DNA of 61,310 bases, from positions 1 through 61,310 of IMG/VR virus record IMGVR_UViG_3300032360_000004. One strand, given 5' to 3'. Below are positions 1-61,310 of this stretch, one piece after another; within the stretch, counting starts at the first letter, position 1, and the number at the start of each line of letters is the position of its first letter. The notes beneath the pieces are model-generated. The model made no database searches and was not told the origin of the DNA. It was given only the letters and a program-made list of their open reading frames with translations. The translations under genes and the position numbers were made by a program. Origin of the DNA: a virus.

Positions 1-308
1 GCGAGGTGGACCGTAGTGTCATGGACCGGGTGACTAAGGTGTGCCTGGATACTGCCCGTGGTCAAACCATGATGATAGCCCAGCAACTACACGCAGCAGG
101 TACCACCAAGGGGGCTGCCCTGCGAGCTATAGCACTGGCCACTAACACCCCAGAGAATAAGACCCGCGAACTGTTGCGGTTCTTACAACGTATAGACGCA
201 GTAGAATCCTTTAGTACAGGTAAGGGTATCGGGGGCAATAAAGCCCGGTGGAGACTAACCGCTAAACTACAAACCCTATACACCACCGTACTGGGGGAAG
301 GGCAATGA
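1..308 (+). CDS. AAA-type ATPase/helicase, C-terminal part (continues the gene at 60096)
   Basis: This is the end of the gene that starts at 60096 and runs off the right edge. Bases 3-128 duplicate 61185-61310 and the reading frame continues exactly, so the full protein would be about 464 residues. The segment here looks like a small winged-helix domain: an alpha-helical stretch (GAALRAIALATNT, ENKTRELLRFLQRI) followed by a basic wing (GGNKARWRLT). Such C-terminal winged helices commonly bind DNA in phage replication ATPases. The stop overlaps the next start (ATGA), which suggests translational coupling with the sulfotransferase-like gene. A GTG inside the segment at position 6 is not the real start. 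Confidence 0.85.
   Translation, partial: EVDRSVMDRVTKVCLDTARGQTMMIAQQLHAAGTTKGAALRAIALATNTPENKTRELLRFLQRIDAVESFSTGKGIGGNKARWRLTAKLQTLYTTVLGEGQ
3..128 (+). repeat. Terminal direct repeat (left copy)
   Basis: Identical to 61185-61310. The real genome length is therefore about 61,182 bp. Confidence 0.95.
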
Positions 309-1201
309 CTATGACAACCCACGACTTAAGGTTGGACAGCCAATTAAACCTGGACCATGTGGAACACGTGGTGTCCATAGTGTCCTCGTCCCGTGCTGGC
401 AGCAGCCTGCTAAAGCACACCATGGCTCTGCACTCAGACCTATCCACATTGGCAGGGGAAGAGGAACCCTATTACAAGCTGGCCCACAACGGTTACCCGT
501 GGCACACCTGTGACGTGTTCCACAGTCTAAACGGATTAGACTACGTTAGGCTGCTTATGGCCAACGAACTGCACAACCACCAACAGCAGCACAACCGGGC
601 CTGGATACAATCACAAACGGTAGAAGAACCACCGTTCGTCCAGCCTAAACAGTGCCGTCTTACCCCCACCCTGTTGTTAAAGACTCCCCAGAACATATAC
701 CGCCGTGGGGTGCTGGAAGAACTATTTCCAGGGCGACGTATTAGTTACATCTACTTAACTCGTGGCTTTGCCCAAGTGGTTAACGGGCTTATAGATGGGT
801 GGTTGAGTGATGACTATAAAGCCCGGAAGACTGAGCAAGGGTGGTGGAAGTTTGATATGCCACCCGGTTGGGCATTCAGTCACCTCTACCAACGGTGCTA
901 CCACCAGTGGCGTATGGCTAACCTGTTTGGCCTTGGCGAGTACGATGATGCTAGCTACCGGTTAAAGTTTGAGGACTTTACACGTGATACTGATAGCGTG
1001 TGCCAACGGCTGTACCGTCTGCTGGGCCTGCCACCGCACTCAGTGCCACCCCTGGAAGACCTGCCCCACATCATGGCTACCAGTGCCCCCAAGCCACACA
1101 GGTGGCAGGGTAGAGCGTACTTGGCCAAACTGCTTGGCAGCCGGGCCGAACCTCTAATGACTAACTTAGGCTATAGCATGGACCAGTCTACATGGACATA
1201 A
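305..1201 (+). CDS. Sulfotransferase-like P-loop protein
   Basis: The 298-residue protein resembles PAPS-dependent sulfotransferases. Residues 27-34 (SSSRAGSS) form a loop like the 5'-phosphosulfate-binding loop. Residues 124-154 (LLLKTPQN, then FPGRRISYIYLTRG) match the usual 'lvlKtP ... fPdarfihlvRdP' strand that carries the 3'-phosphate-binding region, and LKFEDFTRDT near residue 222 fits the family's 'yEdL' segment. Sulfotransferases move sulfate from PAPS to a hydroxyl or amine. The substrate is unknown. The gene overlaps its upstream ATPase by 4 nt with a strong GGGGGAAGGG ribosome site, and overlaps the downstream AGPT-Pplase-like gene by 10 nt. That context suggests DNA-base modification, although modification of glycan or protein by the phage is equally possible. 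A kinase of similar fold is the main alternative. Confidence 0.7.
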   Translation: MTMTTHDLRLDSQLNLDHVEHVVSIVSSSRAGSSLLKHTMALHSDLSTLAGEEEPYYKLAHNGYPWHTCDVFHSLNGLDYVRLLMANELHNHQQQHNRAWIQSQTVEEPPFVQPKQCRLTPTLLLKTPQNIYRRGVLEELFPGRRISYIYLTRGFAQVVNGLIDGWLSDDYKARKTEQGWWKFDMPPGWAFSHLYQRCYHQWRMANLFGLGEYDDASYRLKFEDFTRDTDSVCQRLYRLLGLPPHSVPPLEDLPHIMATSAPKPHRWQGRAYLAKLLGSRAEPLMTNLGYSMDQSTWT

Positions 1202-2142
1202 TCGACTTTTGTAAGTTGTCTAAACTGAACATGGACAACTGCGACTTCGACTGTATCTACCCCCTAGTGACTGACCTAGCCAACCAAGGTGGGTGGAGTG
1301 ACAAAGATCGCCTGTGGTACTGCGTGCTGTACATGGTGTTTTACAATGAGTCGGCAGCCCTTACCTACTTCCATCATCCCAGGAGAGGGGCAACCCGGCT
1401 GCCCATAGACACAGCCCGTCGTTGCTTGCGTGGTGGCCGTATAGTACGCCACCTGGAAAGCTGGAAAGCCATTAGCCAAGGGCAGCACGTAGCCGACTAC
1501 CTATGTAACGGCTTTACAGATGACCGGGCAGCCAACTGGCACCAACTGCTGGACAACATACAGCAGGTATATGGAAACGGTAGGTGGGCAGGCTATACCA
1601 CGGCTGACCTGTTGCACAAGGTGTGTGGGTTACCCGTGCAGCCCACTAGCACAGGGTGGCGACAGAGTAGTGGTCCTAAGAATGGCCTGGAAAAGCTACC
1701 ACCCAATAAGCTGGCCCTAGACCAACGTGAGGGACATTGGCTTCGCAGGCTGGCACCCTTGGCACAGAAACACCTACGGCTGGCCTACTGGCCCGAGGGG
1801 TGGGATTACGGTGTGCTGGAGAGCCTGCTGTGTGACTGGGACGGGCTAACTAAGGGTGGCTATTACAGTGGCCGTAACCTGGACCGTATGCTCAACCGCA
1901 TGGGTAAGGTGTTGGATGTGACCGGCACCAGCAGCCCGTTGCTAAAGCAGATCCTAGAGAGTCGTCAGCGGGTGTACCCGGCTAACCAGTTAGGCGAACG
2001 GCATGGTTGGTACGCTATAGATCCCAAACGTAAGAAACACTACCTACAAACGGGGGAAGTATTATGTGGAGCAGAGGACCGCAAATCTATAACAGGTGCC
2101 ACCAGTTTAATGCAGTTCCTGGGCAGGCACTGGTGTGGGTAG
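1192..2142 (+). CDS. Putative alpha-glutamyl/putrescinyl thymine pyrophosphorylase, clade-3-like
   Basis: The 316-residue protein resembles the AGPT-Pplase clade 3 family, proposed to replace the pyrophosphate on activated hydroxymethyl-uracil in DNA with an amine such as putrescine or glutamate. What I see: an all-helical N-terminal half with GNGRWAGYTTADLL at 128-141, then ESLLCDWDGL at 210-219 and KGGYYSGRNLDRM at 221-233. These look like the conserved Cys-Asp-Trp and Gly-Tyr-Tyr blocks I recall for that family. The recognition is from memory of motifs, not alignment. The neighbours (sulfotransferase-like and ureohydrolase) and the separate kinase/hydroxymethylase cluster at 53-58 kb support a base-modification role. 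It overlaps the next gene by 79 nt in another frame. Confidence 0.5.
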   Translation: MDIIDFCKLSKLNMDNCDFDCIYPLVTDLANQGGWSDKDRLWYCVLYMVFYNESAALTYFHHPRRGATRLPIDTARRCLRGGRIVRHLESWKAISQGQHVADYLCNGFTDDRAANWHQLLDNIQQVYGNGRWAGYTTADLLHKVCGLPVQPTSTGWRQSSGPKNGLEKLPPNKLALDQREGHWLRRLAPLAQKHLRLAYWPEGWDYGVLESLLCDWDGLTKGGYYSGRNLDRMLNRMGKVLDVTGTSSPLLKQILESRQRVYPANQLGERHGWYAIDPKRKKHYLQTGEVLCGAEDRKSITGATSLMQFLGRHWCG

Positions 2143-2744
2143 ACGCCCACCCAGATTTCCACAGCAACGCCACCAGCATTAGCGGGTTCATAGGTGGCAA
2201 AGCCCTACACCGTATACGTAAGAAGTACGAGGCCATATACATACTGGGGGCACGCGACATAGAGCCTGGAGAGTTAGACAACATACGGGCCGAGGACCAC
2301 GTACACCTAGTAAGCGACGTGGACTACCTTGGCCTGCTGCCCAGTGGTGGCACTCACGTACATATAGACGGTGACGTGCTGGACCCACTGGTTAACCCAG
2401 ACGTGTCGTACCCGGTACGTTGGGGGTACACGGTGCAGGGCTTGGCTAACGTGCTGCTGCGGCTACCTGTAAGCCAGCTACAGGGCTGGTCGGTTAGTAA
2501 CATGGCCCCCGAGCTATTGGATGACCTGTGTAACCTGCTGCGTGGTCCTACGCTGTGCAGTGCTTGCGATGGCCCGTTCAACCTGGAAACCGAGGGTGGC
2601 CAGTGCGGTACCATCGGCACGTTTATAAACGTGGCCTTCTGCCCTACCTGCTTTGCAGGTATCTATGACATGGTGGACCAAATGAAACCACCCACCCCGT
2701 GCAACAAGTGCGACCGGGTGGGTGGGTGTGCGTCCCAGGGATGA
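2064..2744 (+). CDS. Arginase/agmatinase-family (ureohydrolase-like) protein with zinc-ribbon tail
   Basis: Two of the three metal-binding signatures of ureohydrolases are clear: WVDAHPDFHS at 25-34 (family DAHxD) and VHIDGDVLDPLVNP at 99-112 (family SxDxDxxDP), with an intervening ILGARDIEPGE like the family's 'IGvRdvdpgE'. Family members hydrolyse arginine to ornithine plus urea, or agmatine to putrescine plus urea, using two Mn ions. The usual N-terminal GGDHS region is missing: only about 26 residues precede DAHPD, and a lone His13 might substitute. Activity is therefore uncertain. The C-terminal 60 residues hold Cys pairs (CSAC, CPTC, CNKC) like a zinc ribbon, which is unusual for the family. 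The start has a strong GGGGGAAG site. Polyamine supply for base modification is an inference from neighbours. Confidence 0.72.
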   Translation: MWSRGPQIYNRCHQFNAVPGQALVWVDAHPDFHSNATSISGFIGGKALHRIRKKYEAIYILGARDIEPGELDNIRAEDHVHLVSDVDYLGLLPSGGTHVHIDGDVLDPLVNPDVSYPVRWGYTVQGLANVLLRLPVSQLQGWSVSNMAPELLDDLCNLLRGPTLCSACDGPFNLETEGGQCGTIGTFINVAFCPTCFAGIYDMVDQMKPPTPCNKCDRVGGCASQG

Positions 2745-2760
2745 CCCTCACAGGGCTTTA

Positions 2761-2784
2761 CCGCTACTACTGTGGTAGTAGTGG
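2761..2784 (+). terminator. Hairpin downstream of the ureohydrolase gene
   Basis: CCGCTACTAC and GTAGTAGTGG pair over 10 positions (one G-T pair) around a 4-nt loop, 16 nt after the stop codon. There is no following T-run. It could slow transcription or protect the 3' end. A weaker stem with a T-run follows at 2828-2848. Confidence 0.45.
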
Positions 2785-2827
2785 AAAACGCACCCACCCG
2801 TAATACGCCAGTATACTGCTGGTTTAC

Positions 2828-2848
2828 CCGTTTGCAACGGTTGTTTTT
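2828..2848 (+). terminator. Possible intrinsic terminator
   Basis: A 5-bp stem CCGTT/AACGG with a 3-nt loop is followed by TTGTTTTT. The short stem makes it weak, but the position fits the end of the operon that closes with the ureohydrolase-like gene. Confidence 0.4.
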
Positions 2849-3163
2849 ATGTCGCCCCCTTGCCCTGTACCGGGGTTACCGTGCTACCATGAGGGTTATG
2901 GGGTTGCAGGGCTTTACAGGCCCGTAGGCAGCCCCGTAGGGTACCCCAGCGTGCCCGTACATCTAACCCCCCGGTGCCACCACTGAAAACCCACCTTTCC
3001 TCCATGTTCTCTACGTGCGTTATGCGTTGCTACGGCTACCCGGCTGTCCGCTTGCTCCGGCTAGTAGGTTGTGCTGTGAACTGCGTAGCGTGTTGCATGA
3101 GAACAGTGTGGTTAGTAGGTGGTGGCACTTTTTACACCCCCAGTTATGTAGGGACCATCTACC

Positions 3164-3544
3164 ATGGCTAACGAAGCCCGAGTGAGCAGTAACCTGACCC
3201 TAACTAAAGGTAACCTGGACTACGCCAGCCGACCCAGCAGTTTTACCGCTGATGTAGCTACGGCTAACCCCACTGGGCCTACTCCAGGTAGCATACTGGT
3301 AGCAACTGCTGGTACGGACATTGTTCTGACCCAGCTAACCACCCCCGGCTATGTGGTGTTAAAGAACTATGACGATACTAACTTTGTAGAGTACGGTATA
3401 TGGGATGGTGGAACATTTCACGAGCTAGGTGAGGTGCAAGCCGGAGAGCAGTACGTCCTGAGGTTTAGTCGTAACCTGAGTGGCTTCCGGCTTAAAGCCG
3501 ATACGGCTGCGTGTGAATGTAGCGTGGAAGCTTTTGAAGCGTAG
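3164..3544 (+). CDS. Hypothetical virion protein
   Basis: The 126-residue protein is rich in Thr, Ala and beta-strand-like segments (for example TPGYVVLKNYDDTNF, GEQYVLRFSRNLSG) with two Cys near the end. This resembles small beta-sandwich decoration or tail-associated proteins seen next to packaging genes. I do not recognise a family. It lies just upstream of the terminase small subunit in the same direction. There is only a weak ribosome site (TAGGGA) before the ATG. Confidence 0.6.
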   Translation: MANEARVSSNLTLTKGNLDYASRPSSFTADVATANPTGPTPGSILVATAGTDIVLTQLTTPGYVVLKNYDDTNFVEYGIWDGGTFHELGEVQAGEQYVLRFSRNLSGFRLKADTAACECSVEAFEA

Positions 3545-3583
3545 ATCGTTTTACACTACCTTATAGCCATTGGGATAACTTGG

Positions 3584-4180
3584 ATGGCCAGTACCGGTAT
3601 TAAACCTAGAAAGCGTGGCATTGATCCGGCTAGGCTCAGTGACCAGCAGCTAGTGTTTGTTAATGAACTGGCAGCGGACGGCAACTTCAATGCAAGCGAG
3701 GCAGCCCGTAAGGCAGGCTATAAGCGTCCTGGCACCACAGCGGGTAAACTGCTCAGGCAGCCGAAGATAGCCGCAGCACTGGGCAAGGTGTTATACGACC
3801 GCCTGGAGCGGTGCCGTCTAACTCAGGATGACGTACTGGGCTACCTACAGTCCGCCCTGTTCTTTAACCCACTGCACTACTTCAAGCCTACCGATGATGG
3901 ACATTGGTTGGTGTCTGACCTGGAAAGCCTGCCAGAGGAGGTAGGTATGCTGATAGACACCCTAGAGGTACAGCGGCAGTACGACCGGGACGGTAACCCC
4001 ACTGAGGACATATTTAAGGTGAAGCTGGTTAGTAAGGCCACGGCACTGGGCCTAGCCATGCGGCACGTGGGCGTAGAGAAGCACGAGGTAACGCACACCC
4101 TGGACTGGGACAGTCTAGTGGGCCAAGGCAACACCAAAGCCGTAGACGTTATAGAAGCCCGCATAGCTGAAGGAAACTAG
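3584..4180 (+). CDS. terS: Terminase small subunit
   Basis: The 198-residue protein matches Terminase_2-type small subunits. An N-terminal helix-turn-helix region (LSDQQLVFVNELAADGNF, then NASEAARKAGYKRPGTTAGKLL near residues 17-60) precedes a helical oligomerisation part. This subunit recognises phage DNA and loads the large subunit for packaging. It is followed directly by a small zinc-ribbon protein and the large terminase. In family members the phrase 'F..EYL.D.NAt.AA.rAGYs' is diagnostic and is clearly present here. Confidence 0.9.
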   Translation: MASTGIKPRKRGIDPARLSDQQLVFVNELAADGNFNASEAARKAGYKRPGTTAGKLLRQPKIAAALGKVLYDRLERCRLTQDDVLGYLQSALFFNPLHYFKPTDDGHWLVSDLESLPEEVGMLIDTLEVQRQYDRDGNPTEDIFKVKLVSKATALGLAMRHVGVEKHEVTHTLDWDSLVGQGNTKAVDVIEARIAEGN

Positions 4181-4402
4181 ATGGTTGCTCCGTACGCTCC
4201 CGTGTGTACTAGCTGTAGTCTGGGCATGACTGAGCAGATAGCCGTTACCACGACAGTGACTATGTACTGGTGCCCATACTGTGGGACGTTGGTGGGGGCA
4301 CGTACTGACAACGTAGCGGAGCCGGTAGGCGTACCCAAGGTGCCACAAATGAGTGCCTACTTTACCCACCAGCCAGGAGGCGAACCCCGTGGCAAGCCTT
4401 AG
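4181..4402 (+). CDS. Small zinc-ribbon protein
   Basis: The 73-residue protein has two Cys pairs (CTSC at about 9-12 and CPYC at about 31-34), the layout of a zinc ribbon. The start is 1 nt after the terS stop, with AAGGAA just upstream. Its 3' end overlaps the chosen start of the large terminase and contains that gene's AGGAGG ribosome site. The function is unknown. It may assist packaging, or simply keep translation coupled. Confidence 0.6.
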   Translation: MVAPYAPVCTSCSLGMTEQIAVTTTVTMYWCPYCGTLVGARTDNVAEPVGVPKVPQMSAYFTHQPGGEPRGKP

Positions 4403-5930
4403 CCCCGGTCCTGGTGGTGTTATAGACCCAGTGCAGTTCCAGGAGTTGTGCTGGCCAGACATAACCCTATACGACAAGCAACGGGAAATACTATATAGCG
4501 TCCGCGACAATGACGAGACGTTTGTGCCAGCAGGCAATATGTTAGGCAAGGACTTTGTGGCTGCCCTGTGTACGCTGTGGTTCTTTATATCCAGGCACCC
4601 CTGCCGCATCATTACCACCAGTGTAGACGGTACCCAACTGGAGAGCGTGCTGTGGGGGGAGATCCGCAGGTTTATACAGAGCAGCCGCCACCGTCTGCCG
4701 TTGGTGGTCAACCACCTACACCTACGTAAGACCATAGGAGACAGCGTGGACGGGCTTAGCTATGTACTGGGCCGTGTGGCTGCCAAGGGTGAGGGAATGT
4801 TAGGGCACCACGTGGCCCGTGTGGGTGATGGCATACCCCGTACCCTGTTTGTGGCAGACGAGGCCAGCGGTGTGGATAACATCAGCTACGAGCGTGCTGA
4901 CACATGGGCTGACCGAAAACTGGTAATAGGAAACCCATACCCATGTACCAACTTCTTTAAGAAGGGGGTCCAGGCGGGTAACGTGCAGGCACCCAGCAAC
5001 GGCCACCTGTACCGCAACGTAATAAGGATCAGGGCTGAGGACAGTCCTAATGTTCGTCTGGCTACAGCCCAGCAGCAGGCCGGTAACCCGGTAACGGGGG
5101 AGATGCTAATACCCGGTGTTATGGACCATGACACATACACCAAGAGACGCAGCACGTGGGACAGCATACGCCAGTGCATAGGCTTGGATGCAGAGTTTTA
5201 TGAGGGGGCGGAAGTACTGTTGTACCCGCCTGAATGGCTCAACCGTGCCGAAGCCCTAGCTGCCAGCCTGGAAGGCCATACCCGTAGAGCAGCCCTTACC
5301 ATAGGCGTGGACCCAGCCGAGGGCGGGGATAACACCTGCTGGGCCGTGGTAGACGAACTGGGCCTAATAGACCTGATTAGCAAGAAGACACCGGACACCA
5401 CTGTTATAACCGGCGACACCATAGCCCTAATGCAGCAATACGGAGTAACGGCTACTAACGTGCTGCTGGATGCAGGCGGTGGGGGCAAGCAACACGCAGA
5501 CCGTCTACGCAGCCAAGGCTACCCAGTGCGAACCGTGGCGTTTGGTGAGAGTGCTACCCCTGTTCCGGCACGTAGACTAAAGACCATGGGTGAACGTGCC
5601 ATAGACCGGGAAGAGCGGTATGTCTATAAGAACCGGCGAGCTGAAATGTATGGAATACTGAGGGAGCTACTAGACCCAGCCGTGGAACCGGGCTTTGCCC
5701 TTCCTGCCCAATACACAGCCCTACGGCATCAGCTAAGCCCCATACCACTGGTGTACGACGGCGAAGGCCGCCTGGAGCTGCCTCCTAAAACTAAACCCAA
5801 CCCCACCAGCACCAAGGTAACCCTAACCGAGTTAATAGGCCACAGCCCTGACGAAGCCGACGCCCTTGCTCTAGCCGTATACGGTATGAGGAGCAAGGCA
5901 GCCCAAGCTGTAGCCGGTGCCGTGGTGTAG
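4389..5930 (+). CDS. terL: Terminase large subunit
   Basis: This ATPase/nuclease motor packages DNA into the prohead. In the 513-residue form chosen here the Walker A-like PAGNMLGKD is at 47-55, Walker B LFVADEAS near 153-160, and the RNase-H-like nuclease starts at TIGVDPAEGGDN near 305-316, with further acidic residues (LLDAGGGG, DEADALALA) towards the end. I chose GTG at 4389 because AGGAGG ends 8 nt upstream. A longer GTG start at 4353 is possible but lacks such a site. Length is normal for the family. Confidence 0.95.
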   Translation: MASLSPGPGGVIDPVQFQELCWPDITLYDKQREILYSVRDNDETFVPAGNMLGKDFVAALCTLWFFISRHPCRIITTSVDGTQLESVLWGEIRRFIQSSRHRLPLVVNHLHLRKTIGDSVDGLSYVLGRVAAKGEGMLGHHVARVGDGIPRTLFVADEASGVDNISYERADTWADRKLVIGNPYPCTNFFKKGVQAGNVQAPSNGHLYRNVIRIRAEDSPNVRLATAQQQAGNPVTGEMLIPGVMDHDTYTKRRSTWDSIRQCIGLDAEFYEGAEVLLYPPEWLNRAEALAASLEGHTRRAALTIGVDPAEGGDNTCWAVVDELGLIDLISKKTPDTTVITGDTIALMQQYGVTATNVLLDAGGGGKQHADRLRSQGYPVRTVAFGESATPVPARRLKTMGERAIDREERYVYKNRRAEMYGILRELLDPAVEPGFALPAQYTALRHQLSPIPLVYDGEGRLELPPKTKPNPTSTKVTLTELIGHSPDEADALALAVYGMRSKAAQAVAGAVV

Positions 5931-5947
5931 CCAAAGGAGCGAATTCT

Positions 5948-6151
5948 GTGGTACAACAAACGACGATCAACCTTAAAAACTTACGGCTGGGATCCTACGG
6001 CAATGAGGGTAACCGGTCCTACACTATGATACTTACCAACACCGGCCATGCCGTGGGTAAGTTCGTGACCGTAGGCCATGGCTACCAGGAGCACGTTCGT
6101 AGGTTAAAGGCTGTAATCAAGAAGGGTGTTAAGAATGACCCAGCACCATGA
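5948..6151 (+). CDS. Hypothetical small protein
   Basis: The 67-residue basic protein begins with GTG, with AAAGGAGCGA well placed upstream. The sequence (NLRLGSYGNEGNRSYTMILTNTG ... HVRRLKAVIKKG) shows no family I know. It overlaps the start of the nuclease-like gene by 17 nt and sits between terminase and portal, a usual place for small accessory genes. Confidence 0.6.
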   Translation: MVQQTTINLKNLRLGSYGNEGNRSYTMILTNTGHAVGKFVTVGHGYQEHVRRLKAVIKKGVKNDPAP

Positions 6152-6509
6152 CCCGTACCTGTACCATGCGGTAGTTAAACCCGCAGACGTGTACGACGGG
6201 GATAGCGTAACGGCCCATATAGACTTAGGCTTCGGTGTGTGGCTACGTAGACAAAAGATACGCCTGTGGGGCATCAACACACCAGAACTACGTGGGGCCA
6301 CCCGCCGGAAAGGCCAAGCAGCCCGCGACCACCTGCGTGACCTGTTGCCGGAAGATGGGCACATATTCATACGCAGCCACAAGGACCGTAAAGGTAAGTA
6401 TGGAAGATGGCTAGCCGAGCTAATTATCATCAAGCCCGGTGGGACAGTTACCAACGCGAACAGTAATCTAGTGGCCACCGGTCACGCAGTGGAATACATG
6501 AGGAGATAA
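6135..6509 (+). CDS. Staphylococcal-nuclease-like (thermonuclease family) protein
   Basis: The 124-residue protein has the SNase fold signatures: VYDGDSVTAHIDLGFG near residues 19-34, then IRLWGINTPELRG with the catalytic-region Arg and Glu, then RKGQAARDHL and HKDRKGKYGRWLAEL. SNases cut DNA or RNA with Ca2+. ATG at 6135 was chosen over GTG at 6126 because AAGAAGG lies about 9 nt upstream. Encoded between terminase and portal, it might trim packaged DNA or degrade host nucleic acid. The role is inferred. Confidence 0.85.
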   Translation: MTQHHDPYLYHAVVKPADVYDGDSVTAHIDLGFGVWLRRQKIRLWGINTPELRGATRRKGQAARDHLRDLLPEDGHIFIRSHKDRKGKYGRWLAELIIIKPGGTVTNANSNLVATGHAVEYMRR

Positions 6510-6512
6510 CCC

Positions 6513-8078
6513 ATGCCAACACCAGCACGCAAAACCGCAGGCCAAGCCGTCCGCAATAGTAACGGCAAATCATTAACCAAGGCCCAGGAGCGGTATGAAG
6601 AACGGGAGCTAATTGGCAATGTGCTAATGAGCCGTCGAGACCTTATCAAGGGTTTTCTAGACCCACGTAAGGACATTGACGATGAGTGCGGTTATAAGAA
6701 GACCAACGAGATAACCGGCGACCACTACCGCCTGTTATATGGCCGCGGGGCTGTAGCTGCCCGTGTGGTAGAGGTCATGCCCCAGGAAAGTTGGCAGGTA
6801 CAACCGAGTATATATGAAACGGAAGACGCAGAAGAAACCACCCCGTTCGAACAGGCATGGCAAGACCTGGACAACAACCTACGGGGCGAGAGCTTTTACC
6901 AGGACGAAGAGGGTAGCCCAGTATGGGAACACCTACTACGGGCTGACGTGCTGAGCGGTGTCGGTTCCTATGGAGTGATACTGCTGGGCCTAGATGATGG
7001 ACGTGACCTGTGGCACCCGGTCAAAGCACGTGAGGGGGCTAAGCTGTTGTTCCTGAGGAGCTTTGACTCAGCACTAGTAGCTATTACCCGGTACGAGGAT
7101 GACATACATAGCCCCCGCTTTGGACAGCCGGTGCAATACAGCATCACCTTTAATGATCCCCGTGATAAGAGCCAGAGCGGGGTGGGCCTGCCCCTTTCCA
7201 CCGTTAAGGTACACTGGACCCGTGTGGTACACCTAGCCGACAACCTCGGCAGTAGTGAGGTGTTTGGCGTGCCTCGTATGCAGCCTGTATATAACCGTCT
7301 GGTTGACCTGCGTAAACTGTATGCAGGCAGTGCGGAAATGTACTGGCGTGGTGCCTTTCCTGGCTTTGCTCTAGAGACTCACCCACAACTGGGTGGCGAC
7401 GTCAGCATAGACAAGAGCGTGCTACGTGACGAGATGGAAAACTATATGAATGGGCTACAACGCTACATGGCCTTAATGGGCATGAGTGCCAAGAGCCTAG
7501 CCCCACAGGTGGTGGACCCAAGCCCACAGATTAATATCCAGCTAGACGCTATCTGCATACGGCTGGGTATACCCAAGCGTATATTCGTGGGTAGTGAACG
7601 GGGGGAACTGGCCAGCAGCCAAGACGCCGGTACCTGGAATGGACGCCTGCGGTACCGTCAGCACAACTACATAACACCACGTATTATCGTGCCATTCTGC
7701 GACCGGCTTATACAGGTAGGCGTGCTACCCAAGCCAGCCGGGTACAGCGTGGTGTGGCCAGACCTGGACAGCCTGACTGACGAAGAACAGGCTAACATTG
7801 CCAGCAAGCGTACCGAGGCTATGGTCAAGTACGTGGCTGGTGACGTGGAAGCCCTGATGACACCTATGGACTACCTGACCCGTATCCTGGGTTTAACATC
7901 TGAAGCCGCCATAGATGTACTAGAAAACACTATGGATGCTATATCAGAGGATGACGAGGAACTGCTTTCTGAGCCTGTGCAATCCCCGCCCTATCAGGAA
8001 GATGCTACATATGGGAAAGCCGAAGAAACTAAAGAAGACGACAAAGAAGAAAAAGAAGAAAAAGAAGATAAGTCCTAG
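6513..8078 (+). CDS. Portal protein (DUF1073-like)
   Basis: The 521-residue protein fits phage portals of the DUF1073 type: LLYGRGAVAARVVEVMPQES near residues 73-92, a middle GVGSYGVILLGLDDG, and a C-terminal region with GIPKRIFVGSERGELASSQD and YITPRIIVPFCDRLI. It forms the ring through which DNA enters the capsid. The last about 25 residues are a highly charged Lys/Glu/Asp tail. The DNA coding for that tail is also read in another frame as the poly-Lys start of the next gene. AGGAG precedes the ATG. Confidence 0.88.
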   Translation: MPTPARKTAGQAVRNSNGKSLTKAQERYEERELIGNVLMSRRDLIKGFLDPRKDIDDECGYKKTNEITGDHYRLLYGRGAVAARVVEVMPQESWQVQPSIYETEDAEETTPFEQAWQDLDNNLRGESFYQDEEGSPVWEHLLRADVLSGVGSYGVILLGLDDGRDLWHPVKAREGAKLLFLRSFDSALVAITRYEDDIHSPRFGQPVQYSITFNDPRDKSQSGVGLPLSTVKVHWTRVVHLADNLGSSEVFGVPRMQPVYNRLVDLRKLYAGSAEMYWRGAFPGFALETHPQLGGDVSIDKSVLRDEMENYMNGLQRYMALMGMSAKSLAPQVVDPSPQINIQLDAICIRLGIPKRIFVGSERGELASSQDAGTWNGRLRYRQHNYITPRIIVPFCDRLIQVGVLPKPAGYSVVWPDLDSLTDEEQANIASKRTEAMVKYVAGDVEALMTPMDYLTRILGLTSEAAIDVLENTMDAISEDDEELLSEPVQSPPYQEDATYGKAEETKEDDKEEKEEKEDKS

Positions 8079-8256
8079 TGGCCACCCGCACTATCTGCCC
8101 ACCCCAGAGCAGATAGCTAAGGAGGCTGCTCTAATACGGGCAGAACGTCTAGACGACTCAGCACCCCCTATCCGTATACAGGGCATACCCAACAAACCAC
8201 GTGATCCTAAGCCAACGCACCGGGTGCACATAGGTATCTCCGGGCTAGATTACTAA
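8011..8256 (+). CDS. Hypothetical basic small protein overlapping the portal end
   Basis: The 81-residue protein starts at ATG 8011 with AGGAAG upstream, inside the portal gene and in a different frame. Residues 3-16 are almost all Lys. After this comes LPTPEQIAKEAALIRAERLDD, a short helical motif frequent in small phage proteins of unknown function. The motif beyond the overlap looks protein-like, which supports translation. An in-frame ATG further upstream exists, but the ribosome site favours 8011. Confidence 0.6.
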   Translation: MGKPKKLKKTTKKKKKKKKISPSGHPHYLPTPEQIAKEAALIRAERLDDSAPPIRIQGIPNKPRDPKPTHRVHIGISGLDY

Positions 8257-8277
8257 CCCTTCCAGGGCACACAAACT

Positions 8278-11200
8278 ATGCCAGTTACACAGTGCTACCA
8301 TGAGGGTGCCCCCGGCTACCGCTGGGGGCAGCAGGGTACGTGTTACACGGGCTTGGGGGCCAAGGCTAAGGCAATCAAGCAGGGGCGTGCTGCAAGGGCA
8401 CAGGGGGCCACACAGGGGGCTACACACAACGCCAAACAGTCAACACGCAAGAAGGTAGCCAGCCCCTTACGGGCCGACCCTACCCGTACCACCACGCTCC
8501 GCCGTAGGTTTGAGACCGAAATGCGTAAGCGGTTTAACCGGCTAAAGGCGAAGATAAAACACCTATTAGTTGTGGAGGATGTGTTTGGACTACGGCCCAA
8601 AAACCTTAATCCATTAAGTATTGGCAATACGCTGGGGAGCCCCCGCAATGAGGCAACCATGGGGGTGGCTAACATTGGGCCTCCTGCTAACCACGCCGAG
8701 AGCATCTCGGCCTCCCCAGTATATAACCAGCGGTGGCGGTTCCTAACAGACGACGCCAAGGTGGACCAGTTTGGTCAGTGGCTGGGTACTCAATACCCAG
8801 ACATAGTACCAGGAGAACTAGGCAACGTGGACGACGCATGGTTTACAGCCTACACTGAGGAGGGCTACCGCAAGGGGGCAGGCCGGGCGTTTGACGATGT
8901 GCGTAAACCCATGCTAGCTAGCGGCAATGAGGGGAACATGAGTTGGTTCGCTGGCAGCCGGGATGAGTTTCTAAGACAGAGCTTTGCTCGCCCCGTGGCC
9001 ATAGGCAAAGTTAAGCTATTAGCTGGACGGGTGTTCACAGAGTTAAAGGGTGTGACACAGACTATGAGCCAGCAGCTAACCCGTGAGCTAGCGGACGGGC
9101 TGGTACAGGGTATGAGTCCCCGTGAGATATCCCGTCGCATGGCCAACCGGGTGGACAACCTCACCCGTACCCGTGCCAATGTTATAGCCCGGACAGAAAT
9201 AATACGTGCTCACGGTGAAGGCCAACTAGACGCCCTGGAAACCCTAGGCGTTGACAAGGTGGGCGTTATGGCTGAATGGTCAACCACTGGGGATGACCGG
9301 GTGTGCCAACTATGCCTACCCCTGGAAGGCTCGGTCCTGAGTGTTAAAGAAGCCCGTGGCCTGTTACCCCGTCATCCTAACTGCCGCTGTGCCTACGTAC
9401 CTGCCATGCCTGACTGGCTAGAGAAACCACCTCCCACCCAGCTACGTACCAAGGCCAAGGTAGATAAGGCTTTTGAGAAAAGTATAAGAGGGGAGATCCC
9501 CAAGGGGCAACTCCGTAAACGTAGTCTGGCCCAGCAGAAAGCCCGCAGCCGTTGGCCGGGTGCAGATAGGAAAATACGTAAACGTCCTCGTCGTCGGCCA
9601 GTAGATGTACCCCAACCCGGTGCCCGTGCTGGTGTACCTAAGGAGTGGATGGCTGAACTAACTGAAGCAGAGAAGGCTGAGTTTAAATCATTGGTCAAAG
9701 AGCGAGCCAAACTTAACAAGAGCATAAAGAACCTGGAGGGGAAACTTAGCGACGATGCAAGCAATGTCAGGGCTGCCTATAAGCAGCGGCTTGAAGTGGT
9801 GAAGGGGGACATAAAGGCATACCGTACCCTGATGAAAGAACGGACCGAGGCTAAAGGTATAAAGATCGCCAAGCACCAACCCAAGCCCAAGACTAAGAAA
9901 CCGGCAGCCCCCGAGGCCCACCCAGCTAGCCTAGTAGAGCCACCGGCACCTATTAGAAGCGGCGACATCCTAGATGACATTGCTAACAACCAATACCTGG
10001 ACGACATACAGCGGCAGGTTGTTGCCGCAGGGGATGATCCTTGGATTGAAAAGATGACTAGGGTTTTGGATGACAAGGTAGACGAATCCATAAAGGCTTC
10101 GGACAAGTTATATGACGAGATCCTGGAGGCCAAACAGAAATGGATAAACGCCAACCAGGACGGCATCGTAGGCTTCGAACCTATATACGACGTAGACGGC
10201 AGTAGAGTCCATGACTTTTTTGACACACTAGAGGGTCAGCGGTTTAATAAATTGGCTAGGGAACTGAAGGAAGCCACAACAGCCAACAGGCAGGCATTAC
10301 TAGAGCACCTCACAACAGGTAAGAATAAAGACGTGTACAGGATACTAGAAGTGCTGGAGGAAGACCGAGCACATATAACCTATACACGGGCAAAGACCAC
10401 CCATCACGACCCGTTTGCGGGTGGTAAAACGGTCAGCCACAAAAACAAAACGGATAATCTATTTAGAGCTAAAGCCGATGAAGCTAAGGACTGGCTAACC
10501 AGTCTGACCAGGAGACGGCAACAAGGGCTAAGCCCCGCACAGTTAAAAGAGCTTACCGAACAGATAGGCGACACCAAGAAACTCCTACATGATAACGAAA
10601 TGTGGCTGAAAGCAAAAACTAGGGATTTGGATGAGATGCAAACAATCCTTAGTGATTGGAGGAAAGCAGGAAGCCCATTAGACGATACTGGGCACATACC
10701 TATCACTGGGGAGTTTTCTGCTCAGTCAAACCAGTGGACCGACGCGAAACTTAGGATGAGGATAAAAAAGCTAGAGCTTGATCGAGATGTGTACTTCAAG
10801 GAGGTAGGAGAGACCAGACAGAAAATATGGAAACTAGAGGACGCCCAGAAAATTGCACAGACGGGGGGTAAGGTTGTAGAGTTTGACGGCTTCGACATAC
10901 CGTTGCACCGGCTAAAAACAAAGAAGCGGGCCTTCCAACGGAGCAAGCCTCAGACTACTCAGGGTATTTATTGTAGTGACACCAGCGACGTTAGCACGTT
11001 CATCCACGAGTTTATGCACCGCTACGAGGATGAGATACCGGGACTGCTTAAACAAGCTCAGCAGTTTAAGGATATGCGTATAGCCAGGAGCGGCAAGCCG
11101 GTTGTCAACTTTAAAAAGAAATGGCCGGGTTCCAACTATAAGCCTTATGAGGAGGGTAGTCCAGACGATTTTGAAAAAGTGTATAAGGCTATCGGCCGTA

Positions 11201-11370
11201 CTAGTGAATCGGCGAGTAGGTCTGCCCACTATGTGGGTAAGAGCTACGACGACGCCACAGAGATTTTAACCATGGGCATCCAGATGGTATATGAGAACCC
11301 GGTTGAGTTTGCGAGGGCTGACCCGGAGTGGTTTAAGTTTGTTGTGGGTATGTTAAAGGGGACTCTCTAA
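8278..11370 (+). CDS. Minor head protein (SPP1 gp7 / Mu gpF-like) with C-terminal HExxH domain
   Basis: The 1030-residue protein has a head-morphogenesis domain around residues 255-372: ARTEIIRAHGEGQLDAL near 304, DDRVCQLCLPLEG near 340 and HPNCRC near 367, the last two probably binding zinc. This family sits with the portal and ejects or assembles with the head. Most members are much shorter. Here a long Lys/Glu-rich helical middle follows, then a C-terminal region with STFIHEFMHRYEDE near residue 909, an HExxH metallopeptidase signature, with a downstream Glu in ATEILTMG. The C-terminal part could be an enzyme carried in the virion. Its stop overlaps the next start (TAATG). Confidence 0.85.
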   Translation: MPVTQCYHEGAPGYRWGQQGTCYTGLGAKAKAIKQGRAARAQGATQGATHNAKQSTRKKVASPLRADPTRTTTLRRRFETEMRKRFNRLKAKIKHLLVVEDVFGLRPKNLNPLSIGNTLGSPRNEATMGVANIGPPANHAESISASPVYNQRWRFLTDDAKVDQFGQWLGTQYPDIVPGELGNVDDAWFTAYTEEGYRKGAGRAFDDVRKPMLASGNEGNMSWFAGSRDEFLRQSFARPVAIGKVKLLAGRVFTELKGVTQTMSQQLTRELADGLVQGMSPREISRRMANRVDNLTRTRANVIARTEIIRAHGEGQLDALETLGVDKVGVMAEWSTTGDDRVCQLCLPLEGSVLSVKEARGLLPRHPNCRCAYVPAMPDWLEKPPPTQLRTKAKVDKAFEKSIRGEIPKGQLRKRSLAQQKARSRWPGADRKIRKRPRRRPVDVPQPGARAGVPKEWMAELTEAEKAEFKSLVKERAKLNKSIKNLEGKLSDDASNVRAAYKQRLEVVKGDIKAYRTLMKERTEAKGIKIAKHQPKPKTKKPAAPEAHPASLVEPPAPIRSGDILDDIANNQYLDDIQRQVVAAGDDPWIEKMTRVLDDKVDESIKASDKLYDEILEAKQKWINANQDGIVGFEPIYDVDGSRVHDFFDTLEGQRFNKLARELKEATTANRQALLEHLTTGKNKDVYRILEVLEEDRAHITYTRAKTTHHDPFAGGKTVSHKNKTDNLFRAKADEAKDWLTSLTRRRQQGLSPAQLKELTEQIGDTKKLLHDNEMWLKAKTRDLDEMQTILSDWRKAGSPLDDTGHIPITGEFSAQSNQWTDAKLRMRIKKLELDRDVYFKEVGETRQKIWKLEDAQKIAQTGGKVVEFDGFDIPLHRLKTKKRAFQRSKPQTTQGIYCSDTSDVSTFIHEFMHRYEDEIPGLLKQAQQFKDMRIARSGKPVVNFKKKWPGSNYKPYEEGSPDDFEKVYKAIGRTSESASRSAHYVGKSYDDATEILTMGIQMVYENPVEFARADPEWFKFVVGMLKGTL

Positions 11371-11660
11371 TGGCAGAAGCACAACGTATGGTGGCCATCA
11401 TAAAGGGTATGACCTGTGAGCTTACCCCGGATAGGGGCACGTGGCAGTGTATAGATAAGTACGGTTTGCAGGATCAGTTTACGAGCACCCGACTTAGGGA
11501 TGAATATGAGCTATGGATTAGCCGGGCTGGCCCGGCAATGGGTGAGCCGATGCACTTCGCATTCGTGGAAACCGTTAGGGTTTTCAAAGGCAAGATAACT
11601 ATAAACACACCCGACCCTGAAGTTAGTGAGTACGACATCGACAATACAGTAAAATTCTAA
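11370..11660 (+). CDS. Hypothetical protein
   Basis: The 96-residue protein is coupled to the minor head gene by a TAATG overlap. The sequence (RMVAIIKGMTCELTPDRGTW, ELWISRAGPAMGEPM, ETVRVFKGKITIN) suggests a small mixed alpha/beta protein, with no recognised family. Because it overlaps a gene for a large head protein with an HExxH region, it could be a partner or inhibitor of that region. That is only a guess from position. Confidence 0.6.
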   Translation: MAEAQRMVAIIKGMTCELTPDRGTWQCIDKYGLQDQFTSTRLRDEYELWISRAGPAMGEPMHFAFVETVRVFKGKITINTPDPEVSEYDIDNTVKF

Positions 11661-11689
11661 CCCCTTTACCAACCTGGAAGGAACTGAGC

Positions 11690-11860
11690 ATGGACAAGAT
11701 TAAAGCACTGTTGCGTAGCCGTAGGTTTTGGATGGCTGTACTGGGCACCGTGGCTGTAGTAGCCGACGAAGCCTTCAACCTGGACCCATCACAAGTAATG
11801 ACTATCGGGGGCATCATAGTAGCCTGGATAGTGGGCGACGCTCTACGTAAAACGGAATAA
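11690..11860 (+). CDS. Small membrane protein, holin-like
   Basis: This short gene (56 residues) has a strong GGAAGGA site 8 nt before ATG. The protein has a basic start (MDKIKALLRSRRFW), a hydrophobic stretch (MAVLGTVAVVA), a short loop, a second hydrophobic stretch (MTIGGIIVAWIVGDAL) and a basic end. Two-helix proteins of this size are common as phage holins or virion-associated membrane proteins. Its place among head genes rather than a lysis block leaves the role open. Confidence 0.6.
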   Translation: MDKIKALLRSRRFWMAVLGTVAVVADEAFNLDPSQVMTIGGIIVAWIVGDALRKTE

Positions 11861-11864
11861 CAGT

Positions 11865-12101
11865 ATGCGTGTGGTTACGGAGATACCCAAGGTCAATGGC
11901 CTACGGGCTACCCAACTAACACTAGAAGCGGAGAGCATAACCGATGAGCGAATACTAGGTGCTCTAACTGCCCTGACCTATTACGGTGGCGTGGGCACAG
12001 TGAACATACCACACAAGGAATGGGGATTTAGTTTTACCCTGGAACCCGGACCTTCCGACCTAACGGAGGAACTGTATGATGAATTCCCGGACGATGACTA
12101 A
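11865..12101 (+). CDS. Hypothetical protein
   Basis: The 78-residue acidic protein (VNGLRATQLTLEAESITDER, ALTALTYYGGVGTVNI, ending in DEFPDDD) has no family I recognise. It follows the small membrane protein by 4 nt and overlaps the winged-helix gene by 26 nt. The overlap, with GGAGGA inside its 3' end, suggests coupled translation. Confidence 0.55.
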   Translation: MRVVTEIPKVNGLRATQLTLEAESITDERILGALTALTYYGGVGTVNIPHKEWGFSFTLEPGPSDLTEELYDEFPDDD

Positions 12102-12339
12102 CGGCTACACCCCCACACAGCAGGCCATGGTGGATGTGCTGGCTGACGGGCAGGCCCATACCCGGCAGGAGCTACACGCCTGCCTACCAGACGAGCTAGG
12201 CCCACTCAGCAACATTAACGCCCACCTGTGCAACGTGCGTAAACACCTACGCCCTATAGGCCAGGACATTGTGTGCGAGCTAGTTAACCGCAGGATCTGC
12301 TACCGCCATGTACGGTTACTGGCCAGTACACACGGGTAA
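12076..12339 (+). CDS. Small winged-helix DNA-binding protein
   Basis: The 87-residue protein begins with ATG six nt after GGAGGA. YTPTQQAMVDVLADGQAHTRQEL and NINAHLCNVRKHLRPIGQDIVCEL (residues about 11-75) match the helix and wing pattern of response-regulator-type winged helices used by many phages as small regulators. It likely binds DNA and may control late genes. The target is unknown. Confidence 0.65.
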   Translation: MMNSRTMTNGYTPTQQAMVDVLADGQAHTRQELHACLPDELGPLSNINAHLCNVRKHLRPIGQDIVCELVNRRICYRHVRLLASTHG

Positions 12340-12346
12340 ATAGTAA

Positions 12347-12365
12347 GCGTTTATAACTAGGCACA
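12347..12365 (+). promoter_or_regulatory. Conserved AGCGTTTATAACTA element
   Basis: The gap before the protease/scaffold gene contains AGCGTTTATAACTAGGCAC. A near copy, AGCGTTATAACTAACGCAC, lies at 13694-13712 before the decoration gene. The shared TATAAC could be a -10 box, but no clear -35 is visible. The element may be a late promoter or an RNA signal. Confidence 0.35.
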
Positions 12366-12409
12366 TTCCATTGCTAGTCCCGGCCAAAAGAACATACCCT
12401 AGGTAAGAC

Positions 12410-13690
12410 ATGGAACAAGTAACAGTTAACCTGACTGGCAGCACACGTAGAGAGACATTAAACGGACGGGAGCACATTGTTGCCCCACTCAGTTTAATCG
12501 TTCCAGGTGTGCTAAACGGTAGCCGTGGTCCGTTGTACTACCCCCCAGAGGAGGTAGCCAAAGACCCGGCTATATGGAACCACGTGCCTATTGTGGTGTA
12601 CCATCCAATAGTAGACGGGCAGCAGGTAAGTGCTCGCGACCCTGATGTGCTTAATACCCAAGGTATAGGCGTGGTCCTACGGGCTACTATAAGCAACGGC
12701 AAACTAAGGGCCGAAGGCTGGTTTGACGTGGAGCGTACCACCAAGGTGGACCCCCGTATACTGACCGCCCTGGAACAGGGCCAGCAGATTGAACTAAGCA
12801 CGGGCTTGTACACCGACAACACCCCAGCCCCATCAGGGGCAGCCCACAACGGCACAGCATACGACCGTGTAGCTCGCAACTACCGCCCTGACCACCTAGC
12901 TATATTGCCTGACCAGGAGGGGGCGTGCAGCATAGCCGACGGCTGTGGCGTGCTAGTTAATGATGCAGAAACCGAAACAGCCACTACCACCGAAGGAGCC
13001 AATAACATGGCCACAAAGTTGAACGACGAAGCTAAGGCAGCCGTTGTAAATGGCTTAATTGCTAACTGCGACTGCTGGGATGAAAAGGACCGTGAGGTTC
13101 TTAACACCTTTAACGATGGTAAGCTGCAAGCCCTGCAACAGCGGGTCGAGCAGAACCAGCAAACCCAACTGGTAGCTAACGCAGCGACCGCAGGGTTTGA
13201 GGACGAGGCTGGTAACAGTCACACCTATGACTCTGATACAGGTAATTGGAACAGCACCATGGCAGAAGTTGAAACCCCAGAACCGGAAGCCGTTGAAGAA
13301 CAAGAAGAAACGGTCACGGCCACTGAACCGCAGCCTCCCCAGACCACTAACGAATGGCTGGCCACAGCCCCGGTGGAAATCCAGAGTGCTGTACGTAATG
13401 CGATGGAAATTGAAGCCCGTGAAAAAGCACAGGTTATATACCAGATGACGGCGAACGTCTCGGAAGAGGCTAGGCCCGGTTTGGTAGAAGCCTTGCAAGG
13501 TAAGGAACTCGGTGAGTTGCGTACCTTGTCAGCACTGGCTCCAGCAGCCCCAGTCGCTACCCAGGAACCCACTGCTAGCTACGCTGGTGCAGCCGCACCC
13601 GTGGGCAACACGCAGCCTAGCGACTTTGATAAGGATGACCTTCTGCCCTTGCCCACTATTAACTGGGCCAAGGAAAACACTTCTAAGTAG
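12410..13690 (+). CDS. Prohead protease/scaffold-like protein (DUF2213 type)
   Basis: The 426-residue protein resembles DUF2213 proteins found just upstream of capsid genes. The N-terminal 190 residues include REHIVAPLSLIVPGVLNG, NHVPIVVYHPIVDGQQVS, QIELSTGLYTD and YRPDHLAILPDQEGACS, the last being a typical protease-domain end. The remaining half is Glu/Gln-rich and low complexity with helical segments, as expected for a scaffold removed during head maturation. Position between the minor head gene and decoration/capsid genes agrees. A catalytic residue cannot be assigned with confidence. Confidence 0.75.
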   Translation: MEQVTVNLTGSTRRETLNGREHIVAPLSLIVPGVLNGSRGPLYYPPEEVAKDPAIWNHVPIVVYHPIVDGQQVSARDPDVLNTQGIGVVLRATISNGKLRAEGWFDVERTTKVDPRILTALEQGQQIELSTGLYTDNTPAPSGAAHNGTAYDRVARNYRPDHLAILPDQEGACSIADGCGVLVNDAETETATTTEGANNMATKLNDEAKAAVVNGLIANCDCWDEKDREVLNTFNDGKLQALQQRVEQNQQTQLVANAATAGFEDEAGNSHTYDSDTGNWNSTMAEVETPEPEAVEEQEETVTATEPQPPQTTNEWLATAPVEIQSAVRNAMEIEAREKAQVIYQMTANVSEEARPGLVEALQGKELGELRTLSALAPAAPVATQEPTASYAGAAAPVGNTQPSDFDKDDLLPLPTINWAKENTSK

Positions 13691-13693
13691 TCC

Positions 13694-13712
13694 AGCGTTA
13701 TAACTAACGCAC
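13694..13712 (+). promoter_or_regulatory. AGCGTTATAACTA element with small inverted repeat
   Basis: GCGTTA and TAACGC (13695-13700, 13705-13710) form a perfect 6-bp inverted repeat around TAAC. The sequence is nearly the same as that at 12347-12365. It lies between the protease/scaffold gene and the decoration gene, so it may be a late promoter, a weak processing hairpin or an operator. Confidence 0.35.
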
Positions 13713-13738
13713 CTCACTAATCTACGGAGATGATACTC

Positions 13739-14209
13739 ATGGCCAAAGGTAACGAAATTGTTGTTAGTGGTAACCCCAAGGGGGTGTTCCTTGAGGGAAC
13801 TGTTGATGGCACGCCCAAACCGGGTGTCGTCATGCAAATCAACGCAGCCGTTGAACCAGTTGGTGGACGCCACGACTGGACTGAGTATGACACAGCCTCC
13901 TCCGGGGACCAGCGGCTTGTTGCTGTGCTGCTCCCAGACTCCCTACAGGGTAAGGCAGCAGATGCTGCCTATGTAGACGGTGACCGGTGCTTCCTGTACT
14001 GTCCCGTCGCCGGAGAAGAGCTTAATATGCTGGCTGATGATGACGGCACTCCTGCTTTTGCAATCGGTGACGTTCTGATTCTTAAGGACACGGTCGGCAA
14101 AGTGATTGCCACTACCGGCACCCCCGAGAGTGAGCCGTTTATTGTCTTGGAAACTAAGTCAGCTATTTCAGCGGATACACTTATCCACTGTATATACACT
14201 GGCCACTAG
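13739..14209 (+). CDS. Probable capsid decoration protein
   Basis: The 156-residue protein starts at ATG 13739, eight nt after GGAGA. An upstream in-frame ATG at 13730 has no such spacing. The sequence is beta-rich with many Gly and Asp (EGTVDGTPKPGVVMQINAAV, GDRCFLYCPVAGEELNML, IGDVLILKDTVGKVIAT). Its place directly before the major capsid gene matches decoration or stabilising proteins that bind the outer capsid. The family assignment is by position and composition. Confidence 0.65.
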   Translation: MAKGNEIVVSGNPKGVFLEGTVDGTPKPGVVMQINAAVEPVGGRHDWTEYDTASSGDQRLVAVLLPDSLQGKAADAAYVDGDRCFLYCPVAGEELNMLADDDGTPAFAIGDVLILKDTVGKVIATTGTPESEPFIVLETKSAISADTLIHCIYTGH

Positions 14210-14259
14210 GATCCTTCTAACCCCCTCCCCACACTTATACAACCTACAGGAGTACTACA

Positions 14260-15405
14260 ATGTTCGTCGACTATATCCTTAACGGGCAAGGCCACGGCAA
14301 TGTGGCCGAGCAGCTTGCTGGTACTGGGTTTGATCCCGGTCTGCTGCGTCCCTATATTGACGGTGGTGGTAACAAGTGTGTAACCGTTAATACGGGACGC
14401 ACTGAGTACGACGCCGACAGTGGTCAATACAAACCGCTCTTCGAAAAGAGACTGGTTAGCGAATGTGTTGCCAACGGGGTTAATAGCCCGGTGTTCAATG
14501 CCACCAGCCTGCGAAAGCAGGAATGGCTCCAGCTTGATAACGTGGTGCTGCGTGCAGCCCGCGAACGGCTGCGTGCCTGGAGTGACTTGGCCGGTGCTAA
14601 TAGCTTCGGTGGGTTCAACGGTATGTCCAAGATGATTCTTGAGCATGAAACCATGTCTGATCCCGGCGAAGCCGTGGTTGATATGGACGGGCTGACTGAA
14701 GGGCGTACAGACGCTCCTAGGTTCCAGCTTGAAGGTTTGCCGTTGCCCATCACTCATAGTGACTTCTGGTTTAGTAGCCGACGGTTGGCTGTTAGCCGTA
14801 ACACAGGTACACCGCTTGACACCACCATGGGTGAAGCGGCAGGTCGACGTGTTGCCGAGCAGATCGAGAAGACCTTGATCGGTACCGTCACTGGTGCTAG
14901 CTACGGTGTGGCTGCTGACTATAGCAATGCACCCACGGTGTACGGCTATACCAACCACCCGGACCGTAACACTAAGACCGACCTTACGGTGCCCGACGGC
15001 ACTAACGGGGCCACTACGGTGGACGAGGTGTTGGAGATGATTGAAACCCTGATGGGTGACAAATTCTTTGGTCCGTATATGCTCTACCATAGCACCGACT
15101 GGGATAAGTTCCTGGACGATGACTACCGTACCAATGATGATCGCACCTTGCGTGCACGCCTGCGTGAGATCGAGCAGATTAGCGACGTGCGTCGGCTTGA
15201 TTTCCTTACCAACACCTTCACCCTGTTGCTGGTGCAGATGACCAGCGACGTGGCCCGTGCCGTCAACGGCATGGACATTACCACGGTGCAGTGGGATAGT
15301 GTTGGCGGGATGCGTGTTAACTTCAAGGTTATGGCCATCCAGGTGCCACAGATCCGCAGCGACTTTAGTGGTAACTGCGGTATCATGCACGGCACCACGT
15401 CATAA
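14260..15405 (+). CDS. Major capsid protein
   Basis: The 381-residue protein has the character of an HK97-fold/encapsulin-like shell protein. Key parts are a helical N-terminal arm, FWFSSRRLAVSRNTG near residue 168, MGEAAGRRVAEQIEKTLIG, a Pro/Asn-rich loop, and the C-terminal block VARAVNGMDITTVQWDSVGG followed by RVNFKVMAIQVPQIRSDF, characteristic of the conserved axial domain. AGGAG precedes the ATG. A strong hairpin follows the stop, as is common after highly expressed capsid genes. Codon use here appears more biased to GTT/GCT/CTT than in neighbours, consistent with high expression. Confidence 0.9.
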   Translation: MFVDYILNGQGHGNVAEQLAGTGFDPGLLRPYIDGGGNKCVTVNTGRTEYDADSGQYKPLFEKRLVSECVANGVNSPVFNATSLRKQEWLQLDNVVLRAARERLRAWSDLAGANSFGGFNGMSKMILEHETMSDPGEAVVDMDGLTEGRTDAPRFQLEGLPLPITHSDFWFSSRRLAVSRNTGTPLDTTMGEAAGRRVAEQIEKTLIGTVTGASYGVAADYSNAPTVYGYTNHPDRNTKTDLTVPDGTNGATTVDEVLEMIETLMGDKFFGPYMLYHSTDWDKFLDDDYRTNDDRTLRARLREIEQISDVRRLDFLTNTFTLLLVQMTSDVARAVNGMDITTVQWDSVGGMRVNFKVMAIQVPQIRSDFSGNCGIMHGTTS

Positions 15406-15423
15406 CCCCACTAGGGGAAACCC

Positions 15424-15462
15424 GCTACCCGGTAGCCGTAACCTATGCGGTTGCCGGGTAGC
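15424..15462 (+). terminator. Strong hairpin after the capsid gene
   Basis: Positions 15424-15440 pair with 15446-15462 over about 17 positions (GCTACCCGG/CCGGGTAGC at the base, a few G-T pairs and one mismatch inside) around a 5-nt loop. There is no T-run, so it is more likely a partial terminator or an mRNA 3'-end stabiliser that lets the capsid message outnumber the downstream messages. Confidence 0.6.
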
Positions 15463-15509
15463 TGGGCCTACCCCGTTTACTACCTAACCACTCAACCAGG
15501 AGCGAGATC

Positions 15510-15896
15510 ATGCCAGCCACCTACCGACTCAAACGGGGCAAGCACCAGCAGACTGTTAGTGGCAGCACTGTGGTGTATAGTGCCCTGGACCCCGCAGGTA
15601 ACCCACGACCCGGCTTCAGCAAGGGCGATGAGTACGTTACCACCGACCGGGACTTGGTGGAACTGTTTGGCCCCCAGAAGTTTGACCGGGTGCCAGACGA
15701 CCAAGTGCCCTCGGCTGTTAGTAGCCCCAAGCAGGCAGAAGCGGCAGCAGTGAACAACCTGGAAGGGCTTGCCACCTTGACTGTTGCCGACCTACGCACC
15801 TTAGCCAACGAGGAAGAAATTGACCTGGACGGGGCTAAGCTAAAGGGCGACATCATATCTGTCTTAGAGGAAGCTGGTATATCCGCCAGCCTCTAA
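15510..15896 (+). CDS. Head-tail connector-region protein with SAP/Rho-N-like end
   Basis: The 128-residue protein starts after AGGAGCGAG. The N-terminal half is beta-like (YRLKRGKHQQTVSGSTVVY, FSKGDEYVTTDRDLVELFG). The end, LATLTVADLRTLANEEEIDLDG followed by KLKGDIISVLE, looks like the short helix-loop-helix of Rho-N/SAP-type domains often found at the ends of small phage structural proteins. It follows the capsid gene and precedes neck genes, so a role in head completion is likely. Confidence 0.6.
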   Translation: MPATYRLKRGKHQQTVSGSTVVYSALDPAGNPRPGFSKGDEYVTTDRDLVELFGPQKFDRVPDDQVPSAVSSPKQAEAAAVNNLEGLATLTVADLRTLANEEEIDLDGAKLKGDIISVLEEAGISASL

Positions 15897-15917
15897 CCCA
15901 TACCGGAGTGTCCAGCT

Positions 15918-16325
15918 ATGGCACGTGCCACCGACGCAGACGTTAGGGCCATCTTAGATGACACCAGTGATATAAGCACCAGCGTACCTATACGTGCTGC
16001 TAACACACTGGTGGACTGGTTAACTAACACCTGTGACAACGCCAGCCTATTAACCACGGCACAGCTTCAAGAAATAGAGACGTGGTTAGCTGCACACTTT
16101 TATGCCCATGCTGATCCCCAGTTCGCCGCTAAGGCTACAGGCGGGGCCAGTGCTACATTCCAGGGCCAGACGGCAATGAACCTGTCCAGCACCCAGTGGG
16201 GCCAAACGGCTATGATGCTGGATGTAACCGGGTGCCTAGCAGCCCGTAGCAAAGGTGGCAACGTGGGCATGGCATGGCTGGGTAAGCCACCCAGCAGCCA
16301 GATAGACTACGACCAACGGGATTAG
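15918..16325 (+). CDS. Head-tail connector (HK97 gp6-like) protein
   Basis: The 135-residue mostly helical protein begins with ATDADVRAILDDTSDISTSV and has LLTTAQLQEIETWLAAHFYA near residues 44-63, matching the pattern of gp6/adaptor proteins that attach to the portal ('t...i...i.e..lAaH.y...'). The rest is a loop with AMNLSSTQWGQTAMMLD and a Gly-rich end. Position after the capsid and before the neck proteins supports the call. GGAG is upstream of the ATG. Confidence 0.7.
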   Translation: MARATDADVRAILDDTSDISTSVPIRAANTLVDWLTNTCDNASLLTTAQLQEIETWLAAHFYAHADPQFAAKATGGASATFQGQTAMNLSSTQWGQTAMMLDVTGCLAARSKGGNVGMAWLGKPPSSQIDYDQRD

Positions 16326-16329
16326 TACT

Positions 16330-16695
16330 TTGGCAGTTTTAGAAACCACCGCCCTGCACCAGAAAGCCGTACTATATACGGCTAATGGATTTGACGATTA
16401 CGGCGAACCCAAGGTGGATGCGGCTGTTGAGATAGATGTCCGTTGGGAAATAGGTAAGCACGAGGGCATAAGCCCCACGGGTGCTCCTATAGCTTTGGAC
16501 AGTACCGTAGTGGTAGACCGCGAAATAGCTATAGGCAGTGCAATATGGTTGGGAGCACTGGCAGACTTGCCCAGCCCTGTAACCAACCTTCGCACGGTAA
16601 TTGACTATGCGGAGATCCCAGATATAAAGGGCAGGCAGGTATACCGGACGGTTAGCTTAATGAAGCTGAGCGACGAGATACCCGCCAGTGCATAA
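16330..16695 (+). CDS. Probable head-closure (neck) protein
   Basis: The 121-residue protein uses TTG at 16330, just 2 nt after the previous stop. Sequence features (KAVLYTANGFDDYGEPKV, EIDVRWEIGK, IALDSTVVVDREIAIGSAIWLG) fit small beta-barrel stopper/neck proteins of SPP1 gp16 or HK97 type. The order connector, closure, gp10-like, terminator, tube is standard, although here it is interrupted by the 16701-18759 block. The TTG start has only a weak ribosome site and may rely on coupling. Confidence 0.6.
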   Translation: MAVLETTALHQKAVLYTANGFDDYGEPKVDAAVEIDVRWEIGKHEGISPTGAPIALDSTVVVDREIAIGSAIWLGALADLPSPVTNLRTVIDYAEIPDIKGRQVYRTVSLMKLSDEIPASA

Positions 16696-16700
16696 CTATA

Positions 16701-16952
16701 ATGGAGGAAGAAAGAATACTAGAACTGGTTACGAGTCTGAAAGCACAGGTATCACAGTTACGAAAGCAGGTAGGTAAAATAGAGGAAGCTATGGAAGTCT
16801 ACCAGACAGAAATATCGGGGAACGATCGCAGCATGGGTATTCGTACACGGGTGGCTATTATCTGGCGTACTTATGTGTGGATCCTGTGCAGTGCTAGTGC
16901 CGTTGGTGGCAGTTTCATAACCTGGATGGTCATGCACCACCTACAGCATTAG
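16701..16952 (+). CDS. Coiled-coil membrane protein, XhlA/holin-like
   Basis: The 83-residue protein has an N-terminal coiled coil (ILELVTSLKAQVSQLRKQVG, KIEEAMEVY) and one hydrophobic segment near residues 57-76 (TYVWILCSASAVGGSFITWM). This is the layout of haemolysin XhlA-type proteins that accompany holins. It directly precedes a secreted protease, so together they may form a lysis module. XhlA homology is by architecture only. Confidence 0.6.
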   Translation: MEEERILELVTSLKAQVSQLRKQVGKIEEAMEVYQTEISGNDRSMGIRTRVAIIWRTYVWILCSASAVGGSFITWMVMHHLQH

Positions 16953-16961
16953 GAGAATACA

Positions 16962-17975
16962 ATGAGACAACCCATTACCTACTCCCTGCTGTACCTGTTG
17001 CTGCTGGTACCTAGCCGACAGGCAATAGCCCAGGAAGTACACCCGGCCAGCGTGCGTATAGCCAGTAACAAGACCACCTGTAGCGGCACACTAATTTCCA
17101 AGGACGTTACCACAGGCATGGTGCAGGGACTCAGTGCAGCCCACTGCTTTAAGAAGGGCAAGTCTCTAACCGTATACTTGCCCAGTGGTAGGACCGCCAC
17201 AGCCAACATTCTTAAACGCTCTGAAGGTGTCGACCTGTTGCTGTTTGCTTTCAAGGTAGACCAAGAACAGTTGTCCCGTATCAAGGTGGCCCCAGTTGCC
17301 AAGGGCCGTACACCGGGTGCCCGGTACTACGCAGTAGGGTTTCCAGGTGGGCAAGCTAAGCCAGCACGGGTTGACTTAAAGCTAGACATCCCAGGAGGCC
17401 CAGAGTCATGGACGTGGTACAACGTAGTGGGTGGGAAGTTTAGTTGGGGCAGCAGCGGGGGTGGTGTCTTTAACACCCATGGCCAACTGGTGGGCACTAT
17501 AGCTCGCACCAATACCGGTGACAGCTTTACCCGGTTGGGTGCTAACAACATAACGGACGTGCGTAAGTTCGCAGGGGTTGCCCCAGCACAGGCAGCCACA
17601 ATACCAGTGGCTGGGCTGCTTGGTGAGCACGGCAGCGGGGCTACGTACCCTGACCGGGTAGCCAGCGAAATGATACGGCAGCTACAGCAGCAGGTAGCTG
17701 ATTTAAGCCGTCTGGTTGCCGATCTACGGGCCGCAAAGCCCCCAGCCATAGTAACTGGCCCCCAAGGCCCAGCAGGCCCACAGGGGGCCACAGGGGCTGC
17801 CACAGCGGGGCTACCGGGTAAGCCGGGGCCAACAGGGGCAGAAGGCCCAGAAGGCAAACCCGGCATTCCAGGTGTCATACGTATAGAGGTGTACCGGCAA
17901 GGACGGCTAAATAAAACCATAGAGGATCTACGCACGGGAAGTACCGTGCGGTTAACTATTTCGGATAAGGAGTGA
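16962..17975 (+). CDS. Secreted trypsin-like serine protease with collagen-like segment
   Basis: The 337-residue protein starts with a signal peptide (about 1-23, ending SRQAIA before Gln). It carries the trypsin triad pattern: His61 in LSAAHCF, Asp91 in EGVDLLLFAF, and Ser165 in GSSGGG. Cys40 and Cys62 would form the usual disulfide next to His. After the protease domain come a short coiled coil (232-257), a collagen-like Gly-X-Y stretch (266-304, GPQGPAGPQGATG ... GKPGIPG) and a small beta tail. Collagen-like pieces often trimerise phage fibres. Placed beside holin-like genes, it could degrade a proteinaceous cell envelope at lysis or act in the virion. No classical endolysin was seen. Confidence 0.82.
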   Translation: MRQPITYSLLYLLLLVPSRQAIAQEVHPASVRIASNKTTCSGTLISKDVTTGMVQGLSAAHCFKKGKSLTVYLPSGRTATANILKRSEGVDLLLFAFKVDQEQLSRIKVAPVAKGRTPGARYYAVGFPGGQAKPARVDLKLDIPGGPESWTWYNVVGGKFSWGSSGGGVFNTHGQLVGTIARTNTGDSFTRLGANNITDVRKFAGVAPAQAATIPVAGLLGEHGSGATYPDRVASEMIRQLQQQVADLSRLVADLRAAKPPAIVTGPQGPAGPQGATGAATAGLPGKPGPTGAEGPEGKPGIPGVIRIEVYRQGRLNKTIEDLRTGSTVRLTISDKE

Positions 17976-17979
17976 GACC

Positions 17980-18213
17980 ATGGCAGACAGTACACACGCA
18001 GGCGAAGGACATTCGGTAAACTTCAATGAAGTTATCGCACGCAGCCAAGCAACAACCCTGGACGGCATGGGTAAGATGTTCGGTTTGGCGACTGACTTGC
18101 AACGGGGCATCTTCGCTAAGAAGATGGATGAGATTGACCCGGTGCAGGCAGCAGCTATTAGGCAGGTGAGCCATCGCGAAGCACCAATTGGTATCGTGGC
18201 ACCATCTGCCTAA
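17980..18213 (+). CDS. Hypothetical protein
   Basis: The 77-residue protein starts 6 nt after AAGGAG, which overlaps the end of the protease gene. The body (LDGMGKMFGLATDLQRGIFAKK followed by DEIDPVQAAAIRQVSHRE) is helical. I do not recognise a family. Some resemblance to small RebB-like 'killing trait' proteins was considered but not supported. It is part of the block between neck genes that may concern lysis. Confidence 0.55.
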   Translation: MADSTHAGEGHSVNFNEVIARSQATTLDGMGKMFGLATDLQRGIFAKKMDEIDPVQAAAIRQVSHREAPIGIVAPSA

Positions 18214-18251
18214 GCAGGCTATTAACACCGAGGCCGTAAGAGGAGCGAGGG

Positions 18252-18500
18252 ATGACTACCACCACACTACGGTCTGAACAACTACATAGTCTGGCCAAAC
18301 GTGTTGAGCAGGGCACACCTATAAACGGTCCTGCCCTGCTCAACGCTATGGCTATAACACAGGTGGCCCATGATGCCGAGTACGCAGAACGCATCGACCA
18401 ACGGTGGCAACAACGTGCCGAACGACTACAGTCGCAACTGGATAAACTTCACAGAGTCGATACTGGAGGATCAGCGGCTGAACCGGGTAGCAGTGTGTAA
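18252..18500 (+). CDS. Hypothetical helical protein
   Basis: The 82-residue protein follows AGGAGCGAGGG. It is helical (LRSEQLHSLAKRVEQGT, YAERIDQRWQQRAERL, QSQLDKLHRVD) and probably coiled coil at its end. Its 3' half overlaps the next gene in another frame. No family is recognised. Confidence 0.55.
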   Translation: MTTTTLRSEQLHSLAKRVEQGTPINGPALLNAMAITQVAHDAEYAERIDQRWQQRAERLQSQLDKLHRVDTGGSAAEPGSSV

Positions 18501-18759
18501 GGCTTTAGATATTCCGGTGGAACCCGTGCGTGACCTAACCGTAACCAACACCAGTAAAGGTATTAGTGGCTGGGCCATGGCTGCTGTGGCTGGGTCCATG
18601 CTGCTGGGTGGACTAGGTGGTGGCATGGGGCTGGTTAGTCTGCTCAACAACATACCGCAACCACCAGCAGCTACTACACCCATTGACCCACAACCTCCAC
18701 AGGTTATATACCGGGATAAGCAGGTAGATGTAGAAGTTATTCCTCCACCAGGAAACTAA
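18370..18759 (+). CDS. Single-span membrane protein with Pro-rich tail
   Basis: The coding region ending at 18759 has one hydrophobic span (GWAMAAVAGSMLLGGLGG) and a Pro-rich outer segment (IPQPPAATTPIDPQPPQVIY). The start is uncertain. ATG 18370 gives 129 residues but overlaps 131 nt of the previous gene. GTG at 18493 overlaps it by only 8 nt and begins just after a stretch with GGAGG. Membrane-plus-periplasmic layout next to a protease and XhlA-like protein suggests a lysis accessory such as a spanin-like protein, which is an inference. Confidence 0.5.
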   Translation: MMPSTQNASTNGGNNVPNDYSRNWINFTESILEDQRLNRVAVCKALDIPVEPVRDLTVTNTSKGISGWAMAAVAGSMLLGGLGGGMGLVSLLNNIPQPPAATTPIDPQPPQVIYRDKQVDVEVIPPPGN

Positions 18760-18765
18760 ACCCCC

Positions 18766-19119
18766 ATGTCTGGGATCTACGGCATTAACAAGCTACGCAG
18801 AAAGCTAAAAGCTATGGAGCTTGCGGCTAAGCAGCGGGATGCTATTGACGTGGTGGTGGGATATACCGCTAAGTATGCCGTGTATGTACATGAGAACACA
18901 GAGTCCCGCCACACCGTGGGCCAAGCCAAGTACCTGGAACAGCCTGCCCGTGAAAAGGCGGACGAGCTTGGCAACATTGTGGCCAAGGCTGCCAAGCGGG
19001 GTTTATCATTGGACAAGGGGTTACTACTTGCTGGATTAAAGCTACAGGCAGCAAGCCAAAAGCTGGTACCAGTAGACACCGGCAACCTTAAGGGTAGTGC
19101 CTTTACGAGGAAGGAATAA
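18766..19119 (+). CDS. HK97 gp10-like neck/tail-completion protein
   Basis: The 117-residue protein matches the HK97 gp10 family: VVVGYTAKYAVYVHENTES near residues 29-48 and a C-terminal ASQKLVPVDTGNLKGSAFT near 96-114, the latter being the family's 'a...aP.dTGnLr.S' signature. Such proteins join the tail to the neck. It is followed in order by tail terminator-like and tail tube genes. Confidence 0.88.
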   Translation: MSGIYGINKLRRKLKAMELAAKQRDAIDVVVGYTAKYAVYVHENTESRHTVGQAKYLEQPAREKADELGNIVAKAAKRGLSLDKGLLLAGLKLQAASQKLVPVDTGNLKGSAFTRKE

Positions 19120-19121
19120 CT

Positions 19122-19568
19122 ATGACGGGCACCCTAACACATTCACCGGCAGACATTGTTCGCAGCCTCCTGGTGGACCTAGGTCATGGCACGGTACCCA
19201 GTGCTGGTAGTACGTGGCCCGTGTTTGTTGGTAACGAACCTAACAGCCCTGACGACGCTATAACCGTGTACGATACCACCAGCCGTATGGACGGGCGTAC
19301 ACAGGTAGACGGGCAACAGCACGAGCACCATGGGGTGCAGATCCGTATACGTAACGGTAACCACGTAGACGGGTACACCAAGGCCCGAGCCATAGCTGTA
19401 GCCCTGGACGAAACGGCTTACCAAAATACTGTCACTATTAGTAGCACAAGCTATACGGTACAGTGTGTGAGTCGTGTGGGTGGGGTGATCGCTTTAGGTA
19501 AAGACACCCCTAACACTAGACGAAACCTATTCACCATCAATGCACTGGTGTCAGTGCATACTGACTAA
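19122..19568 (+). CDS. Probable tail terminator / minor tail protein
   Basis: The 148-residue protein starts with AAGGA upstream. The N-terminal helix (SPADIVRSLLVDLGHG) is followed by beta strands: TWPVFVGNEPNSPDDAITVYD, then HHGVQIRIRNGNHVDGYTKA. This is the usual layout of tail terminators ('dai.vyd..g ... vqi.vrg.d...ay..a..i'). It caps the tail tube and sets the joint to the neck. Position between gp10-like and tube genes supports this. Confidence 0.75.
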   Translation: MTGTLTHSPADIVRSLLVDLGHGTVPSAGSTWPVFVGNEPNSPDDAITVYDTTSRMDGRTQVDGQQHEHHGVQIRIRNGNHVDGYTKARAIAVALDETAYQNTVTISSTSYTVQCVSRVGGVIALGKDTPNTRRNLFTINALVSVHTD

Positions 19569-19598
19569 CTAACCACACCACACTAAAGGAGCCACCAC

Positions 19599-20075
19599 AT
19601 GGCTGCACCAACACTGACCGCACGAGTTGCCCCTCTTGGCATCGCACTGGCAGACGGCTATTCGACAAAAATCGCTTTCGCGGCTGACTCAGATATTAGT
19701 TTCTGGGAAAAGTCTGTGTCACCACCTAGCCTGGATGGTGGAGATACCATTGAAGTTAGCACGATGCACAACTCCGTATACCGGACATTTGCTGCCCGTG
19801 CTCTTATTACGTTGGGTGAGAGTAGTATAACCGCAGCCTATGACCCGGATGCGTATGACGAGATCATCGGGATCATCAATGTTAATACCTCAGTCACTGT
19901 CCACTTTCCAGATGGTAGTACGCTGACGTTCTGGGGCTACCTGCGTACCTTTGAACCCGGCGACAATACCGAGGGTGAACAGCCCGAGGCTACCATTACC
20001 ATTCAGCCCACCAACGTCGACCCGTCATCCGGCCACGAACATGGACCGGTTATGGTTGAAGTGGCTGGGACATAA
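19599..20075 (+). CDS. Major tail (tube) protein
   Basis: The 158-residue protein has the beta-rich pattern of tail tubes: SDISFWEKSVSPPSLDGGDT, then IEVSTMHNSVYRTFAARALI, then a C-terminal block PEATITIQPTNVDPSSGHEH. The order (after terminator, before chaperones and tape measure) is standard for siphoviruses. AAAGGAG lies before the ATG. Codon use resembles that of the capsid gene (GTT, ACC, CTT), consistent with high expression. Confidence 0.85.
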   Translation: MAAPTLTARVAPLGIALADGYSTKIAFAADSDISFWEKSVSPPSLDGGDTIEVSTMHNSVYRTFAARALITLGESSITAAYDPDAYDEIIGIINVNTSVTVHFPDGSTLTFWGYLRTFEPGDNTEGEQPEATITIQPTNVDPSSGHEHGPVMVEVAGT

Positions 20076-20113
20076 CACTACGGGTAAACCCAAACCTTAG
20101 AGGAGCGAGTACG

Positions 20114-20563
20114 ATGAGTAGTAGCAACACCGGTTTAAACTTTTCCAACATTGAACCTATAGAGCTACCGGTAACGGTTGGCGACCACAAGTACACACTA
20201 CGCGAAGCCAGTGGCGGGGCAGCCTGCCGCTATCGTAACGCACTTATAGAGTGTACTAAGCTGGGACCCGAGGGTAAGCCTACGCACCTTAAAGGCATAG
20301 CCAGCATCGAACCGCTGCTGGTTAGCCTGTGCCTGTTTGACATTAAGAACAAACGTGTACCCGTGCAGGTAATCGAGGGTTGGCCTGCACGGGTGCAGAA
20401 GGCACTGTTTAACAAAGCCCAGGAAATTAGTGAGTTAAACGAAGATGATGCGGAAGAAACTGTTGAACAGCTTGAACAAAAACTACAGGCAGCCCGTGCT
20501 AAGGACGATGACCAGTCAGCGGCAAAAAACGAGCCCAGCGGTATACCGGCTGGTTCCGACTAG
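20114..20563 (+). CDS. Tail assembly chaperone, short form (gpG-like)
   Basis: The 149-residue protein starts after AGGAGCGAG. EPIELPVTVGDHKYTLREAS and the helical middle (AACRYRNALIECTKLG, LLVSLCLFDI) resemble tail assembly chaperones that coat the tape measure before tube assembly. The end is Glu/Gln-rich and holds a slippery heptamer. A -1 shift there fuses it to the downstream frame to make the long form. Confidence 0.85.
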   Translation: MSSSNTGLNFSNIEPIELPVTVGDHKYTLREASGGAACRYRNALIECTKLGPEGKPTHLKGIASIEPLLVSLCLFDIKNKRVPVQVIEGWPARVQKALFNKAQEISELNEDDAEETVEQLEQKLQAARAKDDDQSAAKNEPSGIPAGSD

Positions 20564-20874
20564 CCAGTCACCTAGGTATGCCGCTACAGCAGTGTATAGA
20601 TGCCCACACCCACAGGCAGTTCCTTACCTGGATGGCATGGCTAGATCATCGGGACACTACGCCAGAACCAACCCAATACTATCTGATGCAGATAGCAGCC
20701 GAGGTACGTCGTGTGCTGGCCAAGAACCCAAACAGCATAAAGCTGGACGACTTCGAACTACAGTTTGGCACAGCTACCCCGCAGATAGCCGACCCCGAAT
20801 TGGATCTTAAACAATCTAAGCACCGGTGGAATACGTTGCTAGGAATAGGATCAAACGATGGCAGCAGAGACTGA
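20114..20874 (+). CDS. Tail assembly chaperone, long form made by -1 frameshift (gpGT-like)
   Basis: Ribosomes that slip one base back at A_AAA_AAC (20524-20530) would continue at CGA and read an open frame to 20874, adding about 114 residues to the first 139 (total about 253). The added part (GWFRLASHLGMPLQQCIDAH, then RQFLTWMAWLD and YYLMQIAAEVRRVL) is typical of the T portion of such chaperones. It has its own possible ATG at 20578, but the frame is open right through from the slip site. Location just before the tape measure gene is exactly where lambda-type G/GT pairs occur. Confidence 0.85.
20524..20530 (+). promoter_or_regulatory. Programmed -1 frameshift slippery site
   Basis: The heptamer A AAA AAC is in the zero frame of the chaperone gene (codons GCA AAA AAC). 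Both the P-site AAA and A-site AAC can re-pair one base back. The zero-frame stop comes 31 nt later, and the -1 frame is open for over 300 nt. Confidence 0.85.
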
Positions 20875-23800
20875 AGTCGAAAGGCTAGTAGTACGCCTAA
20901 CAGGCGACAGCACTAGCTACCAGCGTATGCTCCGCACGGCAGGAGCAGCTACTAAGCAGGCCACAGCCCAGTTCGCTATGGCGGGTAGGTCTGTGACTGC
21001 TCTGGGTGTGAAGTTGAAGGCACTCGGGGTTAAGATGGCGATGGTAGGGAAGGGCATGAGGAGCATGGGTACCAAGATGGCCGGTGCCCTTACCCTACCT
21101 ATAGCAGTCGTTGCCGGGGCAGGGGTATATGCCTTCGCCAAGTTTGACAAGGCTATGACTGAGTCCACCGCTATAATGAAGGTGACAGCAGAGCAGGCCG
21201 AGAGGATGAGGAAAACCGCCCTGTCCTTAAGCACCGCAGGGGGTGGTACACAGGGGGCAACAGAACTAGCTGAGTCCTATTACTTCTTAGCCTCGGCAGG
21301 TAAGAATGCTGAACAGTCCATGGCTCTGCTGCCAGCGGTTGCCCAGTTTGCTACGGCTGGTGCTTTTGATATGGCTAAGGCCACTGACCTGTTAACCGAT
21401 GCCCAGAGTGCATTAGGTTTGAGCAGTAAGGACGCAGCCAAGGATACGGAAAACCTGACTAGGGTTAGTGATGCACTGGTTAAGTCTGGCACACTAGCCA
21501 ACGCCAGCGTACAGCAGTTTGCAGAAGCCCTAACAGCGGATGCAGCAACTGCGTCCCTGAGCCTAGGACAGAGCCTGGAGAGCACCTTAGCCATACTGGC
21601 CCTGTACGCTGACAAGGGTAAGAAGGCAGCCGAAGCCGGTAACCTGTATGGCCGTGCTACTAGGCTGCTAACCAAGGCTTCCCGTGCTAATGCTGACCAG
21701 TTTAAAAAGCACAACGTCAAGGTTATAGATGCAGCTACCGGGGAATACCGCGACTTCATAGATATCCTGGATGATATGAATGTGGCGTTTAAGGGGATGA
21801 CTGGCCCCCAGCGGGCTGCTGCCCTGGAGCAGATGGGCTTCGCCGCATTGGCCCAGAAATCCATACTGCCCCTGCTAGATTCCACCACGGCACTTAAAGG
21901 TTATAAGAAGGAACTGGAGGGGGCAGGAGGTCAAACCGCTAAGACCGCTACCAAGCAGATGAAGTCCTTTTCCAACCAGCTAAAGGTGTTAAAGAACAGG
22001 CTGGTAAACGTGGGTATTGAGATCGGTAAAGTACTGGCACCCATGATAGAGAAATTAAGCGGTTGGATTTCGAGTGCGGTAAAGTGGTGGAACACTCTTA
22101 ACGCTTCCACTAAAAAGACCATCATTGTAGTAGCCTTGGTGGTAGCGGCTCTTGGTCCGATACTAATAATTGGTGGAATGCTGGTCAGTGCCATCGGTGC
22201 TATTGTCAGTGCCATAGGTAGCGTGATTGCCTTCCTTGGACCGTGGGGTGTGGCAATAGTTGCCCTGATAGGAACCATAGGTGGACTCACTCTTAGCTGG
22301 GATGATGTACTGGGGGCTGTTAAGGGCTTTGTCATGGGAGCTATTGGGTTTGTCATTCACTTTAGAGAGAACATGGGAATACTGTGGAAATGGCTAAAGG
22401 ATAACTGGGGTAAGATATTGCTATGGATGTTCGAGGCTTGGGTGCAGGTCAATCTAAATATGGCCTATAACTTGGGCGTGGGAATCAAGACTCTGGTCCG
22501 GCTGTATGTAGCTTTCCAGGGTTGGCTGTCTGGTATGTTCGAGCGTGCGTTTTCTAAGGAGTTTCTTAAGTGGGTTTTCATAGGCCTCGCGAAAGTGGGC
22601 CAAGCACTTCTCGACTTTGCTGAAGCTGCATGGGAAACTCTAAAGGGTATATTTACTGGGGCAGCCCCCACTATGGGGGACTTTATGGACCAGTTAAAAG
22701 ATGACTTCGATAAAGGTGCGGAGAATATAAACTTCATAGAGACGGCTGGCGATATTATCTCGGAAGAGGCCAAGAACCTTAAAGGTCCTCTAGAAGGTAT
22801 GTGGTCAGACCTGGAAGGTCCTCAGTTCAACCTGGAAACTGGGTTTAATAAAGCTGAGACCAAGAAGGTTGCCAAAGACGTTGCCGAAGATGCTGCCAAA
22901 GCCGTAGAAAAAGCCGTAGATAAGAAAGTTGATAAGGAAATAAAAGCCAACGTCCACTATAGTGTGAGCGGCATAGGGGCAGTGGAAGCAGGTACCGCTG
23001 AAGCCATGGCACGGGTTAGGGAATTCATGTCTCTAAAACCGGATGCCAACCTAGACAAGAAAGCTTCCCTAGAAGCCGCGATAAAAGCCCAAGAAGCACG
23101 CAAAGCACAGGTGCGAGCAGGTGGTGCTGATCCGGGAGCCAAACAGTCGAAGACTATACTAGAGCAGGTCACAGAACCGGGTGGTGTGTTTGGCCCACGC
23201 ATGGGACACGGCAAATGGGATAGTATCCCGGGGAACCCACCCACTGGCATAGCCGCAGAAGCCGCAGCCGCAGCCGCAGCAGCTAGCTCCACTGGCGTAG
23301 GGGAAGCCCATAGGATGTATGGTCCCGCAGCAGGTGCTAAGCGGAAGGCAGAACAGCAAGATGTATACAATAACGATCCGGCCAACATGGTCGGGAAAAT
23401 GATAGACAAAGTAAAAGCAAATCTGCCATTCGCTAGAGCAAAGTTTCCGGGAGAAGATGGTGGCCAGGATGCACCCGTCAATGCGGTTGCTGAGTATCAA
23501 AAGAAGATGGCGGAAATTGAAGCAAAGACGCCATCCGGTATAGGTGCAAAGCTAATGGCGGATGCCGGAACCGCGATGAAAAGTATAGAGGGAGCCGGGG
23601 TTGCGGGACACAAGTTTACTCCTGAACAGTTAGCTGCCCAGAAGACGGTTAGGGGAGGACTACAAGGGGGTGACGGTGCTGGGTTCCTAGGACTAAGCCC
23701 CCAGGAATTCGCAAGAATAGACGCCGAGAATAAGGCAGCCGAAGCAAGTAAAAGGGCAAGAGCCGCTAACCCGTGGTTGGATAAGAGGGTTAAATCCTCA

Positions 23801-23953
23801 GAGTCTGTAATACAGGGAGTCACACCTAAGTCACAAGCACCGAAGCCTGATATGAACCTAGTTAATATATCGTCAGGAATAGATAAGTTGGTGGAGCTTG
23901 CTGAGGAACAGAATAAACTGGAGCCAGTGACCATATCAGGAGCGGGGTTATAA
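20858..23953 (+). CDS. Tape measure protein
   Basis: The 1031-residue protein is the longest in the tail block. It begins with VERLVVRLTGDSTSYQRMLR, a common start of phage tape measures, continues with a region like TP901-type tape measures (residues about 90-330: ESTAIMKVTAEQAERMRKTA, AESYYFLASAGKNAEQSMAL), then hydrophobic helices near 420-480 (VVALVVAALGPILIIGG and following), and a helical Ala/Lys/Glu-rich end. It sets tail length; at roughly 0.15 nm per residue the tail would be near 150 nm. The start overlaps the chaperone long form by 17 nt. Confidence 0.92.
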   Translation: MAAETEVERLVVRLTGDSTSYQRMLRTAGAATKQATAQFAMAGRSVTALGVKLKALGVKMAMVGKGMRSMGTKMAGALTLPIAVVAGAGVYAFAKFDKAMTESTAIMKVTAEQAERMRKTALSLSTAGGGTQGATELAESYYFLASAGKNAEQSMALLPAVAQFATAGAFDMAKATDLLTDAQSALGLSSKDAAKDTENLTRVSDALVKSGTLANASVQQFAEALTADAATASLSLGQSLESTLAILALYADKGKKAAEAGNLYGRATRLLTKASRANADQFKKHNVKVIDAATGEYRDFIDILDDMNVAFKGMTGPQRAAALEQMGFAALAQKSILPLLDSTTALKGYKKELEGAGGQTAKTATKQMKSFSNQLKVLKNRLVNVGIEIGKVLAPMIEKLSGWISSAVKWWNTLNASTKKTIIVVALVVAALGPILIIGGMLVSAIGAIVSAIGSVIAFLGPWGVAIVALIGTIGGLTLSWDDVLGAVKGFVMGAIGFVIHFRENMGILWKWLKDNWGKILLWMFEAWVQVNLNMAYNLGVGIKTLVRLYVAFQGWLSGMFERAFSKEFLKWVFIGLAKVGQALLDFAEAAWETLKGIFTGAAPTMGDFMDQLKDDFDKGAENINFIETAGDIISEEAKNLKGPLEGMWSDLEGPQFNLETGFNKAETKKVAKDVAEDAAKAVEKAVDKKVDKEIKANVHYSVSGIGAVEAGTAEAMARVREFMSLKPDANLDKKASLEAAIKAQEARKAQVRAGGADPGAKQSKTILEQVTEPGGVFGPRMGHGKWDSIPGNPPTGIAAEAAAAAAAASSTGVGEAHRMYGPAAGAKRKAEQQDVYNNDPANMVGKMIDKVKANLPFARAKFPGEDGGQDAPVNAVAEYQKKMAEIEAKTPSGIGAKLMADAGTAMKSIEGAGVAGHKFTPEQLAAQKTVRGGLQGGDGAGFLGLSPQEFARIDAENKAAEASKRARAANPWLDKRVKSSESVIQGVTPKSQAPKPDMNLVNISSGIDKLVELAEEQNKLEPVTISGAGL

Positions 23954-23954
23954 T

Positions 23955-24848
23955 ATGGTTGCCACCGTAATGACGGGCCAACGTACCTGGAACCTACGTA
24001 GAGACGATGAGGGGCATCGTGAGTACACCATAGTACACCAAGTGCGTGCCGATGCGTTGGATGGCCCAGCGATTATAATGCAGGCCGGAGGTTTACCGTC
24101 TGTGGGTTCTACCTGGAACTTTGATAACGACGCAGACCCGTGGGCGTTTTGCTACCCCACCATGTCTATAAGCCCAAGGACAAGCAATGAACCCAACACA
24201 CTATGGACGGTGGAGCAGAAGTTTAGCACCAAGCCCCTGAACCGGTGCCAGGACGACAGCATAGATAACCCCCTGGATGAGCCGGACCGCATCAGTGGAG
24301 GCTTTACTAAGCTAACCAAGGAAGCAGATAAGGACCGCCACGGTGATCCTATAAAGAGTAGCAGCCATGAGCAGGTACGAGGTAGTGCCGTACAGCGTGA
24401 CGACAACCGGCCTAACGTAAAGATAGAACGCAACATACCTGCACTACCTTTAGGTACCTTCAGTGAAATGGTGGACACGGTAAACGACGCACCCCTGTGG
24501 GGTGTGAGTGCCCGGTGTATAAAGCTGAGCAACGTAAGCTGGAGCCGTCAACTGTACGGCACCTGTAGTTTTTACTACACCGTGGGTTACGAATTCGATG
24601 TTAACTTTGACACTTTTGATAAGTCACTAATTGACGAAGGAACCATGGTCCTGGACAAGGGGGGTAACAAGGATGACCCGCAGGACTTCATTGTCTATAA
24701 AGATCGCAACGGGGAAAATAGCCGTGTTATCCTAAACGGTAACGGGGCAGCCTGGGACGGTACTGGCACTGATGGTCCCGGCACTATAGAGGTGCAATTC
24801 TATGACGAAAGCAACTTCCTGCTGCTCGGGGTTCCCTCCAGCCTCTAA
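23955..24848 (+). CDS. Tail tip protein, probable distal tail-type
   Basis: The 297-residue protein follows the tape measure gene with AGGAG upstream. Beta-rich sequence: REYTIVHQVRADALDGPAII, SVGSTWNFDNDADPWAFCYP, and a C-terminal FIVYKDRNGENSRVILNGNG with TIEVQFYDESNFLLLG. This suits a tail tip or hub protein. I do not recognise a named family. Order tape measure, then distal tail, is standard for siphoviruses. Confidence 0.65.
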   Translation: MVATVMTGQRTWNLRRDDEGHREYTIVHQVRADALDGPAIIMQAGGLPSVGSTWNFDNDADPWAFCYPTMSISPRTSNEPNTLWTVEQKFSTKPLNRCQDDSIDNPLDEPDRISGGFTKLTKEADKDRHGDPIKSSSHEQVRGSAVQRDDNRPNVKIERNIPALPLGTFSEMVDTVNDAPLWGVSARCIKLSNVSWSRQLYGTCSFYYTVGYEFDVNFDTFDKSLIDEGTMVLDKGGNKDDPQDFIVYKDRNGENSRVILNGNGAAWDGTGTDGPGTIEVQFYDESNFLLLGVPSSL

Positions 24849-24861
24849 CCTACACCGCTCC

Positions 24862-25365
24862 ATGCCTAATACCCAACACCAACTACATCTACCCATGACG
24901 GTAGACCTTGTACCACCAGAGGAGCGTGGCGTAAAAGATGCTACCCAGTGGTCTGAGGGGCAGGATAGATTAGTGGCCAACGCCACCGTGTACCACCAGC
25001 ACCACGGGGATCAGCCTACTAGTTCCGCCTGTAAGTTTAGCACCGTACTAGACACAGTGGAGCAGCCGTTCACACGACGGGTAAATATAGGTACCGAACC
25101 CGTACCGTTGGAAACTGGTTGGGTGGTGCAGGCTGGGTACGTGCTAATAGAAAACCGCACAGGCCAGCACCCCGAGGTAAACCCCACCCAGGAAGAACGT
25201 GAGACCATAGCCAGTACTGTAGTACGGGTGGCCGTTGGCTCAGACCGGGGGTGGCTCATACACCCTAACCGGTTTATGCTGGCCGAAGTAGAGGATGCCA
25301 GCCTAGTGACCCTCCAGTGTTTACAGGGTACAGCGTTAGTCTATCTAAGTGTGTTTTCCAGGTAG
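24862..25365 (+). CDS. Hypothetical tail protein
   Basis: The 167-residue protein, from ATG 24862, contains ATQWSEGQDRLVANATVYHQ, VQAGYVLIENRTGQHPEVNP and a C-terminal SLVTLQCLQGTALVYLSVFS. It is beta-like and lies between tail tip and adhesin genes, so it is probably part of the baseplate. Another ATG at 24895 is also possible; neither has a good ribosome site. No family is recognised. Confidence 0.55.
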   Translation: MPNTQHQLHLPMTVDLVPPEERGVKDATQWSEGQDRLVANATVYHQHHGDQPTSSACKFSTVLDTVEQPFTRRVNIGTEPVPLETGWVVQAGYVLIENRTGQHPEVNPTQEERETIASTVVRVAVGSDRGWLIHPNRFMLAEVEDASLVTLQCLQGTALVYLSVFSR

Positions 25366-25374
25366 CCCTTACCC

Positions 25375-27564
25375 ATGGCAGATGCCTACTACCTATCGCC
25401 GGAAGATAAGGCCAAGCTGGAAGTCCTGCTTGCTAAGACCGCTAAACAGCAGGTAAACCCCGGTGGTGCATCTGATGGTCGCAGGCCGCACAGCCAACCA
25501 CCGGAGGTGTATCTGTGCCGGGTGCCGTGTCGTGATAGTATTCCGGCCATGACGGGTGACCAGCCCGGCTATGCAGAGTGCTGTATATTCAAGCTGGAAC
25601 TAAAAACTGACAAGGACGACGACGACCACCTGATCGTCCCTATTAAACACCCAGACGGCACCCACCGAAGGGAGGTGATCTACAATATATATAGTATCGC
25701 TGTACCGGACGATCGTTACTGGCGTATACAGCGTACTAAAGACGGGCGGTGGATAGCAGAGAAACCCGAAGAGGCATTCACCACCCCCGCTCCCGTCACC
25801 ACCACCACCACTGTAGATCCTTCAGCACCCACCACTACTACTCTGCTTCCTGGTCCTTCAGCTAGCCCCTGTTCAGGTACGTGTAAGTGGGTGTGGGATG
25901 ATACTGCTGGTATCTGGAACATAGACACCAATAATTGTGCCGCTGCTCCTACAACTACCAGTACGGGTATACCTACTTCCAGTACTACCGTGGGTCCTAC
26001 TACAACTGCCGGTCCCACCACTACCACCACCTGTGTATGCCCCACCACTACCACTACCTGGAGCCCCACTACTTTACCCCCCACCACCACCCTCGGTCCT
26101 ACTACCACCGGTCCTACCACTACTCAGGCACCTTGTGAATGTAACTATCCAAACTACTGTGGAACCACCGACGGAGAATGTAATGTAACCAGTTGCGTGC
26201 AGGGTAATCCTCAACCACCCCCCTGTATGGCAACTACCCCCGGTCCAACCACCACCACCTGTGACTGTAGCACCAGCACAACATTAGCCGGGGGGCCGAC
26301 ACTTCCACCGGGTAGCACCCTACCTCCTGGTGGTAGTTGTGCTGGCGGATGTGAGTGGGTATTTACCGGCCACTACGGTGGTGGCGGTACCGGGTGGCGG
26401 TTGGTCTCTAATAACTGCGACAGCAGTTGTCCCTGTGGTGTTCCTCCAGTTGGTGGTGACTTCTGCGATACACACAGTGCACCATGTATAACTCAGGGAA
26501 CGCCTGGAACGTGTTCCCCGACCTGCTCTAATACGTGTACCTTCTGGTGGGTGCCCCTTCTAAACAGGTGGGTATGGGTTGATGATAATTGTACCTGGAC
26601 TTGTCTCTACGGTTGGGGTTACTGCTCCTGTCCTTATCCAACTCATAACGGTGGTGCTGACTGTGCCCCTATTACCGTTAACTGTGTAATGCCCACCCCG
26701 CCTACCGTACCACCGGGGACGGGGGGTCCCTGTGGGCACTGCTACACGTCAACCACAAGCACATCCGTTCCAACTACTACCACTCCTGGCCCGTGTGCTT
26801 GGTGTAAGTTTCAGTGGGACACAGTCTCTTCCATATGGACAGTGGCAATAGATAAATGTGGTCCACAATGTAGTTGTATTCAACCGGGATACAGTGGTAC
26901 GGATTCTTGTGAAACAGCGGTCGTAACCTGTGCGACGACCACTACCACCATTGCTCCTAGTACCACTACCACTGCTGACCCCTGCTCAGGTTCAGCCACT
27001 TGGATATGGTGCGAGAACAAATCTAAATACTACCTGTCGTCGATGACCTGTGCAGGTACCGGTGATGCCGGGGCGTGTGGGTCTGCTGCGGCACCCGTTA
27101 TAGGGGACCACCCAAGCAACAACGGTAACTGTATTAGTGGAGCATCCACACACTGTGTTTCCGGGGGAATTATAACTACTGAGCCTCCATGTTCCGGTGA
27201 TTGCACTACCCTGCCCCCAACTACTACCACCCTAGCCCCAACCACCGCAGCACCTACTACAACGGCAGCACCAACGGCAGCACCAACTACAACTACAGCA
27301 GCACCTACAACAACAGCCGCACCGCCCACAACTACAACAGGCGAACCCGATTGCAGTTTGTTTACCAACTGTGTCTATGACTGGGGCTTTAACCCCATGA
27401 CCTTCCAGTACGAATACGGCCCACCGTATGTACCTTCTAACAGTTGTTATAATGAAGTAGGCTGCTGTTGTCCTCCGTTGGAGGGAACAACTGTATACGA
27501 AGGTCCGACAGCTATCAGAGCCTGTGCCTCTGGTGTTTCTGACACTAACGGTGAGTGTATGTAA
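25375..27564 (+). CDS. Mucin-like Thr/Pro/Cys-rich tail adhesin
   Basis: The 729-residue protein has a conventional N-terminal domain (residues about 1-140) and then alternates runs of Thr/Pro/Ala (for example PTTTAGPTTTTT) with at least six Cys-rich modules. Modules share a pattern C-x(2-3)-C-x-W/F-x-W ... W ... C ... C (CSGTCKWVWDDTAGIWNI, CAWCKFQWDTVSSIWTVAI, CSGSATWIWCENKSKYY). Thr-rich linkers of this type are O-glycosylated in mucins and some bacterial cell-wall proteins. The gene lies after tail tip genes and right before a glycosyltransferase cluster, so it is probably a host-binding fibre displayed on the virion, perhaps glycosylated. Many Cys suggest disulfides formed outside the cytoplasm. 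Confidence 0.75.
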   Translation: MADAYYLSPEDKAKLEVLLAKTAKQQVNPGGASDGRRPHSQPPEVYLCRVPCRDSIPAMTGDQPGYAECCIFKLELKTDKDDDDHLIVPIKHPDGTHRREVIYNIYSIAVPDDRYWRIQRTKDGRWIAEKPEEAFTTPAPVTTTTTVDPSAPTTTTLLPGPSASPCSGTCKWVWDDTAGIWNIDTNNCAAAPTTTSTGIPTSSTTVGPTTTAGPTTTTTCVCPTTTTTWSPTTLPPTTTLGPTTTGPTTTQAPCECNYPNYCGTTDGECNVTSCVQGNPQPPPCMATTPGPTTTTCDCSTSTTLAGGPTLPPGSTLPPGGSCAGGCEWVFTGHYGGGGTGWRLVSNNCDSSCPCGVPPVGGDFCDTHSAPCITQGTPGTCSPTCSNTCTFWWVPLLNRWVWVDDNCTWTCLYGWGYCSCPYPTHNGGADCAPITVNCVMPTPPTVPPGTGGPCGHCYTSTTSTSVPTTTTPGPCAWCKFQWDTVSSIWTVAIDKCGPQCSCIQPGYSGTDSCETAVVTCATTTTTIAPSTTTTADPCSGSATWIWCENKSKYYLSSMTCAGTGDAGACGSAAAPVIGDHPSNNGNCISGASTHCVSGGIITTEPPCSGDCTTLPPTTTTLAPTTAAPTTTAAPTAAPTTTTAAPTTTAAPPTTTTGEPDCSLFTNCVYDWGFNPMTFQYEYGPPYVPSNSCYNEVGCCCPPLEGTTVYEGPTAIRACASGVSDTNGECM

Positions 27565-27627
27565 TAGACGTAGGTCCAACACATTAATACTGCACGCGAA
27601 TTAGGTCTCATACCAGGAGCGAGAAAG

Positions 27628-29526
27628 ATGCCTAAACTAACCATTGGGATGGCCCACTTTGATGACTTTGACGGGGTGTACTTTACACTCCAATCTTTAA
27701 GGCTCTACCACACAGAGTTAATGTCCGAAGTGGAAGTGGTTGTTGTAGACAACAACCCACAGTCGGTTTTAGGCCAAGCTGTAAAAAACTTCATCCAGAG
27801 CCAGTCTCAGGGTACAGGCGGGGGCGTAAAGTACGTAGAGCAGGCCTCCCCCACTGGCACCAGCCCAGCCAGGAATACTATATTTCAGGTTGCCACTGGG
27901 GACTACGTGCTAGTGATGGACTGCCATGTACTCATAGCTCCAGGGGGTTTGGAATACCTGCTGGACTACTACTCTAAACATCCAGATACTTCTGACCTAT
28001 TAACCGGTCCCCTTCTCTATGACAGTATGACCCAGATTAGTACCCACTTCGATGATGAGTGGCGGTCGGAGATGTGGGGGACATGGGGAACCGCCTGGAA
28101 GTGCGGGTGTGGAGACGACGGGGTTGTCTTTTCTCTTAAACCCAGTGGAGAACAAAACCCAGTCACTAAGCCAAGGCTGGTGTCTCCTGGTTACATACCT
28201 ATAGAGTCTTGCGGTACCTGTAAGAAAAAGCTCCCCATACTTGGCTGGGCTGGGCACGAAGAGGCATATTCCAGGGAAGGGTTTAATATGCTGGGTATGG
28301 GCAAGGATGACAAGCCCTTTGAGATACCAGCACAAGGCCTCGGCCTGTTTAGTTGTCGCCGAGATGCGTGGTTGGGGTTCAACCCAGATGCACGGGGGTT
28401 CGGTGGAGAAGAACTATACATACACGGTAAGTATAGGGAAGCCGGGCATAAGGCACTGTGCCTGCCCCCATTGAAGTGGCTCCACAGATTTGGAAGACCC
28501 AGCGGGGTTAAATACCCGCTCACCCGGTGGAACAAAATCCGCAACTACGTGTTAGAGTTTACCGAGATGGGGTGGCCTCTTGATCCTATCCACGAACACT
28601 TCGTGGCTTCTGGGCTAATGCAGGAAGACCACTGGGAACTATTAGTTAGTGACCCAGTTAAAGCCATGGATCCTAATGAGGGAGAAGGGTGTGGCACCTG
28701 TGGTGCAGGGGACACCGGGAACCACGGTTCTATAAAGACCATCGAAGATGCGTACCTTTATGTGAAGGGTATTCCTAGGGATCTGGATCAACACCTGCCC
28801 AAGCTAAAGGAACTCGCTGAACAGGTTGACCACGTGACGGAGTTTAGCAACCGACGCGAGAGTGTAATAGCCCTACTGGCTGGGCTACCTAAAACCCTTG
28901 TTAGCTATAACACAGAACGGGATTCCCTAATCAGGCAGGTAGAGGGACTGGAAAATACGTCTGTGGATTTTACAGTGACTAGCAAAACCAGCGGAGAAGT
29001 ATCTTCTATAGAGGAAACCGACTTACTGTTTTTAGATATGGAGCACACGTTCGACGCATTACTGGTAGAACTATTAAAGTTCGGATCTTCGACCACAAGA
29101 AGATATATAGTAATGCACGACACGCAGATACACGGGAGCATAGGTAGTGACGGTGGACAGGGACTGCTTGATGCCGTGGCGGTATTCCTTGCAGAATTCC
29201 CAGAGTGGTCTGTGATTTACCACACAGCAGAACAGTACGGACTAACCGTACTGGGTAAGCTAAAGAAGGATAAGCCCAAGCTGCCCAGTAAACTAAAGAT
29301 GGCTACCAACCTTGCCAAAGCTATAAGCACGCACGTAGTCACCGGGGGTGAGACTACCAACGCGAAGGACTACAAGGCCCGGCTACAAGCGTGTAACTTG
29401 TGCGACCAACGGGTGGACAGCCAGTGTGCTGCCTGTGGTTGCTTTGTAGATAAGAAGGCATCACTCCAAAGCCAAAACTGTCCTCTTGCCCGGTGGCCTA
29501 AACTAACCACCCCGGTGAAGCCGTGA
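27628..29526 (+). CDS. Glycosyltransferase (GT-A, polypeptide-GalNAc-transferase-like) fused to methyltransferase-like domain
   Basis: The 632-residue protein starts with AGGAGCGAG. Residues 1-300 are a GT-A domain: VVVVDNNPQS, SPARNTIFQVATGDYVLVMD with Asp98-Cys-His100 (a DxH metal motif as in polypeptide GalNAc-transferases), and FGGEELYIHGKYREAGHKAL near 258-277, like the family's 'GGEnlE.sfr.w.cGg'. Residues 450-550 (LLFLDMEHTFDALL, RRYIVMHDTQIHG) resemble CmcI-type methyltransferase or hydroxylase folds. The end has Cys clusters (CNLC, CAACGC) that probably bind zinc. It directly follows the mucin-like gene. The GalNAc-transferase likeness is by motif only. Confidence 0.75.
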   Translation: MPKLTIGMAHFDDFDGVYFTLQSLRLYHTELMSEVEVVVVDNNPQSVLGQAVKNFIQSQSQGTGGGVKYVEQASPTGTSPARNTIFQVATGDYVLVMDCHVLIAPGGLEYLLDYYSKHPDTSDLLTGPLLYDSMTQISTHFDDEWRSEMWGTWGTAWKCGCGDDGVVFSLKPSGEQNPVTKPRLVSPGYIPIESCGTCKKKLPILGWAGHEEAYSREGFNMLGMGKDDKPFEIPAQGLGLFSCRRDAWLGFNPDARGFGGEELYIHGKYREAGHKALCLPPLKWLHRFGRPSGVKYPLTRWNKIRNYVLEFTEMGWPLDPIHEHFVASGLMQEDHWELLVSDPVKAMDPNEGEGCGTCGAGDTGNHGSIKTIEDAYLYVKGIPRDLDQHLPKLKELAEQVDHVTEFSNRRESVIALLAGLPKTLVSYNTERDSLIRQVEGLENTSVDFTVTSKTSGEVSSIEETDLLFLDMEHTFDALLVELLKFGSSTTRRYIVMHDTQIHGSIGSDGGQGLLDAVAVFLAEFPEWSVIYHTAEQYGLTVLGKLKKDKPKLPSKLKMATNLAKAISTHVVTGGETTNAKDYKARLQACNLCDQRVDSQCAACGCFVDKKASLQSQNCPLARWPKLTTPVKP

Positions 29527-30236
29527 GGATATTTATTATTAACTACAACCGGCTGACCAGCACCCGCAATATGGTGGAGTACCTATTAACGCTACCTGAT
29601 GCCGACCCGGTTATCATAGACAACGCCAGCACCTATCCTCCCCTGTTACACTGGTATAACCACGCCTGCCCGGTGGAAGTAGAGTTAGGAACTGAGGATT
29701 TTGGACCACGTGTACTGTGGGCAAATCGTAGCCGCCTAATACCCCCCGGTAAGGTGTACGCTGTAACTGACAGCGACCTGGACCTCAGTGGTTGCCCGGT
29801 TGACCTGTTGCAGCACCTGACCAGTGGGCTGGATCAATACCCTGAGATACGCAAGGTGGGTGTATCTTTAGCCCTGGAAGACATACCTGATGACAACCCA
29901 CTACAAGAGTTTACACGCAACCGCGAGGCACGGTACTGGGAAGACGAACGGGATGACAAGTTTTATGACGCTGACGTGGCCACTACTTTTGCCGTCTACC
30001 GCTCACACGATGGGCAGCCTCCAGCCCACTATGGTCCAGCCTTACGCAGCAAAGCACCGTACCAAGCCCGGCACCTACCGTGGTACCTAACCCCGGACAC
30101 TATGACAGATGAAGATAGGTACTACCTGGACCGCATAAACCCAGCCTGGACGGGTATTGTTTTTAGCCGCCATCTACAAAATCACTTGGATACTTTGGGA
30201 CCGGCTAACTATAAGGAGGACGTGGCATATGACTAA
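29523..30236 (+). CDS. Glycosyltransferase-like protein
   Basis: The 237-residue protein starts at GTG overlapping the previous stop (GTGA). IFIINYNRLTSTRNMVEYLL and PVIIDNASTYPPLLHW are the typical nucleotide-sugar-binding start of GT-A folds, and YAVTDSDLDLSG near residues 78-90 holds a DxD-type metal motif. The acceptor and donor are unknown. Tight coupling with flanking genes shows it works in the same glycan pathway. Confidence 0.72.
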   Translation: MRIFIINYNRLTSTRNMVEYLLTLPDADPVIIDNASTYPPLLHWYNHACPVEVELGTEDFGPRVLWANRSRLIPPGKVYAVTDSDLDLSGCPVDLLQHLTSGLDQYPEIRKVGVSLALEDIPDDNPLQEFTRNREARYWEDERDDKFYDADVATTFAVYRSHDGQPPAHYGPALRSKAPYQARHLPWYLTPDTMTDEDRYYLDRINPAWTGIVFSRHLQNHLDTLGPANYKEDVAYD

Positions 30237-30999
30237 CCAACTACCCCGCTTGGCTTGCCTGTGCCCCACGTATAAACGTCCCAACTGCTTAGCTAATGCA
30301 GCCGCCTGCTATGTGCAGCAGACCTACCCCGCACACCTAAGTAGGTTGTTTGTGCTGGACGACGCAAGCCAGCACGCGGACAGTCCGGTGTCTGATGACG
30401 GTATAAGGTGCATAGTGCAGAGCAGTCGGTATACCACCCTGCCAGCCAAGTTTGCAGCACTGATAGACATAGCCACAGCCGAATGGAATCCAGATGCGTT
30501 TGTCATCTGGGAAGATGATGACGTGTTCCTACCTTGGCACTTACAGAGTATCTCCGACGCTATTATGTCAGGGGGAGAATACCTGACCAGCCGCACCGTA
30601 CATAGCACTTACGAGCAGCCCATGGGTGGGACTGTACTAGAAGGTGCAGATGGTAGGTTCCACAGTTCCTGGGCATTTACGGTAGACCTTCTTAAACGTA
30701 TTGGAGGCTACCCCAACACAGCACGCCTGGACTTTGACCAGCAACTAGGCTCGGCTCTTAAAGCCGAAGCCGGTACAGCCCACCACTACAGCTACCCACG
30801 GGGACCACAGCCCAGCTACGTGTACCGCTGGGGTAACGGTATATACCACGGTAGTCAGCGGGGCGAGGAAGGTTTTCAATCTCTATGGGATGAACTGTCC
30901 CAGCTACCTGCCCCGTATGTAGGTGCCTTGGTGCCGAAGATGGATAGAGAAACCACCCTAATACATAAGGTGCTGCAATGCGATGGGCTTACGGTGTAA
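30229..30999 (+). CDS. Family-2-like glycosyltransferase
   Basis: The 256-residue protein uses ATG 30229 with AAGGAGGA seven to nine nt upstream, overlapping the previous gene by 8 nt. PRLACLCPTYKRPNCLANAA, LFVLDDASQHAD and FVIWEDDDVFLPWHL are the classic GT2 start, first Asp and DxD motif. The later HSSWAFTVDLLKRIGGYP is like the acceptor-side 'fr...l...GgfdE' region. It probably adds a sugar to the glycan made by this cluster. Confidence 0.85.
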   Translation: MTNQLPRLACLCPTYKRPNCLANAAACYVQQTYPAHLSRLFVLDDASQHADSPVSDDGIRCIVQSSRYTTLPAKFAALIDIATAEWNPDAFVIWEDDDVFLPWHLQSISDAIMSGGEYLTSRTVHSTYEQPMGGTVLEGADGRFHSSWAFTVDLLKRIGGYPNTARLDFDQQLGSALKAEAGTAHHYSYPRGPQPSYVYRWGNGIYHGSQRGEEGFQSLWDELSQLPAPYVGALVPKMDRETTLIHKVLQCDGLTV

Positions 31000-31715
31000 C
31001 CACGGTACCCCAGCGGTTCGACAATCTATTACCACGCACCTTAGAATCGTTGGCTGCTGGTGGCTTTGATAAGCCAAGGTTGTTTGTGGACGGTGTACAG
31101 AACGCTAGCCAGTATGACTATCTGGGCCTGGAAGTGACCACCCACTACCCCACCATACGGACCTACGGTAATTGGCTGTTGGCCCTATGGGAACTGTACA
31201 TACGCAACCCAGCGGCTGAGCGGTACGCAATATTCCAGGATGACATAATTACCTACCGCAATTTACGACGGTACCTGGAACAGACTACTTACACCCACGG
31301 TTCCCATGAACTGTACTACAACCTCTACACCTACCCGGTAAACCAAAGCCCTCCACCCAGTGAGGAGTATACCGGGTGGCACGCCAGTAACCAGATGGGT
31401 CGTGGTGCACTGGCCTTGGTGTTTAACCGTCCGGCAATTAGTACCCTGCTGGAACAGTCCCATATAATTTCCCACCCGCAGAATGCCCAACGTGGCTGGC
31501 GTAGTGTGGACGGCACAGTGGTGACAGCCTTTAAAGCTATCCAGTGGCTAGAGTACGTACACGCCCCCACCTTGGTGCAGCACACAGGTACCGACCTCAG
31601 TAGTATGAAGAACCGTGGATACCGTGAGCTACCTGAAACCTTTAAGGGTGAAGCCTACGACGCCCTTCAACTGCTACCCACCACTGAGTCAATAGAAGCA
31701 CAGCCATGCCCATGA
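30978..31715 (+). CDS. Glycosyltransferase-like protein
   Basis: The 245-residue protein overlaps the previous gene by 22 nt. WAYGVTTVPQRFDNLLPRTL and KPRLFVDGVQ resemble a GT-A start, and YAIFQDDIITYRNLRRYL near residue 80-98 carries the DD(I) metal-binding motif seen in capsular and LPS glycosyltransferases. A later GRGALALVFNRPAISTLLEQ is like the acceptor region. The sugar specificity is unknown. Confidence 0.72.
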   Translation: MRWAYGVTTVPQRFDNLLPRTLESLAAGGFDKPRLFVDGVQNASQYDYLGLEVTTHYPTIRTYGNWLLALWELYIRNPAAERYAIFQDDIITYRNLRRYLEQTTYTHGSHELYYNLYTYPVNQSPPPSEEYTGWHASNQMGRGALALVFNRPAISTLLEQSHIISHPQNAQRGWRSVDGTVVTAFKAIQWLEYVHAPTLVQHTGTDLSSMKNRGYRELPETFKGEAYDALQLLPTTESIEAQPCP

Positions 31716-32038
31716 AAACCATAACCCTGGACAGCCCAAAGGACTTCCTAACCTACAGAGAAGGGTCAGGAAATACTGTGGAAATATTTGACATACAGGT
31801 GGGCACCAAGCGGGGCCGAGGGCGTGGTCGCAAACTTGTAGATACGCTGTTGAAGAAACTGGCACACCCCCCGATCCATGGCCGTCCACTACCTATCCCT
31901 ATGGTGTTTGCTATTACCCGGCATAACAACCGGATTGCTCGGGAGTTTTATACAGCAGTCGGGTTTAGGTTTGTTGGTTTCTTACACCACTTTTACGGGG
32001 TAGGTAATGACGCAGTTATGTATGGAATAGACGCATGA
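31706..32038 (+). CDS. GNAT-family acetyltransferase
   Basis: The 110-residue protein has the acetyl-CoA pyrophosphate-binding pattern R/Q-x-x-G-x-G/A in VGTKRGRGRGRKLVDTLLKK (residues about 32-51) and the later NNRIAREFYTAVGFRFVGF, typical of GNAT motif B. It could acetylate an amino sugar produced by the DegT aminotransferase at the end of this cluster. A protein or small-molecule target is equally possible. It is translationally coupled on both sides. Confidence 0.8.
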   Translation: MPMKTITLDSPKDFLTYREGSGNTVEIFDIQVGTKRGRGRGRKLVDTLLKKLAHPPIHGRPLPIPMVFAITRHNNRIAREFYTAVGFRFVGFLHHFYGVGNDAVMYGIDA

Positions 32039-33030
32039 AAGTAGGCACACTGGCATACGCCACTAGCCAAGGGCTGGGCATACTGGCCAAGTCATTTATC
32101 GACAACGGGGTGGTAACCGACATCCTGGTGGTAGAGCACTACAACCGTCCAGCTAATGACTGGTATCCTGATGCACCGGTCACCCCCATGGCCCCGCTTA
32201 ACATGGACCTAGCTAGGGACTTTGTTAAGAGCATGGACGCGATGCTGTTTTTTGAAACCCCATTTAGTTGGGATCTAATACCTTACTGCCGCGACAACGG
32301 TGTACGTACCGTACTCATGCCCATGTACGAATGTATGCCCCGCACCCTGCCCTACTGCCCCGACAGCTACATATGTCCTAGCCTGTTGGACCTACGCCAC
32401 TATCCTCTAAACAGCACCTTTATACCTGTGCCGGTCCAGGTACCTTGGCAGCAACGGCACAAGGCCCGCACCTACGTACACAATGGTGGACACCTTGGGC
32501 TACGTGGGCGTAATGGTACCCTGGAACTACTACAGGCTATGAAGTATGTACAGAGTCCACTACGGCTGCTGGTGCGTGGGCAGTGCGGTAGTTTCCCAGG
32601 ATTAGTAAGTCAGGTACCAGAAATAGCGAGCGACGAACGGGTTAGCATTATAAGGGGCACCCTGCCGTACGATGAACTGTGGAACACCGGGGACGTGTTT
32701 GTTTTCCCCGAGAAGTTTAATGGTCTCAGCCTAGCCTTACAGGAAGCCCGTGCTGCCGGGATGCTGGTGATGGGCACACACCGGTACCCAATGACAACAT
32801 GGCTACCTAACGAAGCCCTGATACCTGTACTTGGCACACACCGGGCTTGTGTCAGTGGACGGTGTATAGAGTTTGACGAGGCAGTGATAGACCCAGAAGA
32901 CATAGCCGCCACAATGGACAAGTGGTACGACCAGGATATATCCAGCCAGTCACTAGCTGGTAAGCACTGGGCCGAGGATATGAGTTGGGAAAGCCTTGGT
33001 CCTCAGTACCTGGAATACATAATAGGTTAG
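32035..33030 (+). CDS. GT4-like glycosyltransferase
   Basis: The 331-residue protein overlaps the previous stop (ATGA). KVGTLAYATSQGLGILAKSF at the start and FPEKFNGLSLALQEARAAGM near residues 224-243 fit the GT-B fold of family 4, where the latter is the E-x7-E donor-binding block ('F.Eg.g....EAmA.G.pvi'). GT4 enzymes add sugars using nucleotide-sugar donors. Cytoplasmic, no membrane span seen. Confidence 0.82.
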   Translation: MKVGTLAYATSQGLGILAKSFIDNGVVTDILVVEHYNRPANDWYPDAPVTPMAPLNMDLARDFVKSMDAMLFFETPFSWDLIPYCRDNGVRTVLMPMYECMPRTLPYCPDSYICPSLLDLRHYPLNSTFIPVPVQVPWQQRHKARTYVHNGGHLGLRGRNGTLELLQAMKYVQSPLRLLVRGQCGSFPGLVSQVPEIASDERVSIIRGTLPYDELWNTGDVFVFPEKFNGLSLALQEARAAGMLVMGTHRYPMTTWLPNEALIPVLGTHRACVSGRCIEFDEAVIDPEDIAATMDKWYDQDISSQSLAGKHWAEDMSWESLGPQYLEYIIG

Positions 33031-33038
33031 CCTACACC

Positions 33039-33929
33039 ATGCACATACTATACGTGGCTAAACACCGGGGCGGTGGTAACGATGACGAGGGAGCAATTAC
33101 CTATGGACTGCGGGAACTGGGCCACACCGTCACAACCATAGACGAAAACCGTGGTCACCAAGCTAGTGCCCACATCGGGGGAGCAGACATATGCCTGTTC
33201 CATAAATGGCAGGATCTTAATACCATCAGGAAGATAACTATTCCCAAAGTGTTCTGGTACTTTGACCTAGTGACCTATGACGATATTAAACTGGATGTAC
33301 GTAACGGCCAACGTGTGCAGTGGATGGAAGCGGTAACCCCACTAGTAGACCTAGGATTCTGCACCGACGGGGATTGGGTATCTCATGACACCAGTGGTAA
33401 ACTCCACCACCTGACCCAAGGGGCTGACGTTAGAACGGCCCTTCCAGGTAACCCACTACCAGCCGGACCGCCTATAGCTCTGACCGGTATACGGACTGGT
33501 GGTGGTACAGGACGCGAGAGCCATGTGGACGAACTGGTATCAACCTACGGTAGTAGTTTCCACCATGTAATTAGTGGGGTGCATGGCAGCCAATTGGCTG
33601 ACGTTATAGCCCGGTCCCGGATAATGATCGCCCCGGACTCACCAACCACAGACCTTTACTGGAGTAACCGTGTGTACCTTACGCTGGGTTATGGTGGGTT
33701 CATGTTGCATCCCTATTGCCACAACCTAACCCGTCACTACACCGACGGTGTCCATCTTGTGTACTACCACACCCGGCAAGACCTAAACGAAAAAGTAGAG
33801 CACTACCTCCACCACCCCGATGTCTGCCACCGTATAGCCGCAGCCGGGTACGCCCATACCTTAGCCCACCACACGTACACACGCCGATGCCGTGCACTGG
33901 TGAAAACTGCGGAGGACCATCTGTTATGA
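33039..33929 (+). CDS. GT-B-type glycosyltransferase (CgeB-like)
   Basis: The 296-residue protein begins at ATG 33039. HILYVAKHRGGGNDDEGAIT and LRELGHTVTTIDEN are the usual GT-B start, and the C-terminal half (RIMIAPDSPTTDLYWSNRVY, LGYGGFMLHPYCHNLTRHYT, HLVYYHTRQDLNEKVEHYLH) follows the 'sR.fe..a.G.flLt' and 'Y.d..dL.eki.yyL' pattern of CgeB-type glycosyltransferases. This is close enough to call the fold; the sugar is unknown. Confidence 0.78.
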   Translation: MHILYVAKHRGGGNDDEGAITYGLRELGHTVTTIDENRGHQASAHIGGADICLFHKWQDLNTIRKITIPKVFWYFDLVTYDDIKLDVRNGQRVQWMEAVTPLVDLGFCTDGDWVSHDTSGKLHHLTQGADVRTALPGNPLPAGPPIALTGIRTGGGTGRESHVDELVSTYGSSFHHVISGVHGSQLADVIARSRIMIAPDSPTTDLYWSNRVYLTLGYGGFMLHPYCHNLTRHYTDGVHLVYYHTRQDLNEKVEHYLHHPDVCHRIAAAGYAHTLAHHTYTRRCRALVKTAEDHLL

Positions 33930-34480
33930 CAATCTCTACTCCTATGCCCCAGGACATATTAAACCCTGCTTTTTGGCAGGAGCAGTTGCACGGTGCCGAG
34001 CACCTACACCACGCTGTGTTCCACTGCCCACCAGAAAAGTGGCAACGCATAGAACAGCGACACCGGGAAATACTGGCTGAACATATACAACCCGCCGACA
34101 GTGTTCTGGATGGGGGGTGTGCATGGGGCAGAATGATAGACCTGCTACCGCCGTCCTGGCAGGGCACCTATACGGGTGTTGACCTGTCCCCAGACTTTAT
34201 AGACATGGCCAAGGCTAACTACACCCCGGTGGATGAGGCTCATAACGTACCCCTGTTCTACGTGGATGATCTACGTAACGACTTGCACTACCTGACACAC
34301 CATATACCCCAGTCTAAATATGACTGGGCCATAGTGGTAAGTATGAGGCGAATGATAATCCGCAACTTGGGGGATGAAGGATGGGACCTCATACAGCACC
34401 AACTGTTTAATGTGGCTAAGCGGATACTGATGCTGGAATATAAAGAAGACGACGTTGGACAGGTTCTGGTTTATTGTTGA
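33926..34480 (+). CDS. SAM-dependent methyltransferase
   Basis: The 184-residue protein starts at ATG 33926, overlapping the previous TGA. DSVLDGGCAWGRMIDLLPPS near residues 58-77 is motif I of class I methyltransferases, and YTGVDLSPDFIDMAKANY near 82-99 carries the acidic residue that binds SAM ribose. An in-frame upstream extension to 33716 is a Pro/Arg-rich shadow of the previous gene. It probably methylates a sugar of the cluster glycan. Confidence 0.85.
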   Translation: MTISTPMPQDILNPAFWQEQLHGAEHLHHAVFHCPPEKWQRIEQRHREILAEHIQPADSVLDGGCAWGRMIDLLPPSWQGTYTGVDLSPDFIDMAKANYTPVDEAHNVPLFYVDDLRNDLHYLTHHIPQSKYDWAIVVSMRRMIIRNLGDEGWDLIQHQLFNVAKRILMLEYKEDDVGQVLVYC

Positions 34481-34499
34481 CCCAAGGAGAGCGAGAAAG

Positions 34500-35474
34500 A
34501 TGGAAGCCAGGAGCATACTAAAATCCAATGCCTGTGTTATTGGTGGTGCTGGGTTTTTGGGTAGCCACCTAGTTAACCGGCTGGTGGAAGACTACGGCTG
34601 CACCGTGCTGGTGTTGGACAACCTGATAAGTGGCCTACCCAAGCACGTACACCCGGCTGCTAAGTTTGTATGGCATGACATACGCGATGAGGAATCTACC
34701 ACCACCCGGCTCCTGGTAGACCACGACATACAGTTTGTATTCAACTACGCAGCAGAGCCGTACATACCTGAGTGCTGGGAACGACCACTGCACTTCTTTG
34801 ACATTAACGCTGTGGCTGTGCTGCGGGTACTTAATGCCTGCCAGCAGGCTGGGGTGGAAGGGCTGCTACAGGTTAGCAGTGCAGAAATATATGGAGATAT
34901 GAAGGGTAAGATTAAGGAGACCGACCCCGTGCAGGCTCACAGCACCTACGGGGTAAGCAAGCTAGCAGCCGACGGGCTAGTCCAGGTGAGGTGGCGTGAG
35001 GCCAGTGTTCCGGCTATTGCCATGCGTCAGTTTAACTGTGTGGGTGAGCGGGAAACCCATGAGTACGTTATCCCAGAGATTATAAGCCAACTGGCTGCCC
35101 AACAGGGCCGGGATAACGCACTGGTGCAACTGGGCAACAACAGCACTAGGGATTTCCAGTATGCGGGGGATGCCGTAGCCATGGCCATAGAACTACTGGA
35201 GCACGGTCAGTATGGCGACGTATACAACATGGGCAGCGAAGAGGCCATAACCATCTACGACCTAGCCGTTCTGATAGGTGACCTGATGGGCTTTGGCAGC
35301 ACCTCTATAAATACGGATGCAGAGCGTGTACGCCCTTGGGAAATATGGCACTTACAAAGCGACAACACCAAGCTGTATGGTGTTATCAGGCAACGCCCAC
35401 GGGTTCCCCTAAAGCTGGCTCTACAACGGACCATTGACTACTACCACGCCAACAACAACCGCTGGGATTTCTAG
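34500..35474 (+). CDS. NAD-dependent sugar-nucleotide epimerase/dehydratase (SDR)
   Basis: The 324-residue protein starts 10 nt after AAGGAG. CVIGGAGFLGSHLVNRL near residue 11-27 is the GxxGxxG NAD-binding motif, FNYAAEPYIPECWERP follows the 'hlAa...v..s...P' region, VSSAEIYGD gives the Ser/Thr, and STYGVSKLAADG gives the catalytic YxxxK. These enzymes act on UDP- or GDP-sugars as 4-epimerases or 4,6-dehydratases. With the next gene (aminotransferase) and the GNAT protein, a 4-amino-4,6-dideoxy sugar pathway is plausible. Confidence 0.9.
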   Translation: MEARSILKSNACVIGGAGFLGSHLVNRLVEDYGCTVLVLDNLISGLPKHVHPAAKFVWHDIRDEESTTTRLLVDHDIQFVFNYAAEPYIPECWERPLHFFDINAVAVLRVLNACQQAGVEGLLQVSSAEIYGDMKGKIKETDPVQAHSTYGVSKLAADGLVQVRWREASVPAIAMRQFNCVGERETHEYVIPEIISQLAAQQGRDNALVQLGNNSTRDFQYAGDAVAMAIELLEHGQYGDVYNMGSEEAITIYDLAVLIGDLMGFGSTSINTDAERVRPWEIWHLQSDNTKLYGVIRQRPRVPLKLALQRTIDYYHANNNRWDF

Positions 35475-35476
35475 CC

Positions 35477-36508
35477 GTGCAACCGTACCAAGACCTGGAG
35501 CACAAGTACGGCCAGTGGATAGGCAACCCCAACACGGTGGCCTGTGCTACCGGTACGGCTGCCCTGCACTTAGCCCTGGAAGCCTTATGTCTGCCACCGG
35601 GCAGCGAGGTGTTAGTGCCCGAGTTTACCATGGTGGCCTGTGCCCGTGCGGTAACCATGGCCGGGCTGGTGCCTGTGTTTGTAGACTGCGATCCCACCAA
35701 TCTACTGGTAAGCCCCAAAGCCTACAGCCAACATATAGGACCACGCACCAGAGCCATAATGGTGGTCCACATATATGGCCGACAGTGTGACATGGTAGGC
35801 GTGTCCACATTAGCAGCACAGCACAACCTAGCCGTGGTAGAAGACCTAGCCGAAGCCCACGGCATAGCACCCCACCCGGCCAGCACCGCAGCCTGCTGGA
35901 GTTTCTACCGGAACAAAATTATAGCCGGTGAGGAAGGTGGTATGGTGGCCTTTAAGCAACAGGCCCACGCCACCAAGGCACGCCAACTACGGAGCCTGGG
36001 ATTCACCCCCGACCATGACTTCAAACACATACCACGGGGCGTTAATGCCCGACTGAGCAATTGCCACGCCACGCTAATACTAGGAAGCCTAGCCACCGTG
36101 GAAGACAACCTGACCAAGCGAACACAGGTGTGTAACTGGTACGACCAGCTAGTGCCCCCGGCCTACCACCAGCCACCCCGTGCAGTGTGCTGGGTGTACG
36201 ACATATGCCTACCATCGGAAACTAACACCTCGCTCCTGGTCAGCAAGTTAAACACGGCAGGGGTGGCAGCCCGTCTAGGGTTTAAGCCCATGAGTGAGCA
36301 ACCAGAATACGCAGCCCCGGTGCAGCACCTAGCCGCTTACCGGGCCAGCAGGCAGGTGGTGTACCTACCAGTACAGCCACGCCTGGAACAGCCACAAGTA
36401 CGGAAGACCGTACAGGCGTTACTGTCAGCCATTCAGTCCCAGTCCCCGCCCTGCGGCATGGGTCCGCTCGCTCCGGCACGTGCCTGTGGGGTGGGGCTGG
36501 GGCGTTAG
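35477..36508 (+). CDS. DegT/DnrJ/EryC1-family sugar aminotransferase
   Basis: The 343-residue protein starts at GTG 35477, 2 nt after the previous stop. VACATGTAALHLALEALCLP near residue 21-40, EVLVPEFTMVACARAVTMAG, EDLAEAHG and SFYRNKIIAGEEGGMV (PLP-binding Lys) are the family signatures. They transfer an amino group from glutamate to a keto sugar nucleotide, for example in perosamine-type pathways. The C-terminal about 25 residues (PLAPARACGVGLGR) look like readthrough into GC-rich DNA and may not be conserved. Last gene of the glycan operon. Confidence 0.9.
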   Translation: MQPYQDLEHKYGQWIGNPNTVACATGTAALHLALEALCLPPGSEVLVPEFTMVACARAVTMAGLVPVFVDCDPTNLLVSPKAYSQHIGPRTRAIMVVHIYGRQCDMVGVSTLAAQHNLAVVEDLAEAHGIAPHPASTAACWSFYRNKIIAGEEGGMVAFKQQAHATKARQLRSLGFTPDHDFKHIPRGVNARLSNCHATLILGSLATVEDNLTKRTQVCNWYDQLVPPAYHQPPRAVCWVYDICLPSETNTSLLVSKLNTAGVAARLGFKPMSEQPEYAAPVQHLAAYRASRQVVYLPVQPRLEQPQVRKTVQALLSAIQSQSPPCGMGPLAPARACGVGLGR

Positions 36509-36597
36509 CTGAACAGGTGCAGGGTAAGTGCTGCATTTACGGCCCAAGGCTCACAGGGGGGCTGTGTGGCCCTGTGCAGCACCGTGTGTACCCCCAT

Positions 36598-36633
36598 GGC
36601 CCGTAAAGGCTGCCATATGGCTCTGTACGGGCC
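36598..36633 (+). terminator. Hairpin after the glycan operon
   Basis: GGCCCGTA (36598-36605) pairs with TACGGGCC (36626-36633), and inside lies the palindrome GCCATATGGC. No T-run follows on the plus strand. It may stop or slow transcription leaving the glycan operon, or be a protein-binding site. Confidence 0.4.
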
Positions 36634-36716
36634 TGTAATCAGTTGGGCATGGGTTTTAGCCTTACCAGTACCCAAGGCCCGTACAGGGGCACACAGGGCC
36701 GTTAAATGGCTGCACG

Positions 36717-36763
36717 AAAAAACCCCCCAGCAGCACCCAACTTTATGGGTACCACCGGGGGGG
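36717..36763 (-). terminator. Intrinsic terminator of the minus-strand operon
   Basis: Read on the minus strand, a CCCCCCC/GGGGGG stem is followed by TTTTTT (A-run at 36717-36722 on plus). This is about 25-70 nt after the XRE gene stop and gives a clear rho-independent end. Confidence 0.7.
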
Positions 36764-36786
36764 TGGAAGCAGCAGGGGTAAGGGGG

Positions 36787-37035
36787 CTAAGCCCCGGTTT
36801 CAGTGAAGGACAACCACAGGCCAACCGCATCAGCCAACCAGTACAGGGTGTCCAGGCGGGGGCTAGGTATCTGCCCCTGCTTATATTTGTCAATGGTAGC
36901 CAATGACACACCACTACGCCTGGAAAGCTCTGCTGTGTTCCAGCCCAAGCTGTCGGCAGCTATAAAGATGCCACCCAGCAGTTCGTCACGCTGGTCCAGA
37001 TAGTCACGGTCATCGGTACGGGTAACAGCACTCAT
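36787..37035 (-). CDS. XRE-type helix-turn-helix regulator
   Basis: The 82-residue protein from ATG 37035 has a Cro/CI-type HTH: LGWNTAELSRRSGVSLATID followed by KYKQGQIPSPRLDTLYWLADAVG (residues about 27-70). Such proteins bind operator DNA as dimers. The ATG is 9 nt after GGAGT. A GTG at 37044 would overlap that site and is less likely. It is the distal gene of the minus-strand operon and may control the divergent promoters at 45.7 and 56.4 kb. Confidence 0.85.
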   Translation of the reverse strand: MSAVTRTDDRDYLDQRDELLGGIFIAADSLGWNTAELSRRSGVSLATIDKYKQGQIPSPRLDTLYWLADAVGLWLSFTETGA

Positions 37036-37052
37036 GCAGTGCACACTCCTTA

Positions 37053-37145
37053 TTATTCAAGCCAGCCCAGCCAGTCCGCCAGTGCGGACATACCAGCCAT
37101 GGCAGTTAGTAAACAGGCAAACTCCATCAGTCCTAGTGTTGGCAT
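37053..37145 (-). CDS. Small hydrophobic peptide (30 residues)
   Basis: A short gene with AAGGAAGGAAC upstream of ATG 37145 encodes MPTLGLMEFACLLTAMAGMS plus ten more residues ending WLGWLE. It is hydrophobic and could lie in the membrane. Its stop is just before the ribosome site of the XRE gene. The leader resembles CTGAAGGAAC leaders of other minus-strand genes, which supports translation. Confidence 0.45.
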   Translation of the reverse strand: MPTLGLMEFACLLTAMAGMSALADWLGWLE

Positions 37146-37183
37146 ACTAATAGTTCCTTCCTTGGTAATAGGTATGCACGATG

Positions 37184-39013
37184 CTAGCTAACATACACCA
37201 GCACCTTAGCAGCACGAGTGATAGCCACGTAACGCAGGTTCATTTCCTGGTCACGTTGCCATGCACTCTTAGCCATGGGGTGTGGGATACCCGCACCTTC
37301 CGGCTCCAGCAAAAACACCCGGTCGGCTTCTAACCCCTTGGCCTTATGTACACTGCTCAGCATGATGCCGGGAGTGTTTCGGTCGTTAGTAAATATCTGC
37401 TCGATCTTACTAATGACGTCCGCAATACTCTGGGCTTCCTCAGTGAAGCACAGCAGGCAATCGTGCCGGTCTTGCAAAGCAATGAGCCGGGCCGAACTGG
37501 GATTACGCTTAGCGTTTTCCTTTCGTTCTTCTGCGTGCAGCCAGTCAGTCAACCGGCCCACTAGGTTAGGTACGTCAGATGCCTTAAGCCTATTGACGGT
37601 GCTAATGAGACCTTGACCAATGTCCCGTCCCTGGATGTTAGCCTGCACCCCGTCTTTAATAAACCTAAAGCACTCACTGACCAGCGGAGCATTAACACGG
37701 CACAGTACCATGTCGCCACCTGTGGCTATGGTGCGGTAATTACCATCACCCTTATACGCAGCCCGTAGCACGGTGCCAGGACCGTTGTCGGGGTGGGCTT
37801 CAAAGTCTGGTACCAACGCACGGGCCTCTTCCACTATGGCCTTGCCACAACGGCGGGTCACTGTCAGTGGCAAACTAGTGCAGCCCCGGTTAGTCTCGCT
37901 AAGGATCTCTTCCAGGCGGGGTATGCTGTCACTGTCCGCACCGGCAAACCCGTAAATAGCCTGCTTGGGATCACCACACAGTACCAGCCTACTGCCTACC
38001 TTCAGGGCAAGCTGCTGCTGGCAGCGGTTCAGGTCCTGGGCTTCATCAACCAGCAGCAGATCGTACTGGGTGACGGGCAGGTCCAAGGCCACGGGTAGCC
38101 ATATCATGTCGTCGAAGTCTATGCACCCGTCACGGGTCACATCCTTACAACGGTCAAGCACTCGGGGCACAAGGTCAAACACTTCAGCCTCGCTACCATT
38201 AAGCTCCACGTCATAGTGGGCTGCCAGTTGTTGCAACTCATCCTGCATAGTAGTTAGCAGGTTGGTCTGAGTAGCACCCAGTCCCACGAGGTTCATCTTG
38301 CACAGGCTAACCAGCTTGGCAGTGGCCCGGACCATGGACCGTTTCTTCTCATCCCGTCGCAGGGCACGGCTATCCTGGCCCAGCAACTCAGCCACAATAT
38401 CCTGCACCCGGTACTGGTTAACCTTCACCCGGCCACAGGCTTTACCTACAGCCTTAAAGCCCATGCTGTGCATTGTCATAGCTTCACAGCCTGCGGGTAC
38501 CCGCTGCTGCAACTCTGTGGCGATGGACTTATTAAAGGCGACGAAGCAGATGGTGCGGACCTTACCTGCACTCAACTGCATAGCGTCCCACACGGCTGCC
38601 TGCTGGGGGCTGGGGGTTAGGGGGCTGGTGCCACCCTGTACCAGCTTTAACCCTTCCACCAGTGTGGTGGTCTTGCCAGTACCAGCCCGTGCAATAACAA
38701 CCAAGTGCGGTGCCGTGCACCGTATCAACGGCCTGTCCCCACGTAGGACATTGGCCAACCCAATACTGGGCTCCTGGTGTGGCGGGATACCACCAAGCCC
38801 TGTGCCGTCGTTGGCACAGGCGTCGGTGCTGTTGAGGCAGACAAACCTAGCAGCACTACGAAACGTATGTTCCAACCCGGTTACAGGCTCAGTGACAGTG
38901 TACCGGGTACGACCCCGGCTGTTCTGTGTAATAGCGTCCACACGTACGGACGTCTGCTCGCCACCCACTGTGGCCACATATAGTCTTCCCTGTTCAATCT
39001 GTGATTTCCTCAT
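37184..39013 (-). CDS. Superfamily 1 (UvrD/Rep-like) DNA helicase
   Basis: The 609-residue protein shows SF1 motifs: Walker A ARAGTGKTTT near residues 108-117, CFVAFNKSIATELQQRVP (Ia region), DLLLVDEAQDLN near 324-335 (II), LCGDPKQAIYGFAGAD (III), and a C-terminal LSSVHKAKGLEADRVFLLEP (V) with LRYVAITRA (VI). The first 80 residues are a small beta domain not typical of UvrD. It likely unwinds DNA in replication or repair. GGAGCAAGC precedes ATG. The start overlaps the HTH gene by 4 nt. Confidence 0.9.
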   Translation of the reverse strand: MRKSQIEQGRLYVATVGGEQTSVRVDAITQNSRGRTRYTVTEPVTGLEHTFRSAARFVCLNSTDACANDGTGLGGIPPHQEPSIGLANVLRGDRPLIRCTAPHLVVIARAGTGKTTTLVEGLKLVQGGTSPLTPSPQQAAVWDAMQLSAGKVRTICFVAFNKSIATELQQRVPAGCEAMTMHSMGFKAVGKACGRVKVNQYRVQDIVAELLGQDSRALRRDEKKRSMVRATAKLVSLCKMNLVGLGATQTNLLTTMQDELQQLAAHYDVELNGSEAEVFDLVPRVLDRCKDVTRDGCIDFDDMIWLPVALDLPVTQYDLLLVDEAQDLNRCQQQLALKVGSRLVLCGDPKQAIYGFAGADSDSIPRLEEILSETNRGCTSLPLTVTRRCGKAIVEEARALVPDFEAHPDNGPGTVLRAAYKGDGNYRTIATGGDMVLCRVNAPLVSECFRFIKDGVQANIQGRDIGQGLISTVNRLKASDVPNLVGRLTDWLHAEERKENAKRNPSSARLIALQDRHDCLLCFTEEAQSIADVISKIEQIFTNDRNTPGIMLSSVHKAKGLEADRVFLLEPEGAGIPHPMAKSAWQRDQEMNLRYVAITRAAKVLVYVS

Positions 39014-39243
39014 CGTGCTTGCTCCTTAGTGTTGGGCCTCTTACGGCCACGGGGATAGCCCTTGGGCTGTGGTGTGTCGCGGTATAGTTCCGCGTCATGT
39101 AGTGCAATGGTGTAGCGGTAGCCGTGCTGGTTATTACGAGTAGGTACCCGTCGTGCCCGCAACCGGCCCACACGTATAAGGGTGCGGACCTGTTGCGGAC
39201 TACAGCCTATAACCTTGGCTGCCTGAGCAGGGGTTAATACCAT
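39010..39243 (-). CDS. Excisionase/MerR-like helix-turn-helix protein
   Basis: The 77-residue protein contains LTPAQAAKVIGCSPQQVRTL and IRVGRLRARRVPTRNNQHGY, the winged HTH of excisionase/MerR type ('lt..eaA..lgvs..tvr.li..G.l.a.r'). The rest is basic. No integrase is present, so a role as regulator is more likely than excision. It overlaps the helicase start, so the two are co-translated. Confidence 0.8.
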   Translation of the reverse strand: MVLTPAQAAKVIGCSPQQVRTLIRVGRLRARRVPTRNNQHGYRYTIALHDAELYRDTPQPKGYPRGRKRPNTKEQAR

Positions 39244-39250
39244 GGCGTCC

Positions 39251-40792
39251 TCACTTCTTGTAGCAGGAAAGTAGTTCAGGTAGGTGGCCCAACAACAGGC
39301 CAGCCATGTCAGTCAGCTTGTTGGCGTAGTTCTCGTCATGGTCCAGGTAGCCCATGCCATGCACCAACTCATGTACAGCGGTTATAGCCAACTGGTGCAG
39401 GTCACCCCTTGCCCGGTTGGGACTGTAGTTATAACGGCGAGTATACTTGCCGTCCGCAATGTTAACCGGGTTGAGGTAGTACACCTTGCCGTGCTTCTCA
39501 GTACATTCGTACTGAGCCAGCACGTCGTCATCGCTGAATATAAAGCCCACTGTAAACTGGTCATCCCAGCCGTACACCTCATGCAGCTTGACCAGCAGCT
39601 TGGTCCAGATGGTCATGATGCGGTAGGCATACTTGCAGAAGTCCGGGCTATCCGGCCTGTACTGCTTTTTAACCTTGTAGCCAGTTTCATTCTTAATGAC
39701 GAAGGCACTGGCCAACACGTACACACCGGCATCCACCATCTGCTGGTGTTGCTCGGGGGTTGGCTGGCTGCCGTCCAGGTTAAACTTTATCTGGCCGTAG
39801 TGCTGCTCCACCACTGGCCGGTTATCATACTGGCCAGTGTCGCCACTGGTAACTACGTCACCAAGACTAGGACCACCCTCTTCCGCAGGGCGTGCCGTCA
39901 CGGTCTTAGCTGCCGTGGTCTTGGCTGCGTGCTTGGCTGCCTGTGCAGCGAAGCCAGTGCAGGCCACCTTATCGCCCTCGTACCGCAGGTACTCTATGGG
40001 CTTAGGCTTCAGTGCCTTACGCTTGTTGGTAATCAGGTCAGTTAGAAACTCATCCAACTGGGCCTGTTGCTGCCAACGCAAGCCGTCCCGGTTGGACATC
40101 AGCACGTCGCTGCTAATACCTTCCAGTTCTACCACCACACACCCGTCGTACTTGGTGGTCTGCGTGAACATGGGCGTACCACCAATCCTCACAACCAGTA
40201 ACCGGCTGGCCTGCTTGTTGGTGTACACCCGGCCGAAGGGCAGGTCGCGACGGTAATAGCCCCGTCGCATACCGCCATCCACTTGCTCACCGTTCACAGT
40301 AAACGTGCACCGCACGTTACTAAGACTGATGAACCGCTTAGCCTGTTGTAACAGGTCAGCACCGCATTCCTCAGGTATGGTGATGGTGCTGGTAGTGCCT
40401 TCCAGGCGTGGGGCATTGCGTCGCAACTTGTAGTTAGCCCCGGTACCACTGACTTCCAGCCTACCTGTGTGAATCTTGAAGGCTTCCCAGCAGAAGTACA
40501 GCAGTTCCTTGGCTTTGCCAAAGCCACCCACGCTACCGTCGGCAAAGTCTTTACCACTGGCACCCAGTGCCAGCAGCTTGCCAACCAGAGTATCCTCGGT
40601 CATAGGGCTACCGTTGTTGGCCACTATAACCGTGGTGCAGCCACCACCGGCTTCCCTGATGGTAACGTCCACCTGTTTGCTGCCGCAGTCTATACTGTTC
40701 TGGAAAAACTCACGCAGCAACGCCCACTGCCAGTTACGGTAGTCATTACGGGCCTTGCTAAAAAACTCAGGACTAATAGTTATCTGGGACAT
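39251..40792 (-). CDS. GHKL ATPase (Hsp90/MutL-like) fused to HExxH metallopeptidase-like domain
   Basis: The 513-residue protein has a Bergerat ATP-binding fold at the N terminus: LLREFFQNSIDCGSKQVDVT near residues 25-44 (N box), VANNGSPMTE (G1) and GSVGGFGKAKELL (G2). The C-terminal part has ITAVHELVHGMGYLDHDENY near residue 472-491, with HExxH plus a further His, as in zinc proteases. The middle (about 270-390) is low similarity. This pairing of an ATPase with a peptidase is unusual and suggests ATP-gated proteolysis or a defence/counter-defence function. GGAGCAAGC precedes ATG. The peptidase call is by motif. Confidence 0.82.
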   Translation of the reverse strand: MSQITISPEFFSKARNDYRNWQWALLREFFQNSIDCGSKQVDVTIREAGGGCTTVIVANNGSPMTEDTLVGKLLALGASGKDFADGSVGGFGKAKELLYFCWEAFKIHTGRLEVSGTGANYKLRRNAPRLEGTTSTITIPEECGADLLQQAKRFISLSNVRCTFTVNGEQVDGGMRRGYYRRDLPFGRVYTNKQASRLLVVRIGGTPMFTQTTKYDGCVVVELEGISSDVLMSNRDGLRWQQQAQLDEFLTDLITNKRKALKPKPIEYLRYEGDKVACTGFAAQAAKHAAKTTAAKTVTARPAEEGGPSLGDVVTSGDTGQYDNRPVVEQHYGQIKFNLDGSQPTPEQHQQMVDAGVYVLASAFVIKNETGYKVKKQYRPDSPDFCKYAYRIMTIWTKLLVKLHEVYGWDDQFTVGFIFSDDDVLAQYECTEKHGKVYYLNPVNIADGKYTRRYNYSPNRARGDLHQLAITAVHELVHGMGYLDHDENYANKLTDMAGLLLGHLPELLSCYKK

Positions 40793-40840
40793 GGTGTGCT
40801 TGCTCCTAATTGTGGCACATAGTTATATGCCGGGCCAATC

Positions 40841-40870
40841 ATTATAACCGCTAACCGCCACACACCACAA
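40841..40870 (-). promoter_or_regulatory. Possible promoter for the GHKL-helicase operon
   Basis: On the minus strand TTGTGG (40865-40870) and a perfect TATAAT (40841-40846) are 18 nt apart, about 48 nt upstream of the GHKL gene start. The -35 match is only partial. Confidence 0.45.
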
Positions 40871-40890
40871 CCACCCCCCGGTGGGGTGGT
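40870..40890 (-). terminator. GC-rich hairpin after the small gene at 40908
   Basis: ACCACCCC and GGGGTGGT pair over 8 positions around a 5-nt loop, about 18 nt after the stop of the minus-strand gene. There is no T-run. It overlaps the putative -35 of the next operon. Confidence 0.4.
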
Positions 40891-40907
40891 GTGGTATGTG
40901 TAAGAGG

Positions 40908-41105
40908 CTAGGCGTCGTTCATCTTAGCCATCTGCCTCAGTACCCTAGCCCGGTCGCTACGGGTGAGGTCACGCAACGGGTACAACGCAGCAAGGGCGTA
41001 GGTACGTACATCGTGTACCGTCATGCCCCGCTTCCGGGGTAACCGTATGCCTAACCGTTTACGCTGCTCCGGGGTTAGGTCTTCCACACTAATAGTTCCT
41101 GCCAT
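40908..41105 (-). CDS. Hypothetical small basic protein
   Basis: The 65-residue protein begins at ATG 41105 after GGAGCAAGC. The sequence (SVEDLTPEQRKRLGIRLPRK, TVHDVRTYALAALYPLRD) is helical and basic, possibly DNA-binding. No family is recognised. Confidence 0.6.
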   Translation of the reverse strand: MAGTISVEDLTPEQRKRLGIRLPRKRGMTVHDVRTYALAALYPLRDLTRSDRARVLRQMAKMNDA

Positions 41106-41145
41106 ACGCTTGCTCCTAGTTGTGGGCCAGTGGCCCGGTTAGTTC

Positions 41146-41367
41146 TCATGCAACCCGTACCACTTTGGTAACTTTGAATCTTTTCATACACTCGTACCAG
41201 TCTGGGCTTTGTGGTTCCACGGCATCATCTACTAGGCCAAGCCCCATGAGCTTTGCCACATCCCCCGCATGGGCCGGACCGTTGGCTTCAACCTTAAACG
41301 TGTGGACCTGTTCCGAAAACGCCCACAGGTTGTTAGACGTTTCAACGACTCTAACTCTGAACAACAT
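41146..41367 (-). CDS. Hypothetical protein
   Basis: The 73-residue protein has the leader CTGAAGGAACATAACT before ATG 41367. The sequence (LFRVRVVETSNNLWAFSEQV, THTFKVEANGPAHAGDVAKL-like order) suggests a small alpha/beta fold. No family is recognised. It lies only 2 nt from the next gene stop and is part of a run of small minus-strand genes that are probably early host-takeover genes. Confidence 0.6.
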   Translation of the reverse strand: MLFRVRVVETSNNLWAFSEQVHTFKVEANGPAHAGDVAKLMGLGLVDDAVEPQSPDWYECMKRFKVTKVVRVA

Positions 41368-41369
41368 AG

Positions 41370-41576
41370 TTATGTTCCTTCAGTAATTGTTTGGACCCAG
41401 TGGATTGCGACCTCTCGGGTTCTTTCTGGTTGCACTGTGACCCATCCTAAACCCTTCACCTGCTTCACTGACCTGAGCTTAGCCCGTCCCCTTGGCCACA
41501 AGCCGTAGACCTGATACGTGCTTCCAGGCAGGTCGGAGCCGGTCAGTCTCACAATGTCACCTTCTTTAACGGTCAT
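41370..41576 (-). CDS. Hypothetical small beta protein (KOW/SH3-like)
   Basis: The 68-residue protein from ATG 41576 (TGGAGG 9 nt upstream) contains VKEGDIVRLTGSDLPGSTYQ and YGLWPRGRAKLRSVKQVKGL, a pattern like SH3/KOW beta barrels ('v..GdiVrl.g....g..y.V'). An upstream TTG at 41591 would place the ribosome site inside the gene. No specific role is known. Confidence 0.55.
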   Translation of the reverse strand: MTVKEGDIVRLTGSDLPGSTYQVYGLWPRGRAKLRSVKQVKGLGWVTVQPERTREVAIHWVQTITEGT

Positions 41577-41600
41577 CTTCTCAGCCTCCAAAGGGGGGTG

Positions 41601-41828
41601 TTAGTTGCTGTAGTGGGGTGTCCGCTTGTAGCAGGGCTGGTCGCGGCTGTTCTTCAAGCACTGCACGGCCTCCTGCATGGTCAGCAAACCGTTGCCAACT
41701 GCCTTACGTAGTTCAATGGCCAGGAGCCGCACTAGCTCCCGTCTAGTCAGGTTGGCAGGTACAGGGTCAGGGGTGCCGTGGTTACTGTCACAGTAGTGCT
41801 CGGCACCTTCCCATCCGGGTTGACTCAT
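41601..41828 (-). CDS. Hypothetical protein
   Basis: The 75-residue protein has CTGAAGGAACACTATT before ATG 41828, the same leader as the gene at 41367. Residues 27-60 (NLTRRELVRLLAIELRKAVG) are helical. A few Cys occur but no clear zinc motif. No family is recognised. Confidence 0.55.
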   Translation of the reverse strand: MSQPGWEGAEHYCDSNHGTPDPVPANLTRRELVRLLAIELRKAVGNGLLTMQEAVQCLKNSRDQPCYKRTPHYSN

Positions 41829-41857
41829 AATAGTGTTCCTTCAGTTAGTGGGTGTGG

Positions 41858-42157
41858 TTAGTTAGTTGACAACTCAGCAACCAGTCCGGAAATACTCTTG
41901 TCCACATAGTCAGGGTGGTAGCCCTGTACTACGTGCTGCCCGTCAACGAACCCCCAATGGGGGCGACGGTGTGTTGCCATGATAAACAGCATGGGGAGGG
42001 GGCCACTCTCCAGCGTGCCTAACTCAGCACTGTAGCCCAACTGCCGCAGTCCTATAAACTGCTTGACTGCTTTGGCCCGTGTGGTGGGCCGGGCAGTACG
42101 TTTCTTAGTTGGTGTCCGCTTCAGTCGCCAACTAACAATCCAATTACGTTCAGCCAT
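41858..42157 (-). CDS. Hypothetical basic protein
   Basis: The 99-residue protein follows AAGGAGTAACCAC before ATG 42157. It is strongly basic at the N terminus (RLKRTPTKKRTARPTTRAKA), perhaps nucleic-acid binding, and then has a beta-like part (YSAELGTLESGPLPMLFIMA). No family is recognised. Confidence 0.55.
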   Translation of the reverse strand: MAERNWIVSWRLKRTPTKKRTARPTTRAKAVKQFIGLRQLGYSAELGTLESGPLPMLFIMATHRRPHWGFVDGQHVVQGYHPDYVDKSISGLVAELSTN

Positions 42158-42260
42158 GTGGTTACTCCTTACTAGTTATGGGGCACCTACCCCACGGGTC
42201 AGTTTGTATGTGGTACGGTGGTGGGTGGCGGGGTGGGCATAGGCACCACAACACCACTTA

Positions 42261-42728
42261 TTATTGTTGGCGTCGGTAATGCCCCTCTCCCAGTTCACCC
42301 CGGTCAGGTACAACGTGCCAGCGTCCGCCCTTCTTAGTCAGCGTGCCAACGTACTCTCCTGGGAAGCAATCGCCGTCAGACCACACGCCATCTGTCACGT
42401 TGCGGTACACGGGGCTGCCTTCCTCAAAGCCGTACAGCACGGCCCACACTTCAACGGGTGTAATGCCATGCACTGTTCGCGTCTGCGACCCCCACCCAGT
42501 GGGGCGGCTACCGGGGTAGTGGGCCTTGGTGTACTGGTCGCAGCCGTGGTTAATCTGCTGCTCACGTTGAGCTTCCAGGCGGTTGCTATGCGTGGTGAAG
42601 CACTTGTGAGCAAAGCTACACAGGTTGACCGTTACGGTTCCAGTGTCCCCTCTAGTGTTGGAAATCAACATAGAGTCCAGCACTAGGTTACGGGTGGCAG
42701 CCTTCAGGGTGTAAATGTAAATGCCCAT
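42261..42728 (-). CDS. Hypothetical protein
   Basis: The 155-residue protein has CTGAAGGAAACAAACC before ATG 42728. Features: GTVTVNLCSFAHKCFTTHSN (Cys and His that could bind zinc) and a C-terminal beta part (VEVWAVLYGFEEGSPVYRNV, YVGTLTKKGGRWHVVP). I do not recognise it. It belongs to the run of small minus-strand genes. Confidence 0.55.
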   Translation of the reverse strand: MGIYIYTLKAATRNLVLDSMLISNTRGDTGTVTVNLCSFAHKCFTTHSNRLEAQREQQINHGCDQYTKAHYPGSRPTGWGSQTRTVHGITPVEVWAVLYGFEEGSPVYRNVTDGVWSDGDCFPGEYVGTLTKKGGRWHVVPDRGELGEGHYRRQQ

Positions 42729-42777
42729 GGTTTGTTTCCTTCAGTTGATGGTAGTGAATGGTGAGTAGTGAGGTGTA

Positions 42778-43152
42778 CTAGCAGTCCGAACCAATCGTGG
42801 GGCAGCAGTGAGCAGAGTTGCACCGGTACTTAGGAGTGATGGTCCCAGCGTTGTAGGGAGTCATCGGGTTGCCGCACTCACCACATGAGGGTCGGCGGGT
42901 TTTCTTGGGGGCCGGTAGTGGCAAAGCACAAATCCCATCTGAGTCAATGACATTGTAAGCGGCTTGGAGCAGGCTGACCTGTGCAGCCCTTTCCTCTTTG
43001 GTCTGGACCCACTCTTGCACTGGGTACAGGTCAGCACTGGTGAGGTAGTGGATCTTACACAGGGCGTCCAGGTCTTTGTTGTTGATGGCAGTGGCGAGGG
43101 CGTTGTTGAAGTCAGTCGCGTTTGTGATGAAATCCATGTCGAAGTCGAACAT
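42778..43152 (-). CDS. Hypothetical protein with C-terminal zinc ribbon
   Basis: The 124-residue protein starts at ATG 43152, three nt after GGGAGCAAGC; an earlier in-frame start at 43221 lacks a site. The N-terminal half is acidic and helical (FDMDFITNATDFNNALATAI, VQTKEERAAQVSLLQAAYN). The end has CGEC and two further Cys pairs in a Pro-rich context, like a zinc ribbon. The role is unknown. Confidence 0.6.
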   Translation of the reverse strand: MFDFDMDFITNATDFNNALATAINNKDLDALCKIHYLTSADLYPVQEWVQTKEERAAQVSLLQAAYNVIDSDGICALPLPAPKKTRRPSCGECGNPMTPYNAGTITPKYRCNSAHCCPTIGSDC

Positions 43153-43227
43153 GTGCTTGCTCCCGGTTATGGTTGGTAGTGGTTGGTGTGGTCTAGTAGT
43201 AGTATCGGTCGCCGTGCTCAACAGACT

Positions 43228-43446
43228 TTAGTTAGATTTCCTTCCGAGGGTTTTGATGAAGGTTCGAACAGCGTGTACTTGGTCAGTTGTCCCATCAAGG
43301 GCTTCTCTGTTTTCCCACAGCCCTTTGACTGTCAGGGCACCAACAGCACCGTTGTACAAGATGCTGTTCGTGTTCAAGATCATTGCGGTCTGCTCACTGG
43401 TGAATGAAACTTGTCCGGTCGCCGTGTTAGTGAATCGCGTAGCCAT
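43228..43446 (-). CDS. Hypothetical protein
   Basis: The 72-residue protein follows GGGAGTAGGCAATC before ATG 43446. The sequence (FTNTATGQVSFTSEQTAMIL, GALTVKGLWENREALDG) is mixed and acidic to neutral. No family is recognised. First gene after a 500-bp non-coding gap, so it is probably the first of the small-gene operon. Confidence 0.55.
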   Translation of the reverse strand: MATRFTNTATGQVSFTSEQTAMILNTNSILYNGAVGALTVKGLWENREALDGTTDQVHAVRTFIKTLGRKSN

Positions 43447-43940
43447 GATTGCCTACTCCCGTTTCGAGGTAACTTTTCAAGACAGAGTACCAATCCCTGC
43501 CGACGGGTTTGACAACAAGCAGGCAGGGTAACCAACCGGGTAGCGAACCCAGTAGGTTGCGGTGGCCCCCAGTGCGGTGCGGCTACTGGTAGTAGCCTGC
43601 ACCCCGCATACGCCAGCGGTGGGGTAGGGCAGTAGGGCCAACCTGCCCCGCCTGCTTGTTGCCCGGCAAGGTTGCTGGGTGCTTGGCCCCATTTGAGCCG
43701 GGGGTGTTGTACCCGACCCCACCGGGTTGCCCCGGTGCCTTGCCGCTTGAGTTGTCAAAGAGCTTGCGAGGCCCGTGCCCCACAGAGACAGTTATAGGCG
43801 GGGCCAACTATTAGCACAACCCCCAGACCCGCAAAAAAGCCTTTAGGGGCAAAAAAACAGGGTCCGGAATACCGCTTGTTTTACGGGGTATTCCGGACCC
43901 TTGGGGGTTCCCCCACCAAATTGGTGGGATTTCTGGGGGG
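43447..43940. other. GC-rich non-coding region
   Basis: About 490 bp without a convincing gene. The right end has a very strong minus-strand terminator (43851-43900) and a further palindrome CCACCAAATTGGTGG near 43915-43929. The rest is G/C-rich with repeated GGTTGC/GGTAGC words and may hold the promoter for the small genes, a structured RNA or an origin of replication. Confidence 0.55.
43851..43900 (-). terminator. Strong intrinsic terminator (14-bp stem)
   Basis: GGGTCCGGAATACC (43860-43873) pairs perfectly with GGTATTCCGGACCC (43887-43900) around a 13-nt loop, and on the minus strand is followed by TGTTTTTTT. It ends transcription of the DGQHR/ParB-like gene. Confidence 0.9.
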
Positions 43941-45416
43941 CTACTCAGGCCGTAGGCAGTCCAGCGGTACGTCATAGGTGTTACCGGTTTCATTGTCCTC
44001 CACTTGGGCAACGGTGCCTGCCGGGCCTTGGTACGTGTCCTGCAGAATGCCCTTCCACGGTTTGGTGTTAGGGTCATCTACCAACACCCGGACTCCTGCC
44101 AACTCACCTTCCCACGTCCACGTCCCTGGGATCGGGTCTTTGGCCTTAGACGGCTTGGCCTTTTTCTTACCCCGGCCACCCGCCTTCTTGGCTTCAGCCT
44201 TTGCCCGTTCGGCTGCTGCACGGGTGGCAATCTCTTCCAGGCTGGGGTCGTTGGCTGCTGCCACTTCAGCCGGGTCGCCTAGGTCAATGCCACCCACGTC
44301 AGCCGTCTCGGCCAACGTGCGAAACCCGTCTGGGTCTGTGTGGTAGTCCAGCACTAGGTGTTTGGCAGTAACAGCCTTACCTGTGGCGTACTGGTTCCAA
44401 GCCTTGGCCAGCAGCCCGGTACGCTCAGGTACGCTACCACCACCGTCGTCCACCATGTGGGCTAGTGCTACCCGCACTGCCTTTAGTTGGTTGTCACTAC
44501 CAGCCAACCACACCAGGAAATCACAGGCATCCTCCCACTGGGCAAAGTCCAGCAGGTCTTCGCTGGGGTTACTGGCTGCCCGGTACTCAGCCGGGTCGGT
44601 ACCGCTGCTGCCCATCAGGTACAACATACCAGCCATATAACCAAGGCTCAGGTAGCGAGACAGTTGCTTGTCCCCCCCGTCCTCTTGGTACACGTGCTGC
44701 ACACAGTCCAGCAGCTTGGGGTGACGGGCAATAAAGTCCAGGGCTTCAGCATGGGTCCGCCGTGGGGCATGAGCACTAAGCCCCATACCAGTACGGCTCC
44801 ATAACAGCCGCACCGCATAGTCAGTAATGCGGGCCACCTTGCGTCGTGCCACGCTGGGCATATTGGCAAAGTGGTTGCTGCGGTAGATGACGTCGGCCAA
44901 GCTGCGAGGCTTACACGTGTCCATGGTATTAATCACGTGGTCCTCCTCACTGATGCCATACACCACCAGCTTTACCATGGTGGGTTGCTGGGTATGGCCG
45001 GGCCAGTCTTCTGGGGCTTCTTGCCATGCCTCCGCTGCCAGTATGAAACTGATAAGCGTATGCTGGCCATTCAGCACCAACCCGGTGGAGCCAATAATGA
45101 CCGGCTCCCCGTTCATCTGCCACCGTTGTCGCAGGTGTTCCTGCTTCAGCATTTGCACCACGCCACCATACAGGGGTCGGTTGGTGACATTGTTGTAGCA
45201 CCGGATCTTAGTGCCGTGGTGGTTTCGCAGCAGGTAGTCACTGCCATAGGGGGCGTCCTCAGTTTCCTCTTCCCAACCTAGCAAGTCCTTAGCTTGGTCT
45301 ACGGTCAGGGGTTTGCTGTCATCACACAGGGACAAGGTTACTTCCGGGTACAGCACCGTACGACCATTAGTATCCGTCGCGGTGGTGCTGGTTTTCTTCT
45401 TGGGTGCTTTAGGCAT
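43941..45416 (-). CDS. ParB/DGQHR-like domain protein
   Basis: The 491-residue protein starts at ATG 45416 and overlaps the previous gene by 8 nt. The N-terminal region includes QRWQMNGEPVIIGSTGLVLN and GQHTLISFILAAE (residues about 100-130), resembling the phage 'DGQHRL' ParB-like domain in which GQH lies in the active loop. After a helical centre comes a Lys/Ala-rich linker (AKAEAKKAGGRGKKKAKPSK near 418-437) and a small beta domain at the end. ParB-like phage proteins bind or cut DNA or hydrolyse NTP, but the function here is unknown. Confidence 0.65.
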   Translation of the reverse strand: MPKAPKKKTSTTATDTNGRTVLYPEVTLSLCDDSKPLTVDQAKDLLGWEEETEDAPYGSDYLLRNHHGTKIRCYNNVTNRPLYGGVVQMLKQEHLRQRWQMNGEPVIIGSTGLVLNGQHTLISFILAAEAWQEAPEDWPGHTQQPTMVKLVVYGISEEDHVINTMDTCKPRSLADVIYRSNHFANMPSVARRKVARITDYAVRLLWSRTGMGLSAHAPRRTHAEALDFIARHPKLLDCVQHVYQEDGGDKQLSRYLSLGYMAGMLYLMGSSGTDPAEYRAASNPSEDLLDFAQWEDACDFLVWLAGSDNQLKAVRVALAHMVDDGGGSVPERTGLLAKAWNQYATGKAVTAKHLVLDYHTDPDGFRTLAETADVGGIDLGDPAEVAAANDPSLEEIATRAAAERAKAEAKKAGGRGKKKAKPSKAKDPIPGTWTWEGELAGVRVLVDDPNTKPWKGILQDTYQGPAGTVAQVEDNETGNTYDVPLDCLRPE

Positions 45417-45678
45417 TGGTTTGGTCTTTCTTGTTGGGGTGTGTGCTTGCAATAGGGGTTCCCACCTGGACAGGTCTAGGTACGTAGATCCTTAAGGGTG
45501 GGACAGGTGCCTGTGGTTCTTCAGCCGATAACTGCTTCTCCTCTTTAACTGGTTTAGGGTTTCTTACTTCCACCTTAGCGATGCCTTCACTGGCAAGAGC
45601 GTGGACAATCCAATCTTCTTGTGGCGGTTCCAGGCTGGCTATATCTATGCCTGCTGGAACACGTACGACCTTTACCAT
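45409..45678 (-). CDS. Hypothetical protein
   Basis: The 89-residue protein starts at ATG 45678, immediately after GGGAGCAAGCAG. Upstream in-frame sequence is likely non-coding. It has a basic/hydrophobic start (VKVVRVPAGIDIASLEPPQE), a helical middle and a Pro-rich end. No family is recognised. First gene of the leftward transcript, overlapping the ParB-like gene by 8 nt. Confidence 0.55.
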   Translation of the reverse strand: MVKVVRVPAGIDIASLEPPQEDWIVHALASEGIAKVEVRNPKPVKEEKQLSAEEPQAPVPPLRIYVPRPVQVGTPIASTHPNKKDQTNA

Positions 45679-45835
45679 CTGCTTGCTCCCATCCATGTGG
45701 TTACCTGCTGTTAGGGGCAGGGTAGCCCTACGGCCAATTGACCGGGGGGCTGTTATACACAGCAATTGCTGCCGGGTGCAACCCCAGTTTACCCAGCGGG
45801 TAAAAACTGCACCCCCCTGTACAGCTTGGGCCAGT

Positions 45836-45851
45836 AGTTTAGTATAAACAG
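45836..45851 (+). promoter_or_regulatory. Promoter/operator-like element before the replication operon
   Basis: AGTTTAGTATAAACAG includes a perfect inverted repeat GTTTA-GTA-TAAAC and a TATAAA-like -10. It lies in the divergent gap 37 nt before the first plus-strand gene. A 13-of-16 match occurs at 56429-56444 in the other divergent gap. No standard -35 is seen, so either an activator or a repressor operator may be involved. Confidence 0.5.
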
Positions 45852-45884
45852 TATGCCACGGGTGGCAGCCAGGAGCACAACACA

Positions 45885-46088
45885 ATGGACAACCCAGTAC
45901 GACATCCATGGGATAAGTGGTTTAAGAGCGAAGGCTTTACCCTCCTACGGGGTAAGCAGTACCAGTGTATGCCGCACAGCATGGCCCAACAGATACGCAA
46001 CGCAGCACACCGTAAGCAGCACCGGGTGAGCATAAAGATCGCTGGGGATAAACTAGTAGTGACCAACCTAGGACCAATCAATGACTGA
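45885..46088 (+). CDS. Hypothetical protein
   Basis: The 67-residue basic protein (HPWDKWFKSEGFTLLRGKQY, SMAQQIRNAAHRKQHRVSIK) is like many small early phage proteins with possible DNA- or RNA-binding roles. It overlaps the RuvC-like gene by 8 nt and opens the replication operon. Confidence 0.6.
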   Translation: MDNPVRHPWDKWFKSEGFTLLRGKQYQCMPHSMAQQIRNAAHRKQHRVSIKIAGDKLVVTNLGPIND

Positions 46089-46551
46089 CATCCGCCCCAC
46101 CTATATAGGTATAGATCCAGGACAGAGCGGTGGCCTGATACTGCTGGATGGCGTGATGGTAAAGGCCACGCCCATGCCTGCAACCGAGCGGGATATATGG
46201 GACTGGTTTGACCACCAAGACATTGGCACTGCACCACAGGCAATTATCGAGAAGGTACACAGTATGCCCCGGCAGGGCGTGGTGAGTAGCTTTAAGTTTG
46301 GACTGGGGTACGGTGGTCTCCGCATGGCACTAATAGCCGCCTGCATTCCATTTGATGAAGTCACCCCCCAAGTGTGGCAACGGGCACTAGGTATCCCCAG
46401 CCGCCTGAAGACTGAAACCCCCACCAAGTGGAAGAACCGGCTAAAGGCCAAGGCACAGCAACTATACCCACGCCTGGAGGTAACCCTTAAGACAGCGGAC
46501 GCACTACTTATAGCCACCTACTGCCAGCGTAAGCACACAGGCACCCTGTAG
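46081..46551 (+). CDS. RuvC-like Holliday junction resolvase
   Basis: The 156-residue protein has the RNase-H-fold signatures of RuvC: YIGIDPGQSGGL near residues 8-19 (first Asp), AIIEKVHSMPRQG near 55-67 (Glu), and TADALLIATYCQRK near 139-152 (final Asp). These enzymes cut branched DNA during recombination or before packaging. Length is normal for phage RuvC-like proteins. Confidence 0.9.
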   Translation: MTDIRPTYIGIDPGQSGGLILLDGVMVKATPMPATERDIWDWFDHQDIGTAPQAIIEKVHSMPRQGVVSSFKFGLGYGGLRMALIAACIPFDEVTPQVWQRALGIPSRLKTETPTKWKNRLKAKAQQLYPRLEVTLKTADALLIATYCQRKHTGTL

Positions 46552-46584
46552 GTGGTAAGCTATTACTAAGGAGCAAGCACACCA

Positions 46585-47142
46585 ATGGCCACACGTTACC
46601 AAGCACACCGTAAGAAATGGATAGACTGTACGGCTTGCCCTTTGCACCAAGGACGAACACAGGTGGTGCTAGCCCGTGGCCACCTACCTGCCGACATACT
46701 GTTTGTGGGTGAGGCTCCTGGTGCTAGTGAAGATGTACTAGGGCGTCCGTTTGTTGGGCCTGCTGGGCACCTGTTAGACAGCATAGTGGACCAAGCCTTG
46801 GACGCAGTACCCGGTATAGGTGTAGCTTTCACCAACCTAGTAGCCTGCATTCCTAAGACTGGGGCAACAACTGCTAAGATTGGCGAACCGCCTGCACAGG
46901 CTATACAGGCGTGCAATCCTAGGCTGCTGGAACTCATTGACCTATGCCACCCCCAGTTAATAGTGGGCGTGGGGGTACTGGCTACCAAGCACCTGGAAGC
47001 ACTAGACTCCTCTATGGTCATGGTTATTAGTATTGTCCACCCGGCTGCCATATTGCGTATGGACATCAGTCAACGGGGGCTAGCAATACAACGGGCCACC
47101 ATAGCTTTGGAAGACGCAGCCACAGAACTAGTCCCATTTTAA
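46585..47142 (+). CDS. Family 4-like uracil-DNA glycosylase
   Basis: The 185-residue protein has the family's active-site block GEAPGASEDVLGRPFVG (residues about 38-54), PAGHLLDSI, and the C-terminal IVHPAAILR. Four Cys at the expected places (CTACPL; VACIPK; QACNPR) would hold the 4Fe-4S cluster. Family 4 enzymes remove uracil from DNA. In a phage that may modify thymine through hydroxymethyluracil, its preference for uracil versus modified uracil is of interest. GGAGCAAGC precedes ATG. Confidence 0.88.
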   Translation: MATRYQAHRKKWIDCTACPLHQGRTQVVLARGHLPADILFVGEAPGASEDVLGRPFVGPAGHLLDSIVDQALDAVPGIGVAFTNLVACIPKTGATTAKIGEPPAQAIQACNPRLLELIDLCHPQLIVGVGVLATKHLEALDSSMVMVISIVHPAAILRMDISQRGLAIQRATIALEDAATELVPF

Positions 47143-47158
47143 GGAGCAAGCAACAGCC

Positions 47159-48202
47159 ATGGCTATTACACCCATCTGGCAAGGCCCGGAAAAAGACGGT
47201 ATCACCCAGTCGCTGCTTGGTAGGTTTCTGTCCTGCCGTGAACGGTTTCGGCTATTAGTAGTGCACGGGTTAAAACCTGTGGACACTTTTAGGCACGCCC
47301 TGGAATACGGTCAAATGTGGCACGCCTGCGAGGAAGCCCACGCAGACGGTGCCGACTGGGCTGAAGCCCTGCAAGAATACTGCCAACCACTGGCCCGGCA
47401 ATATCCCACCCAGCAAGAGCAGGTACAGCACTGGTACCGGGTATGTAAAACGCAGTTCCCTATATACGTAAAGTATTGGGCCAAGCACCCCGATGTTAAA
47501 AACCGGGAACCACTAGTACAGGAGCAGACGTTTAACATTCCCTATGAGTTACCCAGTGGGCGTACCGTGCGGCTGCGGGGTAAGTGGGACAGCGTGGATG
47601 TCATTGGCAAAGGCAGCCGGGCCAAAGTGTACCTACAGGAAAACAAGACTAAGGGTGATGTAGACGAGGAACAACTCAAACAGCAACTACAGTTTGACCT
47701 ACAGACCATGCTGTACCTAACAGCCATGCACATGGCAGGCGACCCCACACAGGCGTGGCCCCACAGCATTGCCGGGGTACGGTACAATGTAGTACGCAGG
47801 CCACTAAGTGGTGGCAGGCACAGCATACGGCAGCACAAGCCCACCAAGAGCAAGCCCCAAGGCGAAAGCCAGGATGAGTATTACAATCGGTTAGGTGGGC
47901 TTATAGCCAGTGACCAGGACTTTTTCTTTATGCGATGGAAGGCAGTGGTAACTGATGCAGACGTGGAAACATTTAAACAGCAGTTCCTTAACCCAGTGCT
48001 AGAACAACTCTGTCAGTGGTGGGACCACATTACCACCAACCTGGAAGACCCATTCCAACCCAGCAACACTACCCACTACCGTTACCCGTTTGGAGTATAT
48101 AACCCGGTAGGTGTGGGCCGAGCCAGTGAACTGGATGAGTACCTGTCCACAGGCAGTACACTGGGCCTGCAAGAAACCGACACTGTATTTCCGGAACTGT
48201 AA
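47159..48202 (+). CDS. PD-(D/E)XK-family nuclease (RecB/Cas4-like)
   Basis: The 347-residue protein has an N-terminal Ser/Cys-rich start (ITQSLLGRFLSCRERFRLLV), a helical part, and the nuclease core LRGKWDSVDVIGKGSRAKVY followed by LQENKTKGDVDEEQ, where Asp and the ExK of 'QENKTK' would bind metal. QFDLQTMLYLTAMH is the following Q-x3-Y helix. Such proteins process DNA ends in phage recombination. It sits beside the RecA-like ATPase and SSB-like protein, consistent with an end-resection/annealing set. GGAGCAAGC precedes ATG. Confidence 0.85.
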   Translation: MAITPIWQGPEKDGITQSLLGRFLSCRERFRLLVVHGLKPVDTFRHALEYGQMWHACEEAHADGADWAEALQEYCQPLARQYPTQQEQVQHWYRVCKTQFPIYVKYWAKHPDVKNREPLVQEQTFNIPYELPSGRTVRLRGKWDSVDVIGKGSRAKVYLQENKTKGDVDEEQLKQQLQFDLQTMLYLTAMHMAGDPTQAWPHSIAGVRYNVVRRPLSGGRHSIRQHKPTKSKPQGESQDEYYNRLGGLIASDQDFFFMRWKAVVTDADVETFKQQFLNPVLEQLCQWWDHITTNLEDPFQPSNTTHYRYPFGVYNPVGVGRASELDEYLSTGSTLGLQETDTVFPEL

Positions 48203-48217
48203 GAGGAGCAAGCACTA

Positions 48218-49072
48218 ATGCCCAACGTAACGAAGCAAACAACCAAGCCCCGTAAGCGTAAGAAGGGTGGCAAGGTAGTTGACCGCATCCAACCTATAGG
48301 CTTTGACAAGAAGGACGGTATAAAGATTAACCTGTACGGACGCAGTGGCACGGGTAAGACCACCCTGTGGGCTACCTTCCCCAAGCCAATACTGGCCGTG
48401 GTATGCAGTGGGGGTAGCCAGCCCGGTGAACTACGCAGCATTAATACCCCGGCCTACCGCAAGACAATTAATCAGGTGGTGATTGAAAGCAGTGAGGAAA
48501 TTAAAGAACTGGTGGAGTACCAGAAGGAAACTAATAAGTATGCCACCATAGTGCTGGACCACGCCACCGGTCTACAGGACTACGTGCTGCGTGAGGTACT
48601 AGGTATAGACCAAGCCCCGGCCCAACTAAGCTGGGGCGTTGCTAGCCAGCAGCAGTACGGGCAGGTAGCTCTACAGATGAAGGAGCGGCTACGTAGCCTG
48701 CTGGACCTAGACTGTAACGTAGTTATAGTGGCCCAGGAGCGGGAGTTTAATACTGACAGCGAGGGTGACCTGCTAATGCCGTTCGTTGGTAGTGCCCTGA
48801 CACCCAGTGTGACGGGGTGGTTAAACCCAGCCTGTGACTATATCTGCCAAACCTTTATCCGACAGGTTTCTGAGCAGGTAACTATTAAGGTAGGCAACAA
48901 GGAAGTTAAGAAAAGCCGTAAGGGTGCCGGGGTGGAGTACTGCCTGCGTACAGCCCCCGACCCTGTGTTCATCACTAAGTTTCGGCTCCCCAAAGGGGTG
49001 GACCTACCAGATGTAATAGTGGACCCAGACTTTGACAACATCAACCAACTCATCACAGGGCAAGGAGGCTAA
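48218..49072 (+). CDS. RecA-like recombination ATPase (Sak4/AAA_24-like)
   Basis: The 284-residue protein starts with a Lys-rich segment and has Walker A NLYGRSGTGKTTLWATFPKP near residues 31-50 and Walker B TIVLDHATGL near 110-119. VVIVAQEREFN near 170 fits the later motif of RecA-like cores. Phage Sak4-type proteins promote single-strand annealing with a partner SSB. The nuclease upstream and the acidic ssDNA-binding-like protein downstream support the set. GGAGCAAGC precedes ATG. Confidence 0.82.
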   Translation: MPNVTKQTTKPRKRKKGGKVVDRIQPIGFDKKDGIKINLYGRSGTGKTTLWATFPKPILAVVCSGGSQPGELRSINTPAYRKTINQVVIESSEEIKELVEYQKETNKYATIVLDHATGLQDYVLREVLGIDQAPAQLSWGVASQQQYGQVALQMKERLRSLLDLDCNVVIVAQEREFNTDSEGDLLMPFVGSALTPSVTGWLNPACDYICQTFIRQVSEQVTIKVGNKEVKKSRKGAGVEYCLRTAPDPVFITKFRLPKGVDLPDVIVDPDFDNINQLITGQGG

Positions 49073-49073
49073 C

Positions 49074-49286
49074 ATGGATGTCGAAGTCAGAACAGGTAAC
49101 CTAGTTATCACTCGGAAAACTAATGAGAGTTTTATCATTGGGGATGATATAAAGGTTACCATTCTGGATGTAGGTGTAGACAAGGTACGTGTAGGGATTG
49201 AAGCCCCCAAGACAATTAGCATACATCGCCAAGAAGTCTACAACGCTATACAGAGTGGAAGGGGGGAACAGGCAAACACCATCTAG
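49074..49286 (+). CDS. csrA: CsrA-family RNA-binding translational regulator
   Basis: The 70-residue protein starts at ATG 49074 with AAGGAGG upstream, two nt after the previous stop. LVITRKTNESFIIGDDIKVT and VRVGIEAPKTISIHRQEVYN follow the CsrA pattern throughout (family 'lvltRk.gE.i.IGddi.vtvl... vriGi.APk...vhR.Evy..i'), including the functional Arg in HRQE. CsrA dimers bind GGA motifs near ribosome sites of mRNAs and repress or stabilise them. In the phage it could redirect host metabolism or regulate its own GGA-rich leaders. Confidence 0.92.
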   Translation: MDVEVRTGNLVITRKTNESFIIGDDIKVTILDVGVDKVRVGIEAPKTISIHRQEVYNAIQSGRGEQANTI

Positions 49287-49342
49287 TTTAGAGACCATCT
49301 ATTTTAGTACACACCTAAGAACTAAGAGCGAGAAGGATCACC

Positions 49343-50350
49343 ATGCCAAAGAAAACCGGAAGCGGTGGATTTTCCAACAAGCTGGGTAAAGCGGGTCGGA
49401 AAGCGTTTAATACCCACAAGAGCGACGACACTAATATGGGAGGTGGTGCTGAACTGCCGCCCGGCATTGAAGGAGGTATAGCTCAACTGGTGGAGTGCAA
49501 GTTTGACCAGTATAAGCGTGGCCCTAATCAGGGGGAATATTTCTTCTACGCTGCTGCGGTAGTTGTGCAGCCTACTGAGCATGGAGGTATCGGTATTGAG
49601 GGGCTGCGTACCAGTATCATGGAACCGCTGTGTGACACCCCCCAACGCAGCCGACCCGACATGGATGCCCACCTGGACTGGGTGTTAAATGAACTGCGTA
49701 AGCTGGGTGTGGCCACAGACGATATCGACTTTGATGATATTGAAGACGTGGCAGCAGCTATTAAAGCCGAGGGACCTTATATGAGGTTCCGCACGTGGCA
49801 GGGTGAACCCACCGAGCAGTGGCCCAACCCACGGGTTAACCACCAGTGGGGTGGTGCCTGCACATATACCCCGGATGATGACGGGGATGCTGTGGTGGAC
49901 AACACTGATGATGACGATGAAGATGATGAAGATGACACCCCGGCACCAGTGGAAGACACTACTGATAGTTCTGACCTGGACGCACTGGCTGCTGCTTCAG
50001 ATGAAGGTGACGAGGAGGCCCAATCTAAACTGGCCGACGCAGCCTTTGAAGCCGGTGTGGATGAGGAAGATGTTAGTAATGCTGAGAACTGGGTAGCCGT
50101 AGCTGAACTGGTTAAAGCAGTTGACCAGGACGAGACTGATGATGACGACGATGATGATGACGATGACGAGGCTACCGATTGGCAGCCAGAGAAGGGGGAA
50201 GTGTATAGCTATAAGCCCCCCAAGGCACGCAAGACGGTGGACTGCGAAGTGACTGCTGTGTTTAGTGGCAAGGAAACGTGCAACCTTAAAAACCTTGACG
50301 ATGGCAAGGTCTATAAGGCTGTGTCCTGGGATAAGCTGGAGCAGGAATAG
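49343..50350 (+). CDS. Acidic ssDNA-binding-like protein
   Basis: The 335-residue protein has an N-terminal domain (residues about 40-160) with IEGGIAQLVECKFDQYKRGP and YMRFRTWQGEPTEQWPNPRV, which is beta-rich and resembles OB-fold proteins next to Sak4-type ATPases. A long Asp/Glu/Thr linker follows (about 180-210 and 260-275). A basic beta tail ends the protein (YSYKPPKARKTVDCEVTAVF). Acidic tails are typical of single-strand-binding proteins, but here the acidic part is internal. Likely partner of the ATPase upstream. Family assignment is by context. Confidence 0.6.
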   Translation: MPKKTGSGGFSNKLGKAGRKAFNTHKSDDTNMGGGAELPPGIEGGIAQLVECKFDQYKRGPNQGEYFFYAAAVVVQPTEHGGIGIEGLRTSIMEPLCDTPQRSRPDMDAHLDWVLNELRKLGVATDDIDFDDIEDVAAAIKAEGPYMRFRTWQGEPTEQWPNPRVNHQWGGACTYTPDDDGDAVVDNTDDDDEDDEDDTPAPVEDTTDSSDLDALAAASDEGDEEAQSKLADAAFEAGVDEEDVSNAENWVAVAELVKAVDQDETDDDDDDDDDDEATDWQPEKGEVYSYKPPKARKTVDCEVTAVFSGKETCNLKNLDDGKVYKAVSWDKLEQE

Positions 50351-50428
50351 TTTCCAGGCTGCTAGAATTCCCAAGGATGGGTTATGGGTGTGTGCTTGCT
50401 CCCTTGGGCCACGGATGGCCCTTTATAT

Positions 50429-50502
50429 ACCCCTGTAGCTCAGTCGGTTAGAGCAGGGTGCTCATAACGCTTTGGTCGCAGGTTCGAATCCTGCCGGGGG
50501 TA
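50429..50502 (+). tRNA. tRNA-Met/Ile2 (CAU anticodon)
   Basis: A complete cloverleaf: acceptor ACCCCTG/CGGGGGT, D arm GCTC/GAGC, anticodon loop CTCATAA (anticodon CAT), T arm GCAGG-TTCGAAT-CCTGC, discriminator A. The anticodon stem has three G-T pairs and is weak. No CCA is encoded. The CAT anticodon could be elongator Met or, if lysidine-modified, Ile for AUA. The weak anticodon stem speaks against initiator Met. Confidence 0.92.
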
Positions 50503-50538
50503 CTAGGGTCAATAGAGTGGAAAGGATACCCACCATCG

Positions 50539-51102
50539 GTGATAAACAAAAAACTAGGGAAGCTGTTAAAGACAGCCAGAGCAACTAAACCCCAGTGGAA
50601 ACTATTACCGTCCGTACTGTTGTGCCCCAATATACCCAAGCCCCTGCACGGTGTAGCACCCCGTGTAATACTAGGTAGTAAGTGGTGGGACGTTACCCGT
50701 AGGGCAGCCTACGCCAGCACCGGGTACCACTGCCAAGCCTGTGGGGTGCATAAGTACCACGCCCGTCTACACCAGTGGTTAGAAGCCCATGAGGAGTACG
50801 ATACCGACTACCTGTTAGGTCGCATGACTTACATACGCTCTGTGCCCCTGTGCCACTACTGCCACGCCTATATACACAGTGGCCGACTGCAAGCCCTGCG
50901 GGACAAAGGTCAGATTAAACCCCAACTACACGACGAGATACTAAGCCACGGTGACCGGGTACTAAGGCAGGCAGGGCTAACCAAGCCACCAACACACAAC
51001 GGTCCTATGGCCGACTGGAGCGACTGGCGACTGGTGCTGAATGACAAACTATATCCACCAAAGTTTAAGACAGTAGAGGAGTGGGAAAAGGAGTTCGCAT
51101 GA
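50539..51102 (+). CDS. HNH-type endonuclease-like zinc protein
   Basis: The 187-residue protein, from GTG 50539 (AAAGGA about 13 nt upstream), has CQACG near 82 and later CHYCHAYIHSGRL, typical of HNH or related His-Cys zinc folds, with a basic start. Such proteins often nick DNA and occur near phage polymerase genes. The start is uncertain since the frame is open back into the tRNA. Its end overlaps the polymerase start (ATGA), so the two are coupled. Confidence 0.65.
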   Translation: MINKKLGKLLKTARATKPQWKLLPSVLLCPNIPKPLHGVAPRVILGSKWWDVTRRAAYASTGYHCQACGVHKYHARLHQWLEAHEEYDTDYLLGRMTYIRSVPLCHYCHAYIHSGRLQALRDKGQIKPQLHDEILSHGDRVLRQAGLTKPPTHNGPMADWSDWRLVLNDKLYPPKFKTVEEWEKEFA

Positions 51103-53099
51103 TTATAAGCCTAGACACAGAAACTACTGGACTGGATCTACGGCATGGCAGCAGGCCATTCCTGGTGACCATGTACAACAGCGACGACGTTACCACGTGG
51201 TGGGAGTGGGACGTAGACCCACTAACCCGGCAGCCTGTTGTACCCCCCGGTGACCTGGAAGAGGTACAGCAAACTATAGACAGTGCCGAGTTTATAGTTT
51301 TGCAGAACGCTAAGTTCGATGTAGCTGCCCTACAGTCTGTTTACCACGGCACCCTGGAATGGGATTGGTCCAAGGTCTATGACACCCTGTTGGCTGGCCA
51401 CCTGTTAGCAAGCAACCACCCCCACGACCTGACCACTATGGCCCTGATGTACTTGGGTGTAGATATAAAGTCCCAGGACAACACCGTGCAACAAGCCTGC
51501 AACGAGGCCCGTCGTATAGCACGCAGCAGGTACCCAGATTGGTTAATAGCCCGTAGTGACGACCCGACCATGCCCAGTGCTAAGGGTTCCCTAGCTAAGA
51601 GCGATATGTGGTTACCTCGTGCTGTGGCCAAGGTAGAACACTACCCCACTAACCACCTGTGGCATACGGTGTGTGCCCGATACGCCAATGTTGATAGTGA
51701 GGTCACCCTCCACCTGTTTAACCGCCAACGGCAGCTATTAGAGGAGCGGGGCTTGTGGGATATATACCTGACCCGCCTACGGGTGCTACCTATTGCATAT
51801 GACATGGAGAGCCGAGGCATAACTATATGCCGAAGCCGCCTGGAACAACTACAACAGGAGTACACAGAGGAGAGTGGCCAAGCTGGCCGGGTGTGTGTCA
51901 ACATTGCTACTAGTTTTGGTGCGGACCTACGCCTACCTAAAGGGGGTAATAACAACAGCCTGCTTAGTACCGTGTTTGGCAGTATGGGACTGGAGCCTGT
52001 TAAACGGTCTAAGAAAACTGGTGCTCCCAGCCTGGACAAGCAAACTATAGAACACTACGAAGCTACCCTGCCCCCACGAAGTAGGGAACTAACATTCGTA
52101 CAGGCACTAAGACGCAAACGCAAACGCGACACAGCCCTGCAATACATGGAAGGCTATATAAGGTTCTGGCTGCCCTTAGACAGTGACCAGGACACCGGGT
52201 GGTACCGCTTGCACCCCAGCCTAAACCCAACAGGTACGGACACCCTGCGGTGGAGCAGTAGTAACCCCAACGAGCAGAACATCAGCAAGCAGGAAGGGTT
52301 TAACCTGCGGCACTGCTTTGGCCCAGCACCGGGCCGTGAGTGGTGGAGCCTGGATGCTAAGAATATAGAACTGCGTATACCCGCCTATGAGGCTGGGGAG
52401 ACCGAGATGGTAGACCTGTTCGAACGTAGTGACGAACCGCCCTACTACGGCAGCTACCATATGTTAATATTCGACACCCTGCATCCAGACAAGTTTGCCC
52501 AGTACGGTATGGAATGTAAACAGCGGTACGGCAGCACGTGGTACCAGTGGACCAAGAATGGAAACTTCGCTGTGCAGTACGGGGCAGTGGAAGCCAGCGG
52601 TACCGCTGACCGGGCCTATCATATACCGGGTGCCCAGCACCGCATACAGGAACGATTCTCTAAGGTGGCTGCTCTTAATACTAAGATGATAGAGTTCGCC
52701 ACCCAGCACGGTTACGTAGAGACCATGCCAGACCTGACCGTAGATCCCACCCGTGGCTACCCGCTGCTATGTACACTGAGCCAGTGGGGTGAAGTGCTGC
52801 CCACTGTGCCCCTGAACTACCACGTACAGGGAACAGCTATGTGGTGGATGATGAAGGCCATGTTGAGGTGCCAGGAGTACCTGGACACGTTACCCGGCTG
52901 CTACATGGTTATGCAGATACACGACGAACTGGTGTTTGACTTTCCACAAGGCAAGGGGCTACAGCCGTGGCGTACTAATATGCCCCGCATCCGCAGGATT
53001 AAAAGCCTGATGGAAGAGAGTGGTAAGGACCTAGGAATACCCACACCCGTCAGTTTAGAATATCACCCCACCACCTGGAGCGAGGGTATGGTCCTATGA
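51099..53099 (+). CDS. polA: Family A DNA polymerase
   Basis: The 666-residue protein has 3'-5' exonuclease motifs ISLDTETTGL (ExoI, near residue 3-12), LQNAKFDVAAL (ExoII) and CARYANVDSEVTL (ExoIII), and polymerase motifs WWSLDAKNIELRIPAYEAGE near 417-436 (motif A), KNGNFAVQYGA near 485-495 (motif B) and MQIHDELVFDFP near 605-616 (motif C). It replicates the phage genome. ATG 51099 overlaps the previous stop. The Phe in NFAVQYG indicates normal discrimination against dideoxynucleotides. Its ability to use hydroxymethyl-dUTP is unknown. Confidence 0.95.
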   Translation: MIISLDTETTGLDLRHGSRPFLVTMYNSDDVTTWWEWDVDPLTRQPVVPPGDLEEVQQTIDSAEFIVLQNAKFDVAALQSVYHGTLEWDWSKVYDTLLAGHLLASNHPHDLTTMALMYLGVDIKSQDNTVQQACNEARRIARSRYPDWLIARSDDPTMPSAKGSLAKSDMWLPRAVAKVEHYPTNHLWHTVCARYANVDSEVTLHLFNRQRQLLEERGLWDIYLTRLRVLPIAYDMESRGITICRSRLEQLQQEYTEESGQAGRVCVNIATSFGADLRLPKGGNNNSLLSTVFGSMGLEPVKRSKKTGAPSLDKQTIEHYEATLPPRSRELTFVQALRRKRKRDTALQYMEGYIRFWLPLDSDQDTGWYRLHPSLNPTGTDTLRWSSSNPNEQNISKQEGFNLRHCFGPAPGREWWSLDAKNIELRIPAYEAGETEMVDLFERSDEPPYYGSYHMLIFDTLHPDKFAQYGMECKQRYGSTWYQWTKNGNFAVQYGAVEASGTADRAYHIPGAQHRIQERFSKVAALNTKMIEFATQHGYVETMPDLTVDPTRGYPLLCTLSQWGEVLPTVPLNYHVQGTAMWWMMKAMLRCQEYLDTLPGCYMVMQIHDELVFDFPQGKGLQPWRTNMPRIRRIKSLMEESGKDLGIPTPVSLEYHPTTWSEGMVL

Positions 53100-54001
53100 A
53101 GATTGAACAGGTGGCCAAGCTGTCACCACAGGCACGGCTATTATACTGGATACGTGAGCGGCACCAGATTTACCTACGTCGTAAAGCTGGCAAGCCTACA
53201 CCGTGGACCGATGACCAGATACTACAAACAGCCTTCTTTACAAATCCCTACCGTGAGCACGACCGTACTACTATCTGGCTCAGGGAAAACTTTAGGGATG
53301 AGCATAGAAAGCAACCCAGTGTAGTAACTGGGACCATTATATATAGGTGGTTCAATCGCATAGAGACGGGGCAAGTGTTGCTACAACATGGCCTGTTGAC
53401 TAGGTGGAAGCCCCGGCTTGCCATGAGAGTGCTGGGGGAGTTGGCCAAGCCCTTCACCAGTGCCTACATCATTAGCACCCGGTCAGCCCCCAAGGGTACC
53501 AGTAAGCTGGAAGCCGTCTGTAACTATATAGACCAAGTGTGGAACCACAGGACAAGACTGCCAGCCAGGATAGAGACCTGCGGCACCATGCAGCAGACTG
53601 TGGACATACTTAAACAGTATGAAGGGCTAGGACCGTTCATGTCTTACGAGATAGCCTGCGACCTGAGATACACCCGCTACTTACAGGATGCCCCAGACGT
53701 TACTACATACACACAGGTAGGACCGGGTGCTCGCAGGGGCTTATACCGTCTCCAGGGATTACAACCCAAGAAGCGGCTCAACCGTAACACCGGGGGCACT
53801 GGCTGGTACGGGGCCAGTCAGCCAACCCTGGAAGACGAAATAGGAACTGTGCAACAAGTCATGCAGCTTATTAATGGGGGAACTAAGATCCGAGTCCCCG
53901 TGTTTGAAATGAGGGAGGTGGAACATAGTCTGTGCGAGTGGGATAAGTATGAACGGGTGTTACAGGGAGAACGACCCAAACGTAAATACATGGGAGCCTA
54001 G
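53096..54001 (+). CDS. 5-hmdU DNA kinase helical / AGPT-Pplase clade-2-like protein, copy 1
   Basis: The 301-residue protein has the family pattern FFTNPYREHDRTT near residues 47-59, YEGLGPFMSYEIACDLRYTR near 177-196, VGPGARRGLYRLQG near 210-223 and FEMREVEHSLCEWDKYERVL near 269-288. These appear in proteins proposed to add amines or other groups to 5-hydroxymethyluracil in DNA or to form the helical part of the hmdU DNA kinase. It overlaps the polymerase stop (ATGA) and is followed by a paralogue and then by the P-loop kinase. Assignment is by remembered motifs, and activity is not proven. Confidence 0.8.
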   Translation: MKIEQVAKLSPQARLLYWIRERHQIYLRRKAGKPTPWTDDQILQTAFFTNPYREHDRTTIWLRENFRDEHRKQPSVVTGTIIYRWFNRIETGQVLLQHGLLTRWKPRLAMRVLGELAKPFTSAYIISTRSAPKGTSKLEAVCNYIDQVWNHRTRLPARIETCGTMQQTVDILKQYEGLGPFMSYEIACDLRYTRYLQDAPDVTTYTQVGPGARRGLYRLQGLQPKKRLNRNTGGTGWYGASQPTLEDEIGTVQQVMQLINGGTKIRVPVFEMREVEHSLCEWDKYERVLQGERPKRKYMGA

Positions 54002-54003
54002 TT

Positions 54004-54903
54004 ATGTTGAGTGAGCAAGTGGCCAAGCTAACATCCAGGGACAGGTTTATTTATTGGATACGTGAACGGCACCAGATATATAGGAAACGCAGGGCAGGCC
54101 AGATTGCACCGTGGACAAATGACCCGGTGCTGCGACAATACTTCTTTACCAACCCGTACCGGGAGAACGACAAGGTAACCCAGTGGTTCAGGCAGCACCT
54201 GCGGGAACCCCTGCGGGATGATCCCCGTGTGCTGTTTGCCACCGTGGCCTTTAGGTGGTTTAACCTGCCTAGTACGGGCTGTGCGTTGATGCACTACCCC
54301 AGTGAGGGTAAATGGCCGGGTTTACTGGGCAAGTGGCGTACAGGGGCAGCCACGGCCCTTCTAGGGGGCTTGAAAGAACAGGGTAAGGTGTTTACCGGGG
54401 CATTCAACATATCCGCCAGCGGCAGTACCAAGCCCAAGGTCAACCGGGTGTGTGAGGACTACATAGAACCCGTGTGGAGGGACCGTGCCAACCTGCTGCA
54501 CCGGGTAGAGGGTTGTACCACCCTGCAGGATGCCCACGCCCTGCTAAGGCAATACACCGGGCTGGGTGGTAGTGGCTTTATGGCCTACGAAATCATATGC
54601 GACCTGCGGTATACCTACCTGCTGGAAGACGCCACTGACATATGCACCTGGACCAACCCCGGTCCGGGCTGCCACCGTGGGCTGGCCCGCCTGGAAGGGC
54701 AAAGCCTACAGGGGGCACGACGGGTGAAGGTGGATGAACCACTAATAAAGATGCGGGACTTGCTGGCGTACACCCGTAGACGGCTACCGTCGATGCAGTT
54801 TGAAATGCGGGAGATAGAGCACAGCCTATGTGAGTACGATAAGTATGAGCGAGCACGGCTTAGCGAAGGACACCTTAAAAGAAAGTACCACCCCTCCTCA
54901 TGA
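54004..54903 (+). CDS. 5-hmdU DNA kinase helical / AGPT-Pplase clade-2-like protein, copy 2
   Basis: The 299-residue protein is a paralogue of the one upstream: FFTNPYRENDKVTQWF near residues 46-61, LGGSGFMAYEIICDLRYTYL near 182-201, NPGPGCHRGLARLEGQ near 218-233 and FEMREIEHSLCEYDKYERAR near 265-284. The two share the start (EQVAKLT/S, YWIRERHQIY). Two copies may have different roles, one as kinase partner and one as transferase, or may act together. The gene overlaps the kinase by 4 nt. Confidence 0.8.
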   Translation: MLSEQVAKLTSRDRFIYWIRERHQIYRKRRAGQIAPWTNDPVLRQYFFTNPYRENDKVTQWFRQHLREPLRDDPRVLFATVAFRWFNLPSTGCALMHYPSEGKWPGLLGKWRTGAATALLGGLKEQGKVFTGAFNISASGSTKPKVNRVCEDYIEPVWRDRANLLHRVEGCTTLQDAHALLRQYTGLGGSGFMAYEIICDLRYTYLLEDATDICTWTNPGPGCHRGLARLEGQSLQGARRVKVDEPLIKMRDLLAYTRRRLPSMQFEMREIEHSLCEYDKYERARLSEGHLKRKYHPSS

Positions 54904-55445
54904 CTGTGATTGATATACGTGGCACCCATGGCAGTGGTAAGAGTTGGTGTATGCACCAGCTACTAGACCAGTACGAACACCAACCCATAACTGAGGAAGG
55001 CAAGCACATAGGATACACACTGCCTGACCTGGAAGCAGCCTTGGTAGGTAAGTACGCCACAGTGACCGGGGGTTGTGACGGGGTGGGAACAGCCGATGAG
55101 GTGGTCCGCCGGGTCAGGCTGTTCGCCAGCCAGTACAGGTACGTATTACTAGAGGGGATATTAGTGTCCCACTCATTCAAGCGGTACCACGAGCTAGCCC
55201 TGGAAGTGGGTGACTACCGGTGGTTGTTTATGTCTACACCACTGCGGAACTGCATAGCCCGTGTGCGTGCCAGGAGAAGAGCACGTGGCAACCTGAAACC
55301 ACTAAGCCCACACAACGTAATTAAGGACCACGTCAGCGTGTGGACCAACATACAACGCAAGGCTCGGGACGCAGGCCACCGGGTGGTGGTGGTGCCGTGG
55401 CGTGACCCGCTGCCCACTGTGCTGCACGAACTGGGAGTATCCTAG
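54900..55445 (+). CDS. P-loop kinase, probable 5-hmdU DNA kinase
   Basis: The 181-residue protein has Walker A GTHGSGKS (8-15) and a Walker B-like YVLLEGILVSHS near 84-95, plus an Arg-rich segment RVRARRRARGNLKPL near 125-139, as in small nucleotide/DNA kinases. Kinases of this type convert hydroxymethyluracil in phage DNA to a phosphorylated form. Overlap with the AGPT-type gene (ATGA) and proximity to a TS-type hydroxymethylase support this. A chloramphenicol-phosphotransferase-like small-molecule kinase is the alternative. Confidence 0.7.
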   Translation: MTVIDIRGTHGSGKSWCMHQLLDQYEHQPITEEGKHIGYTLPDLEAALVGKYATVTGGCDGVGTADEVVRRVRLFASQYRYVLLEGILVSHSFKRYHELALEVGDYRWLFMSTPLRNCIARVRARRRARGNLKPLSPHNVIKDHVSVWTNIQRKARDAGHRVVVVPWRDPLPTVLHELGVS

Positions 55446-55474
55446 TCATGACCACCGGGCAGGTACCAAAGAAA

Positions 55475-55506
55475 AACCCCCACCCCCCAAAGGGGGCAGG
55501 GGTTAC
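55475..55506 (-). terminator. Intrinsic terminator of the histone-like gene (possibly bidirectional)
   Basis: AACCCC plus CCCCC pair with GGGGG and GGGGTT in a GC-rich hairpin, and on the minus strand TTTTTCTTTG follows. It is 20 nt after the histone-like gene stop and 30-60 nt after the kinase stop on the plus strand. Confidence 0.75.
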
Positions 55507-55525
55507 AACAGCCGGGCCAGTGGCC

Positions 55526-56014
55526 CTAGCTAAACTTCAACATCTTTGCCAAGCCGGGGGCCGTCAGTTTGGGACCCTTGGCCGCAACCTTGCTGGCCTT
55601 CTTGGGTGCCTTCTTGGCCTTGGCCTTGGCCTTGGCCTTGGGGGCAGCCTTGGGGGCAGCCTTCAGGGTCTTGGTGCCCTTGGCCGTGACGGCGAAGCAG
55701 AACCGTGCTCGGCCGTGGTTGTCCTGGGCCTCATGGCTCTTGATGAGTCCCTGACCTTCCAGGCTGTTGGGGTAGCTGGCACCCTTGCTACTGTTGGCAG
55801 CCATCATGCGGGTCAGCCCCTTCAAGATGCCCGTGGCAACCCGGACGTCATTGTAGGACACGTTGCCCTTGGCCTTGGCCACTGCGGTCAGGATTCTAAC
55901 CTGACTGCCCGTGAGTCCAGCAACCTTGGGGCCAGTGGCCTTGCGGGTCTTGCGGCTGGCCTTGGGGCTGGCCTTCTTGGTGTTCTTCTTGGCAGTCTTC
56001 TTGGCAGTCTTCAT
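55526..56014 (-). CDS. Histone-H1-like protein, short form from an internal start
   Basis: Inside the long gene and in the same frame, GGAGCAAGC (56016-56024) lies one nt before ATG 56014, using the motif that precedes many starts in this genome. Translation from there would give 162 residues: the Lys-rich linker, winged-helix-like core and basic tail without the unknown N-terminal part. The frame has no stop between the two, so either a fusion arose by loss of a stop or both forms are made. The spacing from GGAG to ATG is normal (about 6 nt). Confidence 0.55.
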   Translation of the reverse strand: MKTAKKTAKKNTKKASPKASRKTRKATGPKVAGLTGSQVRILTAVAKAKGNVSYNDVRVATGILKGLTRMMAANSSKGASYPNSLEGQGLIKSHEAQDNHGRARFCFAVTAKGTKTLKAAPKAAPKAKAKAKAKKAPKKASKVAAKGPKLTAPGLAKMLKFS

Positions 56015-56332
56015 AGCTTGCTCCTTGCCACTCTTGGTGGCTTTGGAAACTTGACGGGAGGTACGCTGCCCCGACTTCAGCAACAGAGTGCAGGGCACAG
56101 CCTGCACATTGAGGAAACCTTGATTTGTACGGGTGGCAACCTGCTTGGCAGCCAACTCAGGAGAACCGGCCCAACCCAGCACACCGTCTCCGGGCAGGTT
56201 GTAATGTCTGGTCTCGCCGGTTGCAGGGTGGTGGATCCCAGTGGCCGTAATGCAGTGGGTGTAGGTGCGGGCCGTGGTGCGGGTGTGGATGGTGCCGTCT
56301 TGGGCGGTTATGGTGTAGGTTTTCTTGGACAT
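55526..56332 (-). CDS. Histone-H1-like protein, long form
   Basis: The 268-residue protein from ATG 56332 (GGAGCAAGC five nt upstream) has an N-terminal part (KKTYTITAQDGTIHTRTTAR, PGDGVLGWAGSPELAAKQVA) not known to me, followed by a Lys/Ala-rich linker (KTAKKTAKKNTKKASPKASR), a winged-helix-like core (LTGSQVRILTAVAKAKGNVS and LEGQGLIKSHE) and a Lys/Ala/Pro tail (APKAAPKAKAKAKAKKAPKK). The layout is like histone H1 or H1-like bacterial proteins that compact DNA. It lies inverted inside a plus-strand operon. A second start at 56014 gives a shorter form. Confidence 0.75.
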   Translation of the reverse strand: MSKKTYTITAQDGTIHTRTTARTYTHCITATGIHHPATGETRHYNLPGDGVLGWAGSPELAAKQVATRTNQGFLNVQAVPCTLLLKSGQRTSRQVSKATKSGKEQAMKTAKKTAKKNTKKASPKASRKTRKATGPKVAGLTGSQVRILTAVAKAKGNVSYNDVRVATGILKGLTRMMAANSSKGASYPNSLEGQGLIKSHEAQDNHGRARFCFAVTAKGTKTLKAAPKAAPKAKAKAKAKKAPKKASKVAAKGPKLTAPGLAKMLKFS

Positions 56333-56428
56333 GGTTGCTTGCTCCGTTTGCGTGGGCCGTGTGAATGTCATAAACGAACTATCCCAGTTATCGGCAAACA
56401 GCACAAGCCCCCTGCACCTGTTTTGGCA

Positions 56429-56444
56429 AGTTTGTTATAAATAG
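56429..56444 (+). promoter_or_regulatory. Promoter/operator-like element before the nucleotide genes
   Basis: AGTTTGTTATAAATAG matches the element at 45836-45851 in 13 of 16 positions and has TATAAA 33 nt before the deoxyribosyltransferase-like start. It lies in the divergent gap next to the histone-like gene. The -35 region is not obvious. Confidence 0.5.
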
Positions 56445-56473
56445 CAAGCAAACCCCTCGTTTTGGAGTCCCAA

Positions 56474-56923
56474 ATGCCCCCAGAAACTTTGCCCCCAAGC
56501 CAAGAAAAGCCGCCAATCGTGTACCTTGCGGTGCCCTACAGCCATGCGGATCCGCTGGTGATGGAGGCCCGTTACCGGGCTGTCACCCACGCAGCCGGGC
56601 GATTGCTGGCACAGGGACGGCACGTGTTCAGCCCCATCACCCACACCCACCCCATAAAGGTAGCTGCCGGTCAGGTTGACCTGTGGGACTCCTGGGCAGC
56701 GTACGACACTGCCGTCATGACCAACCTGTGTAGCAGCATGGTGGTACTATGCCTAAAGGGGTGGCGTACCAGTACCGGGGTGCGTGCTGAAAGACAACTG
56801 GCTCGATCCCTGGGACTGCCTATCAGCTACCTGCTGCCCCAGCATTGTGGCCTCCGCCCCAGATACCCGTACCAAGACTGGCAGCCGATGATCCCCGATA
56901 TCCCAACCCGTCCCAACGCCTAA
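56474..56923 (+). CDS. DUF1937 / nucleoside 2-deoxyribosyltransferase-like protein
   Basis: The 149-residue protein begins at ATG 56474 with TGGAG upstream. IVYLAVPYSHADPLVMEARY near residues 15-34 and GRHVFSPITHTHPIKVAA near 48-65, then WDSWAAYDTAVMTNLCSSMV near 74-93, follow the fold of deoxyribosyltransferases and DNPH1-type N-hydrolases ('vylA.Pys....v...R...v......L...G..vfsPi..'). Such enzymes cut or exchange the base of deoxynucleotides. In this context it may clear or recycle hydroxymethyl-dUMP or dNMPs. It precedes the hydroxymethylase gene by 41 nt. Confidence 0.75.
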   Translation: MPPETLPPSQEKPPIVYLAVPYSHADPLVMEARYRAVTHAAGRLLAQGRHVFSPITHTHPIKVAAGQVDLWDSWAAYDTAVMTNLCSSMVVLCLKGWRTSTGVRAERQLARSLGLPISYLLPQHCGLRPRYPYQDWQPMIPDIPTRPNA

Positions 56924-56964
56924 AACCAGTATCCCAACCGTCCCAGCCCGTCCCAAGGTATTCC

Positions 56965-58098
56965 ATGCACTACCAGTACCGTAATGTAAATGATGCGTTT
57001 GTTGGGCTTGTCCAGGCTATTCACACTGGGGAACTGCCCACGGTGGTGACACCCAGCCGGGCCGGTGAAGTCATGATGGTACCCCACCCGGTGCTGGTCA
57101 GTTACACCCACCCACTGGAGCGGGTGCTGCTGCACACAGGCCGGGACGCTAACCCGTTCTTCCACCTCTTTGAAAGTCTGTGGATGTTGGCCGGGTGCAA
57201 CACCGTGGCTCCACTGCTGTACTACAACAGCCGCATAGCAGCCATTGCCAGCGATGACGGCAAGACGTTTAACGGTGCCTACGGTTACCGCTGGCGACAC
57301 CCCGTGGACCAGCTAGCCGTTATCATTGAACACCTACGGGCCACGCCTGGAAGCCGTCGTGCCGTATTGCAAATGTGGAACACGCAGGATGACCTACTGC
57401 GGGTGGATGATACTAAAGACGTGTGCTGCAACACGCACGTGTACTTTAGCGTGGAACAGGGCACGTGTCCTGACTGCAACGGCACTGGCTATAACAGTGT
57501 GTGGAGCTTGGGCACCCAAGGACCAGAGCCTTGCACACGGTGCAACGGCTTACCCCACGACCAACCCACCTACCTGAACATGACCGTATGCAATAGGAGC
57601 AACGATCTGCTGTGGGGTTTGCTGGGTGCCAACGTGGTCCACTTCAGTGTGCTGCAAGAATACGTAGCCCTGAGCCTGGGATTACAGGTTGGCACCTACT
57701 ACCAGTTTACTAACAACCTGCACGTGTACACCGAAAGGTGGACCCCGGAAAAGTGGTCTGCCTTTGAGCGGTCCAAAGGGCAGGCACCTTACGCACTTCC
57801 ACAGGCCAAGCGTGTACCGTTGGTAGAGCAGCCGGACAGGTTCAATGCAGAGTGTAAGCAGTTTGTGGACGGGCCACTCATACCGCCAACCCTTGTAGGA
57901 GAGGGGCGGTTTAACTGGAAGGAGCCGTTCTTACAACACGTGGCTGCTCCCATGTGTTGGGCCTACCGTCTATACAAGCAACGGGAATACGCCCTAGCTT
58001 TAAGAACTGTGGACGAGGTGTGGGACCGTGACTGGCGGACTGCCGCTACCAACTGGATACAAAAACGGCAGGCCCGGTATCTGGATAAGTCATCATAA
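56965..58098 (+). CDS. Thymidylate-synthase-family nucleotide hydroxymethylase with zinc-ribbon insertion
   Basis: The 377-residue protein matches the thymidylate synthase fold: FHLFESLWMLAGCNTVAPLL near residue 68-87, FNGAYGYRWRHPVDQLAVII near 98-117, LQMWNTQDDL, the nucleophile block DVCCNTHVYFSV (Cys155), then LNMTVCNRSNDLLWGLLGAN, and YYQFTNNLHVY. The CNTH form instead of PCH is typical of phage deoxynucleotide hydroxymethylases. Between them residues 168-193 hold CPDC and CTRC pairs, a DnaJ-like zinc insertion. It is therefore probably a dUMP (or dCMP) hydroxymethylase; dUMP fits the neighbouring hmdU genes. ATG 56965 was chosen over an upstream start that overlaps the previous gene. Confidence 0.85.
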   Translation: MHYQYRNVNDAFVGLVQAIHTGELPTVVTPSRAGEVMMVPHPVLVSYTHPLERVLLHTGRDANPFFHLFESLWMLAGCNTVAPLLYYNSRIAAIASDDGKTFNGAYGYRWRHPVDQLAVIIEHLRATPGSRRAVLQMWNTQDDLLRVDDTKDVCCNTHVYFSVEQGTCPDCNGTGYNSVWSLGTQGPEPCTRCNGLPHDQPTYLNMTVCNRSNDLLWGLLGANVVHFSVLQEYVALSLGLQVGTYYQFTNNLHVYTERWTPEKWSAFERSKGQAPYALPQAKRVPLVEQPDRFNAECKQFVDGPLIPPTLVGEGRFNWKEPFLQHVAAPMCWAYRLYKQREYALALRTVDEVWDRDWRTAATNWIQKRQARYLDKSS

Positions 58099-58652
58099 TG
58101 ATTTTACCTACAGCAGTACGCAGCAAACGCAATTTCGTAGAGCGGTACCAGCGGGGTGAGTTCGGAAACCGCAGCCCTACCTGGAATGACCTAACGGAAT
58201 GCCTAGCTAGCGGGTACACGGGATTGGTACATATCCGTAACCGGGTACGTGGTGGGGCTACATGGTATGACGTGCCTCACGGGGGGCTACAAGATGCGTG
58301 GAAGCACGCTGTTGATAAGTGCGGCAAGATCCACCTATACATAAGTGCAATGGCCCCAACGGACCGCACCGTGCTCCAGGGAGAAGTACAGCAGGGCTAC
58401 CACGGGCTGGATCTATATTACACCACCGTAGCTCAACCCATGCGGCAGGCACTAGCCACCAGCAGCAGGCAGGTACGTGGTATAATGGCTAGTTGGCTAC
58501 TGCGGTACCACCTGTGTCCTAATAGCCATGACTGGCTGTTGTACCTGCTGGACGCCTACCCCAATCACGTGGTGGAGTTTAGTGCGTACGAAAGACCATG
58601 GGGAACAGTACCGGGGCACAACACAGTCTTCTGGGAAGTCCGTCAATACTAA
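58098..58652 (+). CDS. Conserved hypothetical protein in the modification cluster
   Basis: The 184-residue protein overlaps the hydroxymethylase stop (TAATG). FGNRSPTWNDLTECLASGYT near residues 22-41, GLVHIRNRVRGGATWYDVPH, YISAMAPTDRTVLQGEVQQG and CPNSHDWLLYLLDAYPNHVV look conserved and enzyme-like, with several Arg and His. I do not know a function. Its coupling with the hydroxymethylase suggests a role in the nucleotide or base-modification pathway, perhaps with the AGPT-type proteins. Confidence 0.65.
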   Translation: MILPTAVRSKRNFVERYQRGEFGNRSPTWNDLTECLASGYTGLVHIRNRVRGGATWYDVPHGGLQDAWKHAVDKCGKIHLYISAMAPTDRTVLQGEVQQGYHGLDLYYTTVAQPMRQALATSSRQVRGIMASWLLRYHLCPNSHDWLLYLLDAYPNHVVEFSAYERPWGTVPGHNTVFWEVRQY

Positions 58653-58669
58653 TAGAGGGAGCAAGCACT

Positions 58670-59167
58670 ATGGACCCAACACAATACCAACAACTGGCAG
58701 CACGCACTGAGTGTGACCAGGAAGCAGCCCGACAACGTGTAGCAACCGACAATATGTTACGCACCACCCGGCTGCTGCACGCCTGCTTAGGATTGTCTGG
58801 AGAGGTAGGTGAGTTGTCTGCTGCTGCCGAACGCTGGGTGTACTACGGGCACGACCTGGATGCAGGTAATGTAAAGGAGGAGGTAGGTGATTGCCTGTGG
58901 TACCTAGCCCTAGCCTGTAACGCCCTAGGCTTGGACATGGCACAGGTGATGGAAGCTAACATAGCTAAGCTGCGTCAGCGGTACCCTTCTAAGTATAGTG
59001 ACGACCAAGCCCTGGAAGTTAACCGTGACCGGGCAGCAGAACGCAGCATAGTGGAAGGTGTCCCCGACAGTGACCAAAACCCCATGGTACAAAATGGCCA
59101 AGGCTGGGCCGAGCCACCTTGGGGATTTAATGCCCACCGATTAGATAACGATAACTGTGATGCTTAG
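58670..59167 (+). CDS. MazG-like nucleotide pyrophosphohydrolase
   Basis: The 165-residue protein starts at ATG 58670 after GGGAGCAAGC. GLSGEVGELSAAAERWVYYG near residues 43-62 and KEEVGDCLWYLALACNALG near 71-89 supply the E-x2-E and E-x2-D helices of the MazG family; the C-terminal part (ANIAKLRQRYPSKYSDDQA) also matches. It hydrolyses nucleoside triphosphates to monophosphates. In a base-modifying phage such an enzyme could remove unmodified dTTP or dUTP. Confidence 0.88.
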   Translation: MDPTQYQQLAARTECDQEAARQRVATDNMLRTTRLLHACLGLSGEVGELSAAAERWVYYGHDLDAGNVKEEVGDCLWYLALACNALGLDMAQVMEANIAKLRQRYPSKYSDDQALEVNRDRAAERSIVEGVPDSDQNPMVQNGQGWAEPPWGFNAHRLDNDNCDA

Positions 59168-59203
59168 TTTTATATACACCTATAGGGAAGGAGACCTGTA
59201 CTT

Positions 59204-60103
59204 GTGCCTGTTAAAGATGATAAACCCCCCGAGAAGCTCAGACCGTTTATATTCCACGGGGTGGACCTGTCCTGGTCTTCAGGAGATAACAACGCCATGG
59301 CAGACTGTCCCCTATGTGGCCGGGAGGGCCGGTTCGGGGTGAAGATAGAGACCGGCGAATATAACTGTTTCAAGTGTGGGGAGACTGGTAACGCGACTGT
59401 GTTTCTGCGTTGGTTGTGGGACACCAGCACACAGGCAACCACTACGGAGCAGTACCGGCAGTTAGCTACTGACCGGGGTTTGTTAATGCCTGACTGCCTG
59501 ATCCACTGGGGCATCTGTGTGAGTGCTATTACAGGGGACTGGCTGGTACCCGGTTACAACTCCAAGGGTAACCTGTGCCAGCTATACAGGTACCTGCACA
59601 CGGCCAAGGGGGCACGCCTGCTGCCCACGCCCACCATGGGGCACCAGCTACACGGTGGGAACCTATATAACGGGAAGAAGCCGCTGGTGTATATATGTGA
59701 GGGACCTTGGGACGCCATAGCCCTGTGGGAAATGCTGAGCATGGCCCGGTATAAGGAGGAGGATGAACGGCTGGCTCCAACGGCTAACATCAGCAACAGC
59801 CTGCTGGCACAGGCTAACGTGGTAGCGGTGCCGGGCTGCACTACTTTCGCCAAGGCATGGCTACCCCTGTTTGCTGGCAAGGTGGTGGTGTTGATGTATG
59901 ACAACGACCACCCCCGCACTCATCCGTCCACTGGTAAGACTGTAGCCCCGGCAGGCTATGCTGCCATGCAACGGGTAACCCGGTTGCTAATGTCAGCCCA
60001 TAAGCCACCCCAGGAAATTAACTATCTATGTTGGGGTGAGGATGGAGGCTACGACCCCAACCTACCCAGCGGTACAGACGTAAGGGATATGCTAGATGCC
60101 TAG
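59204..60103 (+). CDS. DNA primase (CHC2 zinc finger plus Toprim)
   Basis: The 299-residue protein uses GTG 59204 with AAGGAG upstream. CPLCGREGRFGVKIETGEYN and CFKCGETGNATVFLRW (residues about 35-71) form the zinc-binding domain. VYICEGPWDAIALWEML near 165-181 and KVVVLMYDNDHPRTH near 225-239 are Toprim Glu and DxD motifs. It makes RNA primers. It overlaps the following ATPase gene by 8 nt, so primase and ATPase/helicase probably act together. Confidence 0.92.
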   Translation: MPVKDDKPPEKLRPFIFHGVDLSWSSGDNNAMADCPLCGREGRFGVKIETGEYNCFKCGETGNATVFLRWLWDTSTQATTTEQYRQLATDRGLLMPDCLIHWGICVSAITGDWLVPGYNSKGNLCQLYRYLHTAKGARLLPTPTMGHQLHGGNLYNGKKPLVYICEGPWDAIALWEMLSMARYKEEDERLAPTANISNSLLAQANVVAVPGCTTFAKAWLPLFAGKVVVLMYDNDHPRTHPSTGKTVAPAGYAAMQRVTRLLMSAHKPPQEINYLCWGEDGGYDPNLPSGTDVRDMLDA

Positions 60104-61310
60104 ACCACCAATAACCAACGACACAACCACTAACGTCATAGACCGTATACGCAACCTGGAAGCCCTGTTGGATCTGACTAAGGGGGTGCCCAAATCCTGG
60201 AAGACGGCTAAGGCCAGCAGCAACGGGCAAGCTACTGACGACGATGATACTTCAGTGGACCTAACCGGGGGTGACATGGACTCCCTGCCCTGCACCAGCT
60301 ATAAGGTGCTAATTAATGCGTGGCGTAGGGCACTGCGTTGGACTGATGGACTGGACCGTGCTCTAAGTGTTATGCTGGCCAGCATCACCAGCACGAAAAG
60401 TGTTGGCGACCAGCTATGGATAAAGATCATAGGTCCAGCCGCTTGTGGTAAGAGCACCCTGTGTGAAGCTGTTAGCGTCAATAAGGATTACGTGTTGGCC
60501 AAGAGCACCATCCGGGGCTTTCATAGTGGGTGGCGGGAAACCGGTGAGGACAGTGAGGATAATAGCCTAGTGGCCATGGTGGCAGGCAAGACGTTAGTAA
60601 CTAAGGACGGGGACACGCTGCTGCAAAGCCCCAACCTAAGCCAGATACTAGCCGAGGCCCGTGACCTGTACGACAGCACCAGCCGTACCCATTACCGTAA
60701 CACTATGAGCAAGGACTATAGCGGTATCCGCATGACGTGGCTGCTATGCGGCACCAGTAGTCTACGCAGCATAGACGAGAGTGAACTGGGTGAGCGGTTC
60801 TTGGACTGCGTAATCATGGACGGCATAGATGATGACCTGGAAGACGAGGTGCTGTGGCGGGTGGCTAACCGGGCTGACCGTAACCTAGCTATAGAGGCGG
60901 ACGGTGGGCCTGAAACTCACTACGAGCCTGAACTGGCTACAGCTATGAGGTTAACCGGGGGATATGTAACCTACCTGAGGACCAACGCTAAGACCCTACT
61001 GGGTACCATTACCAGTCCCACGTGGGTACTAAGACGGTGTACCCAGCTTGGTAAGTTTGTGGCTTTCATGCGAGCACGCCCCAGCCTCCGCCAGGAGGAG
61101 ACGGCCGAGCGTGAGTTCGCCGCCCGGTTAGTGAGCCAACATATACGGCTGGCCAAGTGCCTAGCTGCTGTGATGAACCGTAGTGAGGTGGACCGTAGTG
61201 TCATGGACCGGGTGACTAAGGTGTGCCTGGATACTGCCCGTGGTCAAACCATGATGATAGCCCAGCAACTACACGCAGCAGGTACCACCAAGGGGGCTGC
61301 CCTGCGAGCT
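60096..61310 (+). CDS. AAA-type replication ATPase/helicase, N-terminal part (continues at 1-308)
   Basis: The gene starts at ATG 60096 inside the primase end and runs off the right edge; it continues at position 3 after the terminal repeat to a stop at 306-308. Walker A IIGPAACGKST is at residues 111-121. KTLVTKDGDTLLQ near 166-178 may be Walker B. MTWLLCGTSSLRSIDESELG near 223-242 holds a sensor and Arg-finger-like residues. It resembles phage helicases paired with primases. The C terminus is a winged helix. Window part about 405 residues of about 464. Confidence 0.85.
   Translation, partial: MPRPPITNDTTTNVIDRIRNLEALLDLTKGVPKSWKTAKASSNGQATDDDDTSVDLTGGDMDSLPCTSYKVLINAWRRALRWTDGLDRALSVMLASITSTKSVGDQLWIKIIGPAACGKSTLCEAVSVNKDYVLAKSTIRGFHSGWRETGEDSEDNSLVAMVAGKTLVTKDGDTLLQSPNLSQILAEARDLYDSTSRTHYRNTMSKDYSGIRMTWLLCGTSSLRSIDESELGERFLDCVIMDGIDDDLEDEVLWRVANRADRNLAIEADGGPETHYEPELATAMRLTGGYVTYLRTNAKTLLGTITSPTWVLRRCTQLGKFVAFMRARPSLRQEETAEREFAARLVSQHIRLAKCLAAVMNRSEVDRSVMDRVTKVCLDTARGQTMMIAQQLHAAGTTKGAALRA
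61185..61310 (+). repeat. Terminal direct repeat (identical to 3-128)
   Basis: The last 126 bases are the same as bases 3-128. One base earlier the two copies differ (T at 61184, C at 2), a synonymous change in a Ser codon. This is what a circular or circularly permuted genome looks like after assembly. Confidence 0.95.

What the first reader, a model, noticed from the sequence alone, without database searches (positions are those of the whole stretch)
305..2744. Sulfotransferase, AGPT-Pplase-3-like and ureohydrolase genes in one operon: possible polyamine-based DNA base
The three genes overlap each other and follow the replication ATPase directly. AGPT-Pplase family members are linked to putrescinyl- and glutamyl-thymine. 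A ureohydrolase could produce putrescine (from agmatine) or ornithine (from arginine) for such a base. A sulfotransferase could act on the product. I know of no described phage DNA pathway with all three.
Basis: inference. Interest (0 to 1): 0.92.

Follow-up and report, generated by a model that had tools for sequence, protein, structure and literature searches.

The report
Sulfotransferase–arginine-enzyme pair in phage DNA modification
A virus of bacteria carries an operon for chemically rebuilding thymine in its DNA, and next to the expected enzymes sits a pair not described there before, a sulfate-transferring enzyme and an arginine-cutting enzyme, which many other uncultured phages and two bacteria also carry together, so these phages may decorate DNA with an arginine-derived, sulfated group.

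Summary
The three overlapping genes are real and follow the replication ATPase directly. Gene 1 is a sulfotransferase (ST). Gene 2 is not AGPT-Pplase-3 but its sibling ADDT, amino acid:DNA transferase (PF18724). Gene 3 is a short, N-terminally truncated arginase-family protein. The same genome has the rest of a thymidine-hypermodification pathway: thymidylate-synthase-type hydroxymethylase, two 5-hmdU-kinase helical domains and a P-loop kinase.

A close ST family (15 phage contigs, 2 bacterial genomes) is always accompanied by a guanidino-group hydrolase: arginase-like in 4, the unrelated arginine-deiminase/DDAH fold in 13. The two swapped at least twice on the ST tree, which implies equivalent jobs. 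Among 49 ADDT loci, ST and hydrolase were both present (6) or both absent (43). The closest solved relatives of both hydrolase types act on N-omega-substituted arginines.

Best reading: a two-gene cassette (ST plus guanidino hydrolase) that makes or finishes an arginine-derived, sulfonated substituent on a pyrimidine; in this phage ADDT couples it to 5-hmdU in DNA. Putrescine specifically is not supported. The modified base itself is unproven. No annotated phage record or paper in the libraries searched shows this combination.

The parts
305..1201 (+). Sulfotransferase (PAPS-type fold), gene 1 of the operon
   Evidence: PF13469 2e-10 over cut-off; predicted structure (pLDDT 73.7, pTM 0.80) matches PAP-bound tyrosylprotein sulfotransferase and STF9 at Z 15.4; 5'-PSB S-R-A-G-S, GEEEP, KTP and 3'-PSB Arg conserved in 17 of 17 relatives
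1192..2142 (+). ADDT, amino acid:DNA transferase, gene 2
   Evidence: PF18724 1.4e-14 over cut-off; relatives in actinophages next to TET/JBP and 5-hmU kinase genes and in 49 IMG/VR loci
2064..2744 (+). Arginase-family guanidino hydrolase, N-terminally short, with Cys-rich C-terminal tail (about residues 160-226), gene 3
   Evidence: PF00491 5.1e-13 over cut-off; D27-x-H29-x-D31 and D102-x-D104 metal-ligand pairs kept; low-confidence model (pLDDT 56.7) best matched by N-omega-hydroxy-L-arginine hydrolase 6lug, Z 11.1, other arginases close behind
53096..54001 (+). 5-hmdU DNA kinase helical domain, copy 1
   Evidence: PF18723 2.2e-49
54004..54903 (+). 5-hmdU DNA kinase helical domain, copy 2
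   Evidence: PF18723 1.6e-48
54900..55445 (+). P-loop kinase, probable 5-hmdU DNA kinase catalytic subunit
   Evidence: PF18748 2.8e-4, below cut-off; its relative in L010 at the same place next to HMUDK_hel scores 4.1e-13
56845..58098 (+). Thymidylate-synthase family protein, probable dUMP hydroxymethylase
   Evidence: PF00303 4.8e-18; Asn kept in the LLGAN motif where dCMP hydroxymethylase has Asp (by eye, from knowledge of the family)
58598..59167 (+). MazG nucleotide pyrophosphohydrolase, possible dNTP pool enzyme
   Evidence: PF03819 8.2e-10
60096..61310 (+). Replication ATPase, 5' part; the gene continues across the contig ends to 308
   Evidence: open ORF with P-loop GPAACGKST; terminal 128-bp repeat with one mismatch
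3..308 (+). Replication ATPase, 3' part, overlapping the sulfotransferase start by 4 nt

Best explanation
The operon is part of a thymidine-hypermodification pathway that carries a new two-enzyme cassette. By family knowledge, the thymidylate-synthase-type enzyme makes 5-hydroxymethyl-dUMP, which enters DNA; the HMUDK_hel/P-loop kinase proteins phosphorylate 5-hmdU in DNA to a pyrophosphoryl-type leaving group; ADDT replaces it with an amino-acid nucleophile. The added part is the cassette: a guanidino hydrolase (here arginase-like; in most relatives arginine-deiminase/DDAH-like) acting on arginine or, more likely, an N-omega-substituted arginine, and a PAPS-dependent sulfotransferase that sulfonates the substrate or product of that step. 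Predicted outcome: 5-methyluracil bearing an arginine-derived nitrogen side chain with a sulfo group. SHOWN: gene families, intact key residues in the relatives, co-conservation of ST with hydrolase, replacement of one hydrolase fold by another. INFERRED: that ADDT's nucleophile is arginine or made from it, that the ST sulfonates the base side chain, and the order of the steps.
For: ADDT plus 5-hmdU kinase domains plus hydroxymethylase in one genome. All 17 members of the close ST family have a guanidino hydrolase nearby; in 12 the two genes abut or overlap (gap -29 to +1 nt, 8 with the same 10-nt overlap), and in three ADDT sits between them. The ST search used ST patterns only, so the partner was not selected for. 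Among 49 ADDT loci ST and hydrolase are both present (6 loci, 5 phages) or both absent (43). On the ST tree the partner changes between arginase and ADI/DDAH fold at least twice on starred branches; window (arginase) groups with L001 and L013 (ADI) at 100/99. ADI/DDAH-like members keep catalytic Cys, His, Glu and Asp and both carboxylate-binding Arg in 12 of 12. The arginase-like group's best solved match by profile is N-omega-hydroxy-L-arginine hydrolase (1.7e-20; arginases follow closely at 2.7e-20), and its Cys86 aligns with the Cys that replaces the metal-ligand His in L010, L017 and L018. ST keeps 5'-PSB Arg/Gly, Glu52, Lys126 and Arg153 in 17 of 17; structure Z 15.4 to PAP-bound sulfotransferases.
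Against: No chemistry was observed and no isolate exists. The ST has Gly instead of the usual Ser eight residues after the 3'-PSB Arg in all 17 members, so cofactor use could differ. Arginase- and ADI/DDAH-type hydrolysis give different products (ornithine and urea versus citrulline and ammonia or amine), so a single common final base is not guaranteed. The window's arginase-like protein lacks the N-terminal part with the GGDH segment and could be impaired. The cassette occurs in bacteria (L017, L018) and in large phages without any detected ADDT, so its direct substrate need not be DNA.
Confidence: 0.5

Rival explanations
1. Arginine as a masked amine donor: ADDT (or a thymidylate-synthase-like enzyme in the large phages) links arginine through its guanidino nitrogen to the 5-methylene; the hydrolase cuts the N-omega-substituted arginine, leaving 5-aminomethyl-dU (DDAH-type) or 5-ureidomethyl-dU (arginase type); the ST then N-sulfonates the remaining nitrogen.
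For: Both hydrolase types have closest solved relatives specific for N-omega-substituted arginine (DDAH; N-omega-hydroxyarginine hydrolase); the carboxylate-binding Arg of DDAH are invariant; the Glu that holds unsubstituted guanidinium in arginase is not conserved in the arginase-like group.
Against: Characterised ADDT reactions known to me link amino acids by an amine or a serine hydroxyl, not a guanidine; does not explain the obligate ST-hydrolase pairing where no transferase is seen (bacteria).
Confidence: 0.2
2. One reading: the ureohydrolase supplies putrescine or ornithine for an alpha-putrescinyl/ornithyl-thymine as in phage phiW-14, and the sulfotransferase is secondary.
For: phiW-14 builds putrescinylthymine in DNA from 5-(hydroxymethyl-O-pyrophosphoryl)uracil, labelled by [5-14C]ornithine (PMC5977210); an arginase would give ornithine.
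Against: Gene 2 is ADDT, not aGPT-Pplase3; gene 3 is far below the agmatinase cut-off; no decarboxylase family reaches its cut-off in the genome; most relatives carry an ADI/DDAH-type enzyme instead, which does not yield ornithine or putrescine; it leaves the invariant ST unexplained.
Confidence: 0.1
3. The ST-hydrolase pair makes a free small molecule (for example an N-sulfo-arginine-derived metabolite) used for something other than DNA, such as host take-over, and lies beside ADDT only by operon sharing.
For: The pair occurs without ADDT in Rugamonas brunnea and a Parcubacteria MAG next to an MTS methyltransferase and in large phages without a detected ADDT.
Against: In phages it keeps company with pyrimidine chemistry: overlapping ADDT in 5 of the 7 ADDT-bearing phages (directly with ST or hydrolase), kinase and thymidylate-synthase-like genes in the others.
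Confidence: 0.15
4. The ST sulfates 5-hydroxymethylpyrimidine itself, making a sulfate leaving group that serves as an alternative to the kinase-made pyrophosphate; the hydrolase trims the amino acid that displaces it.
For: ST also occurs with hydroxymethylase-type (thymidylate-synthase family) genes and no ADDT.
Against: In the window, L010, L013 and L016 the ST coexists with HMUDK_hel and kinases, so a second activation route would be redundant.
Confidence: 0.05

Closest known systems
Thymidine hypermodification pathways of phages M6, ViI and relatives (5-hmdU kinase, ADDT, tailoring enzymes; Lee et al. 2018, 2022, from my own knowledge)
   Same: 5-hydroxymethylase, 5-hmdU kinase domains and ADDT; tailoring genes beside ADDT
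   Different: Known tailoring enzymes are, as I recall, radical SAM, PLP-dependent, FAD-dependent and acetyltransferase enzymes; here the tailoring pair is a sulfotransferase and a guanidino hydrolase
alpha-Putrescinylthymine of Delftia phage phiW-14 (PMC5977210)
   Same: Post-replicative amine displacement of a pyrophosphorylated 5-hmdU
   Different: aGPT-Pplase-type genes rather than ADDT (from memory); amine from ornithine/putrescine; no sulfotransferase described
TET/JBP-ADDT-kinase clusters of actinophages (Tonitrus, Wooper; annotated aGPT-Pplase2; PMC11955845)
   Same: Homologous ADDT (25-28% identity) next to a DNA kinase
   Different: TET/JBP oxygenase makes the hydroxymethyl base; no ST and no guanidino hydrolase
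N-omega-hydroxy-L-arginine hydrolase (PDB 6lug; D-cycloserine pathway, from my own knowledge)
   Same: Arginase fold; Cys in place of the metal-ligand His in L010, L017 and L018; best structural and profile match
   Different: Works on a free amino acid with an N-oxygenase; no DNA or sulfotransferase link
DDAH / arginine deiminase (PDB 3bpb, 3rhy)
   Same: Fold and catalytic Cys-His-Glu/Asp set of the alternative hydrolase
   Different: Phage members are far below the NCBIfam dimethylargininase cut-offs and form their own family
Tyrosylprotein sulfotransferase, STF9 and CurM sulfotransferase
   Same: Fold, 5'-PSB, Glu and Lys of the active site
   Different: Gly instead of Ser at position +8 of the 3'-PSB; acceptor unknown

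Membership tests
ADDT (PF18724), gene 1192-2142 | Profile score over the curated cut-off | tested here: met
   54.9 bits against 26.2
ADDT (PF18724), gene 1192-2142 | Transfers an amino acid to activated 5-hmdU in DNA | not testable with these tools
   needs enzyme assay
aGPT-Pplase3 (PF18746), gene 1192-2142 | Profile score over the curated cut-off | tested here: not met
   13.4 bits against 25; ADDT is the better family
PAPS-dependent sulfotransferase (PF13469), gene 305-1201 | Profile score over cut-off and sulfotransferase fold | tested here: met
   41.8 bits against 27; Z 15.4 to STF9 and TPST1, 225-245 residues aligned, rmsd 3.9-4.6
PAPS-dependent sulfotransferase (PF13469), gene 305-1201 | 5'-phosphosulfate loop, Glu and Lys of the active site, 3'-PSB Arg | tested here: met
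   R30, G32, E52, K126, R153 in 17 of 17
PAPS-dependent sulfotransferase (PF13469), gene 305-1201 | Ser eight residues after the 3'-PSB Arg (3'-phosphate contact in classical members) | tested here: not met
   Gly161 in 17 of 17; so PAPS use is likely but not assured
Arginase family (PF00491), gene 2064-2744 | Profile score over cut-off; DxHxD and DxD metal motifs | tested here: met
   49.6 bits against 22; DAHPD and DGD in window, all four relatives
Arginase family (PF00491), gene 2064-2744 | GGDH segment (first metal-ligand His) | tested here: not met
   absent in the window (profile match starts at 112); Cys in L010, L017, L018
N-omega-hydroxyarginine hydrolase type, gene 2064-2744 | Cys replacing the metal-ligand His | tested here: inconclusive
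   met in L010, L017, L018; in the window a Cys lies 15 residues before DAHPD but the spacing is shorter
Agmatinase, gene 2064-2744 | NCBIfam TIGR01230 cut-off | tested here: not met
   15.7 bits against 174.3
Arginase proper (rocF), gene 2064-2744 | NCBIfam TIGR01229 cut-off | tested here: not met
   29.4 bits against 227.6
5-hmdU DNA kinase (PF18723), 53096-54001 and 54004-54903 | Profile score over cut-off | tested here: met
   168.7 and 165.9 bits against 25
phiW-14-type putrescinylthymine pathway | Putrescine source (decarboxylase) in the phage | tested here: inconclusive
   no decarboxylase family over its cut-off in the genome, but the host could supply putrescine

The most novel reading that the evidence does not exclude
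A widespread phage cassette (sulfotransferase plus guanidino hydrolase of either of two folds) installs the first known sulfonated, arginine-derived nucleobase in DNA, attached either after replication by ADDT or at the nucleotide level with thymidylate-synthase-like enzymes.
Probability: 0.35. Interest if true: 0.92.

Novelty: new variant of a known kind. Interest (0 to 1): 0.8.

Why it matters
Phage DNA hypermodification is known to use sugars, amines, amino acids and deazaguanines, mostly to evade restriction. A sulfo group would add fixed negative charge to the base and would be a new kind of chemistry in DNA. The obligate pairing of a sulfotransferase with a guanidino hydrolase across phages and two bacteria, with one hydrolase fold replaced by another, points to an undescribed two-step conversion of arginine or a modified arginine. 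That makes a concrete, testable prediction: specific nucleoside masses, PAPS dependence, and an arginine label in DNA. It also gives genome annotators a marker pair for finding such phages.

Tried and rejected
Single-protein searches of viral contigs with the window ADDT and arginase found nothing; alignments were needed. No relatives of ST, arginase-like or ADI-like proteins of this kind in annotated phages; the only phage-collection hit of the Parcubacteria arginase was two unannotated Staphylococcus records at 26% identity, not followed. Plasmid hits were ordinary arginases at 27%. Searches of 399 genomes from the order of Rugamonas and 287 from the Parcubacteria-side phylum found no further close ST; 13 weaker ST hits have no hydrolase neighbour within about 1.5 kb. 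PDB sequence search with the two-member ST alignment gave nothing useful. The arginase model is weak (pLDDT 56.7; residues 1-14 and 161-226 below 50), so its Z scores only support the arginase superfamily, and the lead of N-omega-hydroxyarginine hydrolase over true arginases is within a tie (11.1 against 10.6; profile 1.7e-20 against 2.7e-20). I considered amidinotransferase for the ADI-like group: the profile search against solved structures returned DDAH and ADI chains, which does not exclude it. I considered that the arginase-like ORF begins in another frame or is joined by frameshift to upstream sequence: no arginase-like N-terminus is visible in the other frames of 1950-2260. Papers that define ADDT chemistry are not held, so statements on known ADDT reactions are from my own knowledge.
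Full report
Observation. The ORF before them (3-308) is the end of a gene that starts at 60096; the record's first and last 128 bases are a direct repeat with one mismatch, so the contig is very likely a complete circular or permuted phage genome and the operon does follow the replication ATPase. It is a virus record with no near relative among annotated phages over its first 24 kb.

Identity of the three genes. Gene 1 is Sulfotransfer_3 (2e-10). Gene 3 is Arginase (5.1e-13), but only from profile position 112 on, so the segment with the GGDH motif is missing; its start at 2064 has a good ribosome-site-like run before it. The C-terminal 65 residues are Cys-rich and unmodelled.

The rest of the pathway is present. 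At the other end of the record are two HMUDK_hel proteins (2.2e-49, 1.6e-48), a P-loop kinase with weak similarity to 5-hmdU kinase, a thymidylate-synthase-family protein, MazG and a DUF1937 protein. With ADDT this is the core of a thymidine-hypermodification pathway as I know it from the M6/ViI literature, which is not held here. A published summary that 5-hmdU in DNA is phosphorylated by a 5-hmdU kinase and then modified by alkylamine transferases is in PMC6449724.

Relatives of the operon. Starting from the ST, one phage contig turned up (L001, 51% identity): it has ST, ADDT and, in the third place, not an arginase but an ADI-family protein (8.6e-7) whose best solved relatives are dimethylarginine dimethylaminohydrolases (9.5e-14). 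Two-, three- and seven-member alignments then gave L010, L013 (with L014 and L015, one phage), L016 and L038-L048, and two bacterial loci, L017 (Rugamonas brunnea) and L018 (a Parcubacteria MAG). L010 repeats the window's arrangement closely: HMUDK_hel, P-loop kinase, ST, ADDT, arginase-like, plus a second, degenerate arginase-like gene lacking DAHxD.

The constant element. Counting near-identical records once, there are 15 phages and 2 bacteria. All 17 have a guanidino hydrolase by the ST: arginase-like in the window, L010, L017 and L018, ADI/DDAH-like in 13 (in L038 the gene is cut by the contig end and was judged by eye; in L013 and L048 it is 1561 and 709 nt away). In 12 the two genes abut or overlap (gap -29 to +1), and in 8 they share the same 10-nt overlap. 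ADDT is present in 7 phages (window, L001, L010, L013, L016, L046, L047); it was not found elsewhere in the L039-L045 and L048 records. As a control from the other side, 49 ADDT loci found with ADDT patterns carried both ST and hydrolase (6 loci, 5 phages) or neither (43), never one alone; nearly all have a TET/JBP oxygenase or 5-hmU-type kinase. Flanks of some loci are short and some records are near copies, so I give no p-value. Weaker, bacterial ST hits have no hydrolase beside them.

Non-homologous replacement. On an ST tree the window (arginase partner) groups with L001 and L013 (ADI partner) at 100/99, with L010 (arginase) outside them at 99/93; the labels need three changes, at least two on starred branches. 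Two unrelated folds in one slot imply the same job, and what they have in common is hydrolysis of a guanidino group. In 12 of 12 complete ADI/DDAH-like proteins the residues aligned with the DDAH catalytic Cys, His, Glu and Asp, and the two Arg that in DDAH hold the substrate carboxylate, are invariant (the roles are from my knowledge of DDAH). The arginase-like profile's best solved match is N-omega-hydroxy-L-arginine hydrolase (1.7e-20; T. thermophilus arginase 2.7e-20), and that enzyme's Cys86 aligns with the Cys of the family's GDC motif, where arginases have the metal-binding His. The weak window model also ranks that enzyme first (Z 11.1, 157 residues, 3.9 A; T. thermophilus arginase 10.6). 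The Glu that binds guanidinium in arginase is not conserved. Together this suggests, but does not prove, that the substrate is an N-omega-substituted arginine with a free carboxylate.

The sulfotransferase. The model (pLDDT 73.7) matches STF9, PAP-bound tyrosylprotein sulfotransferases and the curacin ST at Z 15.1-15.4. In 17 of 17 the 5'-PSB Arg-x-Gly, the Gly-Glu of the acceptor site, the Lys of K-T-P/S and the 3'-PSB Arg are kept, but the position of the usual Ser (Arg+8) is Gly, preceded by an invariant Asn. The family is thus a coherent, probably PAPS-using branch of its own.

Other platforms. In L038-L045 and L048 the neighbourhood is a roughly 165-aa P-loop kinase, ST, ADI-like, a divergent thymidylate-synthase-like protein (profile 2.1e-6 to solved thymidylate synthases; phrog_5131), an APH-type kinase and a second thymidylate-synthase-family gene; not every gene is present in every locus. 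In the bacteria the pair follows an MTS-domain methyltransferase. So ST plus guanidino hydrolase is the core cassette, and ADDT is one of several partners.

Mechanism. I take it that 5-hmdU in DNA is activated by the kinase proteins, ADDT attaches an arginine-derived nucleophile, and the hydrolase and ST trim and sulfonate the guanidino-derived part, before or after attachment. The families and the pairing are shown; the substrate, the order and the sulfonated base are inferred. The putrescine version is less likely: gene 3 is far from agmatinase, no decarboxylase family passes its cut-off (the only signal, 10.3 bits at 35537-35704, lies in the DegT-type aminotransferase), and most relatives use an enzyme type that does not give ornithine. 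In phiW-14 the putrescinyl group was labelled by [5-14C]ornithine but not by arginine (PMC5977210), so that system also does not call for a phage arginase.

Novelty. The ST and hydrolases have no PHROG family and no relative in 50,697 annotated phage records at the sensitivity used. No held paper combines phage DNA modification with a sulfotransferase or reports a sulfated DNA base under the terms tried. Because the core papers are not held, I cannot exclude that their supplements mention such a neighbourhood. I rate it a new variant of a known kind, phage pyrimidine hypermodification, with an undescribed enzymatic core.

Noticed in passing
window 1-128 and 61183-61310: 128-bp direct terminal repeat with one mismatch (position 2): circular or permuted genome, and the ATPase gene spans the join.
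   Followed up: yes
L010:9096-9572: Second arginase-like gene directly after the first, with DAHxD degraded to ADEPN: probably a catalytically dead paralogue.
   Followed up: partly
L038-L045, L048: Large-phage operon with kinase, ST, ADI-like protein, divergent thymidylate-synthase-like protein, APH-type kinase and a second thymidylate-synthase gene: possible nucleotide-level hypermodification.
   Followed up: partly
L018:9400-9450 and 12290-12340: The methyltransferase remnant, ST and arginase cassette in the Parcubacteria scaffold is flanked by the same gene segment on both sides, as if inserted with a duplication.
   Followed up: no
L017:9237-12099: Rugamonas brunnea chromosome carries an MTS methyltransferase, ST and complete arginase-like gene (GDC motif) without ADDT.
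   Followed up: partly
window 27628-36508: Glycosyltransferases, NAD epimerase/dehydratase, DegT-type aminotransferase and methyltransferase in a row: a sugar-modification cluster after the tail genes.
   Followed up: partly
window 53096-54903: Two tandem HMUDK_hel genes separate from the P-loop kinase, whereas the domains are, as far as I know, usually fused.
   Followed up: no
window 46585-47142: Phage-encoded uracil-DNA-glycosylase-superfamily protein in a phage expected to carry modified uracil in its DNA.
   Followed up: no
window 56462-56923: DUF1937/DUF4406 protein directly before the hydroxymethylase gene; possibly nucleotide metabolism.
   Followed up: no
actinophage records PP978825, OP910132 and others: Genes annotated aGPT-Pplase2 or hypothetical are homologues of this ADDT.
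   Followed up: partly

What the first reader, a model, noticed from the sequence alone, without database searches (positions are those of the whole stretch)
27628..36508. Ten-gene glycan locus attached to the adhesin: phage-encoded O-glycosylation?
Directly after the Thr-rich protein come coupled genes for glycosyltransferases (five or six), a GNAT, methyltransferases, an SDR epimerase/dehydratase and a DegT aminotransferase. The first transferase has a DxH motif (Asp98-Cys-His100) and an FGGEELYIH block, as in polypeptide GalNAc-transferases that start mucin O-glycans. A dedicated virus-encoded mucin-type glycosylation system for its own fibre would be novel. Glycosylation of hypermodified DNA or of host surface are alternatives.
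Basis: inference. Interest (0 to 1): 0.88.

Follow-up and report, generated by a model that had tools for sequence, protein, structure and literature searches.

The report
Phage mucin-like tail glycosylation gene cluster
A bacterial virus carries, next to a threonine-rich tail protein, a set of sugar-attaching genes whose first enzyme is predicted to be shaped like the animal enzymes that start mucin sugar chains, and many related viruses keep the same pairing, which suggests that phages build mucin-like coats on their own tails.

Summary
In detail: ten coupled genes (27628-36508) follow a Thr/Cys-rich protein (25375-27564; 137 of 729 residues Thr). The first enzyme's GT domain, folded with 44 family sequences (pLDDT 94.6), matches polypeptide GalNAc-transferases best: all 50 listed Foldseek rows, VIA-align ranks 1-29 at Z 24.4-20.2, next family 19.1. 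D98, H100 and H286 are invariant. Relatives keep the pairing with Thr tracts: 77 of 86 loci nearest the window, none farther out in 540,893 bases. In a more distant hold-out my pre-stated 70% was narrowly missed (51 of 76); frame-aware counting gives 57 of 75. Tail loci without the transferase have a tract in 1 of 36. Best reading: virus-encoded O-glycosylation of its own tail protein, the first enzyme starting chains, the others extending them with a 4-amino-6-deoxy-type sugar. Not shown: activity, sugar, presence in virions. The window also has DNA-hypermodification genes, but 0 of 25 transferase-bearing records have HMUDK_hel.

The parts
25375..27564 (+). Thr-rich (137 of 729), Cys-rich (58 of 729) protein, 729 aa; small Cys/Trp domains separated by P-T-T-T type linkers; proposed acceptor, placed where tail-tip or fibre genes lie
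   Evidence: similar Thr/Cys-rich proteins at the same place in L008 and L010; tail role inferred from position after the tape-measure gene 20858-23953
27628..29526 (+). GT2-class transferase (res 1-330, GalNAc-transferase-like fold, D98-x-H100, H286) + CmcI-like methyltransferase stretch (433-541, motif looks degenerate) + Cys-rich tail (578-623, DUF6171); proposed chain-initiating enzyme
29523..30236 (+). probable GT-A type transferase (no Pfam match over cut-off); relative of a domain fused to the family GT in L014
   Evidence: (24% over 195 aa, E 2.5e-13)
30229..30999 (+). probable GT2-type transferase (no Pfam match); relatives lie beside the family GT in L008, L010, L014, L018 and in planctomycete loci L103, L105
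30978..31715 (+). GT-A-like protein with a QDD motif, function uncertain
   Evidence: sequence; no Pfam match
31706..32038 (+). GNAT-type N-acetyltransferase (below Pfam cut-off)
32035..33030 (+). GT1-type glycosyltransferase (below Pfam cut-off)
33039..33929 (+). GT1-type glycosyltransferase (PF13524, E 3.3e-19)
33926..34480 (+). SAM-dependent methyltransferase (PF13649)
34500..35474 (+). SDR nucleotide-sugar epimerase/dehydratase, best NCBIfam match LegB (below cut-off)
35477..36508 (+). DegT-type sugar aminotransferase; best NCBIfam match LegC (below cut-off), best solved relative perosamine synthetase 3bn1 (E 3.6e-48)

Best explanation
The cluster is a virus-encoded, cytoplasmic O-glycosylation system for the virus's own Thr-rich tail protein. 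The 27628 enzyme attaches the first sugar directly from a nucleotide sugar to Thr (or Ser) in the Thr-rich linkers of the 25375-27564 protein, in the manner of polypeptide GalNAc-transferases. The following transferases lengthen the chain; the SDR, aminotransferase, GNAT and methyltransferase make or decorate an unusual 4-amino-(acetamido)-6-deoxy type sugar. The result would be stiff, glycan-clad spacers between small Cys-rich domains at the tail tip, shielding it or serving in adhesion. Shown: gene order, predicted fold and conserved motifs, family-wide linkage to Thr tracts. Inferred: acceptor, order of steps, sugar, presence in the virion and purpose.
For: Fold: model pLDDT 94.6, pTM 0.92; all 50 listed Foldseek rows are polypeptide GalNAc-transferases; VIA-align ranks 1-29 likewise, Z 24.4-20.2 (rmsd 2.8-3.5, 242-263 aligned), next K4 chondroitin polymerase Z 19.1. 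Sequence: a profile of 13 members finds ppGalNAc-T10 (2d7i) E 1.1e-4, with D98-x-H100 on its DSH and H286 on its VGH. Linkage, loci nearest the window: tract ORF at gene offset -1 in 59 of 84, at offsets beyond -6 or +4 in 0 of 441 ORFs; 77 of 86 loci frame-aware, no tract farther out; 37 of 43 clusters at 70% identity. Hold-out: 57 of 75 frame-aware. Base rate: tail loci found by the tape-measure gene that lack the transferase have a tract in 1 of 36; all 8 that have the transferase have a tract (4 of those 8 were already known pairs). Planctomycete genomes: 5 of 7 loci read with flanks have a tract of 13 or more in 30, one has 11. Tract motifs differ between loci: (TTTTTTEEP)n, (TTG)n, PTTT-type. 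Neighbours: PF00535 in 11 of 73 downstream genes, also methyltransferases and sulfotransferases, against PF00535 in 0 of 57 downstream of other Thr-run genes. No protein of the cluster has a clear membrane segment.
Against: No activity, virion or glycan data. Thr tracts are far commoner than this transferase: none of 59 viral loci with an in-frame Thr tract, found by DNA pattern, has it, so a tract does not need this enzyme. A minority of relatives lack any tract (9 of 86; 18 of 75), and at 70% clustering of the hold-out only 4 of 9 clusters have one. My pre-stated hold-out threshold (70%) was narrowly missed by the pre-stated measure, 51 of 76. A deeper profile gave a weaker GalNAc-T sequence match (E 0.005). 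No lectin domain. SDR, aminotransferase and GNAT have no family-wide link to the tracts.
Confidence: 0.72

Rival explanations
1. The transferases decorate hypermodified viral DNA: the window's thymidylate-synthase-like enzyme and 5-hmdU kinase-like proteins make a modified pyrimidine, and the 27628-36508 enzymes add sugars to it.
For: PF00303 protein 56845-58098, whose best solved match is a CMP 5-hydroxymethylase; two HMUDK_hel proteins 53096-54001 and 54004-54903; a kinase-like gene 54900-55445. Phage DNA-modifying glycosyltransferases are in print (titles and abstracts listed).
Against: HMUDK_hel in 0 of 25 transferase-bearing virus records of 45-174 kb and the TS family in 3 of 25, although the search does find HMUDK_hel in the window; records may be fragments. 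The cluster adjoins the Thr-rich gene, not the DNA genes, and the first enzyme's nearest folds act on polypeptides. Its extension enzymes could still serve DNA.
Confidence: 0.12
2. The cluster remodels the host envelope (receptor masking or serotype conversion) and its place beside the tail gene is a moron site.
For: Sugar-nucleotide genes and several transferases are typical of envelope glycan loci (recalled); some relatives lie in planctomycete chromosomes.
Against: No membrane protein, flippase or lipid-linked initiating enzyme in the cluster. A moron site would not explain why tail loci without the transferase have a tract in only 1 of 36 while those with it mostly do.
Confidence: 0.1
3. 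Thr tracts are only flexible, repeat-prone linkers; transferase and tract gene are co-inherited neighbours without a functional link.
For: Thr runs are common in phage proteins without this transferase; a minority of relatives lack tracts; related loci share ancestry.
Against: Tract-bearing proteins beside the transferase include ones that look unrelated, with different repeat units; linkage persists over 37 of 43 clusters and in prophage-like and chromosomal planctomycete loci; GT-linked tract proteins are also Cys-rich (7.2% against 1.2%).
Confidence: 0.06

Closest known systems
Polypeptide GalNAc-transferases (CAZy GT27; solved GalNAc-T1, T2, T4, T7, T10, T12, Toxoplasma T3, PGANT9)
   Same: Predicted GT-A catalytic fold nearest to these; D-x-H and third His aligned with T10; Thr/Pro-rich candidate acceptor
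   Different: 13-19% identity in the structural rows; no ricin-type lectin domain and no membrane anchor; fused to a methyltransferase-like stretch and a Cys-rich tail; viral and prokaryotic; donor sugar unknown
Mycobacteriophage virion glycosylation (Freeman et al. 2023; text not held, known from passages in PMC12619734 and PMC10955285)
   Same: Glycans on virion proteins; phage-encoded transferases (for these phages recalled, not read)
   Different: Reported on C-termini of capsid and tail tube subunits; no Thr-tract tail-tip protein and no GalNAc-T-like enzyme in what I read
Phage DNA glycosylation and hypermodified pyrimidines (starts of abstracts of PMC5977210 and PMC6024577, listing)
   Same: The window carries HMUDK_hel and TS-like genes and glycosyltransferases
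   Different: The 27628 family does not go with these genes in 25 relatives' records
Perosamine/legionaminic-type sugar pathways (LegB-LegC, PseC, perosamine synthetase)
   Same: SDR and DegT pair, nearest named models LegB and LegC, nearest solved aminotransferase perosamine synthetase
   Different: All below the curated cut-offs; product unknown

Membership tests
Polypeptide GalNAc-transferase (GT27) | GT-A catalytic domain nearest in fold to GT27 | tested here: met
   ranks 1-29 all GalNAc-Ts, Z 24.4-20.2 against 19.1 for the next family
Polypeptide GalNAc-transferase (GT27) | D-x-H metal motif and a third metal-binding His | tested here: met
   D98, H100 and H286 invariant in 44 rows; aligned with DSH and VGH of T10; metal role of these residues recalled
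Polypeptide GalNAc-transferase (GT27) | C-terminal ricin-like lectin domain (stated in PMC4202792, passage) | tested here: not met
   the C-terminal half matches RMNT_CmcI (below cut-off) and DUF6171, no lectin family
Polypeptide GalNAc-transferase (GT27) | Golgi type II membrane anchor (recalled) | tested here: not met
   no 19-residue stretch above 1.6 in gene 27628
Polypeptide GalNAc-transferase (GT27) | Transfer of GalNAc from UDP-GalNAc to Thr/Ser | not testable with these tools
   needs enzyme assay
Phage virion-protein glycosylation system | Phage-encoded glycosyltransferases | tested here: met
Phage virion-protein glycosylation system | Glycan on a virion protein | not testable with these tools
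   needs virion mass spectrometry
gtr-type serotype conversion cluster | Membrane flippase and bactoprenol transferase with membrane segments (recalled) | tested here: not met
   no such family or clear membrane segment among the ten genes; the aminotransferase has one short stretch at 1.75
Phage DNA glycosylation | Modified-base synthesis genes in the same virus | tested here: met
Phage DNA glycosylation | The transferase family goes together with modified-base genes in relatives | tested here: not met
   HMUDK_hel 0 of 25, TS family 3 of 25 records; records may be fragments

The most novel reading that the evidence does not exclude
A large family of phages (518 matching stretches in IMG/VR with one pattern set), some of them infecting Planctomycetota, carries a prokaryotic mucin-type O-glycosylation system: an enzyme related to polypeptide GalNAc-transferases puts the first sugar on Thr/Ser tracts of tail-tip proteins, so that virions bear mucin-like glycoprotein tails. 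The eukaryotic mucin-initiating enzymes and these viral ones would share an ancestor.
Probability: 0.4. Interest if true: 0.92.

Novelty: new variant of a known kind. Interest (0 to 1): 0.8.

Why it matters
If true, mucin-type protein O-glycosylation is not only eukaryotic: viruses of bacteria have their own version, dedicated to a tail protein and encoded next to it, which gives a one-gene test of acceptor and enzyme. It would explain why long Thr tracts sit in these tail proteins, offer a compact cytoplasmic mucin-glycosylation toolkit, and raise the question of the origin of the polypeptide GalNAc-transferases. I found no description in the held library: searches listed none, judged from listings and the passages read; subscription journals and preprints are mostly not held.

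Tried and rejected
Window Thr-rich N-terminus as query: no relative found in viral contigs. INPHARED phages: no match for the window enzyme at E 1e-5 nor for the L002 transferase at 1e-3. A fold made with only five sequences was poor (pLDDT 41.6) and was not used. A broad tape-measure alignment was too divergent and a second was not scanned; the one was used. A special Pro-rich signature of transferase-linked tracts was looked for and not found: P 8.7% in both sets. A simple Cys/Trp motif regex was too narrow: 9 of 38 linked proteins against 0 of 66 others, one match in the window. PHROGs gave a tail or virion-structure name for only two of ten tract proteins (L105, L045).

Rows dropped and biases: 36 of 80 TMP loci with under 4 kb downstream. 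Of the 8 TMP loci with both transferase and tract, L230, L238 and L249 are the records that supplied the TMP query (L003, L004, L105) and L240 is the record of L002; the other four (L243-L246) look like one virus group. So the Fisher value (p 2.8e-4 by 27 clusters) leans on known pairs; the unbiased part is the base rate of 1 tract in 36 loci without the transferase (that one, L234, is a contig ending 1.3 kb after the tract gene). In one search one of 88 loci (L055, ORF miscalled on the minus strand) and loci with no upstream ORF were dropped. In one search two of 88 loci and three of 78 with under 300 bases upstream were dropped. In one search, 21 of 80 loci had no in-frame tract. In the hold-out, L091 and L076, already seen, were left out. 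Only the best 80 relatives are kept per scan, so the first set is biased to those nearest the window.
Full report
What is there. The window is a virus record of 61,310 bases in IMG/VR. It has terminase, portal, head and tape-measure genes on the left and replication genes on the right. Between the tape-measure gene (20858-23953) and a leftward helicase gene (37184-39013) lie two small genes, the Thr/Cys-rich gene 25375-27564 and ten coupled genes 27628-36508. The Thr-rich protein has 137 Thr, 86 Pro and 58 Cys in 729 residues; in a non-overlapping set of ORFs of 100 aa or more it is the only one with 10 or more Thr in any 30 residues, with a maximum of 17 of 30. No protein of the cluster has a clear membrane segment; only the aminotransferase has one short stretch just above threshold.

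The first enzyme. Pfam gives GT2 over residues 18-120, a CmcI-like methyltransferase stretch below cut-off and the Cys-rich DUF6171 tail. Relatives found by sequence gave a 13-row alignment whose profile finds a beta-1,3-GlcNAc-transferase best (6h1j, TarP by recall; E 2.3e-6, N-terminal half only). Polypeptide GalNAc-transferases are among the solved proteins matched, and their match reaches through the acceptor half (T10, E 1.1e-4; also T9 and T7, weakly T1), with D98-x-H100 on DSH and H286 on VGH of T10. A 44-row profile with more insertions gave a weaker T10 match, E 0.005. In that alignment D98, H100 and H286 are invariant. The domain folded with those 44 sequences has pLDDT 94.6 and pTM 0.92. 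All 50 Foldseek rows shown are polypeptide GalNAc-transferases, and VIA-align puts them at ranks 1-29 with Z 24.4 to 20.2; the next is K4 chondroitin polymerase at 19.1. Many GT-A enzymes score high, so it is the gap that counts. The lectin domain and membrane anchor of the animal enzymes are missing, so I do not file it as a GT27 member; I say that it probably works like one.

Linkage to Thr tracts. In 88 loci nearest to the window enzyme, an ORF with at least 13 Thr in 30 residues is the gene directly upstream in 59 of 84 usable loci, against 0 of 441 ORFs beyond offsets -6 or +4. Counting every plus-strand ORF, 77 of 86 loci have such a tract within 4 kb upstream or 3 kb downstream and none has one farther out in 540,893 bases. 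At 70% identity of the transferase, 37 of 43 clusters have a tract within offsets -4 to +1. D-x-H is seen in 87 of 88 (the other, L018, is truncated), and FGGE in 87 with FGAE in one. Proteins with tracts include ones that look unrelated, with different repeat units. The exceptions are L015, L016, L057, L067, L071, L072, L074, L081 and L088; of these L057, L067, L081 and L088 have weaker Thr tracts.

Control. Tail loci fetched by the tape-measure gene instead: of 44 with enough downstream DNA, transferase and tract together 8, transferase alone 0, tract alone 1 (a contig that ends 1.3 kb after the tract gene), neither 35; by 27 clusters 4/0/1/22, Fisher p 2.8e-4. Four of the 8 (L230, L238, L240, L249) are records already known to carry the pair, three of them the source of the tape-measure query, so the p value is flattered. 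What the control does show is the base rate: tail loci without the transferase have a tract in 1 of 36.

Hold-out. Before a second scan headed by distant members I wrote the prediction that at least 70% would have a tract by the ORF measure. The result was 51 of 76, 67%, narrowly short; several misses are ORF-calling artefacts (antisense poly-Val ORFs), and the frame-aware count is 57 of 75. By clusters it is 29 of 40 at 90%, 20 of 30 at 80%, but only 4 of 9 at 70% identity. Some misses have poly-Ser tracts instead (L354, L356, L361, L370) or a Thr tract in a neighbouring ORF not counted on the plus strand (L350). In the hold-out 5 loci have a tract in the far part (470,001 bases). Conversely, of 80 viral loci with a Thr-run DNA pattern, 59 have an in-frame tract and none has this transferase: tracts are much more widespread than the enzyme.

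Hosts. The single relative from the species-genome scan lies in a Planctomycetaceae MAG. Of 392 genomes of that phylum searched, 7 have the enzyme at E 1e-30 or better. Of seven such places read with flanks, L105, L106, L108 and L109 look like prophage tails and L103 and L107 more like chromosomal loci; tracts of 13 or more are near in five (L103, L105, L106, L107, L108), L109 has 11 of 30, L104 none. So some of these phages probably infect Planctomycetota; the window's own host is not known.

The rest of the cluster. Downstream genes of other loci are glycosyltransferases (PF00535 in 11 of 73), methyltransferases (4) and sulfotransferases (3); downstream of unrelated Thr-run genes PF00535 is found in 0 of 57, with one member each for a few other transferase families. 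The window's SDR and aminotransferase are nearest to LegB/LegC models (below cut-off) and, for the aminotransferase, perosamine synthetase, hence my inference of a 4-amino-6-deoxy type sugar. In L002-L005 a 2OG-Fe(II) oxygenase-like gene lies between tract gene and transferase (order; Pfam tested for L002 and L003).

Against. The window also encodes two HMUDK_hel proteins and a thymidylate-synthase family protein, so its DNA is probably hypermodified and some cluster enzymes might act there. Among 25 transferase-bearing virus records HMUDK_hel occurs in none and the TS family in three; records may be fragments.

Literature. Virion glycosylation of mycobacteriophages is known (passage in PMC12619734; passages in PMC10955285; the original paper is not held). 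The listings showed nothing on GalNAc-transferase-like phage enzymes or Thr-tract tail proteins. PMC4202792 (passages) states that all GALNTs are in GT27 and have a ricin-like lectin domain.

Verdict. The acceptor, donor and virion location remain inference.

Noticed in passing
53096-59167: DNA-hypermodification gene set: two tandem HMUDK_hel proteins, a HMUDK-like kinase, a nucleoside-deoxyribosyltransferase-like protein, a thymidylate-synthase family protein closest to CMP 5-hydroxymethylase, and MazG
   Followed up: partly
L002:9417-9995, L003:9273-9848, and the same place in L004 and L005: A 2OG-Fe(II) oxygenase-like gene lies between the Thr-rich tail gene and the transferase in these relatives; it could hydroxylate the acceptor before glycosylation
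   Followed up: no
L103, L107: Transferase directly downstream of a Thr-tract gene in planctomycete chromosomes in surroundings that do not look like a prophage: a possible host-owned version
   Followed up: no
L015, L016, L360, L372: Family transferase without a Thr tract beside it, in L015 and L016 next to replication-type genes; acceptor unknown
   Followed up: no
27628-29526, residues 433-541: CmcI-like methyltransferase stretch with an apparently degenerate glycine motif compared with the intact-looking one in L008
   Followed up: no
L044, L045, L047, L048, L049, L050, L054, L058: Transferase flanked on both sides by Thr-tract genes, at offsets -1 and +1
   Followed up: no

What the first reader, a model, noticed from the sequence alone, without database searches (positions are those of the whole stretch)
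39251..40792. GHKL ATPase fused to a metallopeptidase-like domain
An Hsp90/MutL-type ATP-binding fold and HELVHGMGYLDHDENY zinc-protease signature are in one phage protein. Such joining is rare and resembles effector or defence designs, where ATP or nucleotide sensing controls proteolysis.
Basis: partly seen in the sequence, partly recalled or inferred. Interest (0 to 1): 0.7.

Follow-up and report, generated by a model that had tools for sequence, protein, structure and literature searches.

The report
Phage ATPase fused to Wss1-like protease
A phage gene encodes one protein that joins an Hsp90/MORC-type ATP-driven module to a small zinc protease resembling the yeast enzyme that digests proteins stuck to DNA, and this undescribed combination recurs across many uncultured phages.

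Summary
The fusion is real. ORF 39251-40792 (-) of this 61-kb siphovirus-like contig encodes 513 aa. Residues 1-264 fold as a GHKL ATPase plus transducer (best solved matches MORC4, MORC2, TRAP1). Residues ~346-513 fold as a compact zincin whose best solved match is the DNA-protein-crosslink protease Wss1 (Z 10.4, 121-124 aligned, 3.0-3.1 A). H474, E475, H478 and a third ligand H485 are invariant in 31 of 31 aligned relatives, so chance HExxH is refuted. The family lies in metagenomic phages and six megaplasmids, is rare in the bacterial genomes sampled, gave no hit in 50,697 named phage records, and no covering PHROG or paper was found. A defence-island origin is not supported. Best reading, inferred only: a nucleotide-gated clamp that cleaves proteins bound to DNA, with the ATPase in cis where Wss1 uses Cdc48 in trans. 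An rIIA-like counter-defence protease is the main rival. One caution: in the window's six-member clade the Asp that contacts adenine in other GHKL proteins is Asn (0 of 25 others), so ATP use in this clade is uncertain.

The parts
39251..40792 (-). GHKL ATPase - zincin fusion gene, 513 aa
40001..40792 (-). residues 1-264: GHKL ATP-binding domain plus S5-like transducer domain
   Evidence: VIA-align MORC4 7k7t_B Z 17.4, model range 1-260; MORC2 1-264; TRAP1 4-259
40688..40714 (-). N-box REFFQNSID, residues 27-35 (R27, E28, Q31, N32, D35 invariant)
   Evidence: 31 of 31 rows
40601..40618 (-). G1 box NNGSPM, residues 59-64; N59 replaces the usual Asp
   Evidence: N in 6 of 6 of the window clade, D in 25 of 25 other rows; P63 likewise only in the 6
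40517..40528 (-). G2 box GGFG, residues 89-92
   Evidence: G89, F91, G92 invariant
40088..40090 (-). Arg235 of SNRD, candidate gamma-phosphate-contacting residue of the transducer domain
   Evidence: invariant 31 of 31; role inferred from Hsp90/MutL (recalled)
39758..40000 (-). residues 265-345: linker, largely disordered (pLDDT under 50 at 291-344)
39254..39757 (-). residues 346-513: Wss1/minigluzincin-like zinc protease domain
   Evidence: AF2 of residues 343-513 pLDDT 85.4, pTM 0.82; Wss1 Z 10.4
39359..39373 (-). HELVH, residues 474-478: two zinc His and catalytic Glu
   Evidence: 36 of 36 rows
39338..39340 (-). His485, third zinc ligand
   Evidence: invariant; aligned with the third His of proabylysin and Wss1
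39010..39243 (-). 77-aa HTH_17/excisionase-like gene, 7 nt downstream
37184..39013 (-). 609-aa UvrD-like helicase gene, overlaps the HTH gene by 4 nt; same candidate operon
   Evidence: in L008 the homologous helicase directly follows the fusion gene

Best explanation
It is a nucleotide-switched zinc protease of phages that most likely acts on proteins bound to DNA. Shown or strongly supported: (1) a GHKL plus transducer module of the MORC/Hsp90/MutL type, (2) a complete zinc site in a Wss1-like minigluzincin fold, (3) both halves kept together over great divergence. Inferred from MORC, MutL and Hsp90: (4) nucleotide binding closes the N-terminal halves of a dimer into a clamp. Inferred from Wss1 and Spartan: (5) the tethered protease has little sequence specificity and cuts what the clamp holds, such as proteins crosslinked to or blocking the phage DNA, or host proteins seated on it. 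In yeast and animals the protease works with a separate ATPase (Cdc48/p97); here an unrelated ATPase is built in.
For: Wss1 tops the C-domain comparison (5xbv, 5xbn Z 10.4; SpWss1 9.1), above 1oz9 (AQ_1354) 8.4, selecase 7.7, Spartan 7.3. The C-domain profile finds proabylysin (E 0.0012), SpWss1 (0.0025), ScWss1 (0.005) and Spartan (0.25) by sequence, zinc ligands aligned. Pfam WLM matches 11 of 36 relatives, best E 8e-5. The N-half matches MORC ATPases, tied with TRAP1. In the window the gene lies in a tight cluster with a UvrD-like helicase; in the closest relative L008 the homologous helicase (34% identical) overlaps it by 11 nt, although only 3 of 17 L008 ORFs match the window, and a SNF2-type helicase and a UDG lie nearby. 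Wss1/SPRTN depend on DNA binding and interact with Cdc48/p97 (PMC4559962, PMC7782752, passages).
Against: No DNA binding, ATPase, dimer or protease activity was tested. MORC and Hsp90 matches are tied, so the fold does not choose DNA over protein clients. The MORC-specific motif given in PMC2292703 is absent from 31 of 31 rows. The helicase was found in 1 of the 5 other clade records searched. Foldseek alone found no C-domain match at E <= 0.001. N59 may mean that this clade binds ATP poorly or another nucleotide. Linker and C-domain are not notably basic.
Confidence: 0.4

Rival explanations
1. rIIA-like counter-defence protein: the GHKL module senses or binds a host factor and the zincin destroys a host defence protein, a catalytic version of the T4 rIIA plan (GHKL plus variable C-terminus).
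For: Among viral models many of the N-half's nearest neighbours are RIIA proteins. [quoted passage not shown] The family is patchy, without conserved neighbours.
Against: The C-domain is not variable: its zinc site is kept throughout, and N- and C-half distances correlate (Mantel r 0.757, 0 of 2000 permutations). RIIA PHROGs match few members, and where positions were seen, the ATP-binding part only.
Confidence: 0.3
2. Chaperone-protease: an Hsp90/sacsin-like clamp that captures misfolded or precursor proteins and trims them, for quality control or virion maturation.
For: TRAP1 ties with MORC; NCBIfam sacsin ATP-binding-like domain E 4e-7, under its cut-off; Pfam SACS matches 7 of 17.
Against: No Hsp90 C-terminal dimerisation domain; not next to head genes in the window.
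Confidence: 0.13
3. Phage- or plasmid-borne defence or superinfection exclusion, like single-gene HATPase defence proteins (Tiamat TmtA, name recalled).
For: PADLOC TmtA weak match E 2e-5, ATP-binding part only; present on six megaplasmids.
Against: Near absence from sampled bacterial genomes; mostly in phages.
Confidence: 0.1
4. Chance HExxH or dead enzyme.
For: Window G1 box deviates (N59, P63).
Against: Zinc ligands and catalytic Glu invariant in 36 of 36 rows; fold match to Wss1.
Confidence: 0.04

Closest known systems
Wss1 (WLM domain protease, DNA-protein-crosslink repair) and Spartan/SPRTN
   Same: Minigluzincin fold, HExxH plus third His in the next loop, then F/Y; Wss1 is the best solved match of the C-domain
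   Different: Fused to a GHKL ATPase; window C-domain itself gets no Pfam WLM hit at E <= 1; no tested DNA dependence
MORC ATPases / MutL
   Same: GHKL plus S5-like module, best Z 17.4
   Different: Lacks the MORC motif of PMC2292703; a protease domain follows the ATPase module
Hsp90/TRAP1, sacsin
   Same: N-terminal plus first transducer fold (TRAP1 Z 16.7)
   Different: No Hsp90 C-terminal domain; 513 aa; protease C-terminus
T4-type RIIA
   Same: N-terminal GHKL fold in a phage protein
   Different: C-domain is a conserved zincin; RIIA PHROGs hit only a few members
FtsH and other AAA+ proteases
   Same: ATPase and (FtsH) zinc protease in one chain (recalled)
   Different: ATPase fold is GHKL, not AAA+; no pore-type unfoldase

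Membership tests
GHKL ATPases | N-box with catalytic Glu and Mg-binding Asn | tested here: met
   E28, N32 invariant 31 of 31
GHKL ATPases | G1 box DxGxG with adenine-contacting Asp | tested here: not met
   Window NNGSPM; 6 of 31 rows N, 25 of 31 D. The family as a whole meets it, the window clade does not
GHKL ATPases | Fold with transducer domain and basic residue | tested here: met
   R235 invariant
MORC | GhXhhpXXRhl motif (PMC2292703) | tested here: not met
   0 of 31 rows
Hsp90 | C-terminal dimerisation domain | tested here: not met
   Residues 346-513 are a zincin
RIIA | Whole-length match to RIIA families | tested here: not met
   No RIIA PHROG hit for the window at E <= 0.1; 3 of 17 relatives match phrog_612; in L028, where the position was seen, residues 41-121 only
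Zincin / minigluzincin fold | HExxH with third His ligand in the fold | tested here: met
WLM (Wss1) family | Pfam WLM score above cut-off | tested here: not met
   Window: no hit at E <= 1; 11 of 36 relatives hit, best 8e-5
WLM (Wss1) family | DNA-dependent proteolysis | not testable with these tools
   needs purified protein
SprT/Spartan | SprT-like domain | tested here: inconclusive
   Spartan Z 7.3; 2 of 36 relatives match Pfam SprT-like
Tiamat (TmtA) defence | Whole-length TmtA match | tested here: not met
   Residues 26-92 only

The most novel reading that the evidence does not exclude
A new class of nucleotide-driven protease outside AAA+: a GHKL clamp that encloses DNA or a client and carries a Wss1-like protease in cis, used by phages to strip proteins off their DNA; the window's clade has switched its nucleotide, or lost it, through a D-to-N change.
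Probability: 0.25. Interest if true: 0.85.

Novelty: new variant of a known kind. Interest (0 to 1): 0.62.

Why it matters
ATP-dependent proteases known to me are AAA+ machines (recalled). A GHKL-powered zinc protease would be a different design, and it would place a Wss1-like protease, studied in eukaryotes as a DNA-protein-crosslink repair enzyme, in phages together with its ATPase. It gives a single polypeptide in which to test whether GHKL clamp closure gates proteolysis.

Tried and rejected
Chance HExxH: rejected. Bacterial defence island: not supported. Conserved partner gene: apart from the fusion family itself no protein cluster occurs in more than 4 of the 41 loci compared; the helicase link holds for window and L008 only. 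A zincin gene beside zincin-less GHKL genes (a split version of the fusion): none in 10 of 10 such loci. PHROG covering the whole family: none found; phrog_6203 and phrog_6077 match only the ATP-binding part. tblastn in named phages: no hit with the full window protein, a C-terminal query, or relatives L012, L018, L017; the helicase control found 350 records. Scan of genome contigs: 1 locus; this pattern scan has limited reach. Foldseek on the C-domain gave nothing at E <= 0.001; the Wss1 match comes from the VIA re-alignment of its candidates. Paper searches found no description of the fusion; most subscription journals and all preprints are missing from that library.

Rows dropped: loci whose match covered only the ATP-binding part and that lack HExxH (L044, L045, L046, L048, L049, L063-L067: 10 of the 34 loci) were left out of A7 and A8; they are taken to be other GHKL proteins. 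L055, L056, L060, L043, L047, L070 are in A8 but not A7; L062 (HELTH, no third His found by the pattern) and L027 (HExxH and third His present) are in neither. L047's third His may be misaligned in A8. L021 and L023 were taken as covered by L022, which is in A7; they were not translated past their TAG. The six plasmid proteins are in A1, not in A7 or A8.

Full report
What is there. The ORF 39251-40792 on the minus strand encodes 513 aa. The window is a whole IMG/VR virus record of 61,310 bases with terminase, portal, minor head and tape-measure genes and a DNA polymerase, Sak4-like protein, exonuclease, thymidylate synthase and primase: a siphovirus-like tailed phage, not a jumbo phage.

Relatives. 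Direct searches found nothing in named phages or in IMG/VR with the single protein, but six megaplasmids of Bosea, Pseudomonas, Methylorubrum and Rhizobium encode relatives, annotated only 'ATP-binding protein' in the two Bosea records and 'hypothetical protein' in Pseudomonas FeN3W; the other three carry no annotation there. An alignment of these with the window protein (A1) opened the family: 20 viral loci, more with four smaller alignments, and Methylobacterium hispanicum. The five nearest viral relatives lie on contigs of 42 to 408 kb.

The zinc site. Among the 21 loci, 18 encode HExxH plus a third His; the other three (L021-L023) are cut by an in-frame stop, and L022 read with TAG as Gln has it too. 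Among the 34 loci (L008 counted again), 22 have the full pattern, 2 have HExxH only, and 10 have none; those 10 match only over part of the ATP-binding region. In alignment A7 (31 rows) 19 columns are invariant, among them R27, E28, Q31, N32, D35, G61, M64, K81, G89, F91, G92, R235, H474, E475, H478 and H485.

Structure. AlphaFold2 with A7 gave pLDDT 79.6, pTM 0.64; the low-confidence stretches are 80-88 (where GHKL proteins have their ATP lid, recalled), 291-344 (linker) and 448-461. VIA-align places residues 1-264 on MORC4 (Z 17.4, 245 residues, 3.3 A), MORC2 (17.2) and TRAP1 (16.7), which are tied. Among the viral models nearest to the N-half many are RIIA. The C-domain alone (residues 343-513, 36-row alignment A8) gave pLDDT 85.4, pTM 0.82. 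Its best solved matches are Wss1 of budding yeast (Z 10.4, 121 and 124 residues, 3.0-3.1 A) and fission yeast (9.1), then AQ_1354 (8.4), selecase (7.7) and Spartan (7.3). Foldseek itself reported no match at E <= 0.001. By sequence, the profile of A8 finds proabylysin, both Wss1 proteins and, weakly, Spartan, with HExxH and the third His aligned. In ScWss1 the zinc ligands are His115, His119 and His125 with catalytic Glu116 (PMC5557861, passages).

One protein, not two neighbours. N-half and C-half pairwise distances correlate over the 31 rows (Mantel r 0.757; 0 of 2000 permutations as high). Eight virus records searched with the C-domain profile, the window included, each hold one copy, at the place of the fusion gene. 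This points to an old fusion inherited as a unit.

A deviation in the window's clade. At the position of the adenine-contacting Asp (role recalled from MutL, GyrB and Hsp90) the window and its five nearest relatives (L008, L009, L029, L010, L011) have Asn, the other 25 rows Asp; Pro63 is also confined to these six. The six form one clade, support 100/98. The rest of the ATP site is intact. This clade may bind ATP weakly, bind another nucleotide, or use binding without turnover; none of these is tested. In 5 of 6 members a Cys lies near the C-terminus; Wss1 has a cysteine switch (PMC4559962, abstract and passages), so a similar latency device is conceivable but is speculation.

Surroundings. 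The fusion gene is followed after 7 nt by a 77-aa HTH_17/excisionase-like gene and, overlapping that by 4 nt, by a 609-aa UvrD-like helicase. In L008, 48% identical, the next gene overlaps by 11 nt and is the homologous helicase (34%); only 3 of 17 L008 ORFs match the window at all, and L008 also has a SNF2-type helicase and a UDG nearby. Against this, the helicase was found in 1 of 5 other clade records searched, that of L008, and no neighbour family recurs in more than 4 of 41 loci. So a DNA-related setting is suggested in two phages, not a fixed partnership.

Host side. The profile found 1 of 385 Alphaproteobacteria genomes and 1 of 398 Pseudomonadota genomes, each time the seed genome G001. 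The gene is carried by phages and a few megaplasmids; in this sample it is not a common chromosomal defence gene.

Interpretation. Shown: the architecture and the complete set of zinc-site residues. Strongly supported by predicted fold: GHKL plus transducer, Wss1-like protease. Inferred: nucleotide-driven clamp closure and cleavage of DNA-bound proteins. [quoted passage not shown] The fold evidence does not separate DNA clamps (MORC) from protein clamps (Hsp90), and the rIIA-like counter-defence reading (PMC7824862, passages) remains close behind.

What is in print. Ten searches of the open-access library gave no description of a GHKL-zincin fusion. The jumbo-phage survey PMC7824862 (passages) reports SprT-like and ArdC-like peptidases and rIIA GHKL proteins separately; PMC12363180 (passages) reports an SprT-like protein in mycobacteriophages; PMC2292703 and PMC5512222 (term searches only) gave no such fusion. 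Other papers named in listings were not read.

Noticed in passing
L021-L023, about 7992-9500: Homologues interrupted by an in-frame stop; in L022 it is a TAG, and with TAG as Gln it reads as one 503-aa protein, suggesting TAG-recoded phages.
   Followed up: partly
window 39263-39265 (C510): Cys near the C-terminus in 5 of 6 members of the window clade, reminiscent of the Wss1 cysteine switch.
   Followed up: no
L018 10412-12229, L054 4981-5733, L053 3853-5298: Homologous neighbouring genes near the fusion gene, with DUF5661 detected in L018 and L054 (the L053 gene was not scanned); L020's long protein shares a 56-aa stretch with the L018 gene.
   Followed up: no
L062 3607-10182: 2192-aa virus protein with a GHKL-like stretch and HELTH.
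   Followed up: no
window 3584-4180 (+): ORF with HEVTH just before the terminase gene.
   Followed up: no
window 46585-47142 (+): Uracil-DNA-glycosylase superfamily protein, also present in L008; a thymidylate synthase lies at 56845-58098.
   Followed up: no
window 35477-36508 (+): Aminotransferase-like gene at the end of the plus-strand block that holds the structural genes.
   Followed up: no
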